Notes under the pieces: generated by a model
Seen by the model: only the letters and a program-made list of their open reading frames with translations
Told to the model about the DNA's origin: nothing
Databases searched by the model: none
Assembly: GCF_000626715.1 (NCBI RefSeq)
Contig: NZ_AQRA01000008.1
Location: 1-64,000 of the forward strand
Reading direction: 5' to 3'
Origin: Aquimarina atlantica
Lineage (GTDB): Bacteria; Bacteroidota; Bacteroidia; Flavobacteriales; Flavobacteriaceae
DNA: 64,000 nucleotides
Position numbers and translations under genes: made by a program
Shown: piece after piece, positions 1 to 64,000 of the stretch
How positions within the stretch are numbered: position 1 is the first letter of the stretch
How the letters are laid out: each line of letters starts with the position of its first letter

Positions 1-1
1 A

Positions 2-253
2 GCAGCAGAAGCAGCTCGTTTAGCGGAGGAGAAGAGATTGGCAGATGAAGCAGCAGCAGAAGCAGCTCGTTTAGCCGAGGAGAAGAGATTGGCAGATGAA
101 GCAGCGGCAGAAGCAGCCCGTTTAGCTGAAGAGAAGAGATTAGCAGATGAAGCAGCGGCAGAAGCAGCTCGTTTAGCTGAAGAGAAGAGATTGGCAGATG
201 AAGCAGCAGCAGAAGCAGCTCGTTTAGCCGAGGAGAAGAGATTGGCAGATGAA
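2..253 (+). repeat. 51-bp in-frame tandem repeat (17-residue coding repeat)
   Basis: Four full copies (50-100, 101-151, 152-202, 203-253) and a partial one (2-49) encode the unit AAAEAARLAEEKRLADE. Copies 50-100 and 203-253 are identical in DNA. The other copies differ at a few silent third positions. The array continues past the left edge, so total copy number is unknown. It lies inside the coding frame and is not a CRISPR array. Confidence 0.95.
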
Positions 254-1153
254 GCAGCAAAAGCAGCAGCAACTGCAAATGAAGAAGGATTAGATGAGAT
301 TAAGAAAGAACTAGATAATAGTAGTCGAATCACAAGTAAGATATTTGCTCGTCGAGATTCATTATTAACTACCAGCTTAAATGTAGATAAACGTGAATTT
401 AGCAAGCTTTTAGAATCACTTGTTAGCATGAATGATGATGCAGATGAGGCTAAAAAAGAATCTGACCCTGCTAGTTCTAAAAGATTGACAGCTAGAAATA
501 GATTTGTAAAATTTGCAGAAACAACAAGACCTGAGGCTCAAATTGCAACCAAATTTATACCAGGATACCCAGAAGGATATTACTTAATTGGTAATGTGTT
601 TAAAGGAGGAACATATGCTGATAAATTCTCGGGTACATTAAAAGATTTAGGATTTGATAACTCTAAAATAATACTTAATCCAGAAAATCAATTCCAGTAT
701 GTAGCTATAGAAAGTTATACAAACAAGGACGAGGCGACAGAAAAGTATTTAAATAATATTGATAATAGATATTTTGGTGATATGTGGATATTACACATTG
801 CCAAGAGTAGAGTAGAATCCTATAAAAAGCTATTACAAGAAACTCGACTTATCAAGGATACGGTTAAGGATGATACAGTATTAACAGAGAGTTTATCGTA
901 TATCGGAGGACATAATATTGAAAATGGATATTATCTGATTACGAATATTTTCAAAAGAGAAAATTACTTTGAAAGAGGAATGGCGAAGCTAAGAGCTCAA
1001 GGATTAGAGCCTCAATATTTCAGGAACCCAAAAGACAACTATATATACGTATACTTAAAGAGACATGACAATCTTGAAGAAGCTAAACAAAGCTTATTCT
1101 CTAACGTAAACAACTCGTATGATGGAGATCTTTATATATTGAAAATTCAATAA
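2..1153 (+). CDS. SPOR-like repeat protein, C-terminal part (5' end outside window)
   Basis: The reading frame is open to the left edge, so the true start lies upstream; the TTG at 38 is only a Leu codon inside the repeats. The visible part begins with Ala/Glu/Lys/Arg-rich 17-residue repeats, probably a charged helical linker. Two related modules follow, at about 550-800 and 895-1150. Each opens with a GYYLI-N-F-K pattern, then a YV-aromatic strand, and ends in GD-WIL or GD-YIL, as in SPOR-like peptidoglycan-binding domains. In flavobacteria such modules often end PorP/SprF-type T9SS proteins, and the gene sits 15 bases before a giant T9SS adhesin and near sprF. A role in adhesin export or cell-wall anchoring is inferred. 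The family of the missing N-terminus cannot be determined here. Confidence 0.7.
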   Translation, partial: AAEAARLAEEKRLADEAAAEAARLAEEKRLADEAAAEAARLAEEKRLADEAAAEAARLAEEKRLADEAAAEAARLAEEKRLADEAAKAAATANEEGLDEIKKELDNSSRITSKIFARRDSLLTTSLNVDKREFSKLLESLVSMNDDADEAKKESDPASSKRLTARNRFVKFAETTRPEAQIATKFIPGYPEGYYLIGNVFKGGTYADKFSGTLKDLGFDNSKIILNPENQFQYVAIESYTNKDEATEKYLNNIDNRYFGDMWILHIAKSRVESYKKLLQETRLIKDTVKDDTVLTESLSYIGGHNIENGYYLITNIFKRENYFERGMAKLRAQGLEPQYFRNPKDNYIYVYLKRHDNLEEAKQSLFSNVNNSYDGDLYILKIQ

Positions 1154-1168
1154 TGTAAGAAAGAGATT

Positions 1169-4100
1169 ATGATGACTAAATACCCAAACACCCCACGGCT
1201 TATGAAACTTAGACTGAAATCTGCTATCGTTTTGGTTTTTTTAATGATAGGCATACAACTATCTGCTCAGGTTACCCCTGTACCAGTACCTTTTCAAGAG
1301 GTACCTAACAGTACGTTAAGAATTAACGGTGAACTTAAAATTATCGGAAATGCAATTACTGGGTTAAATCAAAGCGGTTTTACTCCTAATGATAGTTATA
1401 ATGGAAACGCTTCTAATAACCGGAAATTTTTTGGCTATATTGATATTGATGGTGATCCAAGCACATTTAGTTCGAGTTCTGCAGATTTGCAATTAAATGG
1501 CTCTTTTGATTGTGAACGAATTGCATATGCAGGATTATATTGGGCAGCTTCTTATTTTGATACAGATGCCTTTGGAGATGTAATATACGATAATTTACCT
1601 GTCCCTGATACTCGACCGGATTTTAGGACTATTAAAATTAAGCATCAGAGCCAAGCAGCGTATACCACAATTACACCGGCACAAACACAGGTGATTTATA
1701 ATGGATACCCAACGGTTGCTGGTAATACGGCAGAAACAGATATTCAATATGTATGTTATGCAGATGTAACAACTCTTTTACAAGGGATTGCAGATCCAAG
1801 TGGTACATACACTATTGCAGATATGAGAGCATCTACTGGTTTTTCTGGTTTTGGTATAGTTAACGGTATATCAAGTGGGTGGGTATTAGTTGTAGTGTAT
1901 GAAGATCCAAGTTTATCTGCAAAGTTTATAAGTACACGAAGTGGATTTTTAAATAATCAGCCTTGTAATCCTGCTGATCCGGGATGTTTAAAAAACTTTA
2001 CATATACAGGTTTCCAAACGCTGCCTGCACCACTACCAGTACGTGCACGATATTCGGTTGCGGCACTGGAAGGAGATAGACCATTTACTGGTGATATATT
2101 TCAGATCGAAAGGCCTGATGGTGTAAGACAAAACATCTTCACTACCCCTGCTAACCCTAATAACAACTTTTTTGATAGTTCGATATCGGTAGATGGGAGT
2201 TATGGAAATGCTGCTGCAGTACCTATCCCTGGTGATCCACCTATTAGAGAACCACATTCACGTAATACTTTAGGGTTTGATGCTGATATTTTTAATATTC
2301 CGAACCCAAATAATACTGTTATTCCCAATACTCCTCCTGGCAATACAGCTTCAACAACATTTTATACAACTTCTACGAATGATGCCTATAGTGTATTTTT
2401 TAGTTCGTTTCAAATAGAAGTTATTGAACCCGAACTTACGGTAAAGAAGCGAGTACTAGATGTGAACGGTGTTGATATTACAGGTGATCCTGTAAATTTT
2501 GCAGATCAGTTGTTTTATGAACTCACTATAGAGAATCAGGGTAATGAAAATATCACTACAGCAAGTATTAGGGATGTACTTCCTGATAATGTAGATTTTA
2601 CACTGGGCAGTATAACAACCAGCCCAGGTATAGTTGCTACTCCCAATGGTACAAATCGACAGATTGATATTACTATAGACGATGCGTTGGTCGTTCGTAA
2701 TGGAGGGGAACATACTGTTCGTTTTGGAGTAAGTGTGGTAGCCACCTGTGCCGATTTACGAGATGCGTGTTCTAATCAAATTACTAATGTTGCTATATCT
2801 ACTTATACCGGAGTTGATTCTGGCATCCTCAAAGATGGTGAAGAAAGTATTTTAGAACAAGATGTTTGTAAACGTGATATTATAGGAACATCGAATGTTT
2901 TGATTAATGATGGTATTTGTTTTACTACTGCTCAACCAGCTTTTATATGTACAGGATCTCTAACGCTTACAGCAGGTGCAGGTTTTTCTTCTTATGAGTG
3001 GGTAAATGCAAGTAGCCCTGGAGTTGTTATTGGTACTAATAGAGATTTAGTAGTTACAACCGCAGGAACCTATATTGTAACCGAAACAGGTGCCCCTGGT
3101 TGCCAGGATGCGCAACAAACTTTTAATGTTGATGCTTTTAATACGGTTACAAACCCTTTAGAAACTATAGCAAATAATTTAGCATCGAACCCTAATGTTA
3201 ATGGTAATGTTCGTACGTGTCCGATTACAGGAGACCCGTTACCAGAGATCTTTTTATGTGGTGCAGGTACTACTTTAACTATTCCACTTCCATCAGGGCC
3301 AGGAAATACCTTAGGTTTTCCTGTTGGAACTACAGTTGAGTGGCAGCGATTAGATCCTGCAGCTTGTCCCGCAGTACCAAGAGATCCTAATTGCCCTACT
3401 ACAGATGCAGGATGCGATGGAGATTGGGTAACCTTAAGTACAGACATTAATAGTTTTACAATTTCACAAGCGGGAGAATATAGAGTGAATGCTACTTTTG
3501 ATAGTAATTGTACTATACCTTTTTACTTTAATGTATTCCAGAATAATTTTGATCCTGATCTTACAGTTGTACGACAAATTATTTGTGGTACGCCAGGAAC
3601 AATACGGGTTCAGAATTCTTCTCTTCAATACGAATACCAATTAATTACACCAATAACGAATACAGTAATTGGATATCAGGCTTCTGCAGAATTTACAGGA
3701 TTAACAGAAGTAGGAACATATACTGTTAATGTTCGTCAGGTAGGAGGTTTACCTACAGCGTGTGTTTTTCAGGAAACTGTATTTTTAGACGAATTAGACG
3801 CTACAGAGACAGTTACTCCAACCTCACCTACATGTCCGGGCGATCAAGGACAGATTCAAATATCTGTAACAGATTCTCAAATTAATTATACCTATATCAT
3901 TAATAGTACTACAACAGCTTTTAATGATACAGAAGGACCTACCACGGTTCCTAATCATACATTTACGGGGCTTAACCCCGATACTTATAATGTGCAGGTA
4001 TTATCTGCTGATGGTAGTTGTTCAGAACCTTTTACAGTAACTATAAACGATCCTGCAGCATTTTCGGCTACGATAAGACTTGTTGAAGATTTACATTGTA

Positions 4101-7100
4101 ATCCAAATTATCAACCGGATATTAGTCTTCCTGACTATGATCCTGATCAATTTATTGCAATTTATGAAGTTACAGTAACAGGAGGTTCGGGTAATTTTGC
4201 TTTTAATAACCAGGCAGATTTCTTGGGTACTGTCTTAGCACCGATAACAGGAACAACTTATCAATTTAGAGCAACTACTGCGGGTAATTATCCGGTATTT
4301 GTTAATGATCTGGATAATAGTTGTACTATAGCGGCTGGTAGTGTCGATGTAAGCCCTTATACGGCAATTACAGCAACTGCTACGGCTATTAATCCTGCTT
4401 GTAATGCGGATAGTGGATCTATCCAGGTTACTATTGGTGCAGGAGCAACAGGACCTTTTACATACATTCTTAATCAAGGAACAGCTTCAGAGGTAACAAT
4501 CGGGCCTACTGTTAATACTACAGAAACTTTTAATAATGTAGATCCATCGGTATCGCATACAGTTACAGTACAAGATGGATTTGGTTGTGATTTTACAGTT
4601 ACTCCAAATGTTACCTTTACAACACCAGCTAGTATTACAGCTACGATAAATGATGATTTCAGGTTGTTGAGTTGTACGGCAACTCCAGGGGCTCAAGCCC
4701 AGGTAACTGCTATAAACGGAGGTTCAGGAACATATGAATGGAGTTTAAACCCAGCAGGTCCTTTCACAGCAGTAGGAGCAATACCTTTTGAGATTGATTT
4801 TGCTACTGATGGTTCTTATACATTATATATTAGAAATCAGGCTACCGATGATTGTTTAACACCTTTCCCAATTACTATAGATCCAAGATTAGAGGTTGAT
4901 AGTGTAACCATTACGCCTGGAGATCAGGATTGTTCTAATCAAACTGTAGATGTTGTAGTTTCTGCTTTGCCAGCACTAACGGCTCCTGCATTTTATGAAT
5001 ATAGTATTACACCGGATCCTGCTACAGGAACTGGTGCCACAGGTACAACAGCTTTTAGTACTACTATAGCATATACGTTTACTAATGGAGTACTATATAC
5101 AGTTACGGCCAGAAGAAGTGATACTCAATGTGTAAACACAGAAAGTTTTACAGGAACTACAGTTCCTGAAATACAAATTACAAGTGCTTCGCAGGATAAA
5201 CCTGTAAATTGTGTAGGAGGCAGTGACGGTATATTATCTTTTACCGTTGGTAATAGTGCTGCATATACGTATACGGTTACTGGTCCTACGGCTGTTCCGG
5301 CAGGAGCAGGAGCAGGAGTAACTCCGGTAACAATTGGTTCATTATCTGCAGGTACCTATACGATTACGGTTACAGATACAAGCCTTTCTGCACCATCTGT
5401 AAATTGTTCTACAACTACTACGGTAGATATTACAGAACCAACAGACCCACTTAGTTTTGATCCTTTTGGTATAGATGCAGCTGATTGTGGTAATCCAACA
5501 GGTTTTATTACTGTAAATGTTACAGGAGGACGAGGAGGTTACGAATATCAATTACGAGATGCAGCGGGTGTTGCAATAATTACACCGTATCAATCAAGTA
5601 ATGTATTTGGTCCTTTAGCAGACGGTACTTATACTGTTTTTGTACGTGATGGAAGTGACCCTGCAACGGCTTGTGAGATTAACCAACAGGTAGTTGTACC
5701 AGTTACAGTTGCTCCTAGTATTGCTTTGGCTACAGGAGGAGATGTTTGTTATGATACAACCAATCAAGCTACACAAAGAATTACTATTACTTTAGGAGTT
5801 CCAGCACCTGTCGGTCCATTTACCTATAGTTTAGATGGTGGTGCTCCGGTTGCTGTGGTCTTTTTACCGGGTCCTGCTCCGGCGAATACTTTTGAGATTC
5901 CTAATCTTACCCCAGGAGCACATACAGTAACAGTCACTAATACAGGAAGTACTTGTACTTCTAATACAGAAAACTTTACTATAAACCCAGAATTAACAAT
6001 TACGGCTAATTTAGACAAAGATGTAGACTGTAATTCTGGTGCTAGCATATCATATACTGCTACAGGAGGAGATGGAACGTATACATTTAATTTGGTAGGA
6101 CCAGCTCCTCAATCAGGAATAGCTAATCCTGTAACAGGAATTACTACACCAGGAACTTATCAGATAGAAGTTGAAGATGGATTAGGCTGTACAGCATTAT
6201 CAAATACTATAACTGTTAACGCATATGAAGCATTAGCAGGAAACCTTGTAGGAACAGATCCTGCCTGTCCGGCAGATAATGGAGAAATAACAGTTAATGC
6301 TACTGCTGGAGAAGGTCCGTTTACTTATATTTTGGATGGAGCTATAACATTCGGTCCAACAAGTAATGTATCTCATACATTTAATGGAGTTGATCCTACA
6401 GTACCTCATAATGTTATAATACGTGATCGATTTAATTGTGAATTGCCGTTAGGTCCGATATCATTAACTCCTCCGGCAGCAATTTCTGCTACGATAGATG
6501 ATGATTTCAGATTGTTAAGCTGTACCGCTACCCCTGGTGCTCAGGCCCAGGTAACGGGTATTGCAGGTGGTTCGGGCACTTATGAATGGAGTCTAAATGC
6601 TGCAGGTCCATTTACCGCAGTTACAGCCATTCCTTTTGAGATTGATTTTGCTACAGATGGAACGTATACTTTATATATTAGAAATCAAGCTACAGATGAT
6701 TGTGTTGAGTCTTTCCCAATTACAATAGACCCACGTTTAGAAGTTGATGATATTACTTTTGTAACAGGAGATTCAGATTGTTCTGCCCAGACTATTGAGG
6801 TAACAGCAACTGCGGCTCCTGTAGGACCAACATATACATATAGTGTTGTTCCTGCGCCAGTATCTGGTAATGCTACAACTGGGGTATTTGTATTAAACAG
6901 AGCTGTAACATATACGTTTACTGCGACAAGAGGAGATAATCAATGTTCTTATAGTGAAAATTATAGACAGGAACTAGTTCCTGAAATACAGATTACCAAT
7001 GCGGTAGAAACCAGTCCTACAACCTGTATTGGGGGTAGTGATGGAGCGCTTTCATTTACGGTTGGTAATAGTGCTAATTTTACATATACTATTACAGGTC

Positions 7101-10100
7101 CGATTGCGGTTCCAGGAGGAGCAGGAGTGGGAGTTACCCCAGTAAATGTTGGTTCTTTAGAGGCTGGAGTATATACTATTACTGTAACAGATTCTAATCT
7201 GGCAGGAGGTTCTCCACCAAATTGCCAGGCTACAACTACGGTGACGATTACCCAACCAGATCCTATTACATTTACAATAGATCCTGTTGTTCAGGATTGT
7301 GCTGCCGATACTAATACAGTTACTATTAGTGCTGTTTCAGGAGGTAGTGGGGCAGGATATACATACGTATTAAACGATTCAGGCGGAACACCATTAGGTG
7401 CGAGCCGTCCTGTTAATCAGCCTTACAATAATGTACCTAATGCAACGGGATATGAAATTATTGTTACTGATGGTGCAGGGTGTACATCTCCACCACAAAC
7501 ATTTGATATCAACCAATTACCACAATTAGATGCAAGTGTTAACACAGGTTCTGACTTCTGTTTGGATGATGGAACAGTAAGTTTTACTATCGATATTGAT
7601 GGTACTGATTCTGGTACCCCAGATTATACATATAATGTAACTAGAAGTGGTGTGGTAGTAATACCAGATACCAATGTTGGTGCATTAACTACGTTCACAA
7701 CAACTCCGGCATTAACTTTACCAGGAGATTATGTGATAACAATTACAGATAGTAATGGTTGTCCTGTAGTATTGCCAACGCAAACTATTGAACCAGCAGT
7801 AGAATTGGTAGTTACCCAGGTTGCAGATATTACTTGTGATGCACTAGGTAATCCCGTAAACGCTTCATTCTCATTTGCTATACCGGCATCAAACCCTGGA
7901 TATACTCCTTATACGATTGATGTTTCATTTAACGCAGGTCCTTTTACAAATCATTTAACAGCTGCTACAGCACCGTTTGCAAATTATACAGCTACTTCTG
8001 GAGCAGGAGACTATACGTTTAGAGTTACTGATGCTAGAGGTTGTACTTTTACGACAAACCCATTTACGGTTACAGATCCGGTTGCACCAACAATTGCGGA
8101 CCCAGATGTAGACCTTGCTTGTGCTGGAGATACAGGAACTGTCGTAATTACTGTTACAGGTACAGAAACACCATATGAAATAGACTTTAATGGAGCAGGA
8201 TTTGTGACAATCACAGGTACTCAAATTTCATTTCCTAATTTAGCTGGGGATGCTGGAGATGCTGATCCAACAACAAATACAAGTACTTATAATTATACAG
8301 TTAGAAGTAGTAGAGGATGTCTATACCCTGGAAGTGTAGATGTAAATCAACCAGCGCTAATTACTGAGGTAAACAGAGTAGAGACACCTGTTACTTGTGG
8401 AGGTTCTCCTATAATAACAGATCTAGGAGCTATTGATTTTGAAATAGCAGGTGGTACAGCAAATTATACCTATACCTTGGTTACTGCAGCGAATTTTGCG
8501 GTACGACCATTAGTTCCTGCTACTACTGCTGCTACAACTCCAAACCCTGTGACCACAGGAACTACTGTGAGATTTGAAGGCTTAGACTTTGGTCAATACT
8601 TCATTTTTGTAACCGATGCGAATGGATGTACAGATAATGCTCCTTTTGGACCATTTGATATCTTTTCTCCACCAAACGATTTGGTTCAGAATATTACAAT
8701 TTCTGCAACTTGTCCGGGTGGTGTAATTTTTGATATAGACGTACAAGGAGGATCAGGTATTGATGGGTCAAACCCTCCACCTGGATTTGATATACGTATT
8801 GTTGGTGAAACTGGACCAAATGGTGTTTTCCAACCTTTAAATGATGATCCTTTAAATGCAACTGTAGTAGATGCTACTACACCAATTAGAATACACCGTT
8901 ATGGTGGTGCAAATGCAGGTGCTTTTGATGTTTTAGATTTCAACAGGACCTATATCTTAGAAGTAAGAGATAATGCAACAAACTGTTTATATCAGGAGAT
9001 AGTTCCTCCTGTTGCTCCACCATCTTCGCCAAATATAATAAATGATGTAGTTACTGATGTATCATGTAACCCTTCACCAGATGATGGAACATTAAACTTT
9101 GATGTATCAGGTTACGATGCTTCAGTTACAGAAATATCCTGGGAAGTATTTAATGCATTTACTAATGTATCTCTTGGTGCTGCCTATACAGGATCAAATG
9201 CTGGACTAACAGGAGCAGATACTTCTGTTTCAATTACTGGTTTACCACCAGGTCAATTCTATGTTACTGTAAGAGAAGTAGACGGTACAATGTGTCCGGC
9301 AAGACATGATTTTACTATTGATATGCCAGATCCATTAACGTCAGTAGCGACAAATCAAACTCCGGCCAATGGTTGTGGTACTAATGCACAGGTTATTATG
9401 GATACCGATGGAGGTACGCTATTTGCAATTCCTCCAACTGCAGATGGATATCGATATGCATTAATAGCCGATGATGGTTTTGGAGCTCCGGTTACTACAC
9501 CAACATTGTTAGCAGATTTTCCATTGACTAGTAATGTAATTGATTTGGGTAATAATGATACAGAGGTGCAACATATATTTGTTATAGATGATAATGGATG
9601 TACTTTTGGCCCTGTTACCGTTACAACAGTAGCGAATCCACTTCCTACAATAGTTTCAGCTAACTTTATAGATGATTGTGCTTATGACAATAGTAACGTG
9701 ATACGTATTGAAGGTGGTGGGTTAGGAACATTAACGTATCAGCTAGATGGTGGTACTGCGGTTGTTGGAAGTATTAATAACAATAATCATGAATTTACAG
9801 TTTCGACACCAGGAACCTATACTATTGGCGTTACCGATGAGACAGGTTGTACGGTAACTACTCCTGTTGATGTGTATGGACCATTACAGATTAGTGCTGC
9901 GTTTACAGTAGCACCTGATTGTACGAATCCAACAGGAACAATTACCACAACAACAACTTCTGGAACGATACAGGGAACAGCAACATATGTATTACAAGAT
10001 TCTGGTGGTACTCCTACCGGAAATGTATCAGGAGTCGCAAATGGTATATTTTTAAATGTTGCCCCTGGTAGTTATATTGTTGAGATAACAGATGATGGTC

Positions 10101-13100
10101 GAGGAACTGGGCCTGCTTTCTGTTCGTTTACGGCACCGGTGAGTATAGAAGAACCTACATTACCTGTATTATTAGCACAACCTAATACAAGTGTAACGTG
10201 TAACGGAGATACAGATGGTGTTGTTAATGCAGTACTTGATCCGGCAACAGAAGATCTTACCGCTACATACCAATATGAAATTATTGCACCTATTGTAGTT
10301 GCACCACAAGCAAGTCCACAATTTACAGGACTTGGTGCGGGCACTTATACGGTAAGAGTAACTGCTACAGAAGCCAATGGAGCATTATCTGTGTTGTGTA
10401 CAGCTGATAGAGACTATACCATAGACAACCCAAGTGTAATTACTGCAACGGGTACTGCCCAGGATCCATTAACGTGTGGTGCAGGCAATACAGTAAGTGC
10501 AGGAACTATAGCGATTACTATTGATGCTACTACAGGAACAGGACCAGATTACTTTGTAACGGTTACACAACCAGATGGAGTAGTACGAACAAGAATACCA
10601 GTACCAACACCAATACCGGCACCACCTGCAACTGCATTGCTTATTGCTGCACCTGTAGATGGCGTATATAACATCACTGTTTTTGATACGAATAATTGTT
10701 CACTTGTACTACCTCCAGTACCGATTGCTCCATTACCAGTGATGACCGATCCTACGGTAACTGCAGGAACACCTATAGATTGTGCTACTAATGTTCAACC
10801 GGTAACAGTTTCTATAACCGGAGGAACAGGACCATTTGATTTTGTAGAAACTAGTGGAGCAGTAGGTCCTGTAACAGTTGCTGCCGGAATAGGTAATGTT
10901 GATCCACCACCAGGAGTTCAAACTATTGCGTCGTTTAATTTACCAGGAGTGGGTAACTATGTGTTCGAAATTACTGATACTGCTACGGGATGTACGATTC
11001 AAACACCTTCGTTTAATGTACCAGAATATGATACGATTGAGGCTACTATAGCACCTTTAACGAATATAACGTGTGTAAATGATTTAACAGCTGGAGAAGT
11101 TACTTTAACTGTTACAGGATACACAGGAACGTATGACTTTACGGTTACAAATGCCACTACAGGTACCAGTACTAATGGTACAGGAGATACAACGGTGCTA
11201 AACCCAATTACAATTTCTAATTTGGAAGCAGGAGATATATCTGTGGTTGTAACAGCTACAGCGGCGCCACTTTCATGTAATGATACCTCAAACATTGTTA
11301 CAATTTCGGCTCCAGCACCATTAACACTAAATCCTTTAAGTAGATCAACCCCTGATTGTAACAATCCTTTATCAGTGGTTACAATGGAAGCTGGAGGAGG
11401 AGTTGGACCATATAACTTTGCGGCTGAAGCAGGAACATTAGTTCCTGGTCCACCACCAGCAACTCCTGGAGTATTTGCACTAACAGATACTTTTAGTTTA
11501 GACCCGACAATAAGTTTAGATTGGGTGATTTATGTACGAGATGCTAATGGTTGTATAGTACCAACACAAATAGCTATACCAGCGGTTACTGCACCTCCTA
11601 CATTAAACCCTATACCATTGTTTGTAGATGATGCATGTAATTTTGATAATAATTATACATTTACGGTTACTGCAACGAGTAATGTACCCGCACCAGGAAC
11701 AGGAAATTTAACATACCAATTAAATATGGTTACCCCTGTCGCTACTGTTGGTCCACAGGTACCAGGAAGCGTAAACAATAATACGCATGAATTTACGGTT
11801 ACCGCTCCAGGTACATATAGAGTATTTGTATATGATGAAAATGGCTGTCCATCAGCTTCACAAGACATAACAGTTTATCCAGAATTGTTGGTAACAGCAA
11901 CATTAACAGAGCCAACCTGTAGAGATAATGATGCTACAATAGTGGCTACAGTTAGTGGCGGTTCTGATATTACGGCAAATCCGGGTAACTTTACCTTCGA
12001 TTTAGTTGATGCTGGGACAGGCACAACTATACCTGGTGTAACACAAACCGCGGGACCAGGAGCAGATCAAATTACTTTTAGTAGCACTACTCCAGGGACA
12101 GATGGTATTTTCCCGGGAGATTATCGAGTAGAAGTTAACGATAGCGCAATAGGACCAGCTCTACCAGCCCCTGGCGGTTGTCCAGCAACTTTTAATATTA
12201 CTGTACCTACATTCTTAGATCCAATTCCTTCAGGAACGTCTACACCGGTTTCTTGTTTTAATGGAACTGATGGTACTATTTTAGTGAGTTTAGATCCAAC
12301 GGCAGATGATAATCCGTCATATCAATATGAAATTGTGGCAGGACCAGTAGTAAGAGGACCTCAACCAAATCCATTATTTGAGAACTTACCAGCAGGAACT
12401 TATGATATTGTTGTTACTTCTGATAAAGGATGTTCTAATACACCAGCAATTCAGGTAGTAGTAGGGGGACCAACGGCAATTCTTGATGCAAGTGGACTTC
12501 CTGGATCTTATACTTGTAATGCGACAAATGATCCTGTATCTCCTATTATTATAGTTACGATTATAGGAGGAACAGCTCCTTATGATGTGTCTTACACAGG
12601 ACCTTCGTCTTCAGGATCAGAAACAGATGTGGTAGATTCTGATGGTAATCCTGCTAATGGAGTTCAATATGGAATTACAGCACCAGTTGCTGGAACATAT
12701 ACGATCTCGGTTGTTGATAACAATAACTGTGCTGTTGCTAATTTTGATGTAATACAGCCTGCATTCCCGGTAATGAGTAATCCAACCGTAAATGCTGGAC
12801 CTGCGATTGACTGTAATACGAATACGCAGGATGTTACAGTTACTATAACAGGAGGTGTAGGTCCATTTAATTTTGTAGAAACCACAGGAGTTATCCCACC
12901 AGATAATAATGTTGGTTCGGGAGGAGCTACTACTACCAGTACTACATTTACCCTTCCGGGATTACCAACACCAGGTAGCTATATTTTTGAAATTTTTGAT
13001 ATTGGTACAGGATGTTCTATCCTTACGCCACAATATGACGTACCTGTATACGATACTATTGAAGCAACAATTGCTTTAGGTAATGATATTACATGTTTCA

Positions 13101-15871
13101 ATACTGTTCCAGCAGATGGTTCTGTTGTATTAACGGTAACAGGATATACAGGAGCATATAGCTATAATGCAACGAATACGACTACAGGTACAGTTACACC
13201 TGGAGTAGGAAATACTGCTACCGGAACACATACAATAGCTGGATTAGAAGCAGGTAATATTCAAGTAGTAGTAACTGCTACAGCAACACCATTCTGTAGT
13301 ACTCCTACAAATACAATTGCCATTACTCAGCCACCAGTTATTAACCTTTCTATAAATCAAATACAAGATGAAACCTGTAATCCAGGTGGTGATGCCACAA
13401 TAGAGGCAGTTGCCGGTGGAGGTACCGGAGCGTTACAATACCAATTAGAAGATACAGTAGGAGCACCTTTAGTACCATTTGGTAGTGATCCTAGATTTGG
13501 AGGCTATCAATTAGATGGTGGTGCAGCACCAGCAGGAATAGATTATGTAGTAAGAGTAAGAGATGCTAGAGGTTGTGAGGTAACAGATACTATTAATATC
13601 CAACCACCGACAGCTTTAGGGTTAACTGCAATTGCACCAATTCTATTAGATTGTTCTGATAGTGAGGATGGTACAATTACTGCTATTGCTACAGATGGCC
13701 AGGGACCAGGAACATATCTCTTTATGTTAACATTCCCTGATGGTTCACAATCTGGAGCGATTGCAAGTACTACAGATCGTTATGTATGGAATGATCTTAA
13801 ACCAGGTAACTATATTGTTACGGTTACCGATAACTTAGCGTGTGAAATTGCTCAAGATCCTGTAATTATTAATGCTCCACCAGCTGTGACGATAGATGTA
13901 GCTCAGGGACCAATAAGTTGTCTTACGCCTAGTCCTAACCCGATAACAGTTACTGCGGGAGGAGGAACTCCTGGTGGATACGAGTTTAGTAGTGATGGTA
14001 CTACCTTTGTTGCTGGTAATACGACACCTACAACGCATACATTTAATTTACCGGCAGGAGATTATAATTTCTATGTTAGAGATATAAATGGATGTGTTTC
14101 TCCGGCGTCTAATACGATACCAGTACGTGACCCTGTTCCATTATCGACAACGCTGGACTTAAGTAACACATCTATTGTTTGTTTTGGTGAGCCAACAGGT
14201 TCTATTGACGCAAGTGTTACAGGAGGATTAGGTAATTATGGCTATAGAGTAACTGGTACAGATTACTTAGGAAACTCTGTAACATTACCTGGCCCTTTAG
14301 CAACAGATACTCAAACTACTAGTTTCTTTGGAGATTTACGAGCGGGAAGTTATACGTATACGGTAACTAGTGGAGATTGTGTAGATAGTGTAACACCTTT
14401 TAATATTGATCAACCATTAGAACTTGATATAACCGTTTCTGCTACTCCAATTTCTTGTAATGGAGAGACCGATGGTAGTATTCATGTAGAAATTAATAGA
14501 GTTCCACCTCCATCAGGCCCTAGAGGAGGAACTAATCCATATTTCTATTCGCTATATGATAGTGCAGGTAATGCAGTATTCGTTTTCTTAGAAGATGATA
14601 TCGATGGGGCATCAGGAGAACATACGTTTATAGATTTACCAGCTGATACCTATCGAGTAGAAGTAGAAGATGGTAAAGGTTGTCCGGTAGAAGAAACAAA
14701 TATCATAATTATAGAACCAGCACCAATTTTGGCTACTGTAAATGCTACAACTCCAGAGGATTGTGCGGGAGATATGAATGGTACAGCTACCTTGTCTATT
14801 ACAGGAGGATTACCACCAGCAAATCCAGCAGATCCTAGTTATTTCTGGAGTATCGATGGGGTAACTTATCAACCGGTTACCGATCCTGCGAATTTGTTTA
14901 TAGATAATCTACCAGGAGGTACAACTACAGTATTTATTAGAGATTCTCAAAACAATGCAAACTGTCAGGGAGCCTTTAATATTGATATTGAACCAGGTGT
15001 TAACCTTGCTGGTGAACTCGTACCAGAATTAGTATGTCCTGTATTTGACTATAGTGATCCTATGAATCCTGTGATGACCAGTGAGGAGCAATACTTTGTA
15101 AGTTTTGATATTGTTGAAGAGTCACAAGGACTAGGTATTATTTATACTTTAAATGGTATAAACGGAACACCAAATCCTCCTAACAATTCGAATTTGACAG
15201 GTAATTTTGAGGTTACTCCAGGAGAGTATGAAGGTATTATGGAATACCAGGGATGTACACGAACAGTAGATACTATTGAGATTCTTGAGTATACTCCATT
15301 GGCAATACCAGTTGCTCAAATGACAAATAACCCGCAAGATCCTAATGAATATCGAATCATAGCATCAGGAGGAAGACCATTTGAAAATACTCCGTTCTAT
15401 GCATTCTCATTTACGATGTTAGAAGAAGGAATGACATTGGATCAATTAGAGCCTTCAGACTATACAGAATTAGATGGAGATATTTTTGTGATACGACAAA
15501 CTGCAGATTATGTATTGCGTGTTGTTGATGCAGATGGTTGTGAGGTACTTACGGTTCAGAATCTGACATATATAAATATTCGTATCCCGAATTACTTTAC
15601 ACCGGATAGTCCTAATAGTACAGCAGAAGATCGTTTCTGGTATCCTAGACAGATTACTCCTAATGTAGATGATCCTTTCTTCTTTGAGAACATGGAAGTA
15701 ATCGTCTTTGATCGATACGGAAGAATGTTAGCAGAATTTAAAGGAGATCAACAAGGATGGGATGGTCTATATCAAGGAAAACAACTTCCATCGGGAGATT
15801 ATTGGTATTCTATAATTCTGAATGATGTAGACAATAGAGAATTTACCGGCCACTTTACATTATATAGATAA
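1169..15871 (+). CDS. Giant SprB-type repeat adhesin with T9SS type B sorting domain
   Basis: This 4,900-residue secreted protein is probably a mobile cell-surface adhesin of gliding motility, like Flavobacterium SprB. The annotated ATG is at 1169, but the ATG at 1202 fits better because it directly opens a signal peptide (MKLRLKSAIVL...LSAQ, cut after SAQ). Residues about 422-560 resemble a DUF11 repeat domain. Residues about 600-4750 are dozens of 80-100-residue SprB-like Ig-fold repeats. Each carries a conserved Cys near its N-terminus, a GG-G/P-Y core and a G-Y-V-V-D-GC end. The last ~97 residues form the gliding-motility C-terminal domain, with NYFTPD, VIVFDRYGRML and GWDG-Y-G-LPSGDYWY, which is the T9SS type B signal. 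It is followed by its likely SprF partner. Exact function (gliding or adhesion) is inferred. Confidence 0.93.
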   Translation: MMTKYPNTPRLMKLRLKSAIVLVFLMIGIQLSAQVTPVPVPFQEVPNSTLRINGELKIIGNAITGLNQSGFTPNDSYNGNASNNRKFFGYIDIDGDPSTFSSSSADLQLNGSFDCERIAYAGLYWAASYFDTDAFGDVIYDNLPVPDTRPDFRTIKIKHQSQAAYTTITPAQTQVIYNGYPTVAGNTAETDIQYVCYADVTTLLQGIADPSGTYTIADMRASTGFSGFGIVNGISSGWVLVVVYEDPSLSAKFISTRSGFLNNQPCNPADPGCLKNFTYTGFQTLPAPLPVRARYSVAALEGDRPFTGDIFQIERPDGVRQNIFTTPANPNNNFFDSSISVDGSYGNAAAVPIPGDPPIREPHSRNTLGFDADIFNIPNPNNTVIPNTPPGNTASTTFYTTSTNDAYSVFFSSFQIEVIEPELTVKKRVLDVNGVDITGDPVNFADQLFYELTIENQGNENITTASIRDVLPDNVDFTLGSITTSPGIVATPNGTNRQIDITIDDALVVRNGGEHTVRFGVSVVATCADLRDACSNQITNVAISTYTGVDSGILKDGEESILEQDVCKRDIIGTSNVLINDGICFTTAQPAFICTGSLTLTAGAGFSSYEWVNASSPGVVIGTNRDLVVTTAGTYIVTETGAPGCQDAQQTFNVDAFNTVTNPLETIANNLASNPNVNGNVRTCPITGDPLPEIFLCGAGTTLTIPLPSGPGNTLGFPVGTTVEWQRLDPAACPAVPRDPNCPTTDAGCDGDWVTLSTDINSFTISQAGEYRVNATFDSNCTIPFYFNVFQNNFDPDLTVVRQIICGTPGTIRVQNSSLQYEYQLITPITNTVIGYQASAEFTGLTEVGTYTVNVRQVGGLPTACVFQETVFLDELDATETVTPTSPTCPGDQGQIQISVTDSQINYTYIINSTTTAFNDTEGPTTVPNHTFTGLNPDTYNVQVLSADGSCSEPFTVTINDPAAFSATIRLVEDLHCNPNYQPDISLPDYDPDQFIAIYEVTVTGGSGNFAFNNQADFLGTVLAPITGTTYQFRATTAGNYPVFVNDLDNSCTIAAGSVDVSPYTAITATATAINPACNADSGSIQVTIGAGATGPFTYILNQGTASEVTIGPTVNTTETFNNVDPSVSHTVTVQDGFGCDFTVTPNVTFTTPASITATINDDFRLLSCTATPGAQAQVTAINGGSGTYEWSLNPAGPFTAVGAIPFEIDFATDGSYTLYIRNQATDDCLTPFPITIDPRLEVDSVTITPGDQDCSNQTVDVVVSALPALTAPAFYEYSITPDPATGTGATGTTAFSTTIAYTFTNGVLYTVTARRSDTQCVNTESFTGTTVPEIQITSASQDKPVNCVGGSDGILSFTVGNSAAYTYTVTGPTAVPAGAGAGVTPVTIGSLSAGTYTITVTDTSLSAPSVNCSTTTTVDITEPTDPLSFDPFGIDAADCGNPTGFITVNVTGGRGGYEYQLRDAAGVAIITPYQSSNVFGPLADGTYTVFVRDGSDPATACEINQQVVVPVTVAPSIALATGGDVCYDTTNQATQRITITLGVPAPVGPFTYSLDGGAPVAVVFLPGPAPANTFEIPNLTPGAHTVTVTNTGSTCTSNTENFTINPELTITANLDKDVDCNSGASISYTATGGDGTYTFNLVGPAPQSGIANPVTGITTPGTYQIEVEDGLGCTALSNTITVNAYEALAGNLVGTDPACPADNGEITVNATAGEGPFTYILDGAITFGPTSNVSHTFNGVDPTVPHNVIIRDRFNCELPLGPISLTPPAAISATIDDDFRLLSCTATPGAQAQVTGIAGGSGTYEWSLNAAGPFTAVTAIPFEIDFATDGTYTLYIRNQATDDCVESFPITIDPRLEVDDITFVTGDSDCSAQTIEVTATAAPVGPTYTYSVVPAPVSGNATTGVFVLNRAVTYTFTATRGDNQCSYSENYRQELVPEIQITNAVETSPTTCIGGSDGALSFTVGNSANFTYTITGPIAVPGGAGVGVTPVNVGSLEAGVYTITVTDSNLAGGSPPNCQATTTVTITQPDPITFTIDPVVQDCAADTNTVTISAVSGGSGAGYTYVLNDSGGTPLGASRPVNQPYNNVPNATGYEIIVTDGAGCTSPPQTFDINQLPQLDASVNTGSDFCLDDGTVSFTIDIDGTDSGTPDYTYNVTRSGVVVIPDTNVGALTTFTTTPALTLPGDYVITITDSNGCPVVLPTQTIEPAVELVVTQVADITCDALGNPVNASFSFAIPASNPGYTPYTIDVSFNAGPFTNHLTAATAPFANYTATSGAGDYTFRVTDARGCTFTTNPFTVTDPVAPTIADPDVDLACAGDTGTVVITVTGTETPYEIDFNGAGFVTITGTQISFPNLAGDAGDADPTTNTSTYNYTVRSSRGCLYPGSVDVNQPALITEVNRVETPVTCGGSPIITDLGAIDFEIAGGTANYTYTLVTAANFAVRPLVPATTAATTPNPVTTGTTVRFEGLDFGQYFIFVTDANGCTDNAPFGPFDIFSPPNDLVQNITISATCPGGVIFDIDVQGGSGIDGSNPPPGFDIRIVGETGPNGVFQPLNDDPLNATVVDATTPIRIHRYGGANAGAFDVLDFNRTYILEVRDNATNCLYQEIVPPVAPPSSPNIINDVVTDVSCNPSPDDGTLNFDVSGYDASVTEISWEVFNAFTNVSLGAAYTGSNAGLTGADTSVSITGLPPGQFYVTVREVDGTMCPARHDFTIDMPDPLTSVATNQTPANGCGTNAQVIMDTDGGTLFAIPPTADGYRYALIADDGFGAPVTTPTLLADFPLTSNVIDLGNNDTEVQHIFVIDDNGCTFGPVTVTTVANPLPTIVSANFIDDCAYDNSNVIRIEGGGLGTLTYQLDGGTAVVGSINNNNHEFTVSTPGTYTIGVTDETGCTVTTPVDVYGPLQISAAFTVAPDCTNPTGTITTTTTSGTIQGTATYVLQDSGGTPTGNVSGVANGIFLNVAPGSYIVEITDDGRGTGPAFCSFTAPVSIEEPTLPVLLAQPNTSVTCNGDTDGVVNAVLDPATEDLTATYQYEIIAPIVVAPQASPQFTGLGAGTYTVRVTATEANGALSVLCTADRDYTIDNPSVITATGTAQDPLTCGAGNTVSAGTIAITIDATTGTGPDYFVTVTQPDGVVRTRIPVPTPIPAPPATALLIAAPVDGVYNITVFDTNNCSLVLPPVPIAPLPVMTDPTVTAGTPIDCATNVQPVTVSITGGTGPFDFVETSGAVGPVTVAAGIGNVDPPPGVQTIASFNLPGVGNYVFEITDTATGCTIQTPSFNVPEYDTIEATIAPLTNITCVNDLTAGEVTLTVTGYTGTYDFTVTNATTGTSTNGTGDTTVLNPITISNLEAGDISVVVTATAAPLSCNDTSNIVTISAPAPLTLNPLSRSTPDCNNPLSVVTMEAGGGVGPYNFAAEAGTLVPGPPPATPGVFALTDTFSLDPTISLDWVIYVRDANGCIVPTQIAIPAVTAPPTLNPIPLFVDDACNFDNNYTFTVTATSNVPAPGTGNLTYQLNMVTPVATVGPQVPGSVNNNTHEFTVTAPGTYRVFVYDENGCPSASQDITVYPELLVTATLTEPTCRDNDATIVATVSGGSDITANPGNFTFDLVDAGTGTTIPGVTQTAGPGADQITFSSTTPGTDGIFPGDYRVEVNDSAIGPALPAPGGCPATFNITVPTFLDPIPSGTSTPVSCFNGTDGTILVSLDPTADDNPSYQYEIVAGPVVRGPQPNPLFENLPAGTYDIVVTSDKGCSNTPAIQVVVGGPTAILDASGLPGSYTCNATNDPVSPIIIVTIIGGTAPYDVSYTGPSSSGSETDVVDSDGNPANGVQYGITAPVAGTYTISVVDNNNCAVANFDVIQPAFPVMSNPTVNAGPAIDCNTNTQDVTVTITGGVGPFNFVETTGVIPPDNNVGSGGATTTSTTFTLPGLPTPGSYIFEIFDIGTGCSILTPQYDVPVYDTIEATIALGNDITCFNTVPADGSVVLTVTGYTGAYSYNATNTTTGTVTPGVGNTATGTHTIAGLEAGNIQVVVTATATPFCSTPTNTIAITQPPVINLSINQIQDETCNPGGDATIEAVAGGGTGALQYQLEDTVGAPLVPFGSDPRFGGYQLDGGAAPAGIDYVVRVRDARGCEVTDTINIQPPTALGLTAIAPILLDCSDSEDGTITAIATDGQGPGTYLFMLTFPDGSQSGAIASTTDRYVWNDLKPGNYIVTVTDNLACEIAQDPVIINAPPAVTIDVAQGPISCLTPSPNPITVTAGGGTPGGYEFSSDGTTFVAGNTTPTTHTFNLPAGDYNFYVRDINGCVSPASNTIPVRDPVPLSTTLDLSNTSIVCFGEPTGSIDASVTGGLGNYGYRVTGTDYLGNSVTLPGPLATDTQTTSFFGDLRAGSYTYTVTSGDCVDSVTPFNIDQPLELDITVSATPISCNGETDGSIHVEINRVPPPSGPRGGTNPYFYSLYDSAGNAVFVFLEDDIDGASGEHTFIDLPADTYRVEVEDGKGCPVEETNIIIIEPAPILATVNATTPEDCAGDMNGTATLSITGGLPPANPADPSYFWSIDGVTYQPVTDPANLFIDNLPGGTTTVFIRDSQNNANCQGAFNIDIEPGVNLAGELVPELVCPVFDYSDPMNPVMTSEEQYFVSFDIVEESQGLGIIYTLNGINGTPNPPNNSNLTGNFEVTPGEYEGIMEYQGCTRTVDTIEILEYTPLAIPVAQMTNNPQDPNEYRIIASGGRPFENTPFYAFSFTMLEEGMTLDQLEPSDYTELDGDIFVIRQTADYVLRVVDADGCEVLTVQNLTYINIRIPNYFTPDSPNSTAEDRFWYPRQITPNVDDPFFFENMEVIVFDRYGRMLAEFKGDQQGWDGLYQGKQLPSGDYWYSIILNDVDNREFTGHFTLYR
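4358..5441 (+). repeat. Adhesin internal duplication block A, copy 1
   Basis: This block of about four SprB-like repeats corresponds to the block at 6221-7263. Both contain the near-identical stretch beginning DDFRLLSCTATPGAQAQV, followed by GGSGTYEWSLN, PFEIDFATDG and ITIDPRLEVD. Both also contain a later matching GGSDG-LSFTVGNSA segment. Boundaries are by eye. Confidence 0.75.
6221..7263 (+). repeat. Adhesin internal duplication block A, copy 2
   Basis: This is the second copy of the multi-repeat block at 4358-5441, offset by about 1.85 kb. The best-conserved part (about 6490-6745) differs from its partner by only a few residues. Flanking repeats in the block have diverged more but keep the same order. 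Confidence 0.75.
9655..11330 (+). repeat. Adhesin internal duplication block B, copy 1
   Basis: About six SprB-like repeats correspond in order to those at 11612-13349. Shared landmarks are a start with DDCAYDN (DDACNFDN in the partner), a NNN-HEFTV turn, a later PVM-(D/N)PTV-AG--IDC segment, YDTIEATIA, and LTVTGYTG. Confidence 0.7.
11612..13349 (+). repeat. Adhesin internal duplication block B, copy 2
   Basis: This is the second copy of the block at 9655-11330, offset by about 2.0 kb. It is more diverged than block A, but the repeat order and the landmark segments PVMSNPTVNAG, YDTIEATIA and TVTGYTGAY are kept. Boundaries are approximate. Confidence 0.7.
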
Positions 15872-15964
15872 TATATAGAGCCTTAGTAAGTTATAAGACT
15901 ATATGGTAAAAAGCCAGATGGTATAGAAAGAGAAAAGTTAATGATCTGTAATTTTTAATATTAG

Positions 15965-16921
15965 ATGAAGAAGTATATTATCATATTTAGCCTATTTGCA
16001 AGTTATTGTACTTTTGCTCAGGAGTTTTTTGCTCCTGTACAAAACCAATATATTGCAGATAACCCATATTTAATATCCTCGGCCTATGCGGGTATTGGAG
16101 ATTGTTGGCAGATCAGAGCTTCGGGTTTTGAGCAATGGGTGAGTATAGAGGATTCTCCGGGTACACAATCCTTATCAATAGATGGTAGAATATCTGACCG
16201 TTCGGGTGTAGGTGCAATTCTGTTTAATGATCAGAATGGATTTACCACTCAAAAAGGGATTCAGTTATCTTTTGCACACCATTTAACACTAAGTGAATAT
16301 AATAATCAATACTTATCATTTGGGATTAGCTATAAGTTTACCCAATTTGGTATTGACACTTCAAGGTTTAATAATGGAGACCCTGATAACCCATTAAATC
16401 CTGGATTAGCAGATATAAGTGTAAATGATTCTAATTTTGATATTGGATTGTTATATCGTATTGGTCGATTCTTTTTGAGCGCCAATGCTGTAAATTTATT
16501 ACAGAAAGAGATTGATGATTTTAATCCAACCGAACCGTCACAGATACAGAACTATTATGTATATACCGGATACACATTCTACCATAGATTTAGTGATATC
16601 GAGGTAGAGCCTTCTATGCTGTATCAAAACTTTGCGGGAGATGGTCGTTCTACAGCAGATCTTAACCTAAAGGTTCGTAAAATGCATCGCGAAGATTATT
16701 ATTGGATAGGGGTTAGTCTTCGATCTTTGGTTGATCAGGATTTCAAACCACTTTCTGTATCTCCTATGTTGGGGATCAAAAAAGCTAATTTTTATGTTGC
16801 ATATGGGTATCAGATTAACGTAAATGAAGTTTTACAACCGACCACAGCGGCAGGATCACATATGATCACGCTAGGATTTGATTTTGGTTGTAGACAAAGT
16901 AAATGTGGATGTACTTATTAA
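15965..16921 (+). CDS. sprF: PorP/SprF family T9SS membrane protein
   Basis: A 318-residue outer-membrane protein of the PorP/SprF family. These proteins help the type IX secretion system export and attach large type B-sorted adhesins such as SprB. It has a signal peptide (MKKYIIIFSLFASYCTFAQ), then the family start F-APVQNQYIADNPYLIS-AY-G, G-QW--IEDSP-TQSLSIDG, and alternating amphipathic strands expected of a beta barrel. Its end is Cys-rich (FGCRQSKCGCTY). It lies 93 bases behind the giant adhesin, on the same strand, as sprF follows sprB in Flavobacterium, so the two are very likely partners. A terminator follows at once. Confidence 0.88.
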   Translation: MKKYIIIFSLFASYCTFAQEFFAPVQNQYIADNPYLISSAYAGIGDCWQIRASGFEQWVSIEDSPGTQSLSIDGRISDRSGVGAILFNDQNGFTTQKGIQLSFAHHLTLSEYNNQYLSFGISYKFTQFGIDTSRFNNGDPDNPLNPGLADISVNDSNFDIGLLYRIGRFFLSANAVNLLQKEIDDFNPTEPSQIQNYYVYTGYTFYHRFSDIEVEPSMLYQNFAGDGRSTADLNLKVRKMHREDYYWIGVSLRSLVDQDFKPLSVSPMLGIKKANFYVAYGYQINVNEVLQPTTAAGSHMITLGFDFGCRQSKCGCTY

Positions 16922-16943
16922 TAAGATTTTAAAAGAAATTCTA

Positions 16944-16977
16944 AAATCCTGCTTTATTCAAAGCAGGATTTTTTTTG
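16944..16977 (+). terminator. Rho-independent terminator after sprF
   Basis: An 11-bp perfect stem (16945-16955 with 16960-16970), a four-base loop (ATTC), then a T run. It ends the adhesin-sprF unit. The facing minus-strand gene converges here, so it may act in both directions. Confidence 0.88.
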
Positions 16978-17069
16978 CCTAATTATTTACTTCTAAAACC
17001 TTATAATATTATTAGATAGTGTCATTTCTATCTAAACTAATGTGATGTGCTTTAGTATTATAAAATGCC

Positions 17070-17468
17070 TTATAAAGAAACCACATATAACCCAAAGATA
17101 GCCACTACAAAGTAACAGGTGATCGTTAAGGCCCCTTGATAATCTTTTGCTATTCTTTGTCCAAAAAGCAACATTAAAAGCGTTATACACGCTAAAAACA
17201 TCGCCAAAACAGCATAGCATGTACTATCATCTGCAATAAGATAATAGATACCAATAACGCAGCACACAGCCGTAATCATTTCTATAATTAAAACAATTGT
17301 TAAAAGAAGAGGAACCATATTCCCCATAAAAGTAGCAGCAAAATGTTCTTTTAGCCAACCAAGATTTCCTTTCCAATCGATTATTTTATCGATTCCTGAT
17401 TGCAAAAAAGTAATAAGAAGAAATAGTAAGATGGTTATTGAAACAATATTGTTTATAAAATTATCCAT
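17070..17468 (-). CDS. DoxX-like integral membrane protein
   Basis: A 132-residue protein with four predicted membrane segments (about residues 5-23, 49-72, 80-102 and 110-131). The pattern LQSGIDKIIDWKGN near residue 25 and the layout resemble small DoxX-family proteins found in flavobacteria. DoxX proteins are four-helix membrane proteins of loosely defined redox or quinone-linked roles, so no reaction is assigned. The start at 17468 is an ATG with a TATATTTG -7 element a short way upstream. It is transcribed in the same direction as holB but separated from it by about 100 bases. Confidence 0.7.
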   Translation of the reverse strand: MDNFINNIVSITILLFLLITFLQSGIDKIIDWKGNLGWLKEHFAATFMGNMVPLLLTIVLIIEMITAVCCVIGIYYLIADDSTCYAVLAMFLACITLLMLLFGQRIAKDYQGALTITCYFVVAIFGLYVVSL

Positions 17469-17488
17469 GTGAGATTAGTTTAGAGTAT

Positions 17489-17496
17489 CAAATATA
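17489..17496 (-). promoter_or_regulatory. -7 promoter element for the DoxX-like gene
   Basis: The minus strand reads TATATTTG, an exact match to the Bacteroidetes TAnnTTTG -7 box. It would place the transcript start near 17482, about 14 bases before the ATG. No clear TTG -33 box is seen. Confidence 0.45.
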
Positions 17497-17571
17497 GAAT
17501 AAGATTTTAGACTAAAAAATGTTGATTTTTAATTTACTATCCTTACGTATTAATAGGCAGCAAACTAAACA

Positions 17572-18726
17572 TTAGGAACTTTTTTTATGTAATAATCGAG
17601 TAAGTTTTATAGATAGATCGGTAAGGATTATTTTCGCATTACCATTTCGTTCTATATGATAAGCTGCATCCTGAAGTTCGTTACAGATATCCATAATATT
17701 AGCACCGTGAACAAAAGGAGCAAAGTTTTTTAATTTAAAACCATTAGTATTTGGTTCTAGGAAGACCAAATCTTCTGCACCATAATTAAGTAACATTGCT
17801 TGTCTAAAAAAATCCAGGCAATATTTCAAAAACTTTTTTTGCGTTTCTCTTCCTGTCCCAGCAATAGATTCACTCCAGGTGATTAAATCATTTACAGCAG
17901 ACTTATTCCCTTTGGCTTTAAATGCTGTACGTACCCATTGTATAAACCAATCTTCAAATTGATCATCACCACCATCATGGTGCAGCAGGTGTAAAGCTTT
18001 ACTATAATCACCATTAGCCTGATGTGCTATTTTTAAAGCATCACTATCAGAAATATTCTCTTTTTTCTGAAGCGCTTCTTTTATTACCTGTTCTCCCAAA
18101 GGAGGAAAATGTAATACCTGGCATCTGGATCTAATGGTTTGTATAAGCTGCTCTTCATCTTCTGTAATAAGTATAAATATAGTTTTCTCAGGAGGTTCTT
18201 CAATTAATTTAAGAAGCTTATTAGAAGCAGCAATATTCATTTTATCTGCCATCCAGATCAACATTATTTTATACCCACCTTCATAGCTTTTTAGCGAAAG
18301 CTTTTTAACGATTTCAAGAGCTTCATCTACTCCAATTTGCCCCTGTTTTTTTTCGATGCCAAGAGAAAGATACCAATCAAAAATACTTCCATATGGATTT
18401 TCATTTACAAAATGTCTCCACTCTTCTGCAAATTGATCCGATGTGGGATGTTTTTTCACCTTATCGTTTACAGCAACAGGATAGACAAAATGCAAATCAG
18501 GGTGCGCAAGGTGATCAAATTTTACATTACATGACTCAAGACCATTTGTGTTTTCTCCATTTTGATTTTGGCACAAAACATATTGCGCATAAGCAATGGC
18601 CATAGGTAAAGTCCCACTACCATTAGGACCCACAAAAAGCTGCGCATGAGGTATTCTTTTGCGATCAGCACTGGTGGTCAAATAACTTTTTATATGTTTT
18701 AAACCTAATATTTCTGAGAAAAGCAT
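17572..18726 (-). CDS. holB: DNA polymerase III subunit delta' (clamp loader)
   Basis: The delta' subunit of the sliding-clamp loader, a cytoplasmic AAA+ protein of DNA replication. The N-terminus (LFSEILGLKHIKSYL), HAQLFVGPNGSGTL at residues 27-40, HPDLHFVYPVA, and the LLKLIEEPPEKTIFILIT block followed by IRSRCQ are characteristic. The Walker A-like loop lacks the Lys (GPNGSGTL), as expected for delta', which does not hydrolyse ATP. The four-Cys zinc module seen in many delta' proteins is incomplete; I see only two Cys before the HPD motif. I chose the ATG at 18726 over a TTG at 18732, because that TTG is the end of a promoter -7 box. Length is 384 residues. Confidence 0.88.
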   Translation of the reverse strand: MLFSEILGLKHIKSYLTTSADRKRIPHAQLFVGPNGSGTLPMAIAYAQYVLCQNQNGENTNGLESCNVKFDHLAHPDLHFVYPVAVNDKVKKHPTSDQFAEEWRHFVNENPYGSIFDWYLSLGIEKKQGQIGVDEALEIVKKLSLKSYEGGYKIMLIWMADKMNIAASNKLLKLIEEPPEKTIFILITEDEEQLIQTIRSRCQVLHFPPLGEQVIKEALQKKENISDSDALKIAHQANGDYSKALHLLHHDGGDDQFEDWFIQWVRTAFKAKGNKSAVNDLITWSESIAGTGRETQKKFLKYCLDFFRQAMLLNYGAEDLVFLEPNTNGFKLKNFAPFVHGANIMDICNELQDAAYHIERNGNAKIILTDLSIKLTRLLHKKSS

Positions 18727-18729
18727 GGG

Positions 18730-18737
18730 CAAATATA
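18730..18737 (-). promoter_or_regulatory. -7 promoter element directly abutting holB
   Basis: The minus strand reads TATATTTG, then three bases, then the holB ATG. A transcript starting about seven bases past this box would begin at or beside the start codon, giving a leaderless or nearly leaderless mRNA. Confidence 0.5.
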
Positions 18738-18960
18738 AGGGATACCTAAAAAAGAAAGCAGATCTATAAGATATAAAACCTGATAAAAATCGAGCACCCC
18801 TTTAAATTACCAATACAGTAATTATAAAGATATAGTATTTATTTAGCTTCAGTATGTGTACTTATAACGAGTATTAGTTATTATATCTTATTAGAAAATA
18901 CGTTGTATAAAATAAGCAGAGCCAAATACAATTTAGATTAGTGTTGATTTTCACAGAAAA

Positions 18961-19137
18961 TCATAACCCTTTTAAATAAACTCCCAGTAGCAGAAGTACA
19001 TATCCTGCAAGCACAAGCCAATTGCTATTTGCTGCCAGAACAGGGTGAATATGTGAGCCTAGAAGACCTAAAAGAACAAGTACAATGCTTATGATTACTG
19101 TAATTTTTTTTGGTGTGTGTGCAGATAAATTACTCAT
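18961..19137 (-). CDS. Small two-helix membrane protein (58 residues)
   Basis: A short gene of 58 codons and a TGA stop, starting at the ATG at 19137 on the minus strand. The product has a short polar N-terminus (MSNLSAHTPKK), one hydrophobic segment (about residues 12-27), a turn with SHIHPVLAANSNW, a second hydrophobic segment (about 41-54), and ends YLKGL. Third-codon use looks like that of neighbouring genes. It resembles short uncharacterised membrane proteins I recall from flavobacteria, but I assign no function. It stands alone between holB and pgk, divergent from pgk. Confidence 0.7.
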   Translation of the reverse strand: MSNLSAHTPKKITVIISIVLVLLGLLGSHIHPVLAANSNWLVLAGYVLLLLGVYLKGL

Positions 19138-19381
19138 AATTAGATAGTTGTTTAGTGTTTTTGTAAATACAATATAGAAATAATTTTTAACATGAAATCT
19201 TATTTGGATATTTTACCAATACAAATTGGGTGTCTAAATGAATAAGTATGAAAATAGAATACAGCACCCAATTTTAAAATAAACTTCAAAATCAAAACTT
19301 TTTTGGTTTGATAGTAATACGATTATTTAACTATGATTCTTTTATTGAAAAAAGGGTTTTTATAAAAATTTGATAAAAGTG

Positions 19382-19411
19382 AAAAATTACCTTGGGTTTC
19401 AGGTAATTTTT
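19382..19411. other. Perfect 11-bp stem-loop upstream of pgk
   Basis: AAAAATTACCT (19382-19392), an eight-base loop and AGGTAATTTTT (19401-19411) form a perfect hairpin with A/T tracts on both sides, terminator-like on either strand. It lies just upstream of the proposed pgk promoter, so it may insulate the divergent neighbours or act as an operator. Confidence 0.5.
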
Positions 19412-19420
19412 CTATCAGAT

Positions 19421-19453
19421 TTTGATGTTTTTAATGAAATAGAATTATTTTCG
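19421..19453 (+). promoter_or_regulatory. Candidate pgk promoter
   Basis: TTTG at 19421-19424 and TATTTTCG at 19446-19453 (seven of eight matches to TAnnTTTG) are separated by 21 bases. The start of transcription would be near 19460, leaving a leader of about 18 bases before the chosen ATG. Confidence 0.42.
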
Positions 19454-19477
19454 TTTGCGAAAAACCAATTCAGTATC

Positions 19478-20668
19478 ATGAAGACAATTGACGATTTTAA
19501 TTTTGAAAATAAAAAAGCATTAATTCGAGTAGATTTTAATGTTCCTTTAAATGAAAATTTTGAAGTAACAGATGACACTAGAATTCAAGCTGCAAAACCT
19601 ACGATAATTAAGGTTTTGGAAGACGGAGGAAGTGCAATCTTGATGTCTCATTTGGGTAGACCAAAAGGTGTTCAGGATGAGTTTTCATTAAGACATATCG
19701 TAGATAAAGTTGCAGATATTCTTGGAGTGCAAGTAAAATATGTAGCTAACTGTGTTGGTCAGGAGGCAGAAGATGCTGTGTCAGCATTAAACTCTGGTGA
19801 AGTTTTATTATTAGAAAATTTGAGATTTCACCCTAACGAAACAAGCGGAGATGCTGTTTTTGCAGAACAATTGTCAAAACTGGGAGATATCTATGTAAAT
19901 GATGCATTTGGTACCGCACACAGAGCGCATGCTTCTACTACTATTGTGGCACAATTTTTTCCTGAGCAAAAATGTTTTGGTAGCTTATTAGCAAAAGAAA
20001 TAGAAAGTATCGATAAAGTATTAAGAAGTGGAGAGAAACCTGTTACTGCCGTTTTGGGAGGATCAAAAGTATCTTCAAAAATTACAATAATCGAGAATAT
20101 CCTGGATAAAATAGATCACTTGATTATTGGAGGAGGAATGACCTATACTTTTATTAAAGCTCTGGGAGGTCAAATAGGGGATTCTATTTGTGAAGATGAT
20201 AAACAAGAGTTGGCATTAGAGATTTTAAGAAAAGCTAAAGAAAAAGGAGTAGAAGTTCACCTTCCTGTCGATGTATTGGGAGCAGATGCGTTTGATAATA
20301 ATGCAAGCACTAAGGTTGTTGCTGTTAATACAATTCCTGATGGTTGGCAAGGACTTGATGTAGGGCCCGAAACAATGAAAAATTTTCATGACGTAATTTT
20401 GAAATCGAAAACCATATTATGGAATGGGCCACTAGGTGTTTTTGAGATGGAAAATTTTGCTAAAGGAACAATAACATTAGGACACTCTATAGCAGAAGCT
20501 ACAGCAAACGGAGCATTTTCTCTTGTAGGAGGAGGAGATTCTGTAGCAGCAGTAAAACAATTTGGTTTTGGCACTAAAGTAAGTTATGTTTCTACAGGAG
20601 GAGGAGCTATGCTAGAAAGCCTAGAAGGTAAAACACTGCCAGGAATAGCTGCAATAGAAAATGAATAG
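19478..20668 (+). CDS. pgk: Phosphoglycerate kinase
   Basis: Converts 1,3-bisphosphoglycerate and ADP to 3-phosphoglycerate and ATP in glycolysis, in the cytoplasm. Key features are the N-terminal substrate site (RVDFNVPL at about residues 18-25), [52 protein letters not shown], and the C-terminal GGGDSVAA nucleotide loop. The 396-residue length from the ATG at 19478 matches the family. The frame is open upstream to 19370, but that extension would add 36 residues not found in PGKs and overlaps the promoter. It appears monocistronic. Confidence 0.96.
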
Positions 20669-20876
20669 CATGTAATTTTGTAGGAAAACACTTAATTTTT
20701 ATAAAAATTATGAAAAAATGGTCGTTTTAACCGTTTTTTTAATGTTTTTAACGCTTTGATTTTTTGCAGTTTAGAAAAAAAAGTGCGATTTTCGCTGCTG
20801 TATTGTTGATAACATGTTAAAAACAATGCAAATAGCCCCAATTTTCCGTTGAACTAAAAGCAAATGCATTTGTAAG

Positions 20877-22505
20877 ATGAATAACTATTGCACATTATTT
20901 CTTTCTTTTCTATTAGTTTCGGTTTCGTTAATGGGACAAGAAACATCATCAGAGAAACAATCAACCTCGAAAAATACCAAGGAGATTGTACTTAATAAAA
21001 CTCAGGATTTAAAACAAGATACAGTTCGGGTTGTAGATACAACTCAGGTCATCAAAACAACGGGAGAACTACAGACGACAACGATAACATCGACAAGTGT
21101 AAAAGATAGTGTGATTTATGTAGCAAGTGACCATCCCAGGATGTCACAGTTAGATTCTATCTGGAAACAAGAATTATATAACTCTAATCTTTTTGATACC
21201 ATATACAAATCAGTTACCGAACTGAAATATGAACCAGTAGAATATGTTGATCTTCCTACCGATACGTTAAAAGCAAGATTAGCAGAGCTTAATGCACGTA
21301 CACCTTTTAATGTAGAGTATAACCCTTCATTAGAGAGTGTGATCAAAAGGTATTTAAAAAATAGACACAAACATTTAGAGCGCCTAATGGCGCTAAGCGA
21401 GTTTTATTTTCCTCTTTTTGAACAGGAACTAGACAACCAGAACATTCCTTTAGAAATAAAATACCTTGCTATTGTAGAGTCTGCTTTAAAACCTAGAGCA
21501 AAATCCAGAGTTGGAGCTACAGGATTGTGGCAATTTATGTTTGGTACGGGTAAAATGTTTGGTTTAGAAGTAAGCTCATACGTAGATGAGCGTATGGATC
21601 CGATAATGTCTACCAAAGCTGCTTGCAAATATCTTTCTAATTTGTATAAAGTGTTTGGAGATTGGGATCTTGCTTTGGCTTCATATAATTCGGGCCCCGG
21701 TAATGTAACCAAGGCTATTCGCCGTAGTGGAGGATATACAAACTATTGGAATATCAGACATAACCTTCCTAGAGAAACTGCTGGATACTTGCCTGCTTTT
21801 TTGGCAACAATGTATATTTTTGAGTATGCAGACAAACATGGTTTTAAACCCAGAAAACCCGAGTTTGCATATTTTGAAACCGATACTATACGAGTGAAAC
21901 AAATGATTACATTAGATCAGGTTTCAGAATATATGAATATTGATATTGAAGAATTGCAATTTCTAAACCCTTCTTATAAATTAGATATCATTCCGTATAT
22001 CAAAGACGAAGATTATGTATTGCGGTTACCACTAGATAAGATAGGTCCTTTTGTTGCTAATGAAAATCAAATCTATACATTGGCAAAGGCAGAATTTGAT
22101 AAGCGCGAAAAACCATTACCTAAATACTTCGAGGCAAATGATCGAATTCGATATCGAGTACGTAGCGGTGACTATTTAGGAAAAATTGCAAGACGCTATG
22201 GCGTTAGAGTAAGTCAGATCAAAAAATGGAATGGTTTACGAAGTAATAATCTTAGAATTGGTCAGCGTCTTACCATTTATCCTCGTAGACCAGTAGTAAG
22301 TAAACCCAAAAAAACTACAACAAAAAAAGCGTTAACTAAGGTTGCTGCCAATAGCTCAGAGGTATATACTGTTAAGACAGGAGACACTTTATGGAGTATT
22401 TCACAAAAATTTAAAGGAATATCTGTCGAAAATCTTAAAAATTGGAACGATATTAGTGGTAGTGGTATAAAACCAGGTATGACACTGAAACTTTCAAAAT
22501 CATAA
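20877..22505 (+). CDS. mltD: Membrane-bound lytic murein transglycosylase D-like, two LysM domains
   Basis: A 542-residue secreted peptidoglycan lyase that cleaves glycan strands to 1,6-anhydro-MurNAc ends. It has a signal peptide (about residues 1-20), a long Thr/Ser-rich spacer, and a GH23 SLT domain at about 185-330. The probable catalytic Glu201 lies in IVESALKPRAKS, followed by GATGLWQFM and LASYNSGPGNV. Two LysM peptidoglycan-binding modules are at about 426-470 (YRVRSGDYLGKIA) and 497-540 (YTVKTGDTLWSIS). No lipobox Cys follows the signal peptide, unlike enterobacterial MltD. It is 20 bases before a DUF4837 lipoprotein gene, an arrangement that suggests co-transcription and a shared envelope role. 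Confidence 0.92.
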   Translation: MNNYCTLFLSFLLVSVSLMGQETSSEKQSTSKNTKEIVLNKTQDLKQDTVRVVDTTQVIKTTGELQTTTITSTSVKDSVIYVASDHPRMSQLDSIWKQELYNSNLFDTIYKSVTELKYEPVEYVDLPTDTLKARLAELNARTPFNVEYNPSLESVIKRYLKNRHKHLERLMALSEFYFPLFEQELDNQNIPLEIKYLAIVESALKPRAKSRVGATGLWQFMFGTGKMFGLEVSSYVDERMDPIMSTKAACKYLSNLYKVFGDWDLALASYNSGPGNVTKAIRRSGGYTNYWNIRHNLPRETAGYLPAFLATMYIFEYADKHGFKPRKPEFAYFETDTIRVKQMITLDQVSEYMNIDIEELQFLNPSYKLDIIPYIKDEDYVLRLPLDKIGPFVANENQIYTLAKAEFDKREKPLPKYFEANDRIRYRVRSGDYLGKIARRYGVRVSQIKKWNGLRSNNLRIGQRLTIYPRRPVVSKPKKTTTKKALTKVAANSSEVYTVKTGDTLWSISQKFKGISVENLKNWNDISGSGIKPGMTLKLSKS

Positions 22506-22525
22506 CCGCTAACTATTTCTATCTT

Positions 22526-23524
22526 ATGAGAAAATTATCCCTCGCAATTATTTGCCTGCTTTGTATTTTTAGTTGTACAGAAGAGGTTAAAAAAGAAAAA
22601 GCCCAGAAGAGTCAGGAATCTATGGCACACTCTAATGGAAGAATAAATCACCTTTCTGTAGTTGTAGATAATGAGCTATGGAACAGTAATGTTGGTGACA
22701 CTATAAGAAAATACTTTGGAGCCGAAGTACCAGGTCTACCTCAAGAAGAACCATTATTTACATTGCGACAAATACCAATGGAAGCCTTTACCGGCCTTAC
22801 GAAACAGAGTCGTATTTTTTTGTGGATCAAAAAAGAAGATGGGGCAGAAAATAAATATGGATTATTAAAAAATAAGTTTTCTAATCCTCAAATCGGTGCT
22901 GTAATTTCTGGAGCTACAGATGATGACATTACTTCTTTGATTCGAGAGAAACATGAAATGATCGTTTCAAAATATAAATCTTTAGAAACCAAAGAGAAAC
23001 AAGCTATTATTAAAAAATCGTTAGAGAGGATTCCGCAGCTACAAGAAAAATTAGGAATCACTTTAAATATTCCTTCGGCATATCGTATTGCTATTGAAGA
23101 AGACAAGTTTTTTTGGATACGTAAAAACATTAAACATGGTAGTATGAATCTTATGATCTATGAATTACCATTAGGAACGGTAACCAAAGATTCTAATACA
23201 GTTTCTAGTATCATAAAAATGAGAGACTCTATAGGAACTGTAAAAATTCCTACCCCAGAGGTTGGTCATTTTATTACAGAAGAGGCATATGCACCTTATC
23301 TTTATGAAATTGAATTAGATAATAGATTTACATTCGAGACCAAAGGAACCTGGGAGATCAAAGATCGTTTTATGGCGGGTCCATTTGTTAATTATGCTAT
23401 AGAAGACATTGCGAATAATAGACTAATGGTACTAGAAGGCTTTGTGTTTGCTCCTTCGGTTAGTAAAAGAGATAATATGTTTGAACTCGAAGCTATTATA
23501 AAATCGATAACGTTTGACAAATAA
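22526..23524 (+). CDS. DUF4837 family lipoprotein
   Basis: A 332-residue predicted lipoprotein. The signal ends IFSC, giving lipidated Cys17 (MRKLSLAIICLLCIFSC). The mature part matches the Bacteroidetes DUF4837 family as I remember it: a start with the NHLSVVVDNELW pattern, GDTIRKYFGAEVPGLPQEEP, a repeated F-WI-K strand, and a C-terminal block with TKGTWEIKDRFMAGPFVNY. Its function is unknown. It sits 20 bases after the lytic transglycosylase gene, so a link to cell-wall turnover is inferred from position only. Confidence 0.8.
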   Translation: MRKLSLAIICLLCIFSCTEEVKKEKAQKSQESMAHSNGRINHLSVVVDNELWNSNVGDTIRKYFGAEVPGLPQEEPLFTLRQIPMEAFTGLTKQSRIFLWIKKEDGAENKYGLLKNKFSNPQIGAVISGATDDDITSLIREKHEMIVSKYKSLETKEKQAIIKKSLERIPQLQEKLGITLNIPSAYRIAIEEDKFFWIRKNIKHGSMNLMIYELPLGTVTKDSNTVSSIIKMRDSIGTVKIPTPEVGHFITEEAYAPYLYEIELDNRFTFETKGTWEIKDRFMAGPFVNYAIEDIANNRLMVLEGFVFAPSVSKRDNMFELEAIIKSITFDK

Positions 23525-23701
23525 CACAATTTTCTGATTTTCTTAAAAAAATATTGCTTCGATACTTAGATATATAGCTATCAAATAGAGATATGTACAC
23601 TAAAATTAATTTTCTTCAGAAATTGTAGAAAACTTTCTCCTTGGTATAAAATAATCTTTCATTTTTGGTATTATATTTAGCGATTCCAAAAACTTGATTT
23701 T

Positions 23702-25828
23702 ATGAGTATCGTTTCCTTTATAGCGAAGCAGATTCCTGTTTCAGAAAAACAAATTGCTAAAACTATCTCCTTACTAGATGATGGGGCTACGATTCCCTTC
23801 ATCTCTAGATATCGTAAAGAGATGACAGGAGATCTTGATGAGGTAGCTATTGGTGAGATCGTAAAACATAAAACAGCTTTTGAAGCTTTAGAAAAAAGAA
23901 AAGAAAGTGTATTAGTCACAATCAAAGAACAAGGAGCTTTAACACCAGAATTAGAGAGAAAAATTCTGGCTGCCGATACACTTACACAGGTAGAGGATTT
24001 GTATTTGCCATACAAGAAAAAAAGAAAAACCAGAGCTTCTGTTGCCAAAGAACTAGGATTAGAACCTTTGGCAAAGATCATTTTACAGCAAAAAGAGGAA
24101 GAAATTCTTTTTGTTGCCTCGCAATACCTAAACGATACTGTTACTAGCGAAGAGCTGGCATTACAAGGAGCAAGAGATATTATAGCAGAATGGATTAATG
24201 AAGATGAAAAAATAAGAAATAGATTACGAAGATTATATCAACGCAAAGCTACTATAGCCTCTACCATAATTAAAACAAAAAAGGATGATGTAGCTGCTCA
24301 GAAATACTTACAATATTTTGATTGGGAAGAGCCACTTCATAAATGTCCATCGCATCGACTACTGGCAATTTTAAGAGCCGAAAATGAAAAAATAGTAAGA
24401 GTAAAAATTACAGTACCAGAAGATGATGCATTAGATATCATAGATGATGTCATGATCAAAACAAATGTTGAAGCCTGTACAGATCATATGTTTTTGGCTG
24501 GTTCTGATGCTTATAAACGATTATTAACGCCAGCAATCTCTACAGAAATACTCAATCAATTTAAAGAAAAAGCAGATGATAGTGCTATAAAAGTTTTTGC
24601 ACAAAACTTAAAACAATTACTATTAGCTTCGCCACTAGGGCAAAAGAGAATCCTGGCTTTGGATCCAGGTTTTAAATCAGGATGTAAAGTGGTGTGCCTG
24701 GACAACCAGGGTGATTTATTGCATAACGAGAATATTTATCCTCATCCTCCACAGCGGGAAACTACAGATGCCATTAAAAAAATACGATCTCTTACAAATG
24801 CATATAAGATTGAAGCTATTGCAATAGGAAACGGTACCGCTGCTCGAGAAACAGAGGCTTTTATTAAAAAAATACCATTTGATAAACCAGTTCAGGTGTT
24901 TATGGTAAATGAAAGCGGGGCTTCAGTATACTCGGCGTCCAAAATTGCAAGAGCAGAGTTTCCAACTTATGATGTAACTGTACGTGGGGCGGTATCAATC
25001 GGAAGACGATTAGCCGATCCTTTGGCAGAATTAGTAAAAATTGATCCAAAAGCTATAGGAGTGGGGCAGTATCAACATGATGTAGATCAAACCAAGCTCA
25101 AAAATGAATTGGATACGGTAGTAATGAGTTGTGTAAATGGTGTGGGGATTAATGTAAATACCGCTAGCGTTCCGCTATTAAGTTATGTTTCGGGTATAGG
25201 TGAAAAACTTGCAGAGAATATTGTAGCGTATCGATCAGAAAATGGAGCTATACAATCACGTGAAGAACTTAAAAAAGTACCGAGATTAGGAGGAAAAGCT
25301 TATGAACAAGCAGCAGCTTTTTTACGAATTACCAGTCCTAAAAATCCACTTGATAATTCTGCAGTACACCCAGAGCGTTATAAATTAGTTTCGAAAATGG
25401 CAAAAGATGCTGGAGTTCCTATAAATGAATTAATAGGAAATAGAGAGGCCATTACAAAAATCAAACTACAAAATTATATTACCGATGAGGTAGGACTTCC
25501 TACATTAACCGATATTGTTAGAGAATTAGAAAAGCCAGGTGTAGACCCAAGAAAAAAAGTAACTGTCTTTGAGTTTGATCCTAATGTAAAAACCATAGAA
25601 GACATAAAAACAGGAATGAAATTACCAGGAATTGTAAATAATATTACAAATTTTGGATGTTTTGTCGATATAGGGATTAAAGAAAGTGGATTAATTCATA
25701 TCTCAAAATTAGCAAACGAATATATCAGTGATGTAAATGCTGTAGTACAATTACATCAACACTTGATCGTAACGGTAATTGATGTTGATATAAACAGAAA
25801 AAGAATTCAGCTTTCTCTTATTGACTAA
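23702..25828 (+). CDS. tex: Tex family transcription accessory protein (S1 RNA-binding)
   Basis: A 708-residue Tex protein, a conserved cytoplasmic nucleic-acid-binding factor that influences transcription. It shows the family N-terminus (GATIPFISRYRKE-TG-LDE), QVEDLYLPYKKKRKTRA, and the YqgF/RNase H-like core (ILALDPGFKSGCKVV, AIGNGTAARETEAF). These are followed by SVYSAS--A--EFP, SIGRRL-DPLAELVKIDP, helix-hairpin-helix motifs near 490-545, and a C-terminal S1 domain at about 638-708 (GIVNNITNFGCFVDIG). The length is slightly short of the ~770 residues of E. coli Tex (YhgF) but complete in domains. It stands alone, with non-coding DNA on both sides. Confidence 0.94.
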   Translation: MSIVSFIAKQIPVSEKQIAKTISLLDDGATIPFISRYRKEMTGDLDEVAIGEIVKHKTAFEALEKRKESVLVTIKEQGALTPELERKILAADTLTQVEDLYLPYKKKRKTRASVAKELGLEPLAKIILQQKEEEILFVASQYLNDTVTSEELALQGARDIIAEWINEDEKIRNRLRRLYQRKATIASTIIKTKKDDVAAQKYLQYFDWEEPLHKCPSHRLLAILRAENEKIVRVKITVPEDDALDIIDDVMIKTNVEACTDHMFLAGSDAYKRLLTPAISTEILNQFKEKADDSAIKVFAQNLKQLLLASPLGQKRILALDPGFKSGCKVVCLDNQGDLLHNENIYPHPPQRETTDAIKKIRSLTNAYKIEAIAIGNGTAARETEAFIKKIPFDKPVQVFMVNESGASVYSASKIARAEFPTYDVTVRGAVSIGRRLADPLAELVKIDPKAIGVGQYQHDVDQTKLKNELDTVVMSCVNGVGINVNTASVPLLSYVSGIGEKLAENIVAYRSENGAIQSREELKKVPRLGGKAYEQAAAFLRITSPKNPLDNSAVHPERYKLVSKMAKDAGVPINELIGNREAITKIKLQNYITDEVGLPTLTDIVRELEKPGVDPRKKVTVFEFDPNVKTIEDIKTGMKLPGIVNNITNFGCFVDIGIKESGLIHISKLANEYISDVNAVVQLHQHLIVTVIDVDINRKRIQLSLID

Positions 25829-26158
25829 AATATACAGCCCAAAAAATATTGTAATTTCTTATTTTATACTAAACGCAAATTGACAGAGATGTTAATTTGT
25901 CGATTTATGAATCGAAAAGATACATTCATTAGCTGAAATTGTATAACTACCAATTCTATGTCATAATTACTTTTTGATATGCATATGTTTGATTTTTAAG
26001 AATGTCTAAATATTTAAGACAAAAGAATCAATAAAAAACACCTGTTTTATTCCTAATGATTTAAGAACTATAACTTTTCTAGCACTATAGCTACTTAAAG
26101 AAAGCAATACTCTAGTTTTTAAAGCTTTAAGAAACTCGGGGAATTTTGGTAAGTAATT
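25829..26158. other. Non-coding gap between tex and the cellulase gene
   Basis: No convincing gene is present in this 330-base stretch. It holds one exact TATGTTTG -7-like match (25984-25991, plus strand) without a matching -33 box, and a short CGATT-ATGAATCG inverted repeat near 25900. A cellulase promoter is probably here, but I cannot place it with confidence. Confidence 0.4.
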
Positions 26159-28615
26159 ATGAAAAAATACTTGTATTTAAGTTTAATATTTGTTTTTAAA
26201 ATTGTTTCGGCACAATCTATCGTCGATGTGCATACGGCTAGCTCAAATGTTATTGTAGTTGTTCTAGAAATGAGTGTAGAAAATCAGGATGTAATTCCCT
26301 CTACCTCTGGTTGGACCATAAATGGTACCATACCTGCTTCTATAGGAAGAGGTTCTAGTGTTTATGACGAAAAAAAGTATGATTGGACGGTGGGATATTA
26401 TGAGATTGTTGTACGACATAATATATATCTCGAATTAAATCACAACTTAGTAAATAATACCAACTATACTATAGTAAGCCCTTATGGTACTATATCATTA
26501 GCTTTTTCTGATACCGAAGTGTTTTGTGAATCAATAAAAGTAAATCAAGAAGGATATAGCGAAAACGCAACAGGAAATTATGCCAACTTTGGCTATTATG
26601 GAGGTAGTCTTGGCTCCACAATGTTTGATGTGATACCAGACTATCAAGTAGTTAATGATAGTAATACTGTGATTACTTCTGGAAAGCTGATCTATTGGGG
26701 AGATGATACCGATATAGGACTGGCAACTTCTGGCGAACACGTATACAGGATAGACCTATCCAATGTTCCGGCAGGAGGACCATACCATATTGTTGTAAAT
26801 GGTATTGGCAGATCCTACTCCTTTGGTGTTGGGAATGATTATTTGCGTAAAATAGCCGAGGTTCATGCCCGGGGGATGTTTCATCAACGTTGTGGTATCG
26901 AACTCAAAAGGCCATATACAGAATATGAAAGAGAAATATGCCATGAAGAAAGTGCTTTTACCATGAATACATGGTCTGCGTTAGGTTTTATTGATGTGCC
27001 TGCCAATACCGAAATGCATACTGTTATAGGTGGATATCATGATGCAGGAGATTTTGACAGACGGCCTTATCATACCGTTATTCCCATAACAATGCTCTCA
27101 ACTTTTGAAGCGTTTCCTCAAAATTTTATTGATAGGCAATATAATATTCCAGAATCGGGAAATGGAATTCCTGATTTTCTTGATGAAGCTTTATGGGGCG
27201 TTTTAATTTGGGAAAATTTACAATTAAATCAGGATAACTGGGATAACCCAGATGATTTTGGAGGAGTAATGCAAGGAACAGAAACAATGGCGCATCCAAC
27301 ATATGGAGCACATAGGGCAGATTATGAAGATAATCGCCAATATGGTACTTTTGAAGTTGGAATTAAAACAACTCTTGAAGCAGCCGGAATGTTTGCACAA
27401 GCTTCGAGAATTATCGAACCTTATGATTCTGACAGAGCTTCAGATTTGTTGGAAAAGGCCGAACAAGCATGGTCTTACATTGATAAAAATTATGTTCCCG
27501 GAACACATCGTGGAGCTATGCTGTATGCTGCGTTACAAATGTATCTGGTTACTGCTATAGGTAATGATACAGAGGATGCACAGAATAGGTATCATACACT
27601 ATTTAGAGATGAAGTATTAAACACTATCATTAACGGAGGGACATGGCCCGATCAGTACTTAGGAGGTAATATGTCTGCAACAATTAAATCTTCTCAGTTT
27701 ATTAGTTATTTGCTTGTAAGTGATATTTATACAGATCCCACTATCAACGAAGGGTTGTTAAATGCACTCAAATTTCAGGCTGATACCGGAGGATATATGG
27801 GTTGGAATGAAAATGATTTTCCATATGCGCAAGGTGTTACAAAATATAATGGATGGGGAGCTTCTACTGCACAAGGTAGATATACAGAAGATCTTGGTTA
27901 TATGATGCGATTAAGCACTTCAGAAGAAGATAAACAACATTATTATAACCAGATAAGCAATTATGCCAATTATTCCTTAGGACTTAACCCGCAAGGGCAT
28001 AGTTATGTAACAGGATTGGGGGATAAACAACCCATAAGTCCGGCACACCTCGATAGCTACTATACCAAATACGGTGAATTACCAGGAGGAGGTACACAAT
28101 CGATTATCGGAAATGTTCCTGGTATAGTTATCTATGGTAGTACCGAGGGCAGAAGCGGGCAACCATATCAAAGAGTTATTACAGACAAACTTTATCCAGT
28201 TTGGGATGACTTACCCGGGTTAAGAAGATGGAGTGACGGATGGTCTCTTATTAACGGAAACGAATTTACTACTTGGGAAACAATGGTTTGGAATGTATGT
28301 ATGTTTGGTATTCTCTATGACGCTTCCAGCGATGAAACTGTAGTAGTAGACGAAGTAGATCAAGTAGATGATTTTAATGAACCCTACAACGAACTTATTG
28401 TTTATCCTAACCCTTCAGAGAATATCATAAATATTAGCTATTCTGAATTAGAAGGAACCAGAGTAGAGATAATAGATATGATTGGTAAAAGAATTTATCG
28501 TGAAATGATGAATCAAAATGAACATCTTATTAGGCACTCGTTTGCAGAAGGGGTGTATTTTTTGACGGTATCTAAAAAAGGAGAAACTCTCGTTAAAAAA
28601 TTTATTGTTCAATAA
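26159..28615 (+). CDS. Secreted GH9 endoglucanase (cellulase) with T9SS type A sorting domain
   Basis: An 818-residue exported glycoside hydrolase family 9 enzyme, expected to cleave beta-1,4-glucan by inversion. It has a signal peptide (MKKYLYLSLIFVFKIVSAQ) and an N-terminal beta domain of about 100 residues. An Ig-like CelD_N-type domain follows, from about residue 122 (ESIKVNQEGY) to 225. The GH9 (alpha/alpha)6 domain runs from about 230 to 730, with GGYHDAGDFDRRPYH carrying the Asp295/Asp298 pair, LGLNPQGHSYVTG and the likely acid Glu702 in NGNEFTTWE. The last ~70 residues (YPNPSENIINIS, GVYFLTVSKKGE, KKFIVQ) are a T9SS type A sorting signal, so it is surface-bound or secreted. It is a single gene closed by a shared terminator. 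Confidence 0.92.
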   Translation: MKKYLYLSLIFVFKIVSAQSIVDVHTASSNVIVVVLEMSVENQDVIPSTSGWTINGTIPASIGRGSSVYDEKKYDWTVGYYEIVVRHNIYLELNHNLVNNTNYTIVSPYGTISLAFSDTEVFCESIKVNQEGYSENATGNYANFGYYGGSLGSTMFDVIPDYQVVNDSNTVITSGKLIYWGDDTDIGLATSGEHVYRIDLSNVPAGGPYHIVVNGIGRSYSFGVGNDYLRKIAEVHARGMFHQRCGIELKRPYTEYEREICHEESAFTMNTWSALGFIDVPANTEMHTVIGGYHDAGDFDRRPYHTVIPITMLSTFEAFPQNFIDRQYNIPESGNGIPDFLDEALWGVLIWENLQLNQDNWDNPDDFGGVMQGTETMAHPTYGAHRADYEDNRQYGTFEVGIKTTLEAAGMFAQASRIIEPYDSDRASDLLEKAEQAWSYIDKNYVPGTHRGAMLYAALQMYLVTAIGNDTEDAQNRYHTLFRDEVLNTIINGGTWPDQYLGGNMSATIKSSQFISYLLVSDIYTDPTINEGLLNALKFQADTGGYMGWNENDFPYAQGVTKYNGWGASTAQGRYTEDLGYMMRLSTSEEDKQHYYNQISNYANYSLGLNPQGHSYVTGLGDKQPISPAHLDSYYTKYGELPGGGTQSIIGNVPGIVIYGSTEGRSGQPYQRVITDKLYPVWDDLPGLRRWSDGWSLINGNEFTTWETMVWNVCMFGILYDASSDETVVVDEVDQVDDFNEPYNELIVYPNPSENIINISYSELEGTRVEIIDMIGKRIYREMMNQNEHLIRHSFAEGVYFLTVSKKGETLVKKFIVQ

Positions 28616-28647
28616 TAACTAGATAGTATATTCAAAAAAATAAAAAT

Positions 28648-28684
28648 AAAAAAACCCAACTCTTATAAAGTTGGGTTTTTTATG
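28648..28684. terminator. Bidirectional terminator between cellulase and tatA
   Basis: AAAACCCAACT (28651-28661) pairs with AGTTGGGTTTT (28669-28679), flanked by an A run on the left and a T run on the right. It lies between two converging genes and can end both transcripts. Confidence 0.88.
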
Positions 28685-28700
28685 TATTTGAATACAAAAA

Positions 28701-28889
28701 TTATTTTTTCTCATCAATTTTAGGATCTTCTTCTTCTTTTGAGGCATCTTTAAATTCTTTTATACCACTACCAAGGCCTCTCATTAACTCAGGGATTTTC
28801 TTTCCACCAAATAAAAGCAACACAATTACTACGATTAGAGCAATTTGCCACGGGCCAATCATTCCTAAAAATATACTAGATAATATCAT
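28701..28889 (-). CDS. tatA: Twin-arginine translocase subunit TatA/TatE
   Basis: A 62-residue inner-membrane component of the Tat pathway, which exports folded proteins. It has one N-terminal membrane helix (about residues 9-26), the hallmark [20 protein letters not shown] hinge and amphipathic helix at 27-46, and a charged tail. The length is typical of Bacteroidetes TatA. No tatC is present in the window. The ATG at 28889 lies about 20 bases downstream of a TAACTTTG -7 box. Confidence 0.93.
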
Positions 28890-28908
28890 GATCTTAACTA
28901 TTAGATTA

Positions 28909-28916
28909 CAAAGTTA
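28909..28916 (-). promoter_or_regulatory. -7 promoter element for tatA
   Basis: The minus strand reads TAACTTTG, an exact TAnnTTTG match, about 20 bases upstream of the tatA start codon. No clear -33 TTG is seen at the usual distance. Confidence 0.42.
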
Positions 28917-29198
28917 GCAAGAAATGATTAAATATATGTTTTTAGCTGTTAAAAAACGGATTTTTATATCAATTTTATCAAAATCAATAGACGATTTAGA
29001 TATCAAAACCGTTGTGTTTTAGTATAAAGTAAGTTGAATTTATCTCTGACAGCATATTTACATCTCGCAAGATTAACTTTTTGTAAGAAAAGCGTTTTTG
29101 AGTAAAATAATAATGTAGTAATTTAATAAAAAAACAAAATTAGAAGGTAAAATGTAAATTTCGCAGGTAAAAGATAAACCCAAGATGAGTTCATTATG

Positions 29199-29206
29199 TA
29201 TATTTG
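29199..29206 (+). promoter_or_regulatory. -7 promoter element for the M23 peptidase gene
   Basis: TATATTTG at 29199-29206 matches TAnnTTTG exactly and is followed by CG. Transcription would start near 29213, with a leader of about 40 bases. It lies in the 365-base divergent gap between tatA and the peptidase gene, where no other gene is seen. Confidence 0.5.
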
Positions 29207-29254
29207 CGATTAATGATACCGATTTGATAACATTCTTTATTGAAGATGTAATCT

Positions 29255-30127
29255 ATGGCAAAAAAGAACAAAGAACAAAAAAAAATTACCAAGAAGCTAC
29301 TTAATAAGTATCGCCTGGTTATCCTTAATGAGGATACTTTTGAGGAACGAATATCATTTAAATTAAACAGGCTTAATGTTTTTGTAATGGTTACTATTAC
29401 CTCAATTGTTTTGGTAGCAGGAACCACTTTTTTAATAGCATTTACTCCGCTTAGAGAGTATATCCCGGGATATTCATCTACCTCTCTTAATTTGAGAGCT
29501 AACCGATTGGTGGCTACTACAGATTCTTTGGAGTCGGTAATTAATATAAATCAGGAATATTATAAATCGATTAGAAAAGTACTTACAGGAGATGTAAAAA
29601 CTGTAGAGTTTGATATTGATTCTGCAATACAATCCCAAAAGCTAAATCCAGAAGAAGTAGACCTTAAGCCTTCAGAACAGGATATAAAACTTCGTGAAGA
29701 AGTATCTAAAGAAGATAAATATAGCTTATTCGAAAGCGAAAAGTCAAGCTCTGATTTTTCATTATTTCCTCCGGTAAAAGGTAATATCACTTCTACCTAT
29801 AACATAAATGAAAAACATTATGGTATAGATGTAGCTGTTCCTAAAGATACTCCGGTAAAAGCCGCATCTTCCGGAACTGTAATTTTTTCTGAATGGACCG
29901 CAGAAACTGGTCATGTAATTATACTTAAGCATAGTAATAACTTACTTACAGTATATAAACATAACGCTTCTCTAACCAAGCAACAAGGAGAGCAGGTTAA
30001 GGCCGGAGAAGTAATTGCAACAGCAGGTTCGACGGGAGAGTTATCTACAGGACCTCATTTACATTTTGAATTATGGCGAGATGGATACCCAACAGATCCT
30101 TCTAACTTTATTGATTTTGAACAATAA
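29255..30127 (+). CDS. M23 family metallopeptidase (LytM-type), membrane-anchored
   Basis: A 290-residue cell-envelope protein. The basic N-terminus is followed by one membrane helix (about residues 46-68), so the rest should face the periplasm. The C-terminal LytM domain (about 170-285) keeps the zinc ligands: His188 and Asp192 in HYGID, and His268/His270 in GPHLHFE, with a YKHN strand between. It should therefore be an active zinc endopeptidase acting on peptidoglycan cross-links, unlike degenerate EnvC/NlpD-type activators. The GH3-like gene follows six bases later, so the two are probably co-transcribed. Confidence 0.88.
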   Translation: MAKKNKEQKKITKKLLNKYRLVILNEDTFEERISFKLNRLNVFVMVTITSIVLVAGTTFLIAFTPLREYIPGYSSTSLNLRANRLVATTDSLESVININQEYYKSIRKVLTGDVKTVEFDIDSAIQSQKLNPEEVDLKPSEQDIKLREEVSKEDKYSLFESEKSSSDFSLFPPVKGNITSTYNINEKHYGIDVAVPKDTPVKAASSGTVIFSEWTAETGHVIILKHSNNLLTVYKHNASLTKQQGEQVKAGEVIATAGSTGELSTGPHLHFELWRDGYPTDPSNFIDFEQ

Positions 30128-30133
30128 TTATCT

Positions 30134-31633
30134 ATGTCCTTAAAAACATTAGGAGCTAAAGTATTTGCTAAGCGAATTCGCAAAAAAATTAATAAATGGG
30201 CATCTAACCCAATAAAAACCCAGGAACAAGTTTTTGCAGACCTTATAGAAAAAGCAAAAAACACATCCTTTGGTAAAGATCATAATTTTCAGAATATAAA
30301 AACATATTCAGATTTTACTCAAAATGTCCCCATACGAGATTATGAAGAATTAAAATCATATGTAGATCGTGTTGTGGCTGGTGAGAATGATGTACTTTGG
30401 CCAGGAAAACCATTATATTTTGCTAAAACATCAGGAACTACGAGTGGAGCAAAATATATTCCTCTTACCAAAGATTCTATGCCCACTCATATTAGAGCTG
30501 CTCGTAACGCAATTTTATGCTATATTGAAGAAACCAAAAAAGCAAATTTTGTAGATGGTAAAATGATATTTCTTCAGGGAAGCCCAGAGATGAGTGAAAA
30601 GAACGGGATATTATTAGGAAGACTTTCGGGAATAGTGGCGCATTACGTACCTAAATATCTTCAAAAAAACAGAATGCCAAGCTGGGAGACTAATTGTATT
30701 GAAGATTGGGAACAAAAAGTTGATGCTATTGTTGAAGAGACAGCACATCAGAATATGACCGTAATAAGTGGTATTCCGCCGTGGGTACAAATGTATTTTG
30801 AAAAATTACAACAAAAGACAAACAAAACTATAGGAGAACTTTTTAAAGGCTTCGAGCTATTTATATATGGTGGTGTAAATTTTGAGCCCTATAAAGCTAC
30901 ATTTGAGAAATTAATTGGCAGAAAAGTAGCAGGTATCGAATTGTATCCGGCTTCAGAAGGATTTTTTGCATTTCAGGATAGTCAGAATGAAAAAGGAATG
31001 TTGTTGCAACTGGATTCTGGGATGTTTTATGAGTTTGTAAAAGCAGATGAATTTTTTGAAGAAAACCCAAAAAGATTAACTATTGGTGAGGTCGAAATAG
31101 GAGTAAATTATGTAATGCTCGTTTCTACTAATGCTGGGTTATGGGCATATAATATTGGAGATACAGTACTGTTTACAAACACATCACCTTACAGAGTAAT
31201 CGTTTCTGGTAGAATAAAACATTTTATTTCGGCATTCGGAGAACATGTGATTGGTAAAGAAGTTGATCAAGCCATTAAAGATGGTATAGAAGCTACCGGG
31301 ATAATGATTAACGATTTTACTGTGGCACCACAAGTTAATCCAGATCAAGACGAATTGCCATATCACGAATGGTTTATAGAATTTTTAGAAACCCCAGAAG
31401 ATACCGAAAAATTAGCTTTGGAAATTGAGAATTCGTTGCGAAAACAGAATTCATATTATAATGATTTGATCGAAGGAAAAGTATTGAGAACATTAAAAAT
31501 AACTCCTGTTCCTAAAGATGGATTTAAAGATTATATGAAATCTGTTGGTAAACTAGGAGGGCAAAATAAACTTCCAAGACTTTCTAATGATAGAAATATA
31601 GTAGATGTACTCACAACTATAATAGACAAATAG
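30134..31633 (+). CDS. GH3 auxin-responsive promoter family protein (acyl-adenylating enzyme)
   Basis: A 499-residue member of the bacterial branch of the GH3 family, ANL-type enzymes that adenylate a carboxylic acid and often join it to an amino acid. Visible motifs are the P-loop-like FAKTSGTTSGAKYIPLT (about 97-113), YGGVNFEPY, ELYPASEGFFAFQ, the YNIGDTVLF region and the FISAFGEHVIGKEV segment in the C-terminal part. These proteins are common in Bacteroidetes, but their substrates are unknown; the plant name does not imply an auxin role. It is six bases behind the M23 peptidase gene and 55 bases before the next gene, which appears to have its own promoter. Confidence 0.88.
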   Translation: MSLKTLGAKVFAKRIRKKINKWASNPIKTQEQVFADLIEKAKNTSFGKDHNFQNIKTYSDFTQNVPIRDYEELKSYVDRVVAGENDVLWPGKPLYFAKTSGTTSGAKYIPLTKDSMPTHIRAARNAILCYIEETKKANFVDGKMIFLQGSPEMSEKNGILLGRLSGIVAHYVPKYLQKNRMPSWETNCIEDWEQKVDAIVEETAHQNMTVISGIPPWVQMYFEKLQQKTNKTIGELFKGFELFIYGGVNFEPYKATFEKLIGRKVAGIELYPASEGFFAFQDSQNEKGMLLQLDSGMFYEFVKADEFFEENPKRLTIGEVEIGVNYVMLVSTNAGLWAYNIGDTVLFTNTSPYRVIVSGRIKHFISAFGEHVIGKEVDQAIKDGIEATGIMINDFTVAPQVNPDQDELPYHEWFIEFLETPEDTEKLALEIENSLRKQNSYYNDLIEGKVLRTLKITPVPKDGFKDYMKSVGKLGGQNKLPRLSNDRNIVDVLTTIIDK

Positions 31634-31639
31634 TCCTAA

Positions 31640-31675
31640 TTGAATTTTAATGTTCAGTTAGTATACTTATATTTG
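31640..31675 (+). promoter_or_regulatory. Candidate promoter of the 564-residue conserved gene
   Basis: TATATTTG at 31668-31675 is an exact -7 match. TTG at 31640-31642 is 25 bases upstream, slightly longer than usual spacing. The predicted transcript start is about 7 bases before the ATG at 31689. Confidence 0.45.
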
Positions 31676-31688
31676 CTAGGAAAAATTT

Positions 31689-33383
31689 ATGGCAAATCTT
31701 ATATTACAAGGAAGAACGAGGGCTCAGGAAAGTTCTAGCGCAATTGAACGCATGTACATAACTATGCGCCATCTATTTAATAGAGGTTTTTATAAACCCA
31801 TGGGAGTTTCTGGAGATACCCTTAGAGAGGCATTGTTAATACTTCGCCCAGAGATTTATGGCTCTGTTGCAGAAGAAAAAGTAGAACTTAACGGGTTGCT
31901 CTATGTTATTGATCGTTTGCCATTTGGTATTGAAGAATGCAGATATATTAACTTAACAAGTGACGAAGGATATAAAAACTCTCACTTTAAAGCTATAGTA
32001 CCCCCAAAAAGACGCAGGAACTGCTATCGTATAGATGAGGAGCAAATGAATATCGAGATTACCAGAGGGCGATCAGAAATATACGATATTCTTACACACC
32101 TTACCTTTTTATTTATAGAATCACATAAGATCATGAATCGAGTGGTGATTAATGAGCAAGGAAACGTTACAAGAGATTGGCAAAAATTAGAAAAAGCCGT
32201 AACATCTAAAAAAGATTTAACCAAAGCCGAAAGAGAAGTCGCTTTGACCCATACAGCTAATATTTTAGGAAGAACCTTTGAAGAAGTTTCTTCTGTATAT
32301 GGTAGTTTTTCGTGCCCAGAAAATAAAGAGCGGTTCTTAGATATTATTTATTGGTTGGGTAAGCTGGCGATAGAAGAATCAATTGAAGATGAAAAGAGAA
32401 TTGTAACCTTTAGCCCGGTATTAAGAGAAAGGCTGGGCCATCATATTCATGGAGAGATTTGGGCAAATACAATTAAAAATAAACTAGAAGAACTAAATTT
32501 ACTTGATCGCCCAATTCACATCATTAGTGCTAATATGCATAGTGTAATGAATGCATTATACGCCCCGATAGCATTAAAAACTGAACTAAAGGACAAAAGC
32601 ACTTTTGATGTTTATGAATCATTAAGCGATAATAAAAATGATAAATTAAGAGCAAAAGTACGAAAGTTAGCCTTGCAAAAAGGAATGACTTATATAGAAG
32701 ATCATAGTGGTGCAAATATTAATGTTCAAATATTTGATACTGCTCGATATGCCGATGGGGGATATAAAGATCTGATTACCGATATCGAAGATAAAGAAAA
32801 GCCGGTAATCATTGTTATGGATTATGCGTTTGGTGAGCAGGCATATGAAACGATGGATGAACTATTAAAACCATATATCACTTCTCAAGGCAACAAAACA
32901 CATATAGATGTTAAATCTATATCTATTATGGGTAAAGCAGGTATTCTTGAAGGAGGAAAAGGAGATATAATGATACCATCTGCTCATGTTTTTGAAGGGA
33001 CTGCAGATAATTATCCATTTAAAAATCAATTAAAAAAGAAAGAATTAGAAGGACATGGCATTGATATCTATGATGGCGCAATGATTACAGTTCTCGGAAC
33101 GTCTTTGCAAAATAGAGATATCCTGAAATTTTTTCATGATTCTACCTGGAATGTAATTGGATTAGAAATGGAAGGAGCACATTATCAAAAAGCGATACAA
33201 TCAGCCTCAAAACTTAGAGGTAGTATCAGTCCAAAAGTAAAAGTACGATACGCTTATTATGCCTCAGATAACCCCTTAGAAACAGGAAGTACATTAGCTT
33301 CTGGAGGATTAGGAACTACAGGAGTAAAACCAACATACCTAATAACCGAAAAAATAATTGAACAAATATTTAAAGAAAGATAA
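31689..33383 (+). CDS. Conserved Bacteroidetes protein (probably DUF6909) with phosphorylase-like C-terminal motifs
   Basis: A 564-residue cytoplasmic protein with no signal peptide or membrane helix. I recall this type as a conserved Bacteroidetes family (DUF6909), of unknown function. The N-terminal half is helical, with an RMYITMRHLFNRGFYKP start. The C-terminal half (about 370-564) has motifs placed as in nucleoside phosphorylases and nucleosidases: GKAG at 415-418, GLEMEGAHY around Glu493-Glu495, and YYASDNPLE with Asp527. This suggests a purine- or ribose-binding fold, but it is an inference from short motifs. It has its own promoter and is followed five bases later by the first wzz-like gene, so it may be read together with the polysaccharide locus. 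Confidence 0.65.
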   Translation: MANLILQGRTRAQESSSAIERMYITMRHLFNRGFYKPMGVSGDTLREALLILRPEIYGSVAEEKVELNGLLYVIDRLPFGIEECRYINLTSDEGYKNSHFKAIVPPKRRRNCYRIDEEQMNIEITRGRSEIYDILTHLTFLFIESHKIMNRVVINEQGNVTRDWQKLEKAVTSKKDLTKAEREVALTHTANILGRTFEEVSSVYGSFSCPENKERFLDIIYWLGKLAIEESIEDEKRIVTFSPVLRERLGHHIHGEIWANTIKNKLEELNLLDRPIHIISANMHSVMNALYAPIALKTELKDKSTFDVYESLSDNKNDKLRAKVRKLALQKGMTYIEDHSGANINVQIFDTARYADGGYKDLITDIEDKEKPVIIVMDYAFGEQAYETMDELLKPYITSQGNKTHIDVKSISIMGKAGILEGGKGDIMIPSAHVFEGTADNYPFKNQLKKKELEGHGIDIYDGAMITVLGTSLQNRDILKFFHDSTWNVIGLEMEGAHYQKAIQSASKLRGSISPKVKVRYAYYASDNPLETGSTLASGGLGTTGVKPTYLITEKIIEQIFKER

Positions 33384-33388
33384 TAATT

Positions 33389-34387
33389 ATGAGTAATGAA
33401 AATTACAATGACGAAATAGATTTAATGCAGATCTTTGGTATGATTAAGAAGACTTTTAAAAGCTTTTTAAGATCGATTATATCTGTAATTGTATTCTATA
33501 AAAAGAAATGGATTTTATTTTTTATTTTATTTGTTGTAGGTGGAGTAACCGGATATTTTATTGATCAAAATCAAGATACAAAAGATAAGTATGTGCAAGA
33601 AATTATAATCGAACCGAAATATAATAGTGCAAAGTATATTTATGATTTTATAGAAGAGCTGGAAAATAATTTTCAAGATGATAATTTTCTTAAGAACCTA
33701 GGAATTAGCCTGGATCATGCTAAAAACATAAAAAAAATTTCTATTGAACCTGTAATAAAAGGCACAGATGTTTTAGATAATTTACAAGAGCGATATAAAA
33801 ATAGAGAGTTCTTTAAAGACATAATGACAGCATATGAAGAAGGTAAATTAGAAGAAGAAGGGTTTAGAGATTTTTATAAACATCATAAACTTACTATTAA
33901 TTTCAATAAAGCAAGTGAGTATAATAGTAAAATGATTTCGTCTATTTTAGGGTATATTAAATCAAATAAATATTATCAGAAAATATCAAATCTTACGCTA
34001 AAACAAAAAAAAATAGATATAGAAAGAAATAAGAAATCATTACAATTTATTGATGCGTATTTAAGTAATTTGGAAAAAGCACCATTAAAGGCAGAAAACG
34101 AAGCCATTATTATTTCCTCAGGATCAGAATTGCCTATGGTTTCTATAGCTTCTCTATTACAAAAAAAAGAACTTTTAATAGAGTTAATTAATGACCAGGA
34201 ACGTGCTTTGATTCTTGATAAAGAAATCTTTTCTTTTGTCGACTATGGAGATGTTATATCAAAACGTAAGAAATTACTAAACCGTATGATGATACTAATC
34301 CCACTACTTCTTATAGGACTGTTTTCTTTATTCTATTTTCTCAGATATTTGAATAGAGAGATAAAAGAATTTGTTAAAGACGAATAA
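33389..34387 (+). CDS. Wzz-like chain-length determinant family protein (first copy)
   Basis: A 332-residue inner-membrane protein with the Wzz layout: a short cytoplasmic N-terminus (EIDLMQIFGMI), a first membrane helix at about 41-58 running into GYFIDQ, a helical periplasmic domain, and a second helix near 300-318 with a short charged tail. It has no C-terminal Wzc-type kinase domain or Tyr cluster. Such proteins control polymer length in Wzy-dependent polysaccharide synthesis. It is the clear paralogue of the protein encoded at 38335 (shared EIDL--F, GYF-D, IIEP-(Y/F)NS). It starts five bases after the preceding conserved gene. Confidence 0.78.
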   Translation: MSNENYNDEIDLMQIFGMIKKTFKSFLRSIISVIVFYKKKWILFFILFVVGGVTGYFIDQNQDTKDKYVQEIIIEPKYNSAKYIYDFIEELENNFQDDNFLKNLGISLDHAKNIKKISIEPVIKGTDVLDNLQERYKNREFFKDIMTAYEEGKLEEEGFRDFYKHHKLTINFNKASEYNSKMISSILGYIKSNKYYQKISNLTLKQKKIDIERNKKSLQFIDAYLSNLEKAPLKAENEAIIISSGSELPMVSIASLLQKKELLIELINDQERALILDKEIFSFVDYGDVISKRKKLLNRMMILIPLLLIGLFSLFYFLRYLNREIKEFVKDE

Positions 34388-34473
34388 TAATAGGTTTTTA
34401 CAATTTAATACTTGTTCATTTAGGCAGTATACTTTGTCAAAATCTATGAAAGAACTAATAAAAAGCAATAATT

Positions 34474-35445
34474 ATGCTGTATCCATTAAAATTTCGACCA
34501 ATTCTAAAAGAAAAAATATGGGGAGGAAATAAATTAAAAACTATTCTCAATAAACCTATAATAGATGAGAATACTGGTGAAAGTTGGGAAATATCTACGG
34601 TGGGTGATGATATTTCGGTAGTATCTAACGGAAAGTTAGAAGGAGAAAAACTAGACCATCTAATTAAAGAATATAAAGAAGATTTGTTAGGTAATAAGGT
34701 ATATCAGCAATTTGGAGATCAGTTTCCTTTGTTAATTAAATATATCGATGCCAAAGATGACTTATCTGTTCAGTTACACCCTAATGATGAATTAGCAAAA
34801 AAACGACATAATTCTTTTGGAAAAACTGAAATGTGGTATGTTGTTCAAGCTGATGCTGACGCTAAATTAATTGTTGGTTTTAATAAAGATACCACGAAAG
34901 ATGAATATGAAACGTTCCTGAAAGAGAGGAAAATTACAGAATTGCTAAATTTTGAAGACATTTCAAAAGGAGATAGTTATTTTATTAAAGCAGGAAGAAT
35001 ACACGCCATTGGAAAAGGATCATTGATTGCTGAAATTCAACAAACGTCAGATATTACGTATAGAGTATACGATTGGGATAGAAAAGACAGTAATGGAAAT
35101 GAGAGAGAATTGCATACAGACCTTGCATTAGATGCTTTAGATTTTAAAGGAGACAGATCTTTTAAATTAGAATACGAAAAGGATAAAAACAAAATTAATA
35201 ATCTTATTTCTGGCACATATTTCACAACAAATACACTTGAAATTGATCATGATTTAAAAAGAGATTACAAACACCTAGATTCGTTTAAAATCTTGATGTG
35301 TGTTGAAGGAAATGGTGAAATAAGAACTGATAATAATTCTACAAGTATCTCATTTGGTGAAACCATATTGATTCCGGCCAAAATTGAAAACTTACAAATT
35401 AAAAGTAATACTCAAGGAATGAAATTATTAGAAGTTTATATCTAA
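34474..35445 (+). CDS. manA: Class I mannose-6-phosphate isomerase
   Basis: A 323-residue cupin enzyme that interconverts fructose-6-phosphate and mannose-6-phosphate, feeding mannose-type sugar nucleotides. Visible motifs are the N-terminal LKFRPILKEKIWGG, GESWEIST, the metal-site SVQLHPND (His102), GKTEMWYVV with the Glu ligand, and AGRIHAIGKGSLIAEIQQTSD-YR-YDW. The length matches short bacterial ManA (Bacillus type). It is six bases before rfbB, in the sugar-precursor part of the polysaccharide locus. No GDP-mannose pyrophosphorylase is present in the window. Confidence 0.9.
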   Translation: MLYPLKFRPILKEKIWGGNKLKTILNKPIIDENTGESWEISTVGDDISVVSNGKLEGEKLDHLIKEYKEDLLGNKVYQQFGDQFPLLIKYIDAKDDLSVQLHPNDELAKKRHNSFGKTEMWYVVQADADAKLIVGFNKDTTKDEYETFLKERKITELLNFEDISKGDSYFIKAGRIHAIGKGSLIAEIQQTSDITYRVYDWDRKDSNGNERELHTDLALDALDFKGDRSFKLEYEKDKNKINNLISGTYFTTNTLEIDHDLKRDYKHLDSFKILMCVEGNGEIRTDNNSTSISFGETILIPAKIENLQIKSNTQGMKLLEVYI

Positions 35446-35451
35446 TATATT

Positions 35452-36465
35452 ATGAAGGGAAACATATTAATAACAGGAGGTGCAGGATTTATAGGGTCGA
35501 ATTTTGTGAATCTTATTTCAAAGAATAATGACTCAAAAATTATCAATCTTGATGCATTAACCTATGCCGCTGATCTTGCTAATGTTGAAGTCCAAAATAA
35601 CACAAACTATACTTTTATAAAAGGAGATATTTGTGATTGGAGTGTGGTTGAAAAAGTTTTTGTAGAACATAATATTGATACCGTAGTTCATTTTGCTGCA
35701 GAATCTCATGTCGATAACTCTATTGAAGGCCCAAAAGCTTTTATTGAAACCAATATTGTTGGAACTTTTAATTTGCTACAAGCTGCATACCAAACATGGA
35801 TGAAAGCTCCAAATCAACCAAAGCTAGAATTTGAACACGCTCGATTTTTACATGTTTCTACAGATGAGGTCTACGGCACATTAGGAAAGACAGGCCTTTT
35901 TACAGAGGAAACACCTTATGCACCTAATAGCCCGTATAGTGCCTCAAAAGCATCTTCTGATATGTTAGTTCGTAGTTATTTTCATACCTATGGCTTACCA
36001 GTGGTAACAACAAACTGCTCAAATAATTATGGTCCTAGACAGCATAACGAAAAACTAATCCCAACGATTATTAGAAAAGCTATTAATGAAGAAAATATAC
36101 CTATTTATGGTGATGGCAAAAATATAAGAGATTGGTTATATGTTCTGGATCATTGTAAAGGAATAGATTTAGTATTACGTACTGGAAAAATTGGAGAGAC
36201 ATATAATATTGGAGGAAAAAATGAAAGAGAAAACATATATATTGCCAGGACTATTTGTGAAATTTTGGATACTATAATTCCAAGAAGTACTTCTAAATCA
36301 TATAAAGATCTTATCACATATGTTACCGACAGACCTGGTCATGATTTTAGATATGCTATTGACGCTTCTAAAATTGAAAATGAATTAGGGTGGAGTGCAG
36401 AAGAAAATTTTGAAACAGGAATCAAAAAAACGATAGATTGGTACTTAAAGAAGTATAAAAACTAA
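35452..36465 (+). CDS. rfbB: dTDP-glucose 4,6-dehydratase
   Basis: The second step of dTDP-L-rhamnose synthesis: dTDP-glucose to dTDP-4-keto-6-deoxyglucose, NAD-dependent. It is a 337-residue extended short-chain dehydrogenase with ITGGAGFIGSNF at the N-terminus, HFAAESHVDNSI, and VSTDEVYG. The catalytic Tyr162 and Lys166 lie in YSASKASSD, followed by NNYGPRQ-NEKLIPT and RDWLYV-DHC. It lies between manA and rfbA, with all four rhamnose genes present in the locus. Confidence 0.96.
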   Translation: MKGNILITGGAGFIGSNFVNLISKNNDSKIINLDALTYAADLANVEVQNNTNYTFIKGDICDWSVVEKVFVEHNIDTVVHFAAESHVDNSIEGPKAFIETNIVGTFNLLQAAYQTWMKAPNQPKLEFEHARFLHVSTDEVYGTLGKTGLFTEETPYAPNSPYSASKASSDMLVRSYFHTYGLPVVTTNCSNNYGPRQHNEKLIPTIIRKAINEENIPIYGDGKNIRDWLYVLDHCKGIDLVLRTGKIGETYNIGGKNERENIYIARTICEILDTIIPRSTSKSYKDLITYVTDRPGHDFRYAIDASKIENELGWSAEENFETGIKKTIDWYLKKYKN

Positions 36466-36517
36466 GAACGTTTATAATTTTCAGTATAGACTAGATATGT
36501 TTTAAATGTTTTTGAAA

Positions 36518-36525
36518 TAATTTTG
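36518..36525 (+). promoter_or_regulatory. -7-like element upstream of rfbA
   Basis: TAATTTTG matches TAnnTTTG exactly in the 109-base gap before rfbA. No -33 TTG is seen. It may be an internal promoter of the polysaccharide operon. A short TCGGA...TCCGA inverted repeat lies just downstream. Confidence 0.32.
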
Positions 36526-36574
36526 TAATTGATAAAACCTCGGACTTCAAACATCCGACATCAGAGAAAAAGAG

Positions 36575-37432
36575 ATGAAAGGAATAATATTAGCAGGGGG
36601 ATCAGGAACACGTTTACATCCACTTACACGGGCGATTAGTAAACAATTAATGCCAGTTTATGACAAACCAATGATATATTATCCTCTTTCTACATTAATT
36701 TCTGCAGGGATTAGAGAGATTTTAATCATATCTACTCCTCAAGATTTGCCATTATTCGAAAAACTATTAGGTGATGGCAAAACTTATGGTTGTAGGTTTG
36801 AGTATGCTGTTCAGGATCAACCAAACGGATTAGCAGAAGCTTTTATTATTGGCGAAAAATTTATTGGCGATGATAAAGTTGCCTTAATACTGGGAGATAA
36901 CATTTTTTATGGATCCGGATTAGAAAAACTGTTAGAAAACAATAATGATCCCGATGGTGGCATTATATATGCGTATCATGTTCAAGATCCAGAACGATAT
37001 GGAGTTGTTGATTTTGATAAAAATGGAAAAGTTACTTCGATTGAAGAAAAACCAAAACAACCAAAATCAAATTATGCTGTCCCCGGAATTTATTTTTACG
37101 ATAATAAAGTAGTAGAAATTGCTAAAGCTATTAAACCAAGTGCTCGAGGAGAATTAGAAATTACTGATGTAAATAATGTATATCTGAAACAAGGAAAATT
37201 AAAAGTAAGCATACTTGATAAAGGTACGGCCTGGTTAGATACAGGAACGTTTAACTCTCTCATGCAAGCAAGTCAATTTGTTCAGGTTATAGAAGAACGA
37301 CAAGGGCTTAAAATTGGAGCTATAGAAGAAATAGCGTATAAAAAAGGTTTTATCGATAAAGATCAGCTTCAGGAATTGGCAAAACCATTATTGAAAAGCG
37401 GATATGGTAAATATTTATTACAACTAGATTAA
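36575..37432 (+). CDS. rfbA: Glucose-1-phosphate thymidylyltransferase
   Basis: The first step of dTDP-L-rhamnose synthesis: dTTP and glucose-1-phosphate to dTDP-glucose. The 285-residue protein is short-form RmlA, with the nucleotide-binding [68 protein letters not shown] and GTAWLDTGT. It is one base before rfbC. Cytoplasmic. Confidence 0.96.
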
Positions 37433-37433
37433 G

Positions 37434-37979
37434 ATGGAAATTCAATCTACGTTTATTGACGGATGTTTTATCCTTAAACCTAGAGTGTTTGATGATAAAA
37501 GAGGCTCTTTTTTTGAAAGTTTTAACCAAAAGGTATTCGAAGAAATTACTGGGTTAAAGGTCGATTTTATACAGGATAACCAATCTGTTTCTAAGAGAGG
37601 AGTAGTTAGAGGATTGCATTTTCAAACAGGCGACTATATGCAGGCAAAATTGGTTAGGGTAGTTAAAGGAGAGGTATTAGATGTAGTTGTTGACCTAAGG
37701 CCTAATTCTAAAACATATAAAGAACACTTTTCTATTGTGTTAAATGATCATAATAATTTTCAGCTATTTGTTCCCAGAGGCTTTGCACATGGGTTTATTA
37801 CATTGAGTGAAAGTGCAATTTTTAGTTATAAATGTGATAACTATTATCATAAATCTTCAGAATCAGGAATCATATATAATGATCCCGATCTTGCAATTGA
37901 TTGGAAATTAGACGCTTCTGAAATTCAATTGTCAGAAAAGGACAAAGATTTAGCTTTTGTAAAAGACTTAAAATTATAA
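37434..37979 (+). CDS. rfbC: dTDP-4-dehydrorhamnose 3,5-epimerase
   Basis: The third step of dTDP-L-rhamnose synthesis, a double epimerisation of dTDP-4-keto-6-deoxyglucose. It is a 181-residue cupin-fold protein with DKRGSFFESFN, the QDNQSVSKRGVVRGLHFQ block containing the catalytic His, QAKLVRV-KGEVLDVVVDLR, and PRGFAHGF-TLSE. It directly follows rfbA. A weak hairpin follows the stop codon. Confidence 0.95.
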   Translation: MEIQSTFIDGCFILKPRVFDDKRGSFFESFNQKVFEEITGLKVDFIQDNQSVSKRGVVRGLHFQTGDYMQAKLVRVVKGEVLDVVVDLRPNSKTYKEHFSIVLNDHNNFQLFVPRGFAHGFITLSESAIFSYKCDNYYHKSSESGIIYNDPDLAIDWKLDASEIQLSEKDKDLAFVKDLKL

Positions 37980-37994
37980 TACCTCAAAAATCAT

Positions 37995-38016
37995 AAAAAA
38001 ACAAACTTGTTTTTTT
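37995..38016 (+). terminator. Weak U-rich hairpin after rfbC
   Basis: AAAAAAACAA pairs with TTGTTTTTTT across a very short loop, ending in seven T bases. It is GC-poor, so it is at best a weak terminator. It would separate the rfbBAC segment from the leader of the next gene. Confidence 0.4.
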
Positions 38017-38058
38017 AAAGTAAATACTTGATGTTAAAAAAAATGTTAACGCTCATTT

Positions 38059-38083
38059 TTGTTTAGTTTTTTTTATTACTTTG
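38059..38083 (+). promoter_or_regulatory. Possible promoter ahead of the structured leader
   Basis: TTG at 38059-38061 and TTACTTTG at 38076-38083 (seven of eight to TAnnTTTG) have a spacer of only 14 bases, shorter than usual. A start near 38090 would put the whole structured element into the transcript of the second wzz gene. Confidence 0.3.
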
Positions 38084-38112
38084 CCCTGAATTTCTTTTAA
38101 AATTTTAAAAGA

Positions 38113-38245
38113 AAAACCTGGATTTTTTTGGGAAAGCACAATGCTAGTGCTTTATAATTGACGTTTTTCCTACCCTATCGTCAAAATAATAATATTTCAT
38201 TGATTCTAATAGATAAGAGACTTTTTATACATGTCTCCAGGTTTT
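38113..38245 (+). promoter_or_regulatory. Structured RNA leader upstream of the second wzz-like gene (unidentified)
   Basis: The 355-base gap before the gene at 38335 has no ORF but has nested pairing. A perfect 10-bp outer stem joins AAAACCTGGA (38113-38122) to TCCAGGTTTT (38236-38245). Inside it are a 7-bp hairpin, AAAGCAC/GTGCTTT (38133-38139 with 38147-38153), and a 6-bp hairpin, TTGACG/CGTCAA (38158-38163 with 38179-38184). A further GAGAC/GTCTC pairing (38217-38221 with 38233-38237) overlaps the outer stem, so the two could compete. This is a closed multi-branch layout like a cis-regulatory RNA. I do not recognise a known riboswitch class. About 90 bases separate it from the start codon. 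Confidence 0.5.
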
Positions 38246-38334
38246 GAATCTGCGATATTATGTTGTTTAGTTTTATTTAAAATTTATCAATTTTTTGGGC
38301 ATGATTGCTCCTTAAAACAAATTAACCTACGACG

Positions 38335-39375
38335 ATGAAAGAAAACACTTCAGAAGAAATTGACTTGGGAGAGTTATTTAGATTGATTGGTAATGCTCTT
38401 AATAGATGTATTAAGTTTATTGATGGGATTTTTAAAAACCTTTTTCATCTTTTTATTCTTTTTCTTAAGTTCATAAGGGCTCACTTTTTAAAATTTGTAA
38501 CTGTGACATTTATAGGAGCCATAATAGGAGGATACTTAGATTATAAGTCATTACCGGTATATAAATCTTCTATGATTATAGAACCTAACTTTAATAGTGT
38601 TCAACAACTATATAACAATATTGAATTTTATAATCAATTAGCAGAGCATCAAGAGAGTAAAGCTTTATCCGAGGCTTTACAAGTTAGTGAAAACGAAGCA
38701 TCATATATTAAAAAAGTTACAATAGAATCATTTTCTGATGAAACACAACGAATAAAACAGTTTAGTGAATTCATTAGTGGACTTGATTCTATCTCTCAAA
38801 AGCAAGTGGATTATGAATATTATTTAAAGAATTTTAATGATATCAACGCAAAGTTTCATAGAATACAAATAGAAGCAACCTCTCCAGAAATAGCAAAACG
38901 ATGCCAAAAAGCAATTGTAACATCAATAGAGAATAATGAGTACTTTAGACTTCAGAAAGAAATTAACGATCGTAATATTGCCCTTAAAGACTCGGTTATA
39001 GACATTCAACAGGAAGAAATTAATGATTTGCAAGCATTTTATAAGAAGATAAAAATCATGGAAGCTCAAAAACCTGACGGGATTACTAATATTAACTTGG
39101 CAGAAAATCAATCGGATCAGGTATCAGAGATCGAATTACTAAATCAGGCAGGGAAACTAAAAGACGAAAAAATTGAATTAAACAATGAAAAAGCAAATAC
39201 GAAGAATACCATTAATATTATTTCAGAATTCCCTAACAAAGGAGCTTTGGTAAATGATTTTATGAATAAAAAAATCGTATTGGTACCCATAGTATTTGTT
39301 ACTATCTTATTTTTGATCCTAATTCTTATTTCATTAAATACCTATTTAATGAAATATGACAAATTAAATACATGA
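38335..39375 (+). CDS. Wzz-like chain-length determinant family protein (second copy)
   Basis: A 346-residue inner-membrane protein, paralogous to the one encoded at 33389. The cytoplasmic start is EEIDLGELFRLI, an amphipathic stretch lies at about 30-48, and the first membrane helix is at about 52-68 (then GGYLDY). The periplasmic helical region begins SMIIEPNFNS, and the second membrane helix is near 318-338. It has no kinase domain. It should tune polymer length in Wzy-dependent polysaccharide assembly. It alone has a long, structured leader, which suggests separate control from the first copy. rfbD follows 17 bases later. Confidence 0.78.
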   Translation: MKENTSEEIDLGELFRLIGNALNRCIKFIDGIFKNLFHLFILFLKFIRAHFLKFVTVTFIGAIIGGYLDYKSLPVYKSSMIIEPNFNSVQQLYNNIEFYNQLAEHQESKALSEALQVSENEASYIKKVTIESFSDETQRIKQFSEFISGLDSISQKQVDYEYYLKNFNDINAKFHRIQIEATSPEIAKRCQKAIVTSIENNEYFRLQKEINDRNIALKDSVIDIQQEEINDLQAFYKKIKIMEAQKPDGITNINLAENQSDQVSEIELLNQAGKLKDEKIELNNEKANTKNTINIISEFPNKGALVNDFMNKKIVLVPIVFVTILFLILILISLNTYLMKYDKLNT

Positions 39376-39392
39376 ATTTGGTAAGATAATAG

Positions 39393-40265
39393 ATGGAAAA
39401 ACAATCGAAGAAAAACAATATTTTGATTACAGGATCAAGTGGTCAATTAGGACAATGTATAGAAAAAATAAAGAAAAACTATCCTGGATTACAATTGCAT
39501 TTTGCCAGTTCTGAAATCTTAGATATCACAAAAAATGAAGAGGTACAACATTTTTTTAAGAATAAGTCATTCAATTTTGTAGTGAATTGCGCTGCATATA
39601 CCAACGTAGAACAAGCAGAAAAAGAACCAGAAAAAGCGTTTTTGGTTAATGCAACCGGAGTACTAAATTTGGCACAAGTCTGTAAAGAGTATAATATCAC
39701 ACTTATACATATATCTACCGATTATGTTTTTGATGGGACTAAAAAAACTCCTTATGTCGAAGAAGATGACCCAAATCCCATTAATGAATATGGAAAATCA
39801 AAATTAGCCGGAGAGCAATATATTAAGGAAATTCTGGAGAAATATTTTATCATTAGAACATCATGGTTGTATTCTGAATTTGGACATAATTTTTTTAAAA
39901 CTATTATGAAAAAATCTAAAACAGAACAAGAACTAACTATTGTAACCTCAGAAACAGGCACCCCTACAAATGCTAATGACTTAGCAAAATTTATATTAGA
40001 TATGATAGTAATTAACTATCGAAAGTATGGTATTTATCATTTTAGTAATCTTGGTAAAGCCACTTGGTATGATTTTGCTAATGAAATATTAAGAGTTTCA
40101 GATAAACTTGACTATATAATGCTTAAAAAAACCGATAATTACCCTACTTTTGCACAAAGACCTAAGTATAGTGTTTTAAGTAAAGAAAAATGTATTGATT
40201 CTTTTCATTTCAAAATTTTGAATTGGAAAAATTCATTAAAAAATTTACATTCAATTATTCAATGA
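39393..40265 (+). CDS. rfbD: dTDP-4-dehydrorhamnose reductase
   Basis: The last step of dTDP-L-rhamnose synthesis, an NAD(P)H-dependent reduction. The 290-residue protein carries ILITGSSGQLGQCI, DITKNEEV, NCAAYTNVEQAE, HISTDYVFDG, the YGKSKLAGE active-site Tyr/Lys, RTSWLYSEFG, and a YHFSNLG-ATWYDFA C-terminal block. It is separated from rfbBAC by the second wzz gene. Its TGA overlaps the ATG of wecB by four bases, so translation is probably coupled. Confidence 0.94.
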   Translation: MEKQSKKNNILITGSSGQLGQCIEKIKKNYPGLQLHFASSEILDITKNEEVQHFFKNKSFNFVVNCAAYTNVEQAEKEPEKAFLVNATGVLNLAQVCKEYNITLIHISTDYVFDGTKKTPYVEEDDPNPINEYGKSKLAGEQYIKEILEKYFIIRTSWLYSEFGHNFFKTIMKKSKTEQELTIVTSETGTPTNANDLAKFILDMIVINYRKYGIYHFSNLGKATWYDFANEILRVSDKLDYIMLKKTDNYPTFAQRPKYSVLSKEKCIDSFHFKILNWKNSLKNLHSIIQ

Positions 40266-41395
40266 AAAAAAACCTAATTGTTTTTGGAACAAGACCAGAA
40301 GCTATTAAAATGGCACCTTTAGTTAAAGAATTTCAAAAACATTCAGATATTTTTGAGACAAGAATTTGTATTACAGCTCAACATCGAGAAATGTTGGATC
40401 AAGTACTATCATTTTTCGAAATTACACCTAATTATGATCTCAATTTAATGAAACCCAATCAAAATTTGTATACACTTACTGCAGATATTATTGTGGGTCT
40501 AAAGCCAATTTTTGAAGAGTTTAAACCTGATTATGTATATGTTCATGGGGATACTACAACTACAATGGCATCTAGTATAGCTGCTTTTTATTCTGGAGCT
40601 AAAGTTTGTCACGTTGAGGCGGGCTTAAGAACATTTAACATGAAATCTCCATTTCCCGAAGAAATGAATAGAAGTGTAACCGGAATAATTTCTGATGTTC
40701 ATTTTTCTCCAACCGAGACTTCTAGACAGAATTTAATTAATGAGAATAAAGATTCTAATTCTATAATAATTACAGGAAACACTGTTATTGATGCTCTACA
40801 GTTTAGTGTTGAAAAAGTTAACACTGATCAGTTTAAGGATAAAGAAATAGAAGAATTAAAAAAAATTGTTCTGGCAGATAAAAAATTGATACTTGTTACA
40901 GGGCATAGAAGAGAGAATCATGGACAAGGATTTATTAATATTTGTGAAGCTTTAAAAAAAATAGCAACTGATAATTCAGACACACAAATTATTTACCCAG
41001 TACATTTAAATCCAAATGTTCAGAAACCGGTATATGAACTTTTAGATAAAGTTGATAATATTAAATTAATATCACCTCTTTCTTATCCTGCATTTGTCTG
41101 GCTAATGAGTCAATCCTATTTAATCATAACTGATAGTGGAGGAGTACAAGAGGAAGCTCCAAGTTTAGGAAAACCAGTTTTAGTGATGAGAGATACTACC
41201 GAAAGACCAGAAGCCGTTGAAGCAGGAACGGTGATTTTAGTGGGTACAGATAAAAATAGAATAATATCAGAAACAAAGAGACTTTTAGAAGATAAAAGTT
41301 CGTATGAAAATATGAGTGAGCTACATAATCCTTATGGTGATGGAAAGGCTTGTAAACGAATTGTAGAATATATTTCAAAAAATTATAATGGATAA
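40262..41395 (+). CDS. wecB: UDP-N-acetylglucosamine 2-epimerase (non-hydrolysing), WecB/WbpI type
   Basis: Interconverts UDP-GlcNAc and UDP-ManNAc, or, as WbpI, the 2,3-diacetamido-uronic acid forms. It is a GT-B fold, cytoplasmic protein of 377 residues with KKNLIVFGTRPEAIKMAPL, TAQHREMLDQ, VHGDTTTTMA, CHVEAGLRTF, FPEEMNR, VTGHRREN-GQGF, and DSGGVQEEAPSLGKPVLVMRDTTERPEA. I chose the ATG at 40262, which overlaps the rfbD stop (ATGA). An upstream extension to 40223 would add 13 unrelated residues inside rfbD. The neighbours (wecC and wbpB/D/E homologues) leave both WecB and WbpI roles open. Confidence 0.9.
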   Translation: MKKNLIVFGTRPEAIKMAPLVKEFQKHSDIFETRICITAQHREMLDQVLSFFEITPNYDLNLMKPNQNLYTLTADIIVGLKPIFEEFKPDYVYVHGDTTTTMASSIAAFYSGAKVCHVEAGLRTFNMKSPFPEEMNRSVTGIISDVHFSPTETSRQNLINENKDSNSIIITGNTVIDALQFSVEKVNTDQFKDKEIEELKKIVLADKKLILVTGHRRENHGQGFINICEALKKIATDNSDTQIIYPVHLNPNVQKPVYELLDKVDNIKLISPLSYPAFVWLMSQSYLIITDSGGVQEEAPSLGKPVLVMRDTTERPEAVEAGTVILVGTDKNRIISETKRLLEDKSSYENMSELHNPYGDGKACKRIVEYISKNYNG

Positions 41396-42605
41396 TAAAC
41401 CTAGCGTAGTAATGATCGGTTTAGGATATATTGGACTCCCAACGGCTGCCTTAATAGCAGATCATAAAGTACATGTTCATGGAGTAGATATTAATCCAAA
41501 AGTTGTAGATATAATTAATGCAGGTAAAATTCATATTGTTGAACCAGAACTTGATGAAGCAGTTGCAAATGCTGTAAAAGAAGGATACTTAAAAGCCTCA
41601 ATAACTCCTGTTGAAGCAGATGCGTATCTTATTGTCGTTCCTACTCCTTTTAAGGGTAAAAATGAACCAGACATTTCTTTTGTAGAATCTGCAACTAGAG
41701 GTATAATACCTTTACTAAAAGAAGATGATCTATATATTATTGAATCTACATCTCCAATAGGAACGACAGAAAAAATGATGCATTTAATTTATACAGAACG
41801 ACCAGAGCTAGAAGGAAAATTAAATATTGCGTATTGTCCAGAGAGAGTTTTACCTGGTAATGTTATGTATGAATTGGTTCATAATGATAGAGTTATTGGA
41901 GGTATTGATGAGAAATCTACCAATAAAGCTTTAGATTTTTATAAAAAGTATATTAAAGGAGATTTACATAAAACGAATGCCAGAACGGCTGAGATGTGTA
42001 AGTTAGTTGAAAACTCTTCCAGAGATGTACAAATTGCGTTCGCAAATGAATTATCTCTTATTTGTGATAAAGCAGATATTAATGTCTGGGAGCTTATTAA
42101 TTTGGCAAATAAACATCCTAGAGTAAATATATTACAACCTGGATGTGGGGTTGGTGGCCATTGTATAGCTGTAGATCCGTATTTTATTGTTGCAGATTAC
42201 CCTATGGAGTCACAAATCATTGGTAAAGCACGTGAAATAAATAATTATAAATCATTCTGGTGTGCAGAGAAAGTAAAAAATGCAAAACTTGAGTTCGAAC
42301 TGAAGCACGGAAGAAAACCAAGCATAGCACTAATGGGACTTGCTTTTAAACCCAATATAGATGATTTAAGAGAATCTCCCGCAAAGTATATAGCACAAAA
42401 AGTATTACAGAATGCTAACAATGAAGAGTATTACATTGTTGAGCCTAATATAGAAACTCATACGGTATTTAAGCTTACCGATTATAAAGACGCAGCAGAA
42501 AAAGGAGATATTATTGTATTTTTGGTTGCTCATAAAGAATTTAAGAAACTAGAAATATCAGAAGACAAGGTTGTATTGGATTTTTGTGGAATTACGAATA
42601 GATGA
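41388..42605 (+). CDS. wecC: UDP-N-acetyl-D-mannosamine dehydrogenase (WecC type)
   Basis: An NAD-dependent four-electron oxidation of UDP-ManNAc (or UDP-GlcNAc in WbpA-like enzymes) to the uronic acid. The 405-residue protein has the Rossmann motif VVMIGLGYIGLPTAA, the VPTPFKGKNEPD loop, IESTSPIGTTE, and YCPERVLPG. The catalytic Cys259 lies in PGCGVGGHCIAVDPYF, followed by GLAFKPNIDDLRESPA. The ANKHPRVNILQPG segment and the DDLRESP ending favour the WecC/WbpA branch over TviB. It overlaps wecB by eight bases and the next gene by four. Confidence 0.92.
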   Translation: MDNKPSVVMIGLGYIGLPTAALIADHKVHVHGVDINPKVVDIINAGKIHIVEPELDEAVANAVKEGYLKASITPVEADAYLIVVPTPFKGKNEPDISFVESATRGIIPLLKEDDLYIIESTSPIGTTEKMMHLIYTERPELEGKLNIAYCPERVLPGNVMYELVHNDRVIGGIDEKSTNKALDFYKKYIKGDLHKTNARTAEMCKLVENSSRDVQIAFANELSLICDKADINVWELINLANKHPRVNILQPGCGVGGHCIAVDPYFIVADYPMESQIIGKAREINNYKSFWCAEKVKNAKLEFELKHGRKPSIALMGLAFKPNIDDLRESPAKYIAQKVLQNANNEEYYIVEPNIETHTVFKLTDYKDAAEKGDIIVFLVAHKEFKKLEISEDKVVLDFCGITNR

Positions 42606-43021
42606 TAGAGAATAAATTAATAGAAAATGAAATTGCTATAATAGGGTTAGGCTATGTCGGTCTGCCTCTTGCAGTTGAATTTGGCAAACATAATTTTAAT
42701 GTTATAGGTTATGACATTAATTCTTCTAAAGAAAACTGCCCCGATATAAGAAACTCTAAAGTAATTGATGTAATTAATGAACTTAAAGAGTTTGGGGTTG
42801 AAGTTGAGATTTATGACCCACATGCCGATCATAAAGAAGTTAAAAAAGAATATAACGTTGACTTGATTAATGAACCAAAAAGAAAATACGATACTATTAT
42901 TTTAACTGTAGGGCATGATGAGCTCAAGAGATTAAATATCAATGAGTTAAGCAACACCAGTGTTATGATTTACGATGTAAAAAGTTTTTTCCCAAAAGAA
43001 TTAATAACAGATAGACTTTAA
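42602..43021 (+). pseudogene. Nucleotide-sugar dehydrogenase remnant, internally deleted but in frame
   Basis: A 139-residue ORF whose N-terminal ~40 residues are the NAD-binding start of a UDP-sugar dehydrogenase (IAIIGLGYVGLPLAVEFGKH...VIGYDIN). It passes directly into the C-terminal domain of the same family (KENCPDIRNSKVIDVINELK, then VEIYDPHAD). Intact TviB/WbpO-type enzymes have roughly 425 residues, so about 280 residues, including the catalytic Cys domain, are missing at about residues 40-43. The frame is intact and its ATG overlaps the wecC stop. It cannot be a working dehydrogenase of the usual kind. It may be a decayed gene, or a retained small Rossmann-like protein. Confidence 0.85.
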
Positions 43022-43024
43022 GAT

Positions 43025-43612
43025 ATGAGTAAAAAAAAGTACTATGCTCATGAGACAGCAGTAATTGATGATAATTGTATCATCGGAAGAGACACAAAAA
43101 TATGGCACTTTTCTCATATAATGTCTAATTGCGATATTGGCGAAGCTTGTAATATTGGTCAAAATGTGGTTGTATCTCCAGAAGTTAAGCTTGGAAGCAA
43201 TGTAAAAGTACAAAATAATGTTTCTATATATACAGGAGTAGTATGTGAGGATGATGTTTTCTTGGGGCCGTCAATGGTGTTTACCAATGTTATCAATCCT
43301 AGAAGTGCAGTTAACCGAAGAGGAAAATATGCAATAACAAATGTAAAAAAAGGAGCATCAATAGGAGCTAATGCAACAATTATTTGTGGGAATGATATTG
43401 GTGAATATGCATTGATAGGTGCAGGTGCAGTGGTTACAAAATCAATCAAACCTTATGCATTAATTGTTGGTAATCCTGCAAGACAAATTGGTTGGGTTAG
43501 TGAATACGGGCATCGATTAATTTTTGATGACAACAATGAAGCAGTTTGCCCAGAAAGTAATCAAGAATATAAATTAAACCCTAAGGGAGATATTGTAGAA
43601 AGAATTAGATAA
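43025..43612 (+). CDS. wbpD: Sugar N-acetyltransferase, WbpD/WlbB type (left-handed beta helix)
   Basis: Acetylates the 3-amino group of a UDP-2-acetamido-3-amino-uronic acid using acetyl-CoA. The 195-residue protein is built of hexapeptide repeats (from [21 protein letters not shown] through [13 protein letters not shown]). It has the family's conserved [16 protein letters not shown] loop near residue 80 and [21 protein letters not shown] at the end of the helix. It forms an uninterrupted trio with the aminotransferase (43618) and oxidoreductase (44709) genes, which is the wbpD-wbpE-wbpB set of the Pseudomonas B-band O-antigen and Bordetella wlb loci. Confidence 0.88.
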
Positions 43613-43617
43613 TTAAA

Positions 43618-45644
<2,027 letters not shown>

Positions 45645-45727
45645 TTTAATAAATCAGAAGGTCATTTACAAATAGTTCTTTGGGGTTATAAATAAAGATA
45701 GTACCTTTAATAAAATAAGATATAATA

Positions 45728-46741
45728 ATGGATTTTACTGGAAAATCACTTTTGATAACAGGAGGTACGGGATCTCTTGGAAAAGCATTAACAAATCATA
45801 TTCTATCTAATCATTCTGAAATTAGAAGATTGATTATTTTGTCAAGAGATGAGCAGAAACAATTTCAAATGGCTCAGGAATATCCAATGAATGAATACCC
45901 ACAGATTAGGTTTTTTATTGGAGATGTTAGAGATAAAGAAAGACTTATAAGAGCATTCAAAGGAGTTGATTATGTAATTCATGCTGCAGCAATGAAACAT
46001 GTACATTTGGCAGAATACAATCCAGAAGAATGCATAAAAACTAATATAGGTGGTGCTCAAAATGTAGTTGACGCCTGTTTGTCAACAAATGTAGAAAGAG
46101 TTGTAGCTTTATCAACAGATAAAGCATGTGCGCCTATTAACCTTTATGGAGCGACCAAGCTTACTTCAGATAAACTTTTTATTGCTGCTAATAATATTAA
46201 GGGTCATAATCCTATTCGATTTTCTGTAGTTAGATATGGTAACGTTATGGGATCTAATGGTTCTGTTATTCCATTTTTTATTAATAAAAAGAAAGAAGGA
46301 ATCTTACCTATTACTTCTAAGGATATGACACGGTTTAATATTTCACTTCAGGGTGGGGTAGACATGGTAATGCATGCTTTAAAAAATGCATGGGGAGGTG
46401 AATTGTTTGTGCCTAAAATTCCTTCATATAAGATAATGGATGTTGCCGAAGCAATTGGGCCTGAATGCAAAAAACCAGTAGTAGGTGTTCGACCGGGAGA
46501 AAAGATTCATGAAGAAATGATTACTCCTTCGGATAGTATTTATACTTATGATTTAGGAAAATATTATACAATACTACCTGCAACACCAAATTGGAATTTA
46601 AATGATTTTATAGATACTTTTAATGCTAAACATGTATCATCAGGATTTAGCTATAGTTCAGGGGAGAATACTGAATGGGAAACTGTAGAAACACTAAGAC
46701 AGTTAATTAAGGAACATGTTGATCCTAATTTTAAAGTTTAA
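45728..46741 (+). CDS. pseB: UDP-N-acetylglucosamine 4,6-dehydratase (PseB type)
   Basis: A 337-residue extended short-chain dehydrogenase expected to convert UDP-GlcNAc into a 4-keto-6-deoxy product, the first step towards pseudaminic-type sugars. Motifs are LLITGGTGSLGKALT, LSRDEQKQFQMAQE, FFIGDVRDKERL, HAAAMKHVHLAEYNP, TDKACAPINLYGATKLTSDKL (the PseB/FlaA1-like active site with Tyr and Lys), VRYGNVMGSNGSVIP, and GVRPGEKIHEEMI. It opens the second sugar-nucleotide set in the locus. It could also supply 6-deoxy-HexNAc branches. Confidence 0.88.
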   Translation: MDFTGKSLLITGGTGSLGKALTNHILSNHSEIRRLIILSRDEQKQFQMAQEYPMNEYPQIRFFIGDVRDKERLIRAFKGVDYVIHAAAMKHVHLAEYNPEECIKTNIGGAQNVVDACLSTNVERVVALSTDKACAPINLYGATKLTSDKLFIAANNIKGHNPIRFSVVRYGNVMGSNGSVIPFFINKKKEGILPITSKDMTRFNISLQGGVDMVMHALKNAWGGELFVPKIPSYKIMDVAEAIGPECKKPVVGVRPGEKIHEEMITPSDSIYTYDLGKYYTILPATPNWNLNDFIDTFNAKHVSSGFSYSSGENTEWETVETLRQLIKEHVDPNFKV

Positions 46742-46744
46742 GTT

Positions 46745-47623
46745 TTGGAATCAACACAAAAATTAATTTTAGGAACTGTTCAATTTGGCTTGGAATACGG
46801 AATTAATAATAAGATTGGTAAGCCAAGTAAAGAAAGGGTTTATGAAATTTTAAATTATGCATTTGAAAATAATATAAATACATTAGACACAGCTGAAGCC
46901 TATGGAAATGCTCATGAAGTTATTGCTGATTATCATAAAAATAATCAAAACCGATTTGAAATCATTAGTAAGTATAAAAAAGATATAATAGGGTTAGATA
47001 AAAATATTCTAAAACGTGTTGAGGACCATTTAAAAGTATTAGATATAAATTCACTTAGAGGATATTTTTTTCATGATTTTCATGATTTTATTGAATACGT
47101 AGGCAAGAATGAAATTCAAATAAAAAAGCTACTAATGACAGGTTTAGTAAAAAAAATAGGAGTTTCTGTATATACTAATGAACAATTAGAAACGCTACTT
47201 GATTTTGATTTTATACAATTAGTTCAAGTCCCCTTTAATTTATTTGATAATGCATTTCAAAGGGAAAAAGTATTAAAGCGTATTCATGAAAAAGGAATAG
47301 AAATTCATACTAGATCAGCCTTTTTACAAGGATTATTTTTTAAAACTCTTGATAGCTTACCATCAAAATTTGACTCCATACGTGAATCACTTCATTTCAT
47401 TCAAAACGTATGTAAGGAAAAAGGATTTAAAATGGAACAATTGGCATTAAACTATCCATTATCAAAAAAATATATAGACCAAGTATTAATTGGTGTAGAT
47501 AATTTAGAACAATTAAAATCTAATCTACATTCAGTCTCTAAAACCATTTCGAGTAAGGTTTTTGATACCATAGATGCTATTCAGATAAATGAAGAAAAGT
47601 TGTTGAATCCGTCAAATTGGTAA
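46745..47623 (+). CDS. Aldo/keto reductase family protein
   Basis: A 292-residue AKR-fold NAD(P)H-dependent oxidoreductase. It has the start KLILGTVQFGLEYGI, NTLDTAEAYGNAHEVI with the AKR Asp and Tyr, the Lys in ISKYKKD, a FHDF strand, IGVSVYTNEQL, and QVPFNLFDN. It must begin with the TTG at 46745, because no ATG lies in frame between the upstream stop and the conserved strand. AKRs of this kind are often found beside pseB-like genes in nonulosonic acid loci, but their reaction there is not settled to my knowledge. It is three bases after pseB and two before the next gene. Confidence 0.82.
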   Translation: MESTQKLILGTVQFGLEYGINNKIGKPSKERVYEILNYAFENNINTLDTAEAYGNAHEVIADYHKNNQNRFEIISKYKKDIIGLDKNILKRVEDHLKVLDINSLRGYFFHDFHDFIEYVGKNEIQIKKLLMTGLVKKIGVSVYTNEQLETLLDFDFIQLVQVPFNLFDNAFQREKVLKRIHEKGIEIHTRSAFLQGLFFKTLDSLPSKFDSIRESLHFIQNVCKEKGFKMEQLALNYPLSKKYIDQVLIGVDNLEQLKSNLHSVSKTISSKVFDTIDAIQINEEKLLNPSNW

Positions 47624-47625
47624 AA

Positions 47626-48357
47626 ATGAAAATTGTAGCAATCATTCAGGCTAGAACAGGGTCTACGAGATTACCAAACAAAATATTTAAGAGTTTAGCG
47701 GGAAAACCACTAATTACTCATGTTATAGATAGATTAAGATATTCTAAATATTTAAATGATATTATTATTGCTACTACAATTGCAAAAAATGATGATAGTA
47801 TTGAAAAATGGGCTAATAAAAATGGAGTAAGTGTTTTTAGGGGCTCAGAAGATAATGTTTTGGAAAGGTATTGTTTGGCAGCAAGACATTTTGATGTCGA
47901 TATTATTGCCAGAATAACTTCGGATGACCCTTTTAAAGACTATAGAATATTAGATAAGGCCATTGAAAAGCTTATTGATGAGAAGTATGACTTTGTATGC
48001 AATAACAACCCTGTATCTTTTCCAGAAGGCTTGGATGTTGAGGTATTAACCAGAGCTGCATTGGAAAACTCGTATACAAATACAGAATCAGACTTTGAAC
48101 GTGAACATGTAACACAATATATACATAAAAATCCTGACAAGTTTAAGATTTTTAATATTAGAAATCTTAAAAATTTATCATCCTATAGATGGACAATAGA
48201 TACAAAGGATGATTATATCTTTGTAAGCGAAGTATATAATAGATTATATAAAGAGGGAGAACTGTTTCTTTCAGAAGATATTTATGATTTATTAGATACA
48301 GATTCAACGTTATTGGAAATCAATAAAGATGTAAAAAAAAGTGATTTATATAGATAA
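47626..48357 (+). CDS. Cytidylyltransferase-like protein (SpsF/PseF family)
   Basis: A 243-residue nucleotidyltransferase of the SpsF-type group, which activates acidic sugars as CMP derivatives or is related to enzymes that do. It has KIVAIIQARTGSTRLPNKIFK, the nucleotide-binding start of the family, then FRGSEDNVLERYCLAA, ITSDDPFKD, FPEGLDVEVL, and FEREHVTQYIH. The ATG at 47626 is chosen over a TTG at 47617 that overlaps the preceding gene and adds three residues. Placed between the AKR and an aminotransferase, it is the best candidate for the CMP-activating step of the neighbouring NeuB-like product. Confidence 0.82.
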   Translation: MKIVAIIQARTGSTRLPNKIFKSLAGKPLITHVIDRLRYSKYLNDIIIATTIAKNDDSIEKWANKNGVSVFRGSEDNVLERYCLAARHFDVDIIARITSDDPFKDYRILDKAIEKLIDEKYDFVCNNNPVSFPEGLDVEVLTRAALENSYTNTESDFEREHVTQYIHKNPDKFKIFNIRNLKNLSSYRWTIDTKDDYIFVSEVYNRLYKEGELFLSEDIYDLLDTDSTLLEINKDVKKSDLYR

Positions 48358-48366
48358 ATAGAAAAT

Positions 48367-49545
48367 ATGAAAAGAATAACAGATTTAGAAAAAAAATATG
48401 TTTTAGATGCGTTGGATAATGAATTTGCAACATCAAAAAATAGCATTTATACTAATAAGATGGAGTCTAAATTCGCTGAAATTTTCAAACATGATTTTTG
48501 TATAAGTCATGTGAACGGAACTGCAACAATGCATACAGCTCTTCATGCACTTGGAGTAAATAAAGGAGATGAAGTGATTGTTCCTCCTTTAACAATGTCA
48601 AGCACTTCTCTATGTGTATTACAAAATGGATCAACACCAGTTTTTGCAGATGTAGATAAAGAAACTTTTAATATAGATCCAAAATCAATTAGAGAAAAGA
48701 TAACAGATAAAACAAAAGCAATTATTACGGTAGCTCTTTACGGTCTTTCTCCAGAATACGATGAAATATTGCAAATTTGTAAAGAACACAACCTATTTTT
48801 GATAGAAGATAATGCTGAGTGTTTTTTAGGATATTATAAAAACAAACTTGTTGGCACATTTGGAGATTTTTCTAGTTATAGTTTTCAGGCTAGTAAGCAC
48901 ATTAGTTGTGGAGAAGGAGGGATGCTAACAACTAATAATGAAGAATATGCAAATAAAGCTCGAAGGTTTACCTCTTTAGGATATGCGGGTGTTAGTGCTA
49001 AACAAGGTAAAATCACAAGAAATGATATTCAAGATCCAAATTATAATAGGCATGTTGCTGTAGGGTTTAATTATCGAATGTCAGAAGTACAATCCGCAGT
49101 TATACTTGGTCAACTTGAAAGAATTAAAGAACTGGTTAACCAAAGATTAGAAGTTGCAAAACTTTTTGATGAAGCAATAGAGGGAAGTACATTGGTTACA
49201 AAACAACATACCCCAAAGTACTGTATAAACTCATACTGGGCTTACAGCATGATATTAAATACAGATACACCGCAAACATCTTGGTATGAATTTAGAGATT
49301 TGTTTCAAAAAAATGGCGGAGATGGATATTATGCTGCATGGAAATTAACATATGAAGAACCTTTATTTAAAGATGTAATACAAAATCAAGAAGGAATTAC
49401 ACAGAAATACGAAGAAGGACTTTGCCCAAATGCAGAATTTCTTCAGAAAAGAATGATTCAATTAAAAACTAATTATTGGGATTTGGATGAAGCTAAAGAA
49501 CAAGCTGCAATTTTGAAAAAAACCTTAGCTGAATTTAAAAGATAA
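48367..49545 (+). CDS. DegT/DnrJ/EryC1/StrS family aminotransferase
   Basis: A 392-residue PLP-dependent sugar aminotransferase. It shows SHVNGTATMHTALHALGV, PPLTMSSTSLCVL, VALYGLSPEYDEI, LIEDNAECF, the PLP-binding Lys177 in SFQASKHISCGEGGM, and NYRMSEVQSAVILGQLERI. By position it should place an amino group on the 4-keto product of the PseB-like enzyme. The N-terminus lacks the usual PseC start (YG-Q-I---D), so I call only the superfamily. It is nine bases downstream of the cytidylyltransferase gene. Confidence 0.87.
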   Translation: MKRITDLEKKYVLDALDNEFATSKNSIYTNKMESKFAEIFKHDFCISHVNGTATMHTALHALGVNKGDEVIVPPLTMSSTSLCVLQNGSTPVFADVDKETFNIDPKSIREKITDKTKAIITVALYGLSPEYDEILQICKEHNLFLIEDNAECFLGYYKNKLVGTFGDFSSYSFQASKHISCGEGGMLTTNNEEYANKARRFTSLGYAGVSAKQGKITRNDIQDPNYNRHVAVGFNYRMSEVQSAVILGQLERIKELVNQRLEVAKLFDEAIEGSTLVTKQHTPKYCINSYWAYSMILNTDTPQTSWYEFRDLFQKNGGDGYYAAWKLTYEEPLFKDVIQNQEGITQKYEEGLCPNAEFLQKRMIQLKTNYWDLDEAKEQAAILKKTLAEFKR

Positions 49546-49553
49546 ATCAATCA

Positions 49554-50438
49554 ATGAAAAGAATTCTTATTACGGGTGCTTCAGGAATGCTTGGTGCTAC
49601 TTTAGTACACGAACTAAGCAAATATTATGATGTTTTTGCGACAGGAAATACATCTTTTAAGGAAGAGCCTGAGCGTTATATGAAATTCGATTTATCCAGT
49701 CCATCGTATGAAAGCCTAATAGATTGGGCCAATCCCGATATTATTATTCATAGTGGAGCTTTAACAAATGGAAATTTTTGTAACCAAAATCCAAGTTTAG
49801 CATTCGATGTTAATGGTGTTTCAATGAAAAAATTTTTGGATAAGACAAGTGATAATGTAAAGATTATATATATATCCACTGATGCAGTTTTTCCTTCTAC
49901 CCTAAGCATGGCTAATGAAAAAGATTGTGCTAATCCAGAGAATGTATATGGTAAGTCTAAAGAATTAGGGGAGTTTTTCCTTAAAAATTCTGATAGAGAA
50001 TTTACTATAATTAGAACCACTATCGTTGGACTAAATCTTAATTCTGATAAGCAAGGATTTGTTGAATGGATTATTAATTCTTCTTTAAAAAAAGAACAAA
50101 TAGGTTTATTTGAAGATGTTCTGTTTACTCCAATTTCCATTTGGGATTTAACTAATGAAATAAACTTTCTAATTTCTAATAATCAAGTTAATTCTGAGAT
50201 ACTTCATATAGGAAGTACTAATAGTTGTACTAAATATGATTTTGGTATAGCACTATTAAAAGAACTAAATATTGACGATAGTGTTGTTAATAAAAGTAGT
50301 ATTTTAAACTTTAGCGATAGAGCGAAAAGATGTACGGATCAGACAATGGAAACTAAGCATTATAGAGAAAAATATAGTAGAAAGTTACCAGATTTAGCTG
50401 ATACGATAAAATCAATAAAAGAAAATTATAATGAATAA
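49554..50438 (+). CDS. RmlD-like sugar-nucleotide reductase (SDR family)
   Basis: A 294-residue extended SDR with KRILITGASGMLGATLVHEL, IIIHSGALTNGNFCN, IYISTDAVFPST, VYGKSKELGEFF with the catalytic Tyr/Lys, and IIRTTIVG. It is related to dTDP-4-dehydrorhamnose reductase, but a dedicated rfbD exists at 39393. Its place between an aminotransferase and a NeuB-like synthase therefore suggests a reduction in making the nonulosonic-acid-like sugar. It overlaps the next gene by eight bases. Substrate unknown. Confidence 0.82.
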   Translation: MKRILITGASGMLGATLVHELSKYYDVFATGNTSFKEEPERYMKFDLSSPSYESLIDWANPDIIIHSGALTNGNFCNQNPSLAFDVNGVSMKKFLDKTSDNVKIIYISTDAVFPSTLSMANEKDCANPENVYGKSKELGEFFLKNSDREFTIIRTTIVGLNLNSDKQGFVEWIINSSLKKEQIGLFEDVLFTPISIWDLTNEINFLISNNQVNSEILHIGSTNSCTKYDFGIALLKELNIDDSVVNKSSILNFSDRAKRCTDQTMETKHYREKYSRKLPDLADTIKSIKENYNE

Positions 50439-51495
50439 AATTAAACTAGGAAATAAAGTCATAGATGATACATCTCTTTATTTCATTGCTGATATAGGAG
50501 CAAATCATAATGGTTCTTTAGAAAAGGCAATTGAATTAATTCATTTAGCTAAAGATGCAGGAGCTGATGCCGCTAAATTTCAAAATTTTCAGGCAAATAA
50601 AATAGTTAGTAAGACAGGGTTTGATAATATGAAAGGTAAGCTTTCACATCAATCAAAATGGAAAAAATCTGTTTTTGAAATATATCAAGATGCGAGCATT
50701 TCAAAAGATTGGACCCCTATACTAAAAGCAGAATGTGATAAAATAGGAATTGATTATTTCACAAGCCCTTATGATTTTGAGTCTGTAGATTTAGTGGATC
50801 CATTTGTTGATTTATATAAAATAGGATCAGGGGATATCTCATGGTTGGAAATAATAGAATATATTCTCGATAAAAATAAGCCAGTTATAATCGCAACAGG
50901 TGCTTCAACATCAGATGATGTTAAAAGAGTTATGGATATGGCTCTTGCTAAAACCAATGATTTAGTTTTGATGCAGTGTAATACAAATTATACTGGATCA
51001 CCTGAAAATTTTAAATATTGTAATTTAAATGTACTGCAACAATTTAAAAAAAACTATCCAAATGTAATTCTCGGATTATCAGATCATACTTCAGGGCATG
51101 CTACTACTCTCGGAGCTATTACTCTTGGAGCAAGAGTAATAGAAAAACATTTTACAGATGATAACAATCAAATAGGGCCAGATCACGCTTTTGCTATGAA
51201 CCCTGTTAGCTGGAGAAATATGGTAGATAGATCATACGAATTGTTATCTGCTTTAGGTGATGGTGTTAAACGAATTGAACCAAACGAAGTACAATCGCAG
51301 ATTGTGCAAAGAAGATGTATAAGGGTTAATAAAACATTACTAAAAGGCCACAGAATAACAAAAGAAGATCTAATGTCTTTGAGGCCAATATCAGATGGTG
51401 GTTTTCATCCTTATGAAGAAGATTTGGTAATAGGACGAATACTTATTGAAACAATTGAAGCAGGAGAGCACTTAACAAAAGAAATATTATCATGA
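50431..51495 (+). CDS. N-acetylneuraminate synthase family protein (NeuB/PseI-like)
   Basis: A 354-residue protein that condenses phosphoenolpyruvate with an N-acyl-amino sugar to make a nine-carbon acid (sialic, pseudaminic or legionaminic type). The TIM barrel begins YFIADIGANHNGSLEKAIEL, with KDAGADAAKFQNF, YFTSPYDFESVDL, YKIGSGDI, VIIATGAST, LMQCNTNYT, GLSDHTSGH and EKHFTDD---GPDHAFA. A C-terminal SAF (antifreeze-like) domain at about 290-352 includes RRCIRVNKTLLKGHRITKEDL. All key elements are present, so it should be active. Which sugar it makes cannot be read from sequence alone. Confidence 0.9.
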   Translation: MNKIKLGNKVIDDTSLYFIADIGANHNGSLEKAIELIHLAKDAGADAAKFQNFQANKIVSKTGFDNMKGKLSHQSKWKKSVFEIYQDASISKDWTPILKAECDKIGIDYFTSPYDFESVDLVDPFVDLYKIGSGDISWLEIIEYILDKNKPVIIATGASTSDDVKRVMDMALAKTNDLVLMQCNTNYTGSPENFKYCNLNVLQQFKKNYPNVILGLSDHTSGHATTLGAITLGARVIEKHFTDDNNQIGPDHAFAMNPVSWRNMVDRSYELLSALGDGVKRIEPNEVQSQIVQRRCIRVNKTLLKGHRITKEDLMSLRPISDGGFHPYEEDLVIGRILIETIEAGEHLTKEILS

Positions 51496-52031
51496 TAAAA
51501 GGTAAAATAGTTGGTCTAAGAGCGGTTGAAAAAGAAGATTTGATATATTTAAGAGATTGGCGGAATCTTCCTTCGTTTAGAAGAAACTTTAGAGAAGTAC
51601 GAGAATTATCCTTAGCAGATCAAGAAAAATGGTTTGAGAGTCTACAAAACACAAAGCATATAAACTTTATGTTTACTATTGTTAGGATTTCAGATAATAA
51701 ACCTATTGGTGCAGCAGGTTTATTATATACAAATTGGGTCAATAGAGCAACAGACTTTTCTTTTTATATAGGTGAAGAAGAAATGTATATTGGAGATAAC
51801 GGATATGCAGAAGAAGGAGCTAAACTATTAATTGATTATGGGTTTAATAATTTGAATCTAAATAAGATATGGATGGAATTATATGAATTTGATTTCCAAA
51901 AAATAGAGTTTTTTACAAAAAAAATCAATTTCAAAAAAGATGGTTTATTACGACAGAACTGTTTTGAAGGCGGAAAATATTGGGATTCATTAATAATATC
52001 TCTATTGAAAGAAGATTATCTAATTAAGTAA
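51492..52031 (+). CDS. GNAT family N-acetyltransferase (PseH-like)
   Basis: A 179-residue acetyl-CoA-dependent acyltransferase. It has the GNAT start KGKIVGLRAVEKEDL-YLRDWRN, FTIVR-SDNKPIGAAGL, FSFYIGEEEMY--GYAEEGAKLL, and LNKIWMELYEFD. Its position right after the NeuB-like gene, with an ATGA overlap, matches PseH, which N-acetylates the amino sugar before condensation. The acceptor is inferred. Confidence 0.85.
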   Translation: MIKGKIVGLRAVEKEDLIYLRDWRNLPSFRRNFREVRELSLADQEKWFESLQNTKHINFMFTIVRISDNKPIGAAGLLYTNWVNRATDFSFYIGEEEMYIGDNGYAEEGAKLLIDYGFNNLNLNKIWMELYEFDFQKIEFFTKKINFKKDGLLRQNCFEGGKYWDSLIISLLKEDYLIK

Positions 52032-52034
52032 AAC

Positions 52035-53273
52035 ATGCCTAAAAGAAAGGAACAGCTTAATAAAATTTATAGATTTCTTCTTTGTGCATTAGGTTTTGTA
52101 ATGCCTTTAGGAAATTCACCTCTTAATAGCAACATAATAATAGTGTTGTTATTATTACATATTATTACTGGAAATTGGAAAGAGAATTTTAAACATAATA
52201 TAGCAAATAAGTATGTAATAATTTTTATTTCATTATATTTTATTTATGTAGTTGGACTAATCCACAGTACAGATATGTCTGTAGGATTTCGTCAATTAGA
52301 GGTAAAACTACCTATTTTAGTATTTCCGTTACTTATTCTTACAGGAAAAGCGGTTGATAAAGAACTTGTTTCTATAATATTAAAGAGTTTTCTGACCGGT
52401 GTTATCTTATATACTTTATATCTTATAAGCTCGGTATTATTAAAAGTAGATGAGCTTTCAATAAGTTCTTTCACCCATTCAAACCTTAGTAAATACCATC
52501 CATCATATTTATCAATTTTTGTCGTTTTCTCAATCCTTATAATTATTAATAACTTAATATTTTCCAGATTACAAAAAAGCATCATTATCTTTAATATTAT
52601 AATTCTCACATATTTGGTAGTCTTTACTATTGCTTTAAGTTCAAAAAGCGCTATTCTTGGATTATTTATTAGCTGTTTAGTTTATGCTGTTGTAGTAATT
52701 AAAAAAAAACGTTGGATTATGATATTTTTAGGGTTTCTGATAGCAGCTTTTGTTACATCTATCGTGGTAATTAGTCAGACCGATAGTCTTAAAGAAAGAC
52801 TAATCGATGCTCCGTTAAAAGCACTGAAAAACGGGAAATCAGTTGATGCAAATGATCAAAATTCATGGGCTGTTTCATTTAGATTACAAATATGGGATTG
52901 CGCTTTAGATGTACTTTCAGGAACAAATTCGATTTTTGGTTATGGAACTGGGGATTCTAGAGAAAAGCTTAGAGAATGCTATAAAGAGAAACAATATGCT
53001 TGGATATTGGTAAGAAATATGAATAGTCACAGTGAATACTTAGCAGCTCTTTTAAAAGTGGGGATTCTAGGTTTAGTTATTATGCTGCTATGCTTTTTTT
53101 ATCCCTTTTTTAGCAAGCAAATTTCTCCAGAAAATGGTCTTTATTTAGCTTTTTTAATACTCGTTAGTGTTATGGCCATTGCAGAAAACATCTTTAGTAT
53201 TCATAAAGGCGTATTGTTTTATGGCTTTTATAATTCTTTATTGGCGTTGAATTTTATTAGAAAAAGTGAGTAA
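52035..53273 (+). CDS. O-antigen ligase / Wzy-like polymerase family membrane protein
   Basis: A 412-residue protein with about 10-12 membrane helices and one larger loop (about residues 255-335), typical of the O-antigen ligase (Wzy_C/WaaL) family. Loop features are SWAVSFRLQIWDCALDVL, FGYGTGDSREKLRECY and NMNSHSEYLAALLKVGILGL, matching the family's GxGxG-like and H-(S/N)-YL--L patterns. It should polymerise repeat units or ligate a finished chain at the periplasmic face. It overlaps the flippase gene by eight bases. Confidence 0.85.
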   Translation: MPKRKEQLNKIYRFLLCALGFVMPLGNSPLNSNIIIVLLLLHIITGNWKENFKHNIANKYVIIFISLYFIYVVGLIHSTDMSVGFRQLEVKLPILVFPLLILTGKAVDKELVSIILKSFLTGVILYTLYLISSVLLKVDELSISSFTHSNLSKYHPSYLSIFVVFSILIIINNLIFSRLQKSIIIFNIIILTYLVVFTIALSSKSAILGLFISCLVYAVVVIKKKRWIMIFLGFLIAAFVTSIVVISQTDSLKERLIDAPLKALKNGKSVDANDQNSWAVSFRLQIWDCALDVLSGTNSIFGYGTGDSREKLRECYKEKQYAWILVRNMNSHSEYLAALLKVGILGLVIMLLCFFYPFFSKQISPENGLYLAFLILVSVMAIAENIFSIHKGVLFYGFYNSLLALNFIRKSE

Positions 53274-54573
53274 CCTCAAAGAACTACGTAACAAGCTTAA
53301 AAACCCTGTTGTAAAAGGGTCTTTAATATATACTTTAGCAGGATTGATTAATAGTCTTATCCCTTTTTTATTATTGCCTATACTTACAGATTATCTTAGT
53401 CCAGAACAGTATGGTATTCTTTCTACTTTTATGGTTTTGGTTTCAGTGTTTATGTTGCTTGTAGGAATAGAACAACAAGGGTATATTTCTGTCAATTTTT
53501 TTAAAAAAAGTAAGTTTGAATTATCTAAAGACATCTTTAATTCTCTTACTATAAGTTTTTTGATTTTTGTAATTTTATCTATACTATCAATTCTTTTCTC
53601 TGATTTGCTAGAAGATATTGTTAAAATTGATTATGAGTGGATTCTATTTGCGTTAATGATTGCTTTTTTCCAGTTTGTTACTCAAATGAACTTAACAATA
53701 TGGCAGCTTAAAGAACTTCCCGCATATTTTGGTCTTTATCAAATAGGATATTCATTAATTAATTATGGAGTCTCATTGGTATTAATAATAATGTTAAGTA
53801 TGGGTGAGTCAGGGCGTATTTATGGGATTGCAATTGCGGCTTGTATTTTTGGAATTTTAAGCATATTTATTCTGATAAAAAACCGTCATCTTACCCCAAG
53901 TTTTAATATTAAATCAGTTATGCTTTCATTACGTTTTTGTGTCCCGTTAATACCACACGGTTTAGCAGGATGGGTTAATACAGGTTTAGATAAAGTGTTA
54001 ATTAACAATTTTGTAAGTGTAAGTGAAAATGGTATATATAGTATAAGTTATCAATTTGCCATGGTCATTGGGTTAATAGCAAGTTCATTTAATCGAGCAT
54101 TTGTTCCATTTTTGTACAAAAAACTAAACGAAAAAAACCCTGATAATAATAAAATTTTAGTAAAATACACCTATCTATATTTTTTGATACTTACTATACT
54201 TACTTTTTTAATTTATTTCCTCACTCCAGTAATTATGAGAGTTTTCATATCAGATGATTATCAAGATGCTAATAAATATGTGTTTTGGATTATGATGGGC
54301 TTTTTAGCAGATGGGTTTTATTATGGTGTAGTCAATTATATTTATTATAAAAAGAAAACCTATTATCTATCTCTAATTACTTTTTTTGTAGCAATTATTC
54401 ATTTTCTATTAAGTTGGATACTAATTCCAAGGTTAGGCTCAATAGCAGCTTCATATGCAACAGCAATTGGATACATAATTTCCTTTGTTTTGGTTTGGAT
54501 TGTTAGTAATCGAATTTATCCTATGCCATGGTTAGCTCCATTTAAAATAATTCTTAAAAAAATAAGATTTTAA
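53266..54573 (+). CDS. Oligosaccharide flippase (Wzx, MOP superfamily)
   Basis: A 435-residue inner-membrane protein with about 12-14 helices, of the polysaccharide transporter family that flips lipid-linked repeat units to the periplasm. N-terminal features are KGSLIYTLAGLINSLIPFLL and LSPEQYGILSTFM. The mid-protein segment FCVPLIPHGLAGWVNTGLDK is typical. The gene starts with GTG at 53266 inside the end of the previous gene, giving the expected SNLKELRNKLK start. It is the only flippase gene in the window. Confidence 0.9.
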   Translation: MSNLKELRNKLKNPVVKGSLIYTLAGLINSLIPFLLLPILTDYLSPEQYGILSTFMVLVSVFMLLVGIEQQGYISVNFFKKSKFELSKDIFNSLTISFLIFVILSILSILFSDLLEDIVKIDYEWILFALMIAFFQFVTQMNLTIWQLKELPAYFGLYQIGYSLINYGVSLVLIIMLSMGESGRIYGIAIAACIFGILSIFILIKNRHLTPSFNIKSVMLSLRFCVPLIPHGLAGWVNTGLDKVLINNFVSVSENGIYSISYQFAMVIGLIASSFNRAFVPFLYKKLNEKNPDNNKILVKYTYLYFLILTILTFLIYFLTPVIMRVFISDDYQDANKYVFWIMMGFLADGFYYGVVNYIYYKKKTYYLSLITFFVAIIHFLLSWILIPRLGSIAASYATAIGYIISFVLVWIVSNRIYPMPWLAPFKIILKKIRF

Positions 54574-54586
54574 TCACAATCTAATT

Positions 54587-55960
54587 ATGACACCCTTTGA
54601 AAAAATTAGAAATATTGAAGCAAAATATAGCATTGATAAACTGAAATATAAAGATGTTAACTATTGGCCTCTATTTCGTGCGGTAATTTTAAATGAAATT
54701 TTATATGGAGAAAATAAAGGAATCCTAACAAAACCTATAAGTGTTTTATCTAAGCTTAAATCTGCTTTTTTTGGTTTTCCTAATTGGTTTAAAAAAGTAG
54801 AATATATTGCCTTTTCAAATGAGCTTGAAAGAAAAGAAATTGAAGGGAAAACGATTGATAAGCTTTTAGAAAAAACCATAACGAATTTGGGGTATAAAAA
54901 GGTACTATATATAGAGAATTGTTCAAATCACCTGAACAAAAAAAAATATGGTAATAAGCAAGTATGCTCCTGGAATCTTATTCTTTTTTTGATAGGTATA
55001 GTTAGTGTTTTTACAAAGAGAATAAGAAGGAAGTTTGAAGGATATGATGTACTAGAAAAACTAAGTAGTGATGAAGAAATTACTACAAACTTAAAAATAA
55101 AATTCTTTGAGTTTCAGGCAAAAGTATTTGTTCTCAAAATATTTTTTAAAATGTATAAACCAAAATGCATATTTATTACCGATTACGGGTATTATCCTAT
55201 GACTTATGCAGCAAAAAAATTAGGAATAAAAGTTGTAGAATTTCAGCACGGAGTAATTGGTAAAGTACACCCTTATTATCACCCTGTTAAAAAACTAAAT
55301 TCTGATTTTTGTCCTGATTATTTATTTGTATTTGGGGATCACGATAAAAACTGCCTTCAAAGTGGTAATTACGTTGATCAAAAAAATATTATCCCAATAG
55401 GTAATTTCTATCTTGAATATATTGTCAAAAAAGATAAACACAGTAGAATACTTAAATTAATAAAACCATATAATAAATCTATTTGTATTCCTACCGACCA
55501 TGTTACACAACAAGATATTTTAATTTTTATCAGTAAAGCTGCGACTAAACTACCAGATGTTATATTTATTATTGTTCCAAGAGAATATAAAGCATTTGAA
55601 GTACTATTAGATACTATAAATCTTGAAAACATATATGTAGAAAAAGAGCTTTCTTTTCAAGAAACAGTGAGGCATTGTTATTATCATTCATGTTCTATTT
55701 CTACTTGTAGTCTTGAAGCATTAAGCTTAGGAGTTCCAAATATTTTAATTGATGAAGATGGTAATACAAGTAGTTATTATGGTGAATTATTGAATAATCC
55801 AAAAACAACAAAATTTGCAAAATCTGTTAATGAATATATCAAGTTTGTACAGAATTTTGTAAAACCTGAAAAACAAAAAATTATTGATTCAAATTCAATT
55901 AATTATAAAGCAAACTATTCTAAAAATCTTGATTCCGCATTAAAATTTTTATATAAATAA
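54587..55960 (+). CDS. GT-B-like glycosyltransferase candidate, unassigned family
   Basis: A 457-residue protein I do not recognise by family. The C-terminal two-thirds look like a GT-B fold. They include KCIFITDYGYYPMTYAAKKLGI, VVEFQHGVIGKVHPYYHP with the QHG motif seen in Kdo- and sialyl-type transferases, PDYLFVFGDHDK, ICIPTDHVT, VIFIIVPREY, and CSISTCSLEALSLGVPNILID, which resembles the nucleotide-binding end of CMP-sugar transferases. A role in transferring the nonulosonic-acid-like residue made upstream is a guess. No membrane helix is certain. It lies 13 bases after wzx. Confidence 0.6.
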   Translation: MTPFEKIRNIEAKYSIDKLKYKDVNYWPLFRAVILNEILYGENKGILTKPISVLSKLKSAFFGFPNWFKKVEYIAFSNELERKEIEGKTIDKLLEKTITNLGYKKVLYIENCSNHLNKKKYGNKQVCSWNLILFLIGIVSVFTKRIRRKFEGYDVLEKLSSDEEITTNLKIKFFEFQAKVFVLKIFFKMYKPKCIFITDYGYYPMTYAAKKLGIKVVEFQHGVIGKVHPYYHPVKKLNSDFCPDYLFVFGDHDKNCLQSGNYVDQKNIIPIGNFYLEYIVKKDKHSRILKLIKPYNKSICIPTDHVTQQDILIFISKAATKLPDVIFIIVPREYKAFEVLLDTINLENIYVEKELSFQETVRHCYYHSCSISTCSLEALSLGVPNILIDEDGNTSSYYGELLNNPKTTKFAKSVNEYIKFVQNFVKPEKQKIIDSNSINYKANYSKNLDSALKFLYK

Positions 55961-55972
55961 AAAATAAGTTAA

Positions 55973-56725
55973 TTATTCCTTAGATGCATAAATAAAATAC
56001 CAATTCATTAATAAAGGACCAGATATTTGTATTCTGCTATTGTCTTCAAGTTTTTTAGTATAGGTTTGCATATGAGAATGTTTGGGTTTGGGTAAATCAA
56101 TGTCTATTTCAAACGGACAGTATTTGAATAAAGTATATCCTCTTTCAGCAAAAAAGTTTTTTATCCTTGGTATAGAATATACATTATAAAAACTATTATT
56201 TGAGCTGGTTTTATCCATACTATTATTATACTCCTTTATTTCGATTTTACAATCAACTAAACCATCATAAAAAAGTGATGATACAGCTATCCACTTTGGA
56301 TTTAATTTTATCATTTCATTAACTGCTGTTTCGTATTCTGGAAGCCAAGAAAGGGTTTGGTAACTTAAAATACCTTTAAATTGGTTAACGTGTTTTTTGA
56401 TATCAAGATTATATAAATCTCCATATTCAAGTTTACAGCTTTTAATATTTTTATGAGCCAAGAAATCCATTCCTTCTTTAATGAAATTATCATTAATATC
56501 TAGCCCAAGAAATTTACACTTAGGAAATCGTTTATACATATAATAAACATTAGAGCCTTTTCCTGTGCACATATCTAAGAATTTAGCTTCAGATACGTTT
56601 TTAAATAGTCCTAGTGATTCTAACCAATCACAAAATTTTATTGTTGAACGATAAGGGTTTTCAAATTGTCTATTAAAATAATCATCATTATAATTTTTTA
56701 CCCATTCATCAAGTCTTTGTTCCAA
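55973..56725 (-). CDS. Class I SAM-dependent methyltransferase
   Basis: A 250-residue protein with the Rossmann-type SAM-binding motif I AKFLDMCTGKGSNVYYM, motif II KFLGLDINDNFI and a YGDLYNLDI strand, so it should methylate a small molecule or sugar. It is the only minus-strand gene in the polysaccharide locus. No ATG is in frame before the SAM motif, so the start is taken as the TTG at 56725. An out-of-frame ATG is at 56730, next to a run of nine T bases (plus strand). Substrate unknown; O-methylation of a glycan sugar is plausible by context. Confidence 0.78.
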   Translation of the reverse strand: MEQRLDEWVKNYNDDYFNRQFENPYRSTIKFCDWLESLGLFKNVSEAKFLDMCTGKGSNVYYMYKRFPKCKFLGLDINDNFIKEGMDFLAHKNIKSCKLEYGDLYNLDIKKHVNQFKGILSYQTLSWLPEYETAVNEMIKLNPKWIAVSSLFYDGLVDCKIEIKEYNNSMDKTSSNNSFYNVYSIPRIKNFFAERGYTLFKYCPFEIDIDLPKPKHSHMQTYTKKLEDNSRIQISGPLLMNWYFIYASKE

Positions 56726-56805
56726 AACATTTTTTTTTAAGAGAAATCAATTAAATTTTGAAACTAAATATAAGTATTTTTGGAAACTAAAAATAATAAA
56801 TCTGT

Positions 56806-57840
56806 ATGAGAATAGAAGAATTGGATTACTTAAGAGGATTGATGGCAGTAGTAATTATGATTTATCATTATTTTTCATGGTCGTTCGGAGCCTATGATAG
56901 TAGTAGTATATTAGGTATTATGGGAATATATGGAGTATCAATATTCTATGTGTTGAGTGGGCTTACTTTATTTGTAGTTTACAAAAAAAAATTAATGATT
57001 AATACATTAATATCTTTTTTTATCAAAAGATTCTTTCGTATTTATCCATTACTGTGGCTGTGTGTGTTTTTAGAAGTTTTTCTTCTAGAAAATGACTATT
57101 CTCTTCAGAAAATGATATTAAATATTACTGGAGTATTTGGTTTTATTGCTCCAGATCAGTACATCTCTACTGGAGCATGGTCAATAGGTAATGAATTAGT
57201 TTTTTATAGTTTTTTCCCTGTAATAGTTCTATTTTCTAGTAAATACAAACGTGCAGTTGAGTTTTTTTTTATAGTTTCCTTAGTATTAGCTATTTATTTT
57301 GCTTTCTTTCAATTGAATAGCAATGATACCCTTGGTAATCAATGGAAAACATATATTAACCCTTTTAATCAATTATTTTTATTTGTAGGAGGCATCTATC
57401 TAGCAAAATTAATAGGTAATAATGAGAAAAATAATAAATTGGCTATTGTTCTATTAGTAATAGCTATTACTCTATTATTATTTTATCCTTTATCTGGAGA
57501 TCAAATCAATATCGTTACTAATTGGAATAGATTGTTTTTATCTGGATGTTCTTTCATTATAGTAGCCGCTTTTTTAATAATGCGCCTTCAAATTGCAAGA
57601 AAGATAGATTTGATTTTGGGTAAATTAGGACATATTTCTTATTCTATATATTTGTTACATCCTATCATTTATTCATACATGACAAGTTTTATTGATAATT
57701 CTCAAAACCCTATTTTCTTTATTATACTTTGTTTTGTACTGACATTTGTGTTAAGTTTAATAACTTATGAAGTTATTGAATCAAACTTCATGAGTATAGG
57801 AAAATATTTATCGATCAAAACGCAAAAATTTTCTAGATAA
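56806..57840 (+). CDS. Acyltransferase 3 family membrane protein (OafA/YrhL-like)
   Basis: A 344-residue inner-membrane acyltransferase with about ten helices. Family features are the N-terminal ELDYLRGLMAVVIMIYHYFSW with the conserved His, GVSIFYVLSGLTLF, FFIKRFFRIYPLLWL with the RxxRIxP-like motif, and a late HISYSIYLLHPI. It most likely O-acetylates a sugar of the polysaccharide. It is divergent from the methyltransferase gene, with 80 bases between them that should hold both promoters. Confidence 0.9.
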   Translation: MRIEELDYLRGLMAVVIMIYHYFSWSFGAYDSSSILGIMGIYGVSIFYVLSGLTLFVVYKKKLMINTLISFFIKRFFRIYPLLWLCVFLEVFLLENDYSLQKMILNITGVFGFIAPDQYISTGAWSIGNELVFYSFFPVIVLFSSKYKRAVEFFFIVSLVLAIYFAFFQLNSNDTLGNQWKTYINPFNQLFLFVGGIYLAKLIGNNEKNNKLAIVLLVIAITLLLFYPLSGDQINIVTNWNRLFLSGCSFIIVAAFLIMRLQIARKIDLILGKLGHISYSIYLLHPIIYSYMTSFIDNSQNPIFFIILCFVLTFVLSLITYEVIESNFMSIGKYLSIKTQKFSR

Positions 57841-57962
57841 TCATAAGTGAAAAGTTTAAGTGATATAAAAAAACAAATGGCTAAGTAAGGGACAGCTATT
57901 TTTAAATTTACTACATTTGTTGATTAGCAAGCTTCTATAAATAAGAACAAAATTTTTTTCAA

Positions 57963-58571
57963 TTGTTAGTAATAGTAGATTACGGAATGGGTAATTTAAA
58001 TTCCGTCAAAAATATGTTAAAAAAGATTGGTCAAAATTCCGTAATTTCGGGTGAAATCGGTATTTTGGAGAAAGCGGATAAGATTATTTTGCCTGGAGTA
58101 GGTTCTTTTGAAGCAGCAATGACGAATATTAAAAACCGAAATTTATATGATATTTTAAATCGTAAAGCCCTTGTTGATAAAATACCCTTATTAGGGATTT
58201 GTTTAGGAATGCAGCTTTTGACTAATCATAGTGAAGAAGGAAATGTAGAAGGCTTTGGGTGGATCGATGCAAATACTTTAAAGTTTGAATTTAATAACAA
58301 TAATCTAAAAATCCCACATATGGGATGGAATAGAATAAGAACCGATGATTCTAATTTACTTTTTAAAAACTTACAAGAAAAATCTAAATTTTATTTTGTA
58401 CATTCATATTATGTGAGATGCAGTCAAAAGAGTAATTCATTAGCGACAACCGAATATGGACTCACTTTTGATTCCAGTATACATAAAGATAATATTTATG
58501 GTACTCAATTTCATCCAGAGAAAAGCCATAAATATGGAATGGAATTATTAAAAAACTTTAGTAATATTTAA
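57963..58571 (+). CDS. hisH: HisH-like glutamine amidotransferase of sugar amidination
   Basis: A 202-residue class I glutamine amidotransferase that releases ammonia from glutamine. It starts LVIVDYGMGNLNSVKNML (TTG start at 57963; no ATG option). The triad is intact: Cys80 in GICLGMQL, and His184 and Glu186 in QFHPEKSHKYG. No other histidine-biosynthesis gene is nearby. With HisF2 (58584) and the sugar amidotransferase (59353) it forms the HisH2-HisF2-WbpG set, also called wbuY/Z/X, that makes acetamidino groups on surface sugars. The separation from hisF2 is 12 bases. Confidence 0.9.
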   Translation: MLVIVDYGMGNLNSVKNMLKKIGQNSVISGEIGILEKADKIILPGVGSFEAAMTNIKNRNLYDILNRKALVDKIPLLGICLGMQLLTNHSEEGNVEGFGWIDANTLKFEFNNNNLKIPHMGWNRIRTDDSNLLFKNLQEKSKFYFVHSYYVRCSQKSNSLATTEYGLTFDSSIHKDNIYGTQFHPEKSHKYGMELLKNFSNI

Positions 58572-58583
58572 TATAATTTATAC

Positions 58584-59345
58584 GTGCTTCAGATTAGAGT
58601 TATTCCATCTTTATTGTTAAAAAATAATGGTTTAGTAAAGTCGATTAAGTTTAAAAATCATAAATATATTGGGGATCCAATAAATGCAATAAAGATTTTT
58701 AATGACAAAGAGGTAGACGAACTTGTATTTTTAGATATATCAGCGACCAAGTTAGGTAAGGGGCCAAATTTCAAACTTTTAAGTGAGATAGCTGGTGAAT
58801 GTTTTATGCCTTTAGGATACGGAGGGGGAATTAGCTCTTTATCGAATATAGAACAAATCTTAAAACTAGGCTTTGAAAAAGTAATCATTAATTATGCTGC
58901 GGCTAACAACCCTTTATTAATCGATGAAGCTGTAAAAGAATTTGGAACATCAACAATTGTAGTATCTATTGATGTCAAAAAAAACATGTTTGGTAAGAAA
59001 AAAGTGTATATCCAAAATGGATCAAAATCAGTTTCGCAAACTCCTATTGATTATGCCAAAGAGATGGAAAGCCGAGGGGCAGGAGAAATACTTTTAAATT
59101 CTATAGATAGAGATGGAACAATGATCGGATATGACTTAGAATTGATTAAAAATATATCTAGCTCATTACAAATACCTTTAGTTGCTTGTGGAGGGGCAGG
59201 TAAATTAGATGATTTTCAATCAGCAATTAATACTGGAGGAGCTTCAGCTGTATCTGCTGGAAGCCTTTTTGTTTTCAACGGTCCTAATCGAGCGGTATTA
59301 ATAAATTATCCTTCAATCAACGAATTAGAGAACTTATTTAAATAA
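58584..59345 (+). CDS. hisF2: HisF2/AglZ-like acetamidino modification protein
   Basis: A 253-residue HisF-like TIM barrel that partners HisH, probably as an ammonia channel. The start is GTG at 58584, giving LQIRVIPSLLLKNNGLVKS. At the position of HisF catalytic Asp11 there is Leu11, while Asp130 (VVSIDVKK) is kept, so it should not make imidazole glycerol phosphate. This LLLKN-G start is typical of the surface-sugar paralogues rather than true histidine enzymes. Other matches are VDELVFLDI-AT, YGGGI, LNSIDRDGTM and ACGGAG. It is seven bases before the amidotransferase gene. Confidence 0.9.
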   Translation: MLQIRVIPSLLLKNNGLVKSIKFKNHKYIGDPINAIKIFNDKEVDELVFLDISATKLGKGPNFKLLSEIAGECFMPLGYGGGISSLSNIEQILKLGFEKVIINYAAANNPLLIDEAVKEFGTSTIVVSIDVKKNMFGKKKVYIQNGSKSVSQTPIDYAKEMESRGAGEILLNSIDRDGTMIGYDLELIKNISSSLQIPLVACGGAGKLDDFQSAINTGGASAVSAGSLFVFNGPNRAVLINYPSINELENLFK

Positions 59346-59352
59346 TTTTAGT

Positions 59353-60462
59353 ATGGATTATACAATCTGTAGCAGATGTATCATGGATACAAGTGACCCA
59401 GATATTATATTTGATGATAAAGGCATCTGTAATCATTGTAAACGATATGATGAGGTTTACAAAAAGAGAATTATATCATTAGAAGATCGTGATAGAAAGT
59501 TAAAGAAATTAGTTGATGATATAAAATTAACAGGAAAAGGAAAAAAATATGATTGTATAATTGGAGTAAGTGGAGGAGTAGATAGTACTTACATAGCTTA
59601 TTTAGCTAAAAATCTGAAATTAAGACCATTAGCTGTTCATTTTGATAACGGGTGGAACTCGGAGTTAGCAGTGAGTAATATCGAAAAAACATTAAAAACA
59701 TTAGATATTGATCTTTATACACATGTTGTGGATTGGGATGAATTTAAAGATATCCAATTGTCCTTTTTAAAAGCTTCTACACCAGATGCTGAAATACCAA
59801 CGGATCACGGTATCATAGCTTTATTATTTAAACTTGCTGCAAAATTTAATGTTAAATACATATTAAACGGCCATAATTATGCAACAGAAGCTATTTTACC
59901 TTTGAAATGGGGATATGGGTATTATGATTCTAAATATATTAAAGATGTACATGGTAGGTTTGGGAAAAAGAAAATAAAAACATTCCCGATAATGGGGCTC
60001 CCTAAATTATTCATGTATACTCAAGTCAAAAAGATAAAAACAGTTTCGCCTCTTAATTACGTTGATTATAATAAAGAGAAAGCAATGAAACTTATTCAAG
60101 ATGAACTAGGTTGGGTGTATTATGGAGGAAAACATTATGAATCTATTTATACACGGTTTTTTCAAGCATATATACTTCCTAGAAAATTTAATATTGATAA
60201 ACGAAAAGCACATCTTTCTACACTAATAAATTCAGAACAAATAACAAGGGAAGAGGCTTTAGAAGAGTTAGCATTGCCTATTTTTCCTGAAAATGGACTT
60301 ATGGAAGATAAAGAATATGTGATTAAAAAATTGGATATTTCTAAGGCAGAGTTTGAAGAATTAATGAATCTCCCAATCAAAGATTTTACCAGTTATAATA
60401 CTATTTACGATTTAATGGAAAAATTGAAGGTATACAAAAAATATCTGGATTTTACCAGTTAG
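59353..60462 (+). CDS. wbpG: N-acetyl sugar amidotransferase (WbpG/PseA family)
   Basis: A 369-residue ATP-dependent enzyme that turns an N-acetyl into an acetamidino group using ammonia delivered by HisH-HisF2. It has an N-terminal zinc-like Cys set (CSRCIMD and CNHC), and the PP-loop SGGVDSTY at residues 73-80 for ATP. Other features are DNGWNSELAV, FKDIQLSFLKASTPDAEIPTDHG, LNGHNYATE and the C-terminal YGGKHYES motif. In Pseudomonas the WbpG set modifies a diamino-mannuronic acid; PseA acts on pseudaminic acid. Both candidate substrates are encoded in this locus. It is two bases before the next gene. Confidence 0.92.
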   Translation: MDYTICSRCIMDTSDPDIIFDDKGICNHCKRYDEVYKKRIISLEDRDRKLKKLVDDIKLTGKGKKYDCIIGVSGGVDSTYIAYLAKNLKLRPLAVHFDNGWNSELAVSNIEKTLKTLDIDLYTHVVDWDEFKDIQLSFLKASTPDAEIPTDHGIIALLFKLAAKFNVKYILNGHNYATEAILPLKWGYGYYDSKYIKDVHGRFGKKKIKTFPIMGLPKLFMYTQVKKIKTVSPLNYVDYNKEKAMKLIQDELGWVYYGGKHYESIYTRFFQAYILPRKFNIDKRKAHLSTLINSEQITREEALEELALPIFPENGLMEDKEYVIKKLDISKAEFEELMNLPIKDFTSYNTIYDLMEKLKVYKKYLDFTS

Positions 60463-60464
60463 AC

Positions 60465-61664
60465 ATGGAACGTTATAAAGACTTCTTTTTTAAATTTGTT
60501 ATAATTTATTATTGGCTCTTAAATTACTTCATTGGAGGTTCAGATAATGAAATAGAGAGGTTTTCTCCAATGTATTTTATGTTTACCTTACCAATTGTAT
60601 TATATATAGTTGTTAATAGTCAATATATTTTCACTAGAGGGTATAATAAGAAAAACCTTCCATTAGTATTTCTTGTTTTATTTACTAGTGTAGTTTCTGT
60701 TTTACGTTTTGACTTGAGTACATTTATTAGTGTTAATCTACTTCTATTGACTATAGTTGTAATTATTAACTCAAAAGTTACGATACCTTTCTCTTTTATA
60801 AACAAATTATTTTTGTTTTCGGTTTTCGGTTCGATAATAAGTTATCATTTAGGGGTTAATGAATATGGGTACTTTCCAAAGTTTGGCTCTGTAGATTTAA
60901 TGATTTATGGTGATGTCGGGTGGAGGATTTCTTTATTTCCATTACTGCCAGAAAGTGCTATGTTTAGTTTAATTGTTATTATAAATAATTTCTTTTATAA
61001 TAAAAACAAGATTTCTCGTCTGTTTTATTTTTTGTTAGCAGGTTATTTTCTCGTTTTTGGAGGTTTAAGAACCAGTATCATTTTATTTGCATTCTTTGTA
61101 CTTTTTATACTTTGTACTCGTTTTTTTAAGTTTGGATATCGTGCTTTTTATATTAATTTTAATAGCACTCTTATTGTACTATTTATATTGGCATTAAGTT
61201 TTCAAACTATAATATTATATTTTAATCAATTTGATAATGAGTTTGTTAATCAATTATTATTTAAATCCTCTCAAGGAATAAGCTCAAAAGAACAATTATA
61301 TAATACTATTAGTCGAGTTTGGATTTGGGAAAAACATATTGACATATTTATGACAAATCCTTTGTTTGGTGTTGGTACTTATGAGTTTCAAGATTATGTA
61401 ATAGATTCGAATTTAGCATATCAAAAAACTACAGGTTCTGAATCTTTTTTCACAAATTTATTAGCTCGTATAGGAGTATCTGCATTTTTATTATTCTCTT
61501 TCTTATATAAAGCGCAAAGAGCAGCTCTTTTAGATAAAAATAAATTAGTATATTTTTTAGTTTTAATACTATCTGTTATTGTGATATCGTATGGTAGTTT
61601 TTTTGTACCGTATAATTTTTTATTTCTCTTATACATAGGATTATTAAATATTAAATTAAAGTAA
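60465..61664 (+). CDS. Wzy-like oligosaccharide repeat-unit polymerase candidate
   Basis: A 399-residue protein with about 10-11 membrane helices and a larger loop around residues 260-320 (SRVWIWEKHIDIFMTNPLFGVGTYEF and SESFFTNLLARIGVSAFLL). These resemble the O-antigen polymerase/ligase loop signatures. It should polymerise lipid-linked repeats in the periplasm. It is the second such gene in the window; the other is at 52035. The stop overlaps the next ATG by one base (TAATG). Confidence 0.78.
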   Translation: MERYKDFFFKFVIIYYWLLNYFIGGSDNEIERFSPMYFMFTLPIVLYIVVNSQYIFTRGYNKKNLPLVFLVLFTSVVSVLRFDLSTFISVNLLLLTIVVIINSKVTIPFSFINKLFLFSVFGSIISYHLGVNEYGYFPKFGSVDLMIYGDVGWRISLFPLLPESAMFSLIVIINNFFYNKNKISRLFYFLLAGYFLVFGGLRTSIILFAFFVLFILCTRFFKFGYRAFYINFNSTLIVLFILALSFQTIILYFNQFDNEFVNQLLFKSSQGISSKEQLYNTISRVWIWEKHIDIFMTNPLFGVGTYEFQDYVIDSNLAYQKTTGSESFFTNLLARIGVSAFLLFSFLYKAQRAALLDKNKLVYFLVLILSVIVISYGSFFVPYNFLFLLYIGLLNIKLK

Positions 61665-62869
61665 TGACATTAAAAATTCTCTATATACATCATTGTGGAA
61701 CACAAGGAGGATCATCTAGGAGCTTAAGAGAAATGATTCAGGCTTTTCCTGATAGATCAGTACAGCCATATGTAATTTCTCCGAAAGGTACAGCTGCAGA
61801 TTATTTTGAAAAAGCTAACATTCCTGTAATAAGAACAATTGGGATTAGCCAATTTGATATGACGCAATTAGGTTACTATCGAAAATTGAGATGGTTAATT
61901 TTACTTAGGGAATTATTTTATATCCCTTTTACTATTATTGCTATTTTAAAAGCTAAATCTAAATGGAAGAATATTGACATAATCCACGTCAATGATATAC
62001 AAAGTATCATTCCATTATATATAGCTAAATATTTTTTTAAAGCCCCAATTGTGTTACATGTAAGGTGCCCAATAATAAAAAAAAGAGGTAAAAGATTTCA
62101 TTTTTTGAAAAGATTTATAAAGAAATATGTTGTCATTACTTTAGCAATAGATGAAACAGTTAAATATAGCCTCCCTGATGGTTTTAATGTTGAGGTAATT
62201 CATAATGGATTAATTATACCTAAAAAACAAAATGAAACAGTTTCAAAAAAGAAAAAAGATAAAATCACAATAGGAATGGTGAGCAATCTATTGGTTTTTA
62301 AAGGAGTTTTAGATTTTGTTGAAGCTGCCAGATTATGCAAAGAAAATAATATAGATGTAGATTTTACTATAATTGGTGGCAGGGTTTATAAAAAAAAGAG
62401 TATTATAGACATGTTACTGAAAAAATTTGGATTTAAGCATTTTGTGGATGAAAAAATATATAATTTGATAGAAGAATATCATTTGTCTAATTGTTTCAAA
62501 ATAGAAGGATTTGTTCAAAACTTGGCAATAGCATATGATAAAATAGATGTTTTGTGTTTTCCATCTCATATTAATGCTGTTGGTAGACCTGTATTCGAAG
62601 CAGGATTTTTTAATGTACCCAGTATTGTAGCAATAGATGATCCTTATGATGATGCAATTGTAAATATGGAAACAGGAATAAGTATTACTCAAAAATCGCC
62701 AGAAGATATAGCAAAAGCAATTACTCATTTTTATAAAAATCCTTCAGAAATTAGAAGAATGGGAGAAAATGCTTATAAGCTAGCAGCAAAAAATTATAAC
62801 ATCCATGAAAATGCATCTCAGGTTTTAGATATATATAAGAATATTGTTAAAGAAAATGCCAAGCAATAA
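61664..62869 (+). CDS. Glycosyltransferase family 4 protein
   Basis: A 401-residue GT-B retaining glycosyltransferase. N-terminal acceptor-domain features are LYIHHCGTQGGSSRSLREMI, IIHVNDIQSIIPLYIAK and IVLHVRCPI. The C-terminal donor domain has IGMVSNLLVFKGVLDFVEAA, FKIEGFV-NLAIAYDKIDVLCFPSH, and the EAGFFNVPSIVAIDDPYDDAI stretch in the place of the family EX7E motif. It adds a sugar to the lipid-linked unit at the cytoplasmic face. It sits between wzy and an oxidoreductase gene with essentially no gaps. Confidence 0.9.
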   Translation: MTLKILYIHHCGTQGGSSRSLREMIQAFPDRSVQPYVISPKGTAADYFEKANIPVIRTIGISQFDMTQLGYYRKLRWLILLRELFYIPFTIIAILKAKSKWKNIDIIHVNDIQSIIPLYIAKYFFKAPIVLHVRCPIIKKRGKRFHFLKRFIKKYVVITLAIDETVKYSLPDGFNVEVIHNGLIIPKKQNETVSKKKKDKITIGMVSNLLVFKGVLDFVEAARLCKENNIDVDFTIIGGRVYKKKSIIDMLLKKFGFKHFVDEKIYNLIEEYHLSNCFKIEGFVQNLAIAYDKIDVLCFPSHINAVGRPVFEAGFFNVPSIVAIDDPYDDAIVNMETGISITQKSPEDIAKAITHFYKNPSEIRRMGENAYKLAAKNYNIHENASQVLDIYKNIVKENAKQ

Positions 62870-64000
62870 ATGAGTTCATCAAATCATAGTTTTTTAAGCA
62901 AAAATAATATTATAAAAATTTACAGATTCTATAGACTTTATGGGTTTGCGCGTACATATGTAAAAACAATGGGGCGTTTACGCTTTAAATATATAATTAC
63001 TATACCAATAGCGTTAATTAATAGAAAAAAACACGTGGGTATTATTGGGTGTGGGCAATTTTCATTCGCTACGATAGGATTTTTTTTAAGAAAAAATCAA
63101 GGATCTGTAATAAAAAAAAGTTATGATATAAATTTTAAGAATAGCTATACTTTTTCAAGGTATTATAAAACTTTTTCTGTAAATAGGGTTGAAGAAATTA
63201 TTGATGACCCTGAAATATCCCTTGTTTATATTGCTTCTAATCATGCCTCTCATACAGATTACGCTATTATGGCTATAGAAAAAGGGAAGGATGTATATAT
63301 CGAAAAACCAATTAGTACTTCTTTTGAACAATTTACCTTATTAAATGAAGTAATTTCCAAAAAAACATCTAATGTGTATGTAGGATATAATAGACCTTTT
63401 TCTAAAGCTATTAAAGAAATAAAAAAACTTATGCCTGAAGAAAGGTCTCCTATTACTTTAAATTGTTTTATTATTGGTCATGTAATACCAATAGAGCATT
63501 GGTATAGAAAACCTGGTGAAGGGACTAGGGTATGTGGTAACCTTGGACATTGGATCGATTTATCAGTTCATATTTTATCTTCATATGAAATACCTAATCA
63601 ATGGGATATTAGTATAACATACAGTAATAAAAATGAATCTGATGATAATTTGACAGTAACAATAATTACAGAGCAATCAGATTTAATAACACTAACTTTA
63701 ACTTCACGCGATGAACCTTTTGAAGGAATCAATGAATCGATAAATTTGCAGATGGGAAATTTGATTGCTAAAATCGATGATTTTAGAAAAATAAATATCT
63801 GGCAAGGCGAGAAATTTGTAAGAAGAAAATATTTTCGTAAAGATGTAGGACATAAAAAAGCAATATTACAACCTTTTGAAAAAGACAGAAGACAATGGAA
63901 AGAATTAAAAATCAGTACATTAATTATGCTTTTTATTGCAGAAATGGTAGAAAACAAAGAAGAAAGATCTACTTTCGAATTAAACAAAATTATTAGTCGT
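62870..64000 (+). CDS. Gfo/Idh/MocA family oxidoreductase (3' end outside window)
   Basis: The frame is open from ATG 62870 (immediately after the preceding TAA) to the right edge, 377 codons without a stop. After about 60 basic residues the Rossmann motif HVGIIGCGQFSFATIGFFL appears. It is followed by SLVYIASNHASHTDYAIMAI, GKDVYIEKPISTS with the conserved EKP, VYVGYNRPFSKAI, and GHWIDLSVHILSSYE. The long N-terminal extension before the motif resembles the oxidoreductase half of two-domain sugar oxidoreductases found in exopolysaccharide loci. The reaction is unknown; oxidation of a sugar nucleotide is likely. Confidence 0.85.
   Translation, partial: MSSSNHSFLSKNNIIKIYRFYRLYGFARTYVKTMGRLRFKYIITIPIALINRKKHVGIIGCGQFSFATIGFFLRKNQGSVIKKSYDINFKNSYTFSRYYKTFSVNRVEEIIDDPEISLVYIASNHASHTDYAIMAIEKGKDVYIEKPISTSFEQFTLLNEVISKKTSNVYVGYNRPFSKAIKEIKKLMPEERSPITLNCFIIGHVIPIEHWYRKPGEGTRVCGNLGHWIDLSVHILSSYEIPNQWDISITYSNKNESDDNLTVTIITEQSDLITLTLTSRDEPFEGINESINLQMGNLIAKIDDFRKINIWQGEKFVRRKYFRKDVGHKKAILQPFEKDRRQWKELKISTLIMLFIAEMVENKEERSTFELNKIISR

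Follow-up and report, generated by a model that had tools for sequence, protein, structure and literature searches.

We analyzed a 64,000-nucleotide stretch of DNA from Aquimarina atlantica (assembly GCF_000626715.1, contig NZ_AQRA01000008.1, positions 1–64,000 of the forward strand; hereafter the window) around a gap of 355 nt (37980–38334) that, as read from the sequence, separates an rfbC-like gene from a wzz2-like gene. The latter (wzz2; 38335–39375, forward strand) is polysaccharide co-polymerase-like and the first gene after the leader described here. An initial annotation of this DNA had placed a structured leader RNA in the gap and considered it specific to the second of two chain-length genes. 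The gap is present at the length given there, and the first copy, wzz1, has no such leader because only 5 nt separate it from the preceding gene.

The name wzz held for the predicted fold and not for the family profiles. The protein had no match in Pfam at E 0.001, and a search of NCBIfam at E 1 returned no Wzz match, the single hit being weak, unrelated and far short of its cut-off. With the AlphaFold model (pLDDT 82.7) as the query, all 37 of the 37 Foldseek matches in the PDB at E ≤0.001 came from Wzc, Wzz/WzzE/co-polymerase or KpsE entries, with low TM-scores of 0.22–0.33 on the query length. Most rows of the VIA list match only the coiled coil at residues 207–294; the entry 6rbg reaches Z 9.3 with an rmsd of 9.6 over 243 residues, and the matches outside the co-polymerases are mostly long-helix. 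As the predicted fold matches polysaccharide co-polymerases, we consider the wzz label reasonable.

Two further features of the window deserve mention. A 139-aa nucleotide-sugar dehydrogenase fragment (42602–43021), in which the start of the NAD-binding domain is joined directly to the UDP-binding domain with no match to the central domain, resembles a copy with an internal deletion and lies next to the intact one at 41388–42605. At the other end of the window, positions 1169–15871 form a single open reading frame of 4900 codons.

Promoters in Bacteroidota follow the consensus TAnnTTTG. Direct reading of the gap reveals a promoter-like –7 box, TTACTTTGC (38076–38084, forward strand), and we infer that transcription of wzz2 starts near 38085–38092. 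A script found a TTTGC, TTTGT or ATTGC box in all 15 of the 15 leaders of wzz2 orthologues, 208–264 nt upstream of the start codon; its choice was the box whose distance upstream of the loop described below came closest to 90 nt, and L016 has a second box closer in. The leader had originally been delimited to 38113–38245, and this stretch does lie within it, but the relevant unit is longer, extending over approximately 38085–38334. Compared with shuffled sequences, the fold energies of the shorter and the longer stretch have z-scores of –2.40 and –2.17, respectively, and those of the 15 orthologous leaders run from –0.44 to –5.55 with a mean of –2.84, the weakest-folding being L081 (–0.44) and L039 (–1.1). 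The leader region as a whole thus folds beyond chance, as do most of the orthologous leaders.

The Rfam/Infernal scan proposed in the initial annotation found no family at threshold: the window contained zero matches at the gathering score, and between 37950 and 38400 a search up to E 10 returned three weak matches far below their gathering scores, JUMPstart (RF01707) not among them. The leader-bearing loci L011, L016 and L081 gave no Rfam matches either. We found no terminator-like sites on either strand of 37900–38500. A conserved leader peptide was considered and rejected, as the short open reading frames differ or are absent among the 15 leaders.

Searching genome contigs with the wzz2 protein, we identified 36 loci, 11 of which contain the CCTACC loop 131–173 nt before the start of the match. 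Among 66 Aquimarina genomes, 39 have a wzz2 match at E 1e-40, and 30 of these 39 loci were fetched for inspection of the upstream sequence. The model R1 gave matches at E <1e-5 in 12 of the 66 genomes, each upstream of a wzz2 orthologue and with only one strong match per genome, and reading of the sequences added two more leader genomes, G415 (L081) and G449 (L080, whose upstream DNA is identical to that of L016). Judged by eye, most fetched wzz2 genes that lack the leader have, instead, a promoter-like box near the start codon. In a protein tree of 41 rows, one change explains the leader (support 77/84; 72% of the bootstrap trees agree), and all four members of the neighbouring group (L014, L023, L028 and L029) are without it, a distribution that fits a single origin of the wzz2 leader inside Aquimarina. 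In one genome (G411; L075 / L055), the wzz2 orthologue has two TAA codons inside the matched frame while its leader looks intact.

No strong match was found outside the genus in the samples searched. Of 397 genomes of the family, R1 hit four at E 0.1, consisting of the window's own genome and the weak, ORF-overlapping matches L048, L049 and L050. When 395 genomes of the order were searched with the model R2, 17 gave a hit at E 0.1, where ~40 would be expected; setting aside the window's own genome, CCTACCC is present in just 1 of the remaining 16. In 31 viral contigs containing the 15-nt loop, no directly flanking stem exceeds 3 bp.

The annotated structure was a perfect 10-bp outer stem closing over two perfect hairpins of 7 and 6 bp, and all three helices are present in the sequence. 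We compared 15 distinct leaders of wzz2 orthologues, so that all counts come from one genus, and aligned them by MAFFT without the use of structure. The 7-bp hairpin, H1 (AAAGCAC/GUGCUUU; 38133–38153, arms 38133–38139 and 38147–38153), has 86.1% of its cells paired in 11 leaders, and three of its seven pairs have changes on both sides. The 6-bp hairpin, H2 (38158–38184), consists of the arms UUGACG (38158–38163) and CGUCAA (38179–38184) around the loop UUUUUCCUACCCUAU. Taken together, H1 and H2 have 88.4% of the cells paired in the same number of leaders, and their covariation of 0.239, in comparison with 0.158 in shuffled data, is reached by 2 of 500 shuffles; this set omits L016, which is misaligned in its alignment.

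Toward the 5' end of the leader, the minimum-free-energy fold of the window contains the hairpin H0 (38091–38114). By eye, hairpins in its place appear in most of the 15 single-sequence folds and are absent in L018; H0 was left out of the covariation counts. The centroid structure contains a small local hairpin, H0b (CCUGGA/UUUGGG; 38117–38132), which takes up the 5' arm of the outer 10-bp stem, and the folds of L072, L076 and L037 contain local hairpins whose stems differ, for example UCCUAAAA/UUUUAGGA. At the opposite end, ~24 nt upstream of the start codon, lies the hairpin H4 (GGGCA/UGCUC; 38297–38310). Across the 15 leaders, 69.5% of its cells are paired, six of seven pairs are changed on both sides, and the covariation of 0.376 (0.239 when shuffled) is reached by 1 of 500 shuffles; no hairpin of this type was seen in L017 and L081. 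The covariation check suggested for homologous Aquimarina leaders, here assessed against shuffles, thus detected paired changes in H1, H2 and H4, and the compensatory changes argue that the folded mRNA leader of wzz2 is real and has been kept across a group of marine Aquimarina.

H2 is the most conserved part of the leader, with a loop that hardly changes and a stem that varies with compensation. The loop core CCUACCC (38169–38175) is fixed across the leaders save for one C missing in L017, and the stems around it vary from UUGACG/CGUCAA to AUUGGU/ACCAAU (L016), AUGACAA/UUGUCAU (L018) and UUUGAUAUC/GAUGUCAAA (L081); the combined p-value for the four distinct stems is 1.4e-4. In 13 leaders (11 distinct rows) without L016, 95.5% of the cells are paired and the covariation is 0.164, in comparison with 0.108 in shuffled data; the score is reached by 7 of 500 shuffles, and the set contains two double-changed cells. 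Inclusion of the misaligned L016 (14 leaders, 12 distinct rows) gives 95.8% paired cells and a covariation of 0.250, in comparison with 0.132, reached by none of 500 shuffles, although one of the four double-changed cells in this set is an artefact of the L016 row. Within the wzz2 leaders alone, we thus consider the covariation of H2 moderate. In 14 of 15 folds, the core CCUACCC has an unpaired value of 0.9 or more, and the loop lies 51–96 nt downstream of the inferred transcription start. No consistent partner for it was found within the leader. A GGGAAAG stretch was rejected as such a partner, as it matches in the closest relatives only, and so were coding-region partners near +31 and +190, which fall on glycine codons and are not general.

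The outer stem (arms 38113–38122 and 38236–38245) fared differently. It had been judged unlikely to arise by chance, but stems of at least 10 bp within 140 nt also arose in 59 of 200 dinucleotide-shuffled versions of the gap. In 12 aligned leaders, 56% of its cells are paired and its covariation is no better than in shuffled data, 71 of 500 shuffles reaching the score; moreover, even in L009, a locus with 96% identity in wzz2, the stem is broken. Two competing 5-bp pairings exist, one overlapping the stem (38217–38221 / 38233–38237) and the other crossing it (38202–38206 / 38246–38250), and it had not been specified which of them was meant to form the proposed switch. The helix that is kept in the relatives, weakly, is the crossing one, GAUUC/GAAUC, which in the long-range helix P3 (38189–38261) encloses GAGAC/GUCUC. 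P3 has 71.7% of its cells paired, in comparison with 33–44% when slid, and weak covariation (35 of 500 shuffles reach the score). Given the break in L009, the shuffle-level covariation and the frequency of such stems in shuffles, we rejected the outer stem as the core of a switch.

The strongest feature of the leader, the conserved loop of H2, had been overlooked in the initial annotation, as had its recurrence before unrelated genes. In 12 leader-bearing genomes, the 10-mer TTTCCTACCC is found at 84 places. Among the 75 distinct places that we examined, 61 are inside an open frame of at least 90 codons and 14 are non-coding; the latter include one wzz2 leader (L266), and seven other wzz2 leaders among the 84 were left out. 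The 13 non-coding places outside wzz2 leaders represent ten loci, and at five of these (L162, L250, L277, L286 and L304) a stem enclosing the loop is significant at p <0.05 in comparison with shuffled flanks. The combined p-value over all ten loci, misses included, is 1.8e-7, or 2.6e-5 without L277, which shares its locus with L304 in a different genome; as the recurrence was found by following an observation, these p-values are not corrected for the order of the search. The five loci without a significant stem include L159 and L169, two of the three in the window's genome. Neither the 12-mer GGGTAGGAAAAA nor the 10-mer shows a whole-genome excess over the reversed pattern, and the notable feature of CCUACCC is its hairpin context in non-coding DNA, not its raw abundance.

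The genes next to these hairpins are diverse. In the window's genome, the hairpin of L162 lies 147 nt before an ORF with a GG leader that we call RiPP-like from its sequence and that has no Pfam match. At the locus shared by L277 and L304, an XRE regulator (HTH_31 in the L277/L308 copy) is followed by the hairpin and then by a small protein without a Pfam match, an arrangement found in four genomes. L250 (G402) and L325 are one hairpin, which precedes no gene on its strand. The distance from the hairpins to the start codon varies from ~50 to nearly 400 nt, and most of the hairpins outside wzz2 have a loop of 12 nt, in comparison with 15 nt in the wzz2 leader.

We trained the model R3 on four hairpins (L304, L277, L162 as L245, and L081) and searched 40 chosen genomes, of which 18 were Flavobacteriaceae outside Aquimarina and the rest Aquimarina, 12 of the 14 with the leader plus 10 others; with such a training set, the E-values are rough. 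The best two non-training matches, L309 (G416; 31.2 bits, E 0.005) and L310 (G410; 30.2 bits, E 0.009), belong to the same XRE–hairpin–small-protein locus in two further species and have other stems. We regard them as the cleanest support for the recurrence, though the locus itself was already in the training. The local fold of L310 gives CCUACCC an unpaired value of only 0.6 and contains no loop-closing pair. A further match, L327, lies ~60 nt before the T6SS gene tssD (PF17642) in one genome. Of the 11 leader genomes that were searched but had not contributed to the training, R3 recovered the wzz2 hairpin in no more than six, with E-values of 0.09–0.9; among the 18 Flavobacteriaceae outside Aquimarina, no match was better than E 0.08. 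Of the non-training matches outside wzz2, six of seven at E ≤0.15 and 1 of 14 fetched among the weaker ones are non-coding (p 8.5e-4), with the reservation that the line at E 0.15 was drawn after the list was seen and that L311 partly overlaps an ORF start.

Six CCUACCC hairpins from three loci have 96.3% of their cells paired and eight of nine pairs double-changed, and none of 500 shuffles reaches their covariation. G–U pairs in the stems of L009, L081 and L308 favour RNA over DNA. Sequence comparison thus identifies one loop motif on unrelated stems at unlinked genes, the pattern expected of a regulon. Among the literature matches listed, no title or start of an abstract names the CCUACCC motif, a weak negative as sequence strings are seldom searchable.

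Some of the loci contain other conserved sequences. Four Aquimarina genomes (L159, L222, L236 and L252) retain AAATTTTTCCTACCC, with one T fewer in L252, in the gap upstream of a secreted-protein-like gene that follows a hisIE-like gene; no significant close hairpin accompanies it in L159, L222 and L252. At L305, L309 and L310, in three genomes, a second conserved and structured-looking stretch, CCCGCUUC..GAAG..UAGCACUUGG..GCUUUAGCAAAGGCCGGGAACU, sits between the CCUACCC hairpin and a gene for an MKI[DE]-type small protein; it has no Rfam match and is possibly a separate undescribed RNA. At L162, an Rfam DUF805b RNA (1385–1419, minus strand; 43.9 bits) lies between the CCUACCC hairpin and the RiPP-like ORF.

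A loop that is kept while its stem drifts, and that is repeated at unlinked places, mostly in sense orientation upstream of genes, looks like the binding site of a trans-acting factor. Our preferred reading, to which we assign a probability of roughly 0.5, is that H2 displays CCUACCC to a putative trans-acting RNA-binding factor that would control several mRNAs after transcription has started. The wzz2 mRNA would start near 38085 with a leader of ~250 nt made of successive hairpins, and H2 would present CCUACCC in a flexible apical loop, its stem needing only to exist. The same display hairpin may serve the RiPP-like precursor, the XRE-linked small protein and tssD. The factor reading the loop, most likely a protein, would jointly set the translation, stability or elongation of these mRNAs; both its binding and the co-regulation of the genes are proposed from the pattern of conservation.

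The loop could also be read by other partners. An exposed, pyrimidine-rich loop that is kept while the stem drifts is what one expects of a seed target, and H2 might be the landing site for a small RNA with the G-rich seed GGGUAGG; the conserved tail AGAGUAGG of the DUF805b RNA in the RiPP leader even complements CCUACCCU save for one C·A. We nevertheless find this unlikely: in the window's genome, all non-coding perfect 10-nt complements (L159, L162, L169 and the leader) are sense loops before an ORF, and the leader itself contains no consistent partner. L162 was rejected as an sRNA complementary to the loop, being on the other strand a hairpin of the same sense. With no perfect antisense sRNA in the window's genome and no partner within the leader, we put a protein first. 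No better are the chances of processive antitermination, in which H2 would recruit a NusG-family factor to RNA polymerase early in a long polysaccharide operon, in the way that ops/JUMPstart recruits RfaH and the UNCG hairpin LoaP. The position of the loop, 51–96 nt after the inferred start and ahead of a long same-strand run of polysaccharide-type genes, would suit this mechanism, and at least two NusG_N proteins are found in 13 of 14 leader genomes versus 23 of 44 other near-complete Aquimarina (p 0.0097, uncorrected for kinship). However, G402 has the leader and a single NusG_N protein (at E 0.001), so that a dedicated NusG paralogue does not accompany the element in every genome, as would be expected of leaders read by RfaH, UpxY or LoaP, and the window leader contains no terminator-like site. 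Furthermore, both NusG paralogues of the window's genome sit in natural-product-like clusters, one (L187; G000:C3:226000-236000) among thioesterase-, aspartokinase-, aminotransferase- and phosphopantetheinyl-transferase-like ORFs and the other (L188; G000:C10:160000-171000) directly before a PKS-like giant ORF, as labelled from the sequence with no family search. With the paralogues so placed and G402 having just one NusG_N protein, antitermination has lost its obvious partner.

We consider the remaining explanations less probable still. A passive 5' UTR, whose hairpins would shield the end of the mRNA and leave the start region accessible while regulating nothing, comes closest: the 5'-terminal H0 and the H4 just before the A-rich start region are kept in most leaders, but the near-invariant loop of H2 and its recurrence elsewhere are left unexplained. 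An inverted-repeat operator, or a single-strand DNA hairpin bound by a protein, would be compatible with the perfect inverted repeat downstream of a promoter-like box, yet the half-sites change together around a fixed non-palindromic loop and G–U pairs are tolerated, making an element at the DNA level very improbable. The initial annotation had named a riboswitch and an attenuator among the possibilities, and a long structured leader with crossing helices before a biosynthetic operon is indeed what one would look for. But there is no Rfam match, the window leader lacks a terminator-like site, nothing resembling a conserved aptamer core was seen apart from one hairpin loop, and the samples searched gave no strong match outside the genus; we give a metabolite riboswitch or transcription attenuator the least credence of all.

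Several known systems resemble the proposed display of CCUACCC to a trans-acting factor. In CsrA/RsmA regulons, GGA in hairpin loops, within the motif ANGGAN, marks unlinked genes, including those for secretion and polysaccharides. The likeness is that a single short motif sits in the loops of otherwise arbitrary stems, at unlinked genes of such functions; the difference is that the motif is CCUACCC instead of ANGGAN and that an overlap with the start region was not seen. To our knowledge, Bacteroidota have no CsrA. A small fixed-loop hairpin in the leader of a costly operon is likewise read in trans in the LoaP-dependent UNCG hairpin of dfn/mln (PMC12691694), whereas the CCUACCC loops are 12–15 nt long, G402 has one NusG_N protein and no terminator was seen in the window leader. 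JUMPstart / ops with RfaH (RF01707) is a conserved stem-loop in the leaders of polysaccharide operons (PMC2864571), a setting that it shares with the wzz2 leader; the latter, however, is unrelated in sequence, has no RfaH-type partner tied to it, and shares its CCUACCC hairpin with non-polysaccharide genes. The EAR / epsC RNA (RF01735), which folds in the 5' untranslated region of exopolysaccharide genes and is linked to elongation (PMC2864571), is similar in its location, but the wzz2 leader has no Rfam match, a much simpler fold and a host from another phylum. Within Bacteroidota, the RRM-1 protein RbpB of Bacteroides, together with FopS sRNAs, controls polysaccharide genes at the RNA level and prefers single-stranded regions, and the motif most significantly enriched for it is 41 nt long and comes from an sRNA family (PMC11697453). 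The level of control would be the same in both cases, and no link of RbpB to CCUACCC was seen in that source.

The recurrence before unrelated genes hints at an undescribed control circuit at the RNA level, with polysaccharide chain length, the RiPP-like precursor, tssD and the XRE-linked small protein as candidate targets of joint control. As far as we know, little is understood about post-transcriptional control in Bacteroidota other than Bacteroides. The 27-nt hairpin, paired with a loop mutant, could serve as a direct bait for finding a new regulator. More tentatively, and at well below even odds, the CCUACCC-loop hairpins may constitute a post-transcriptional regulon in Aquimarina, and perhaps in Bacteroidota more widely. 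Genes for surface polysaccharide, T6SS, RiPP and XRE-linked functions would then answer to a single RNA-binding protein not yet described, acting as the counterpart of CsrA/RsmA in function.
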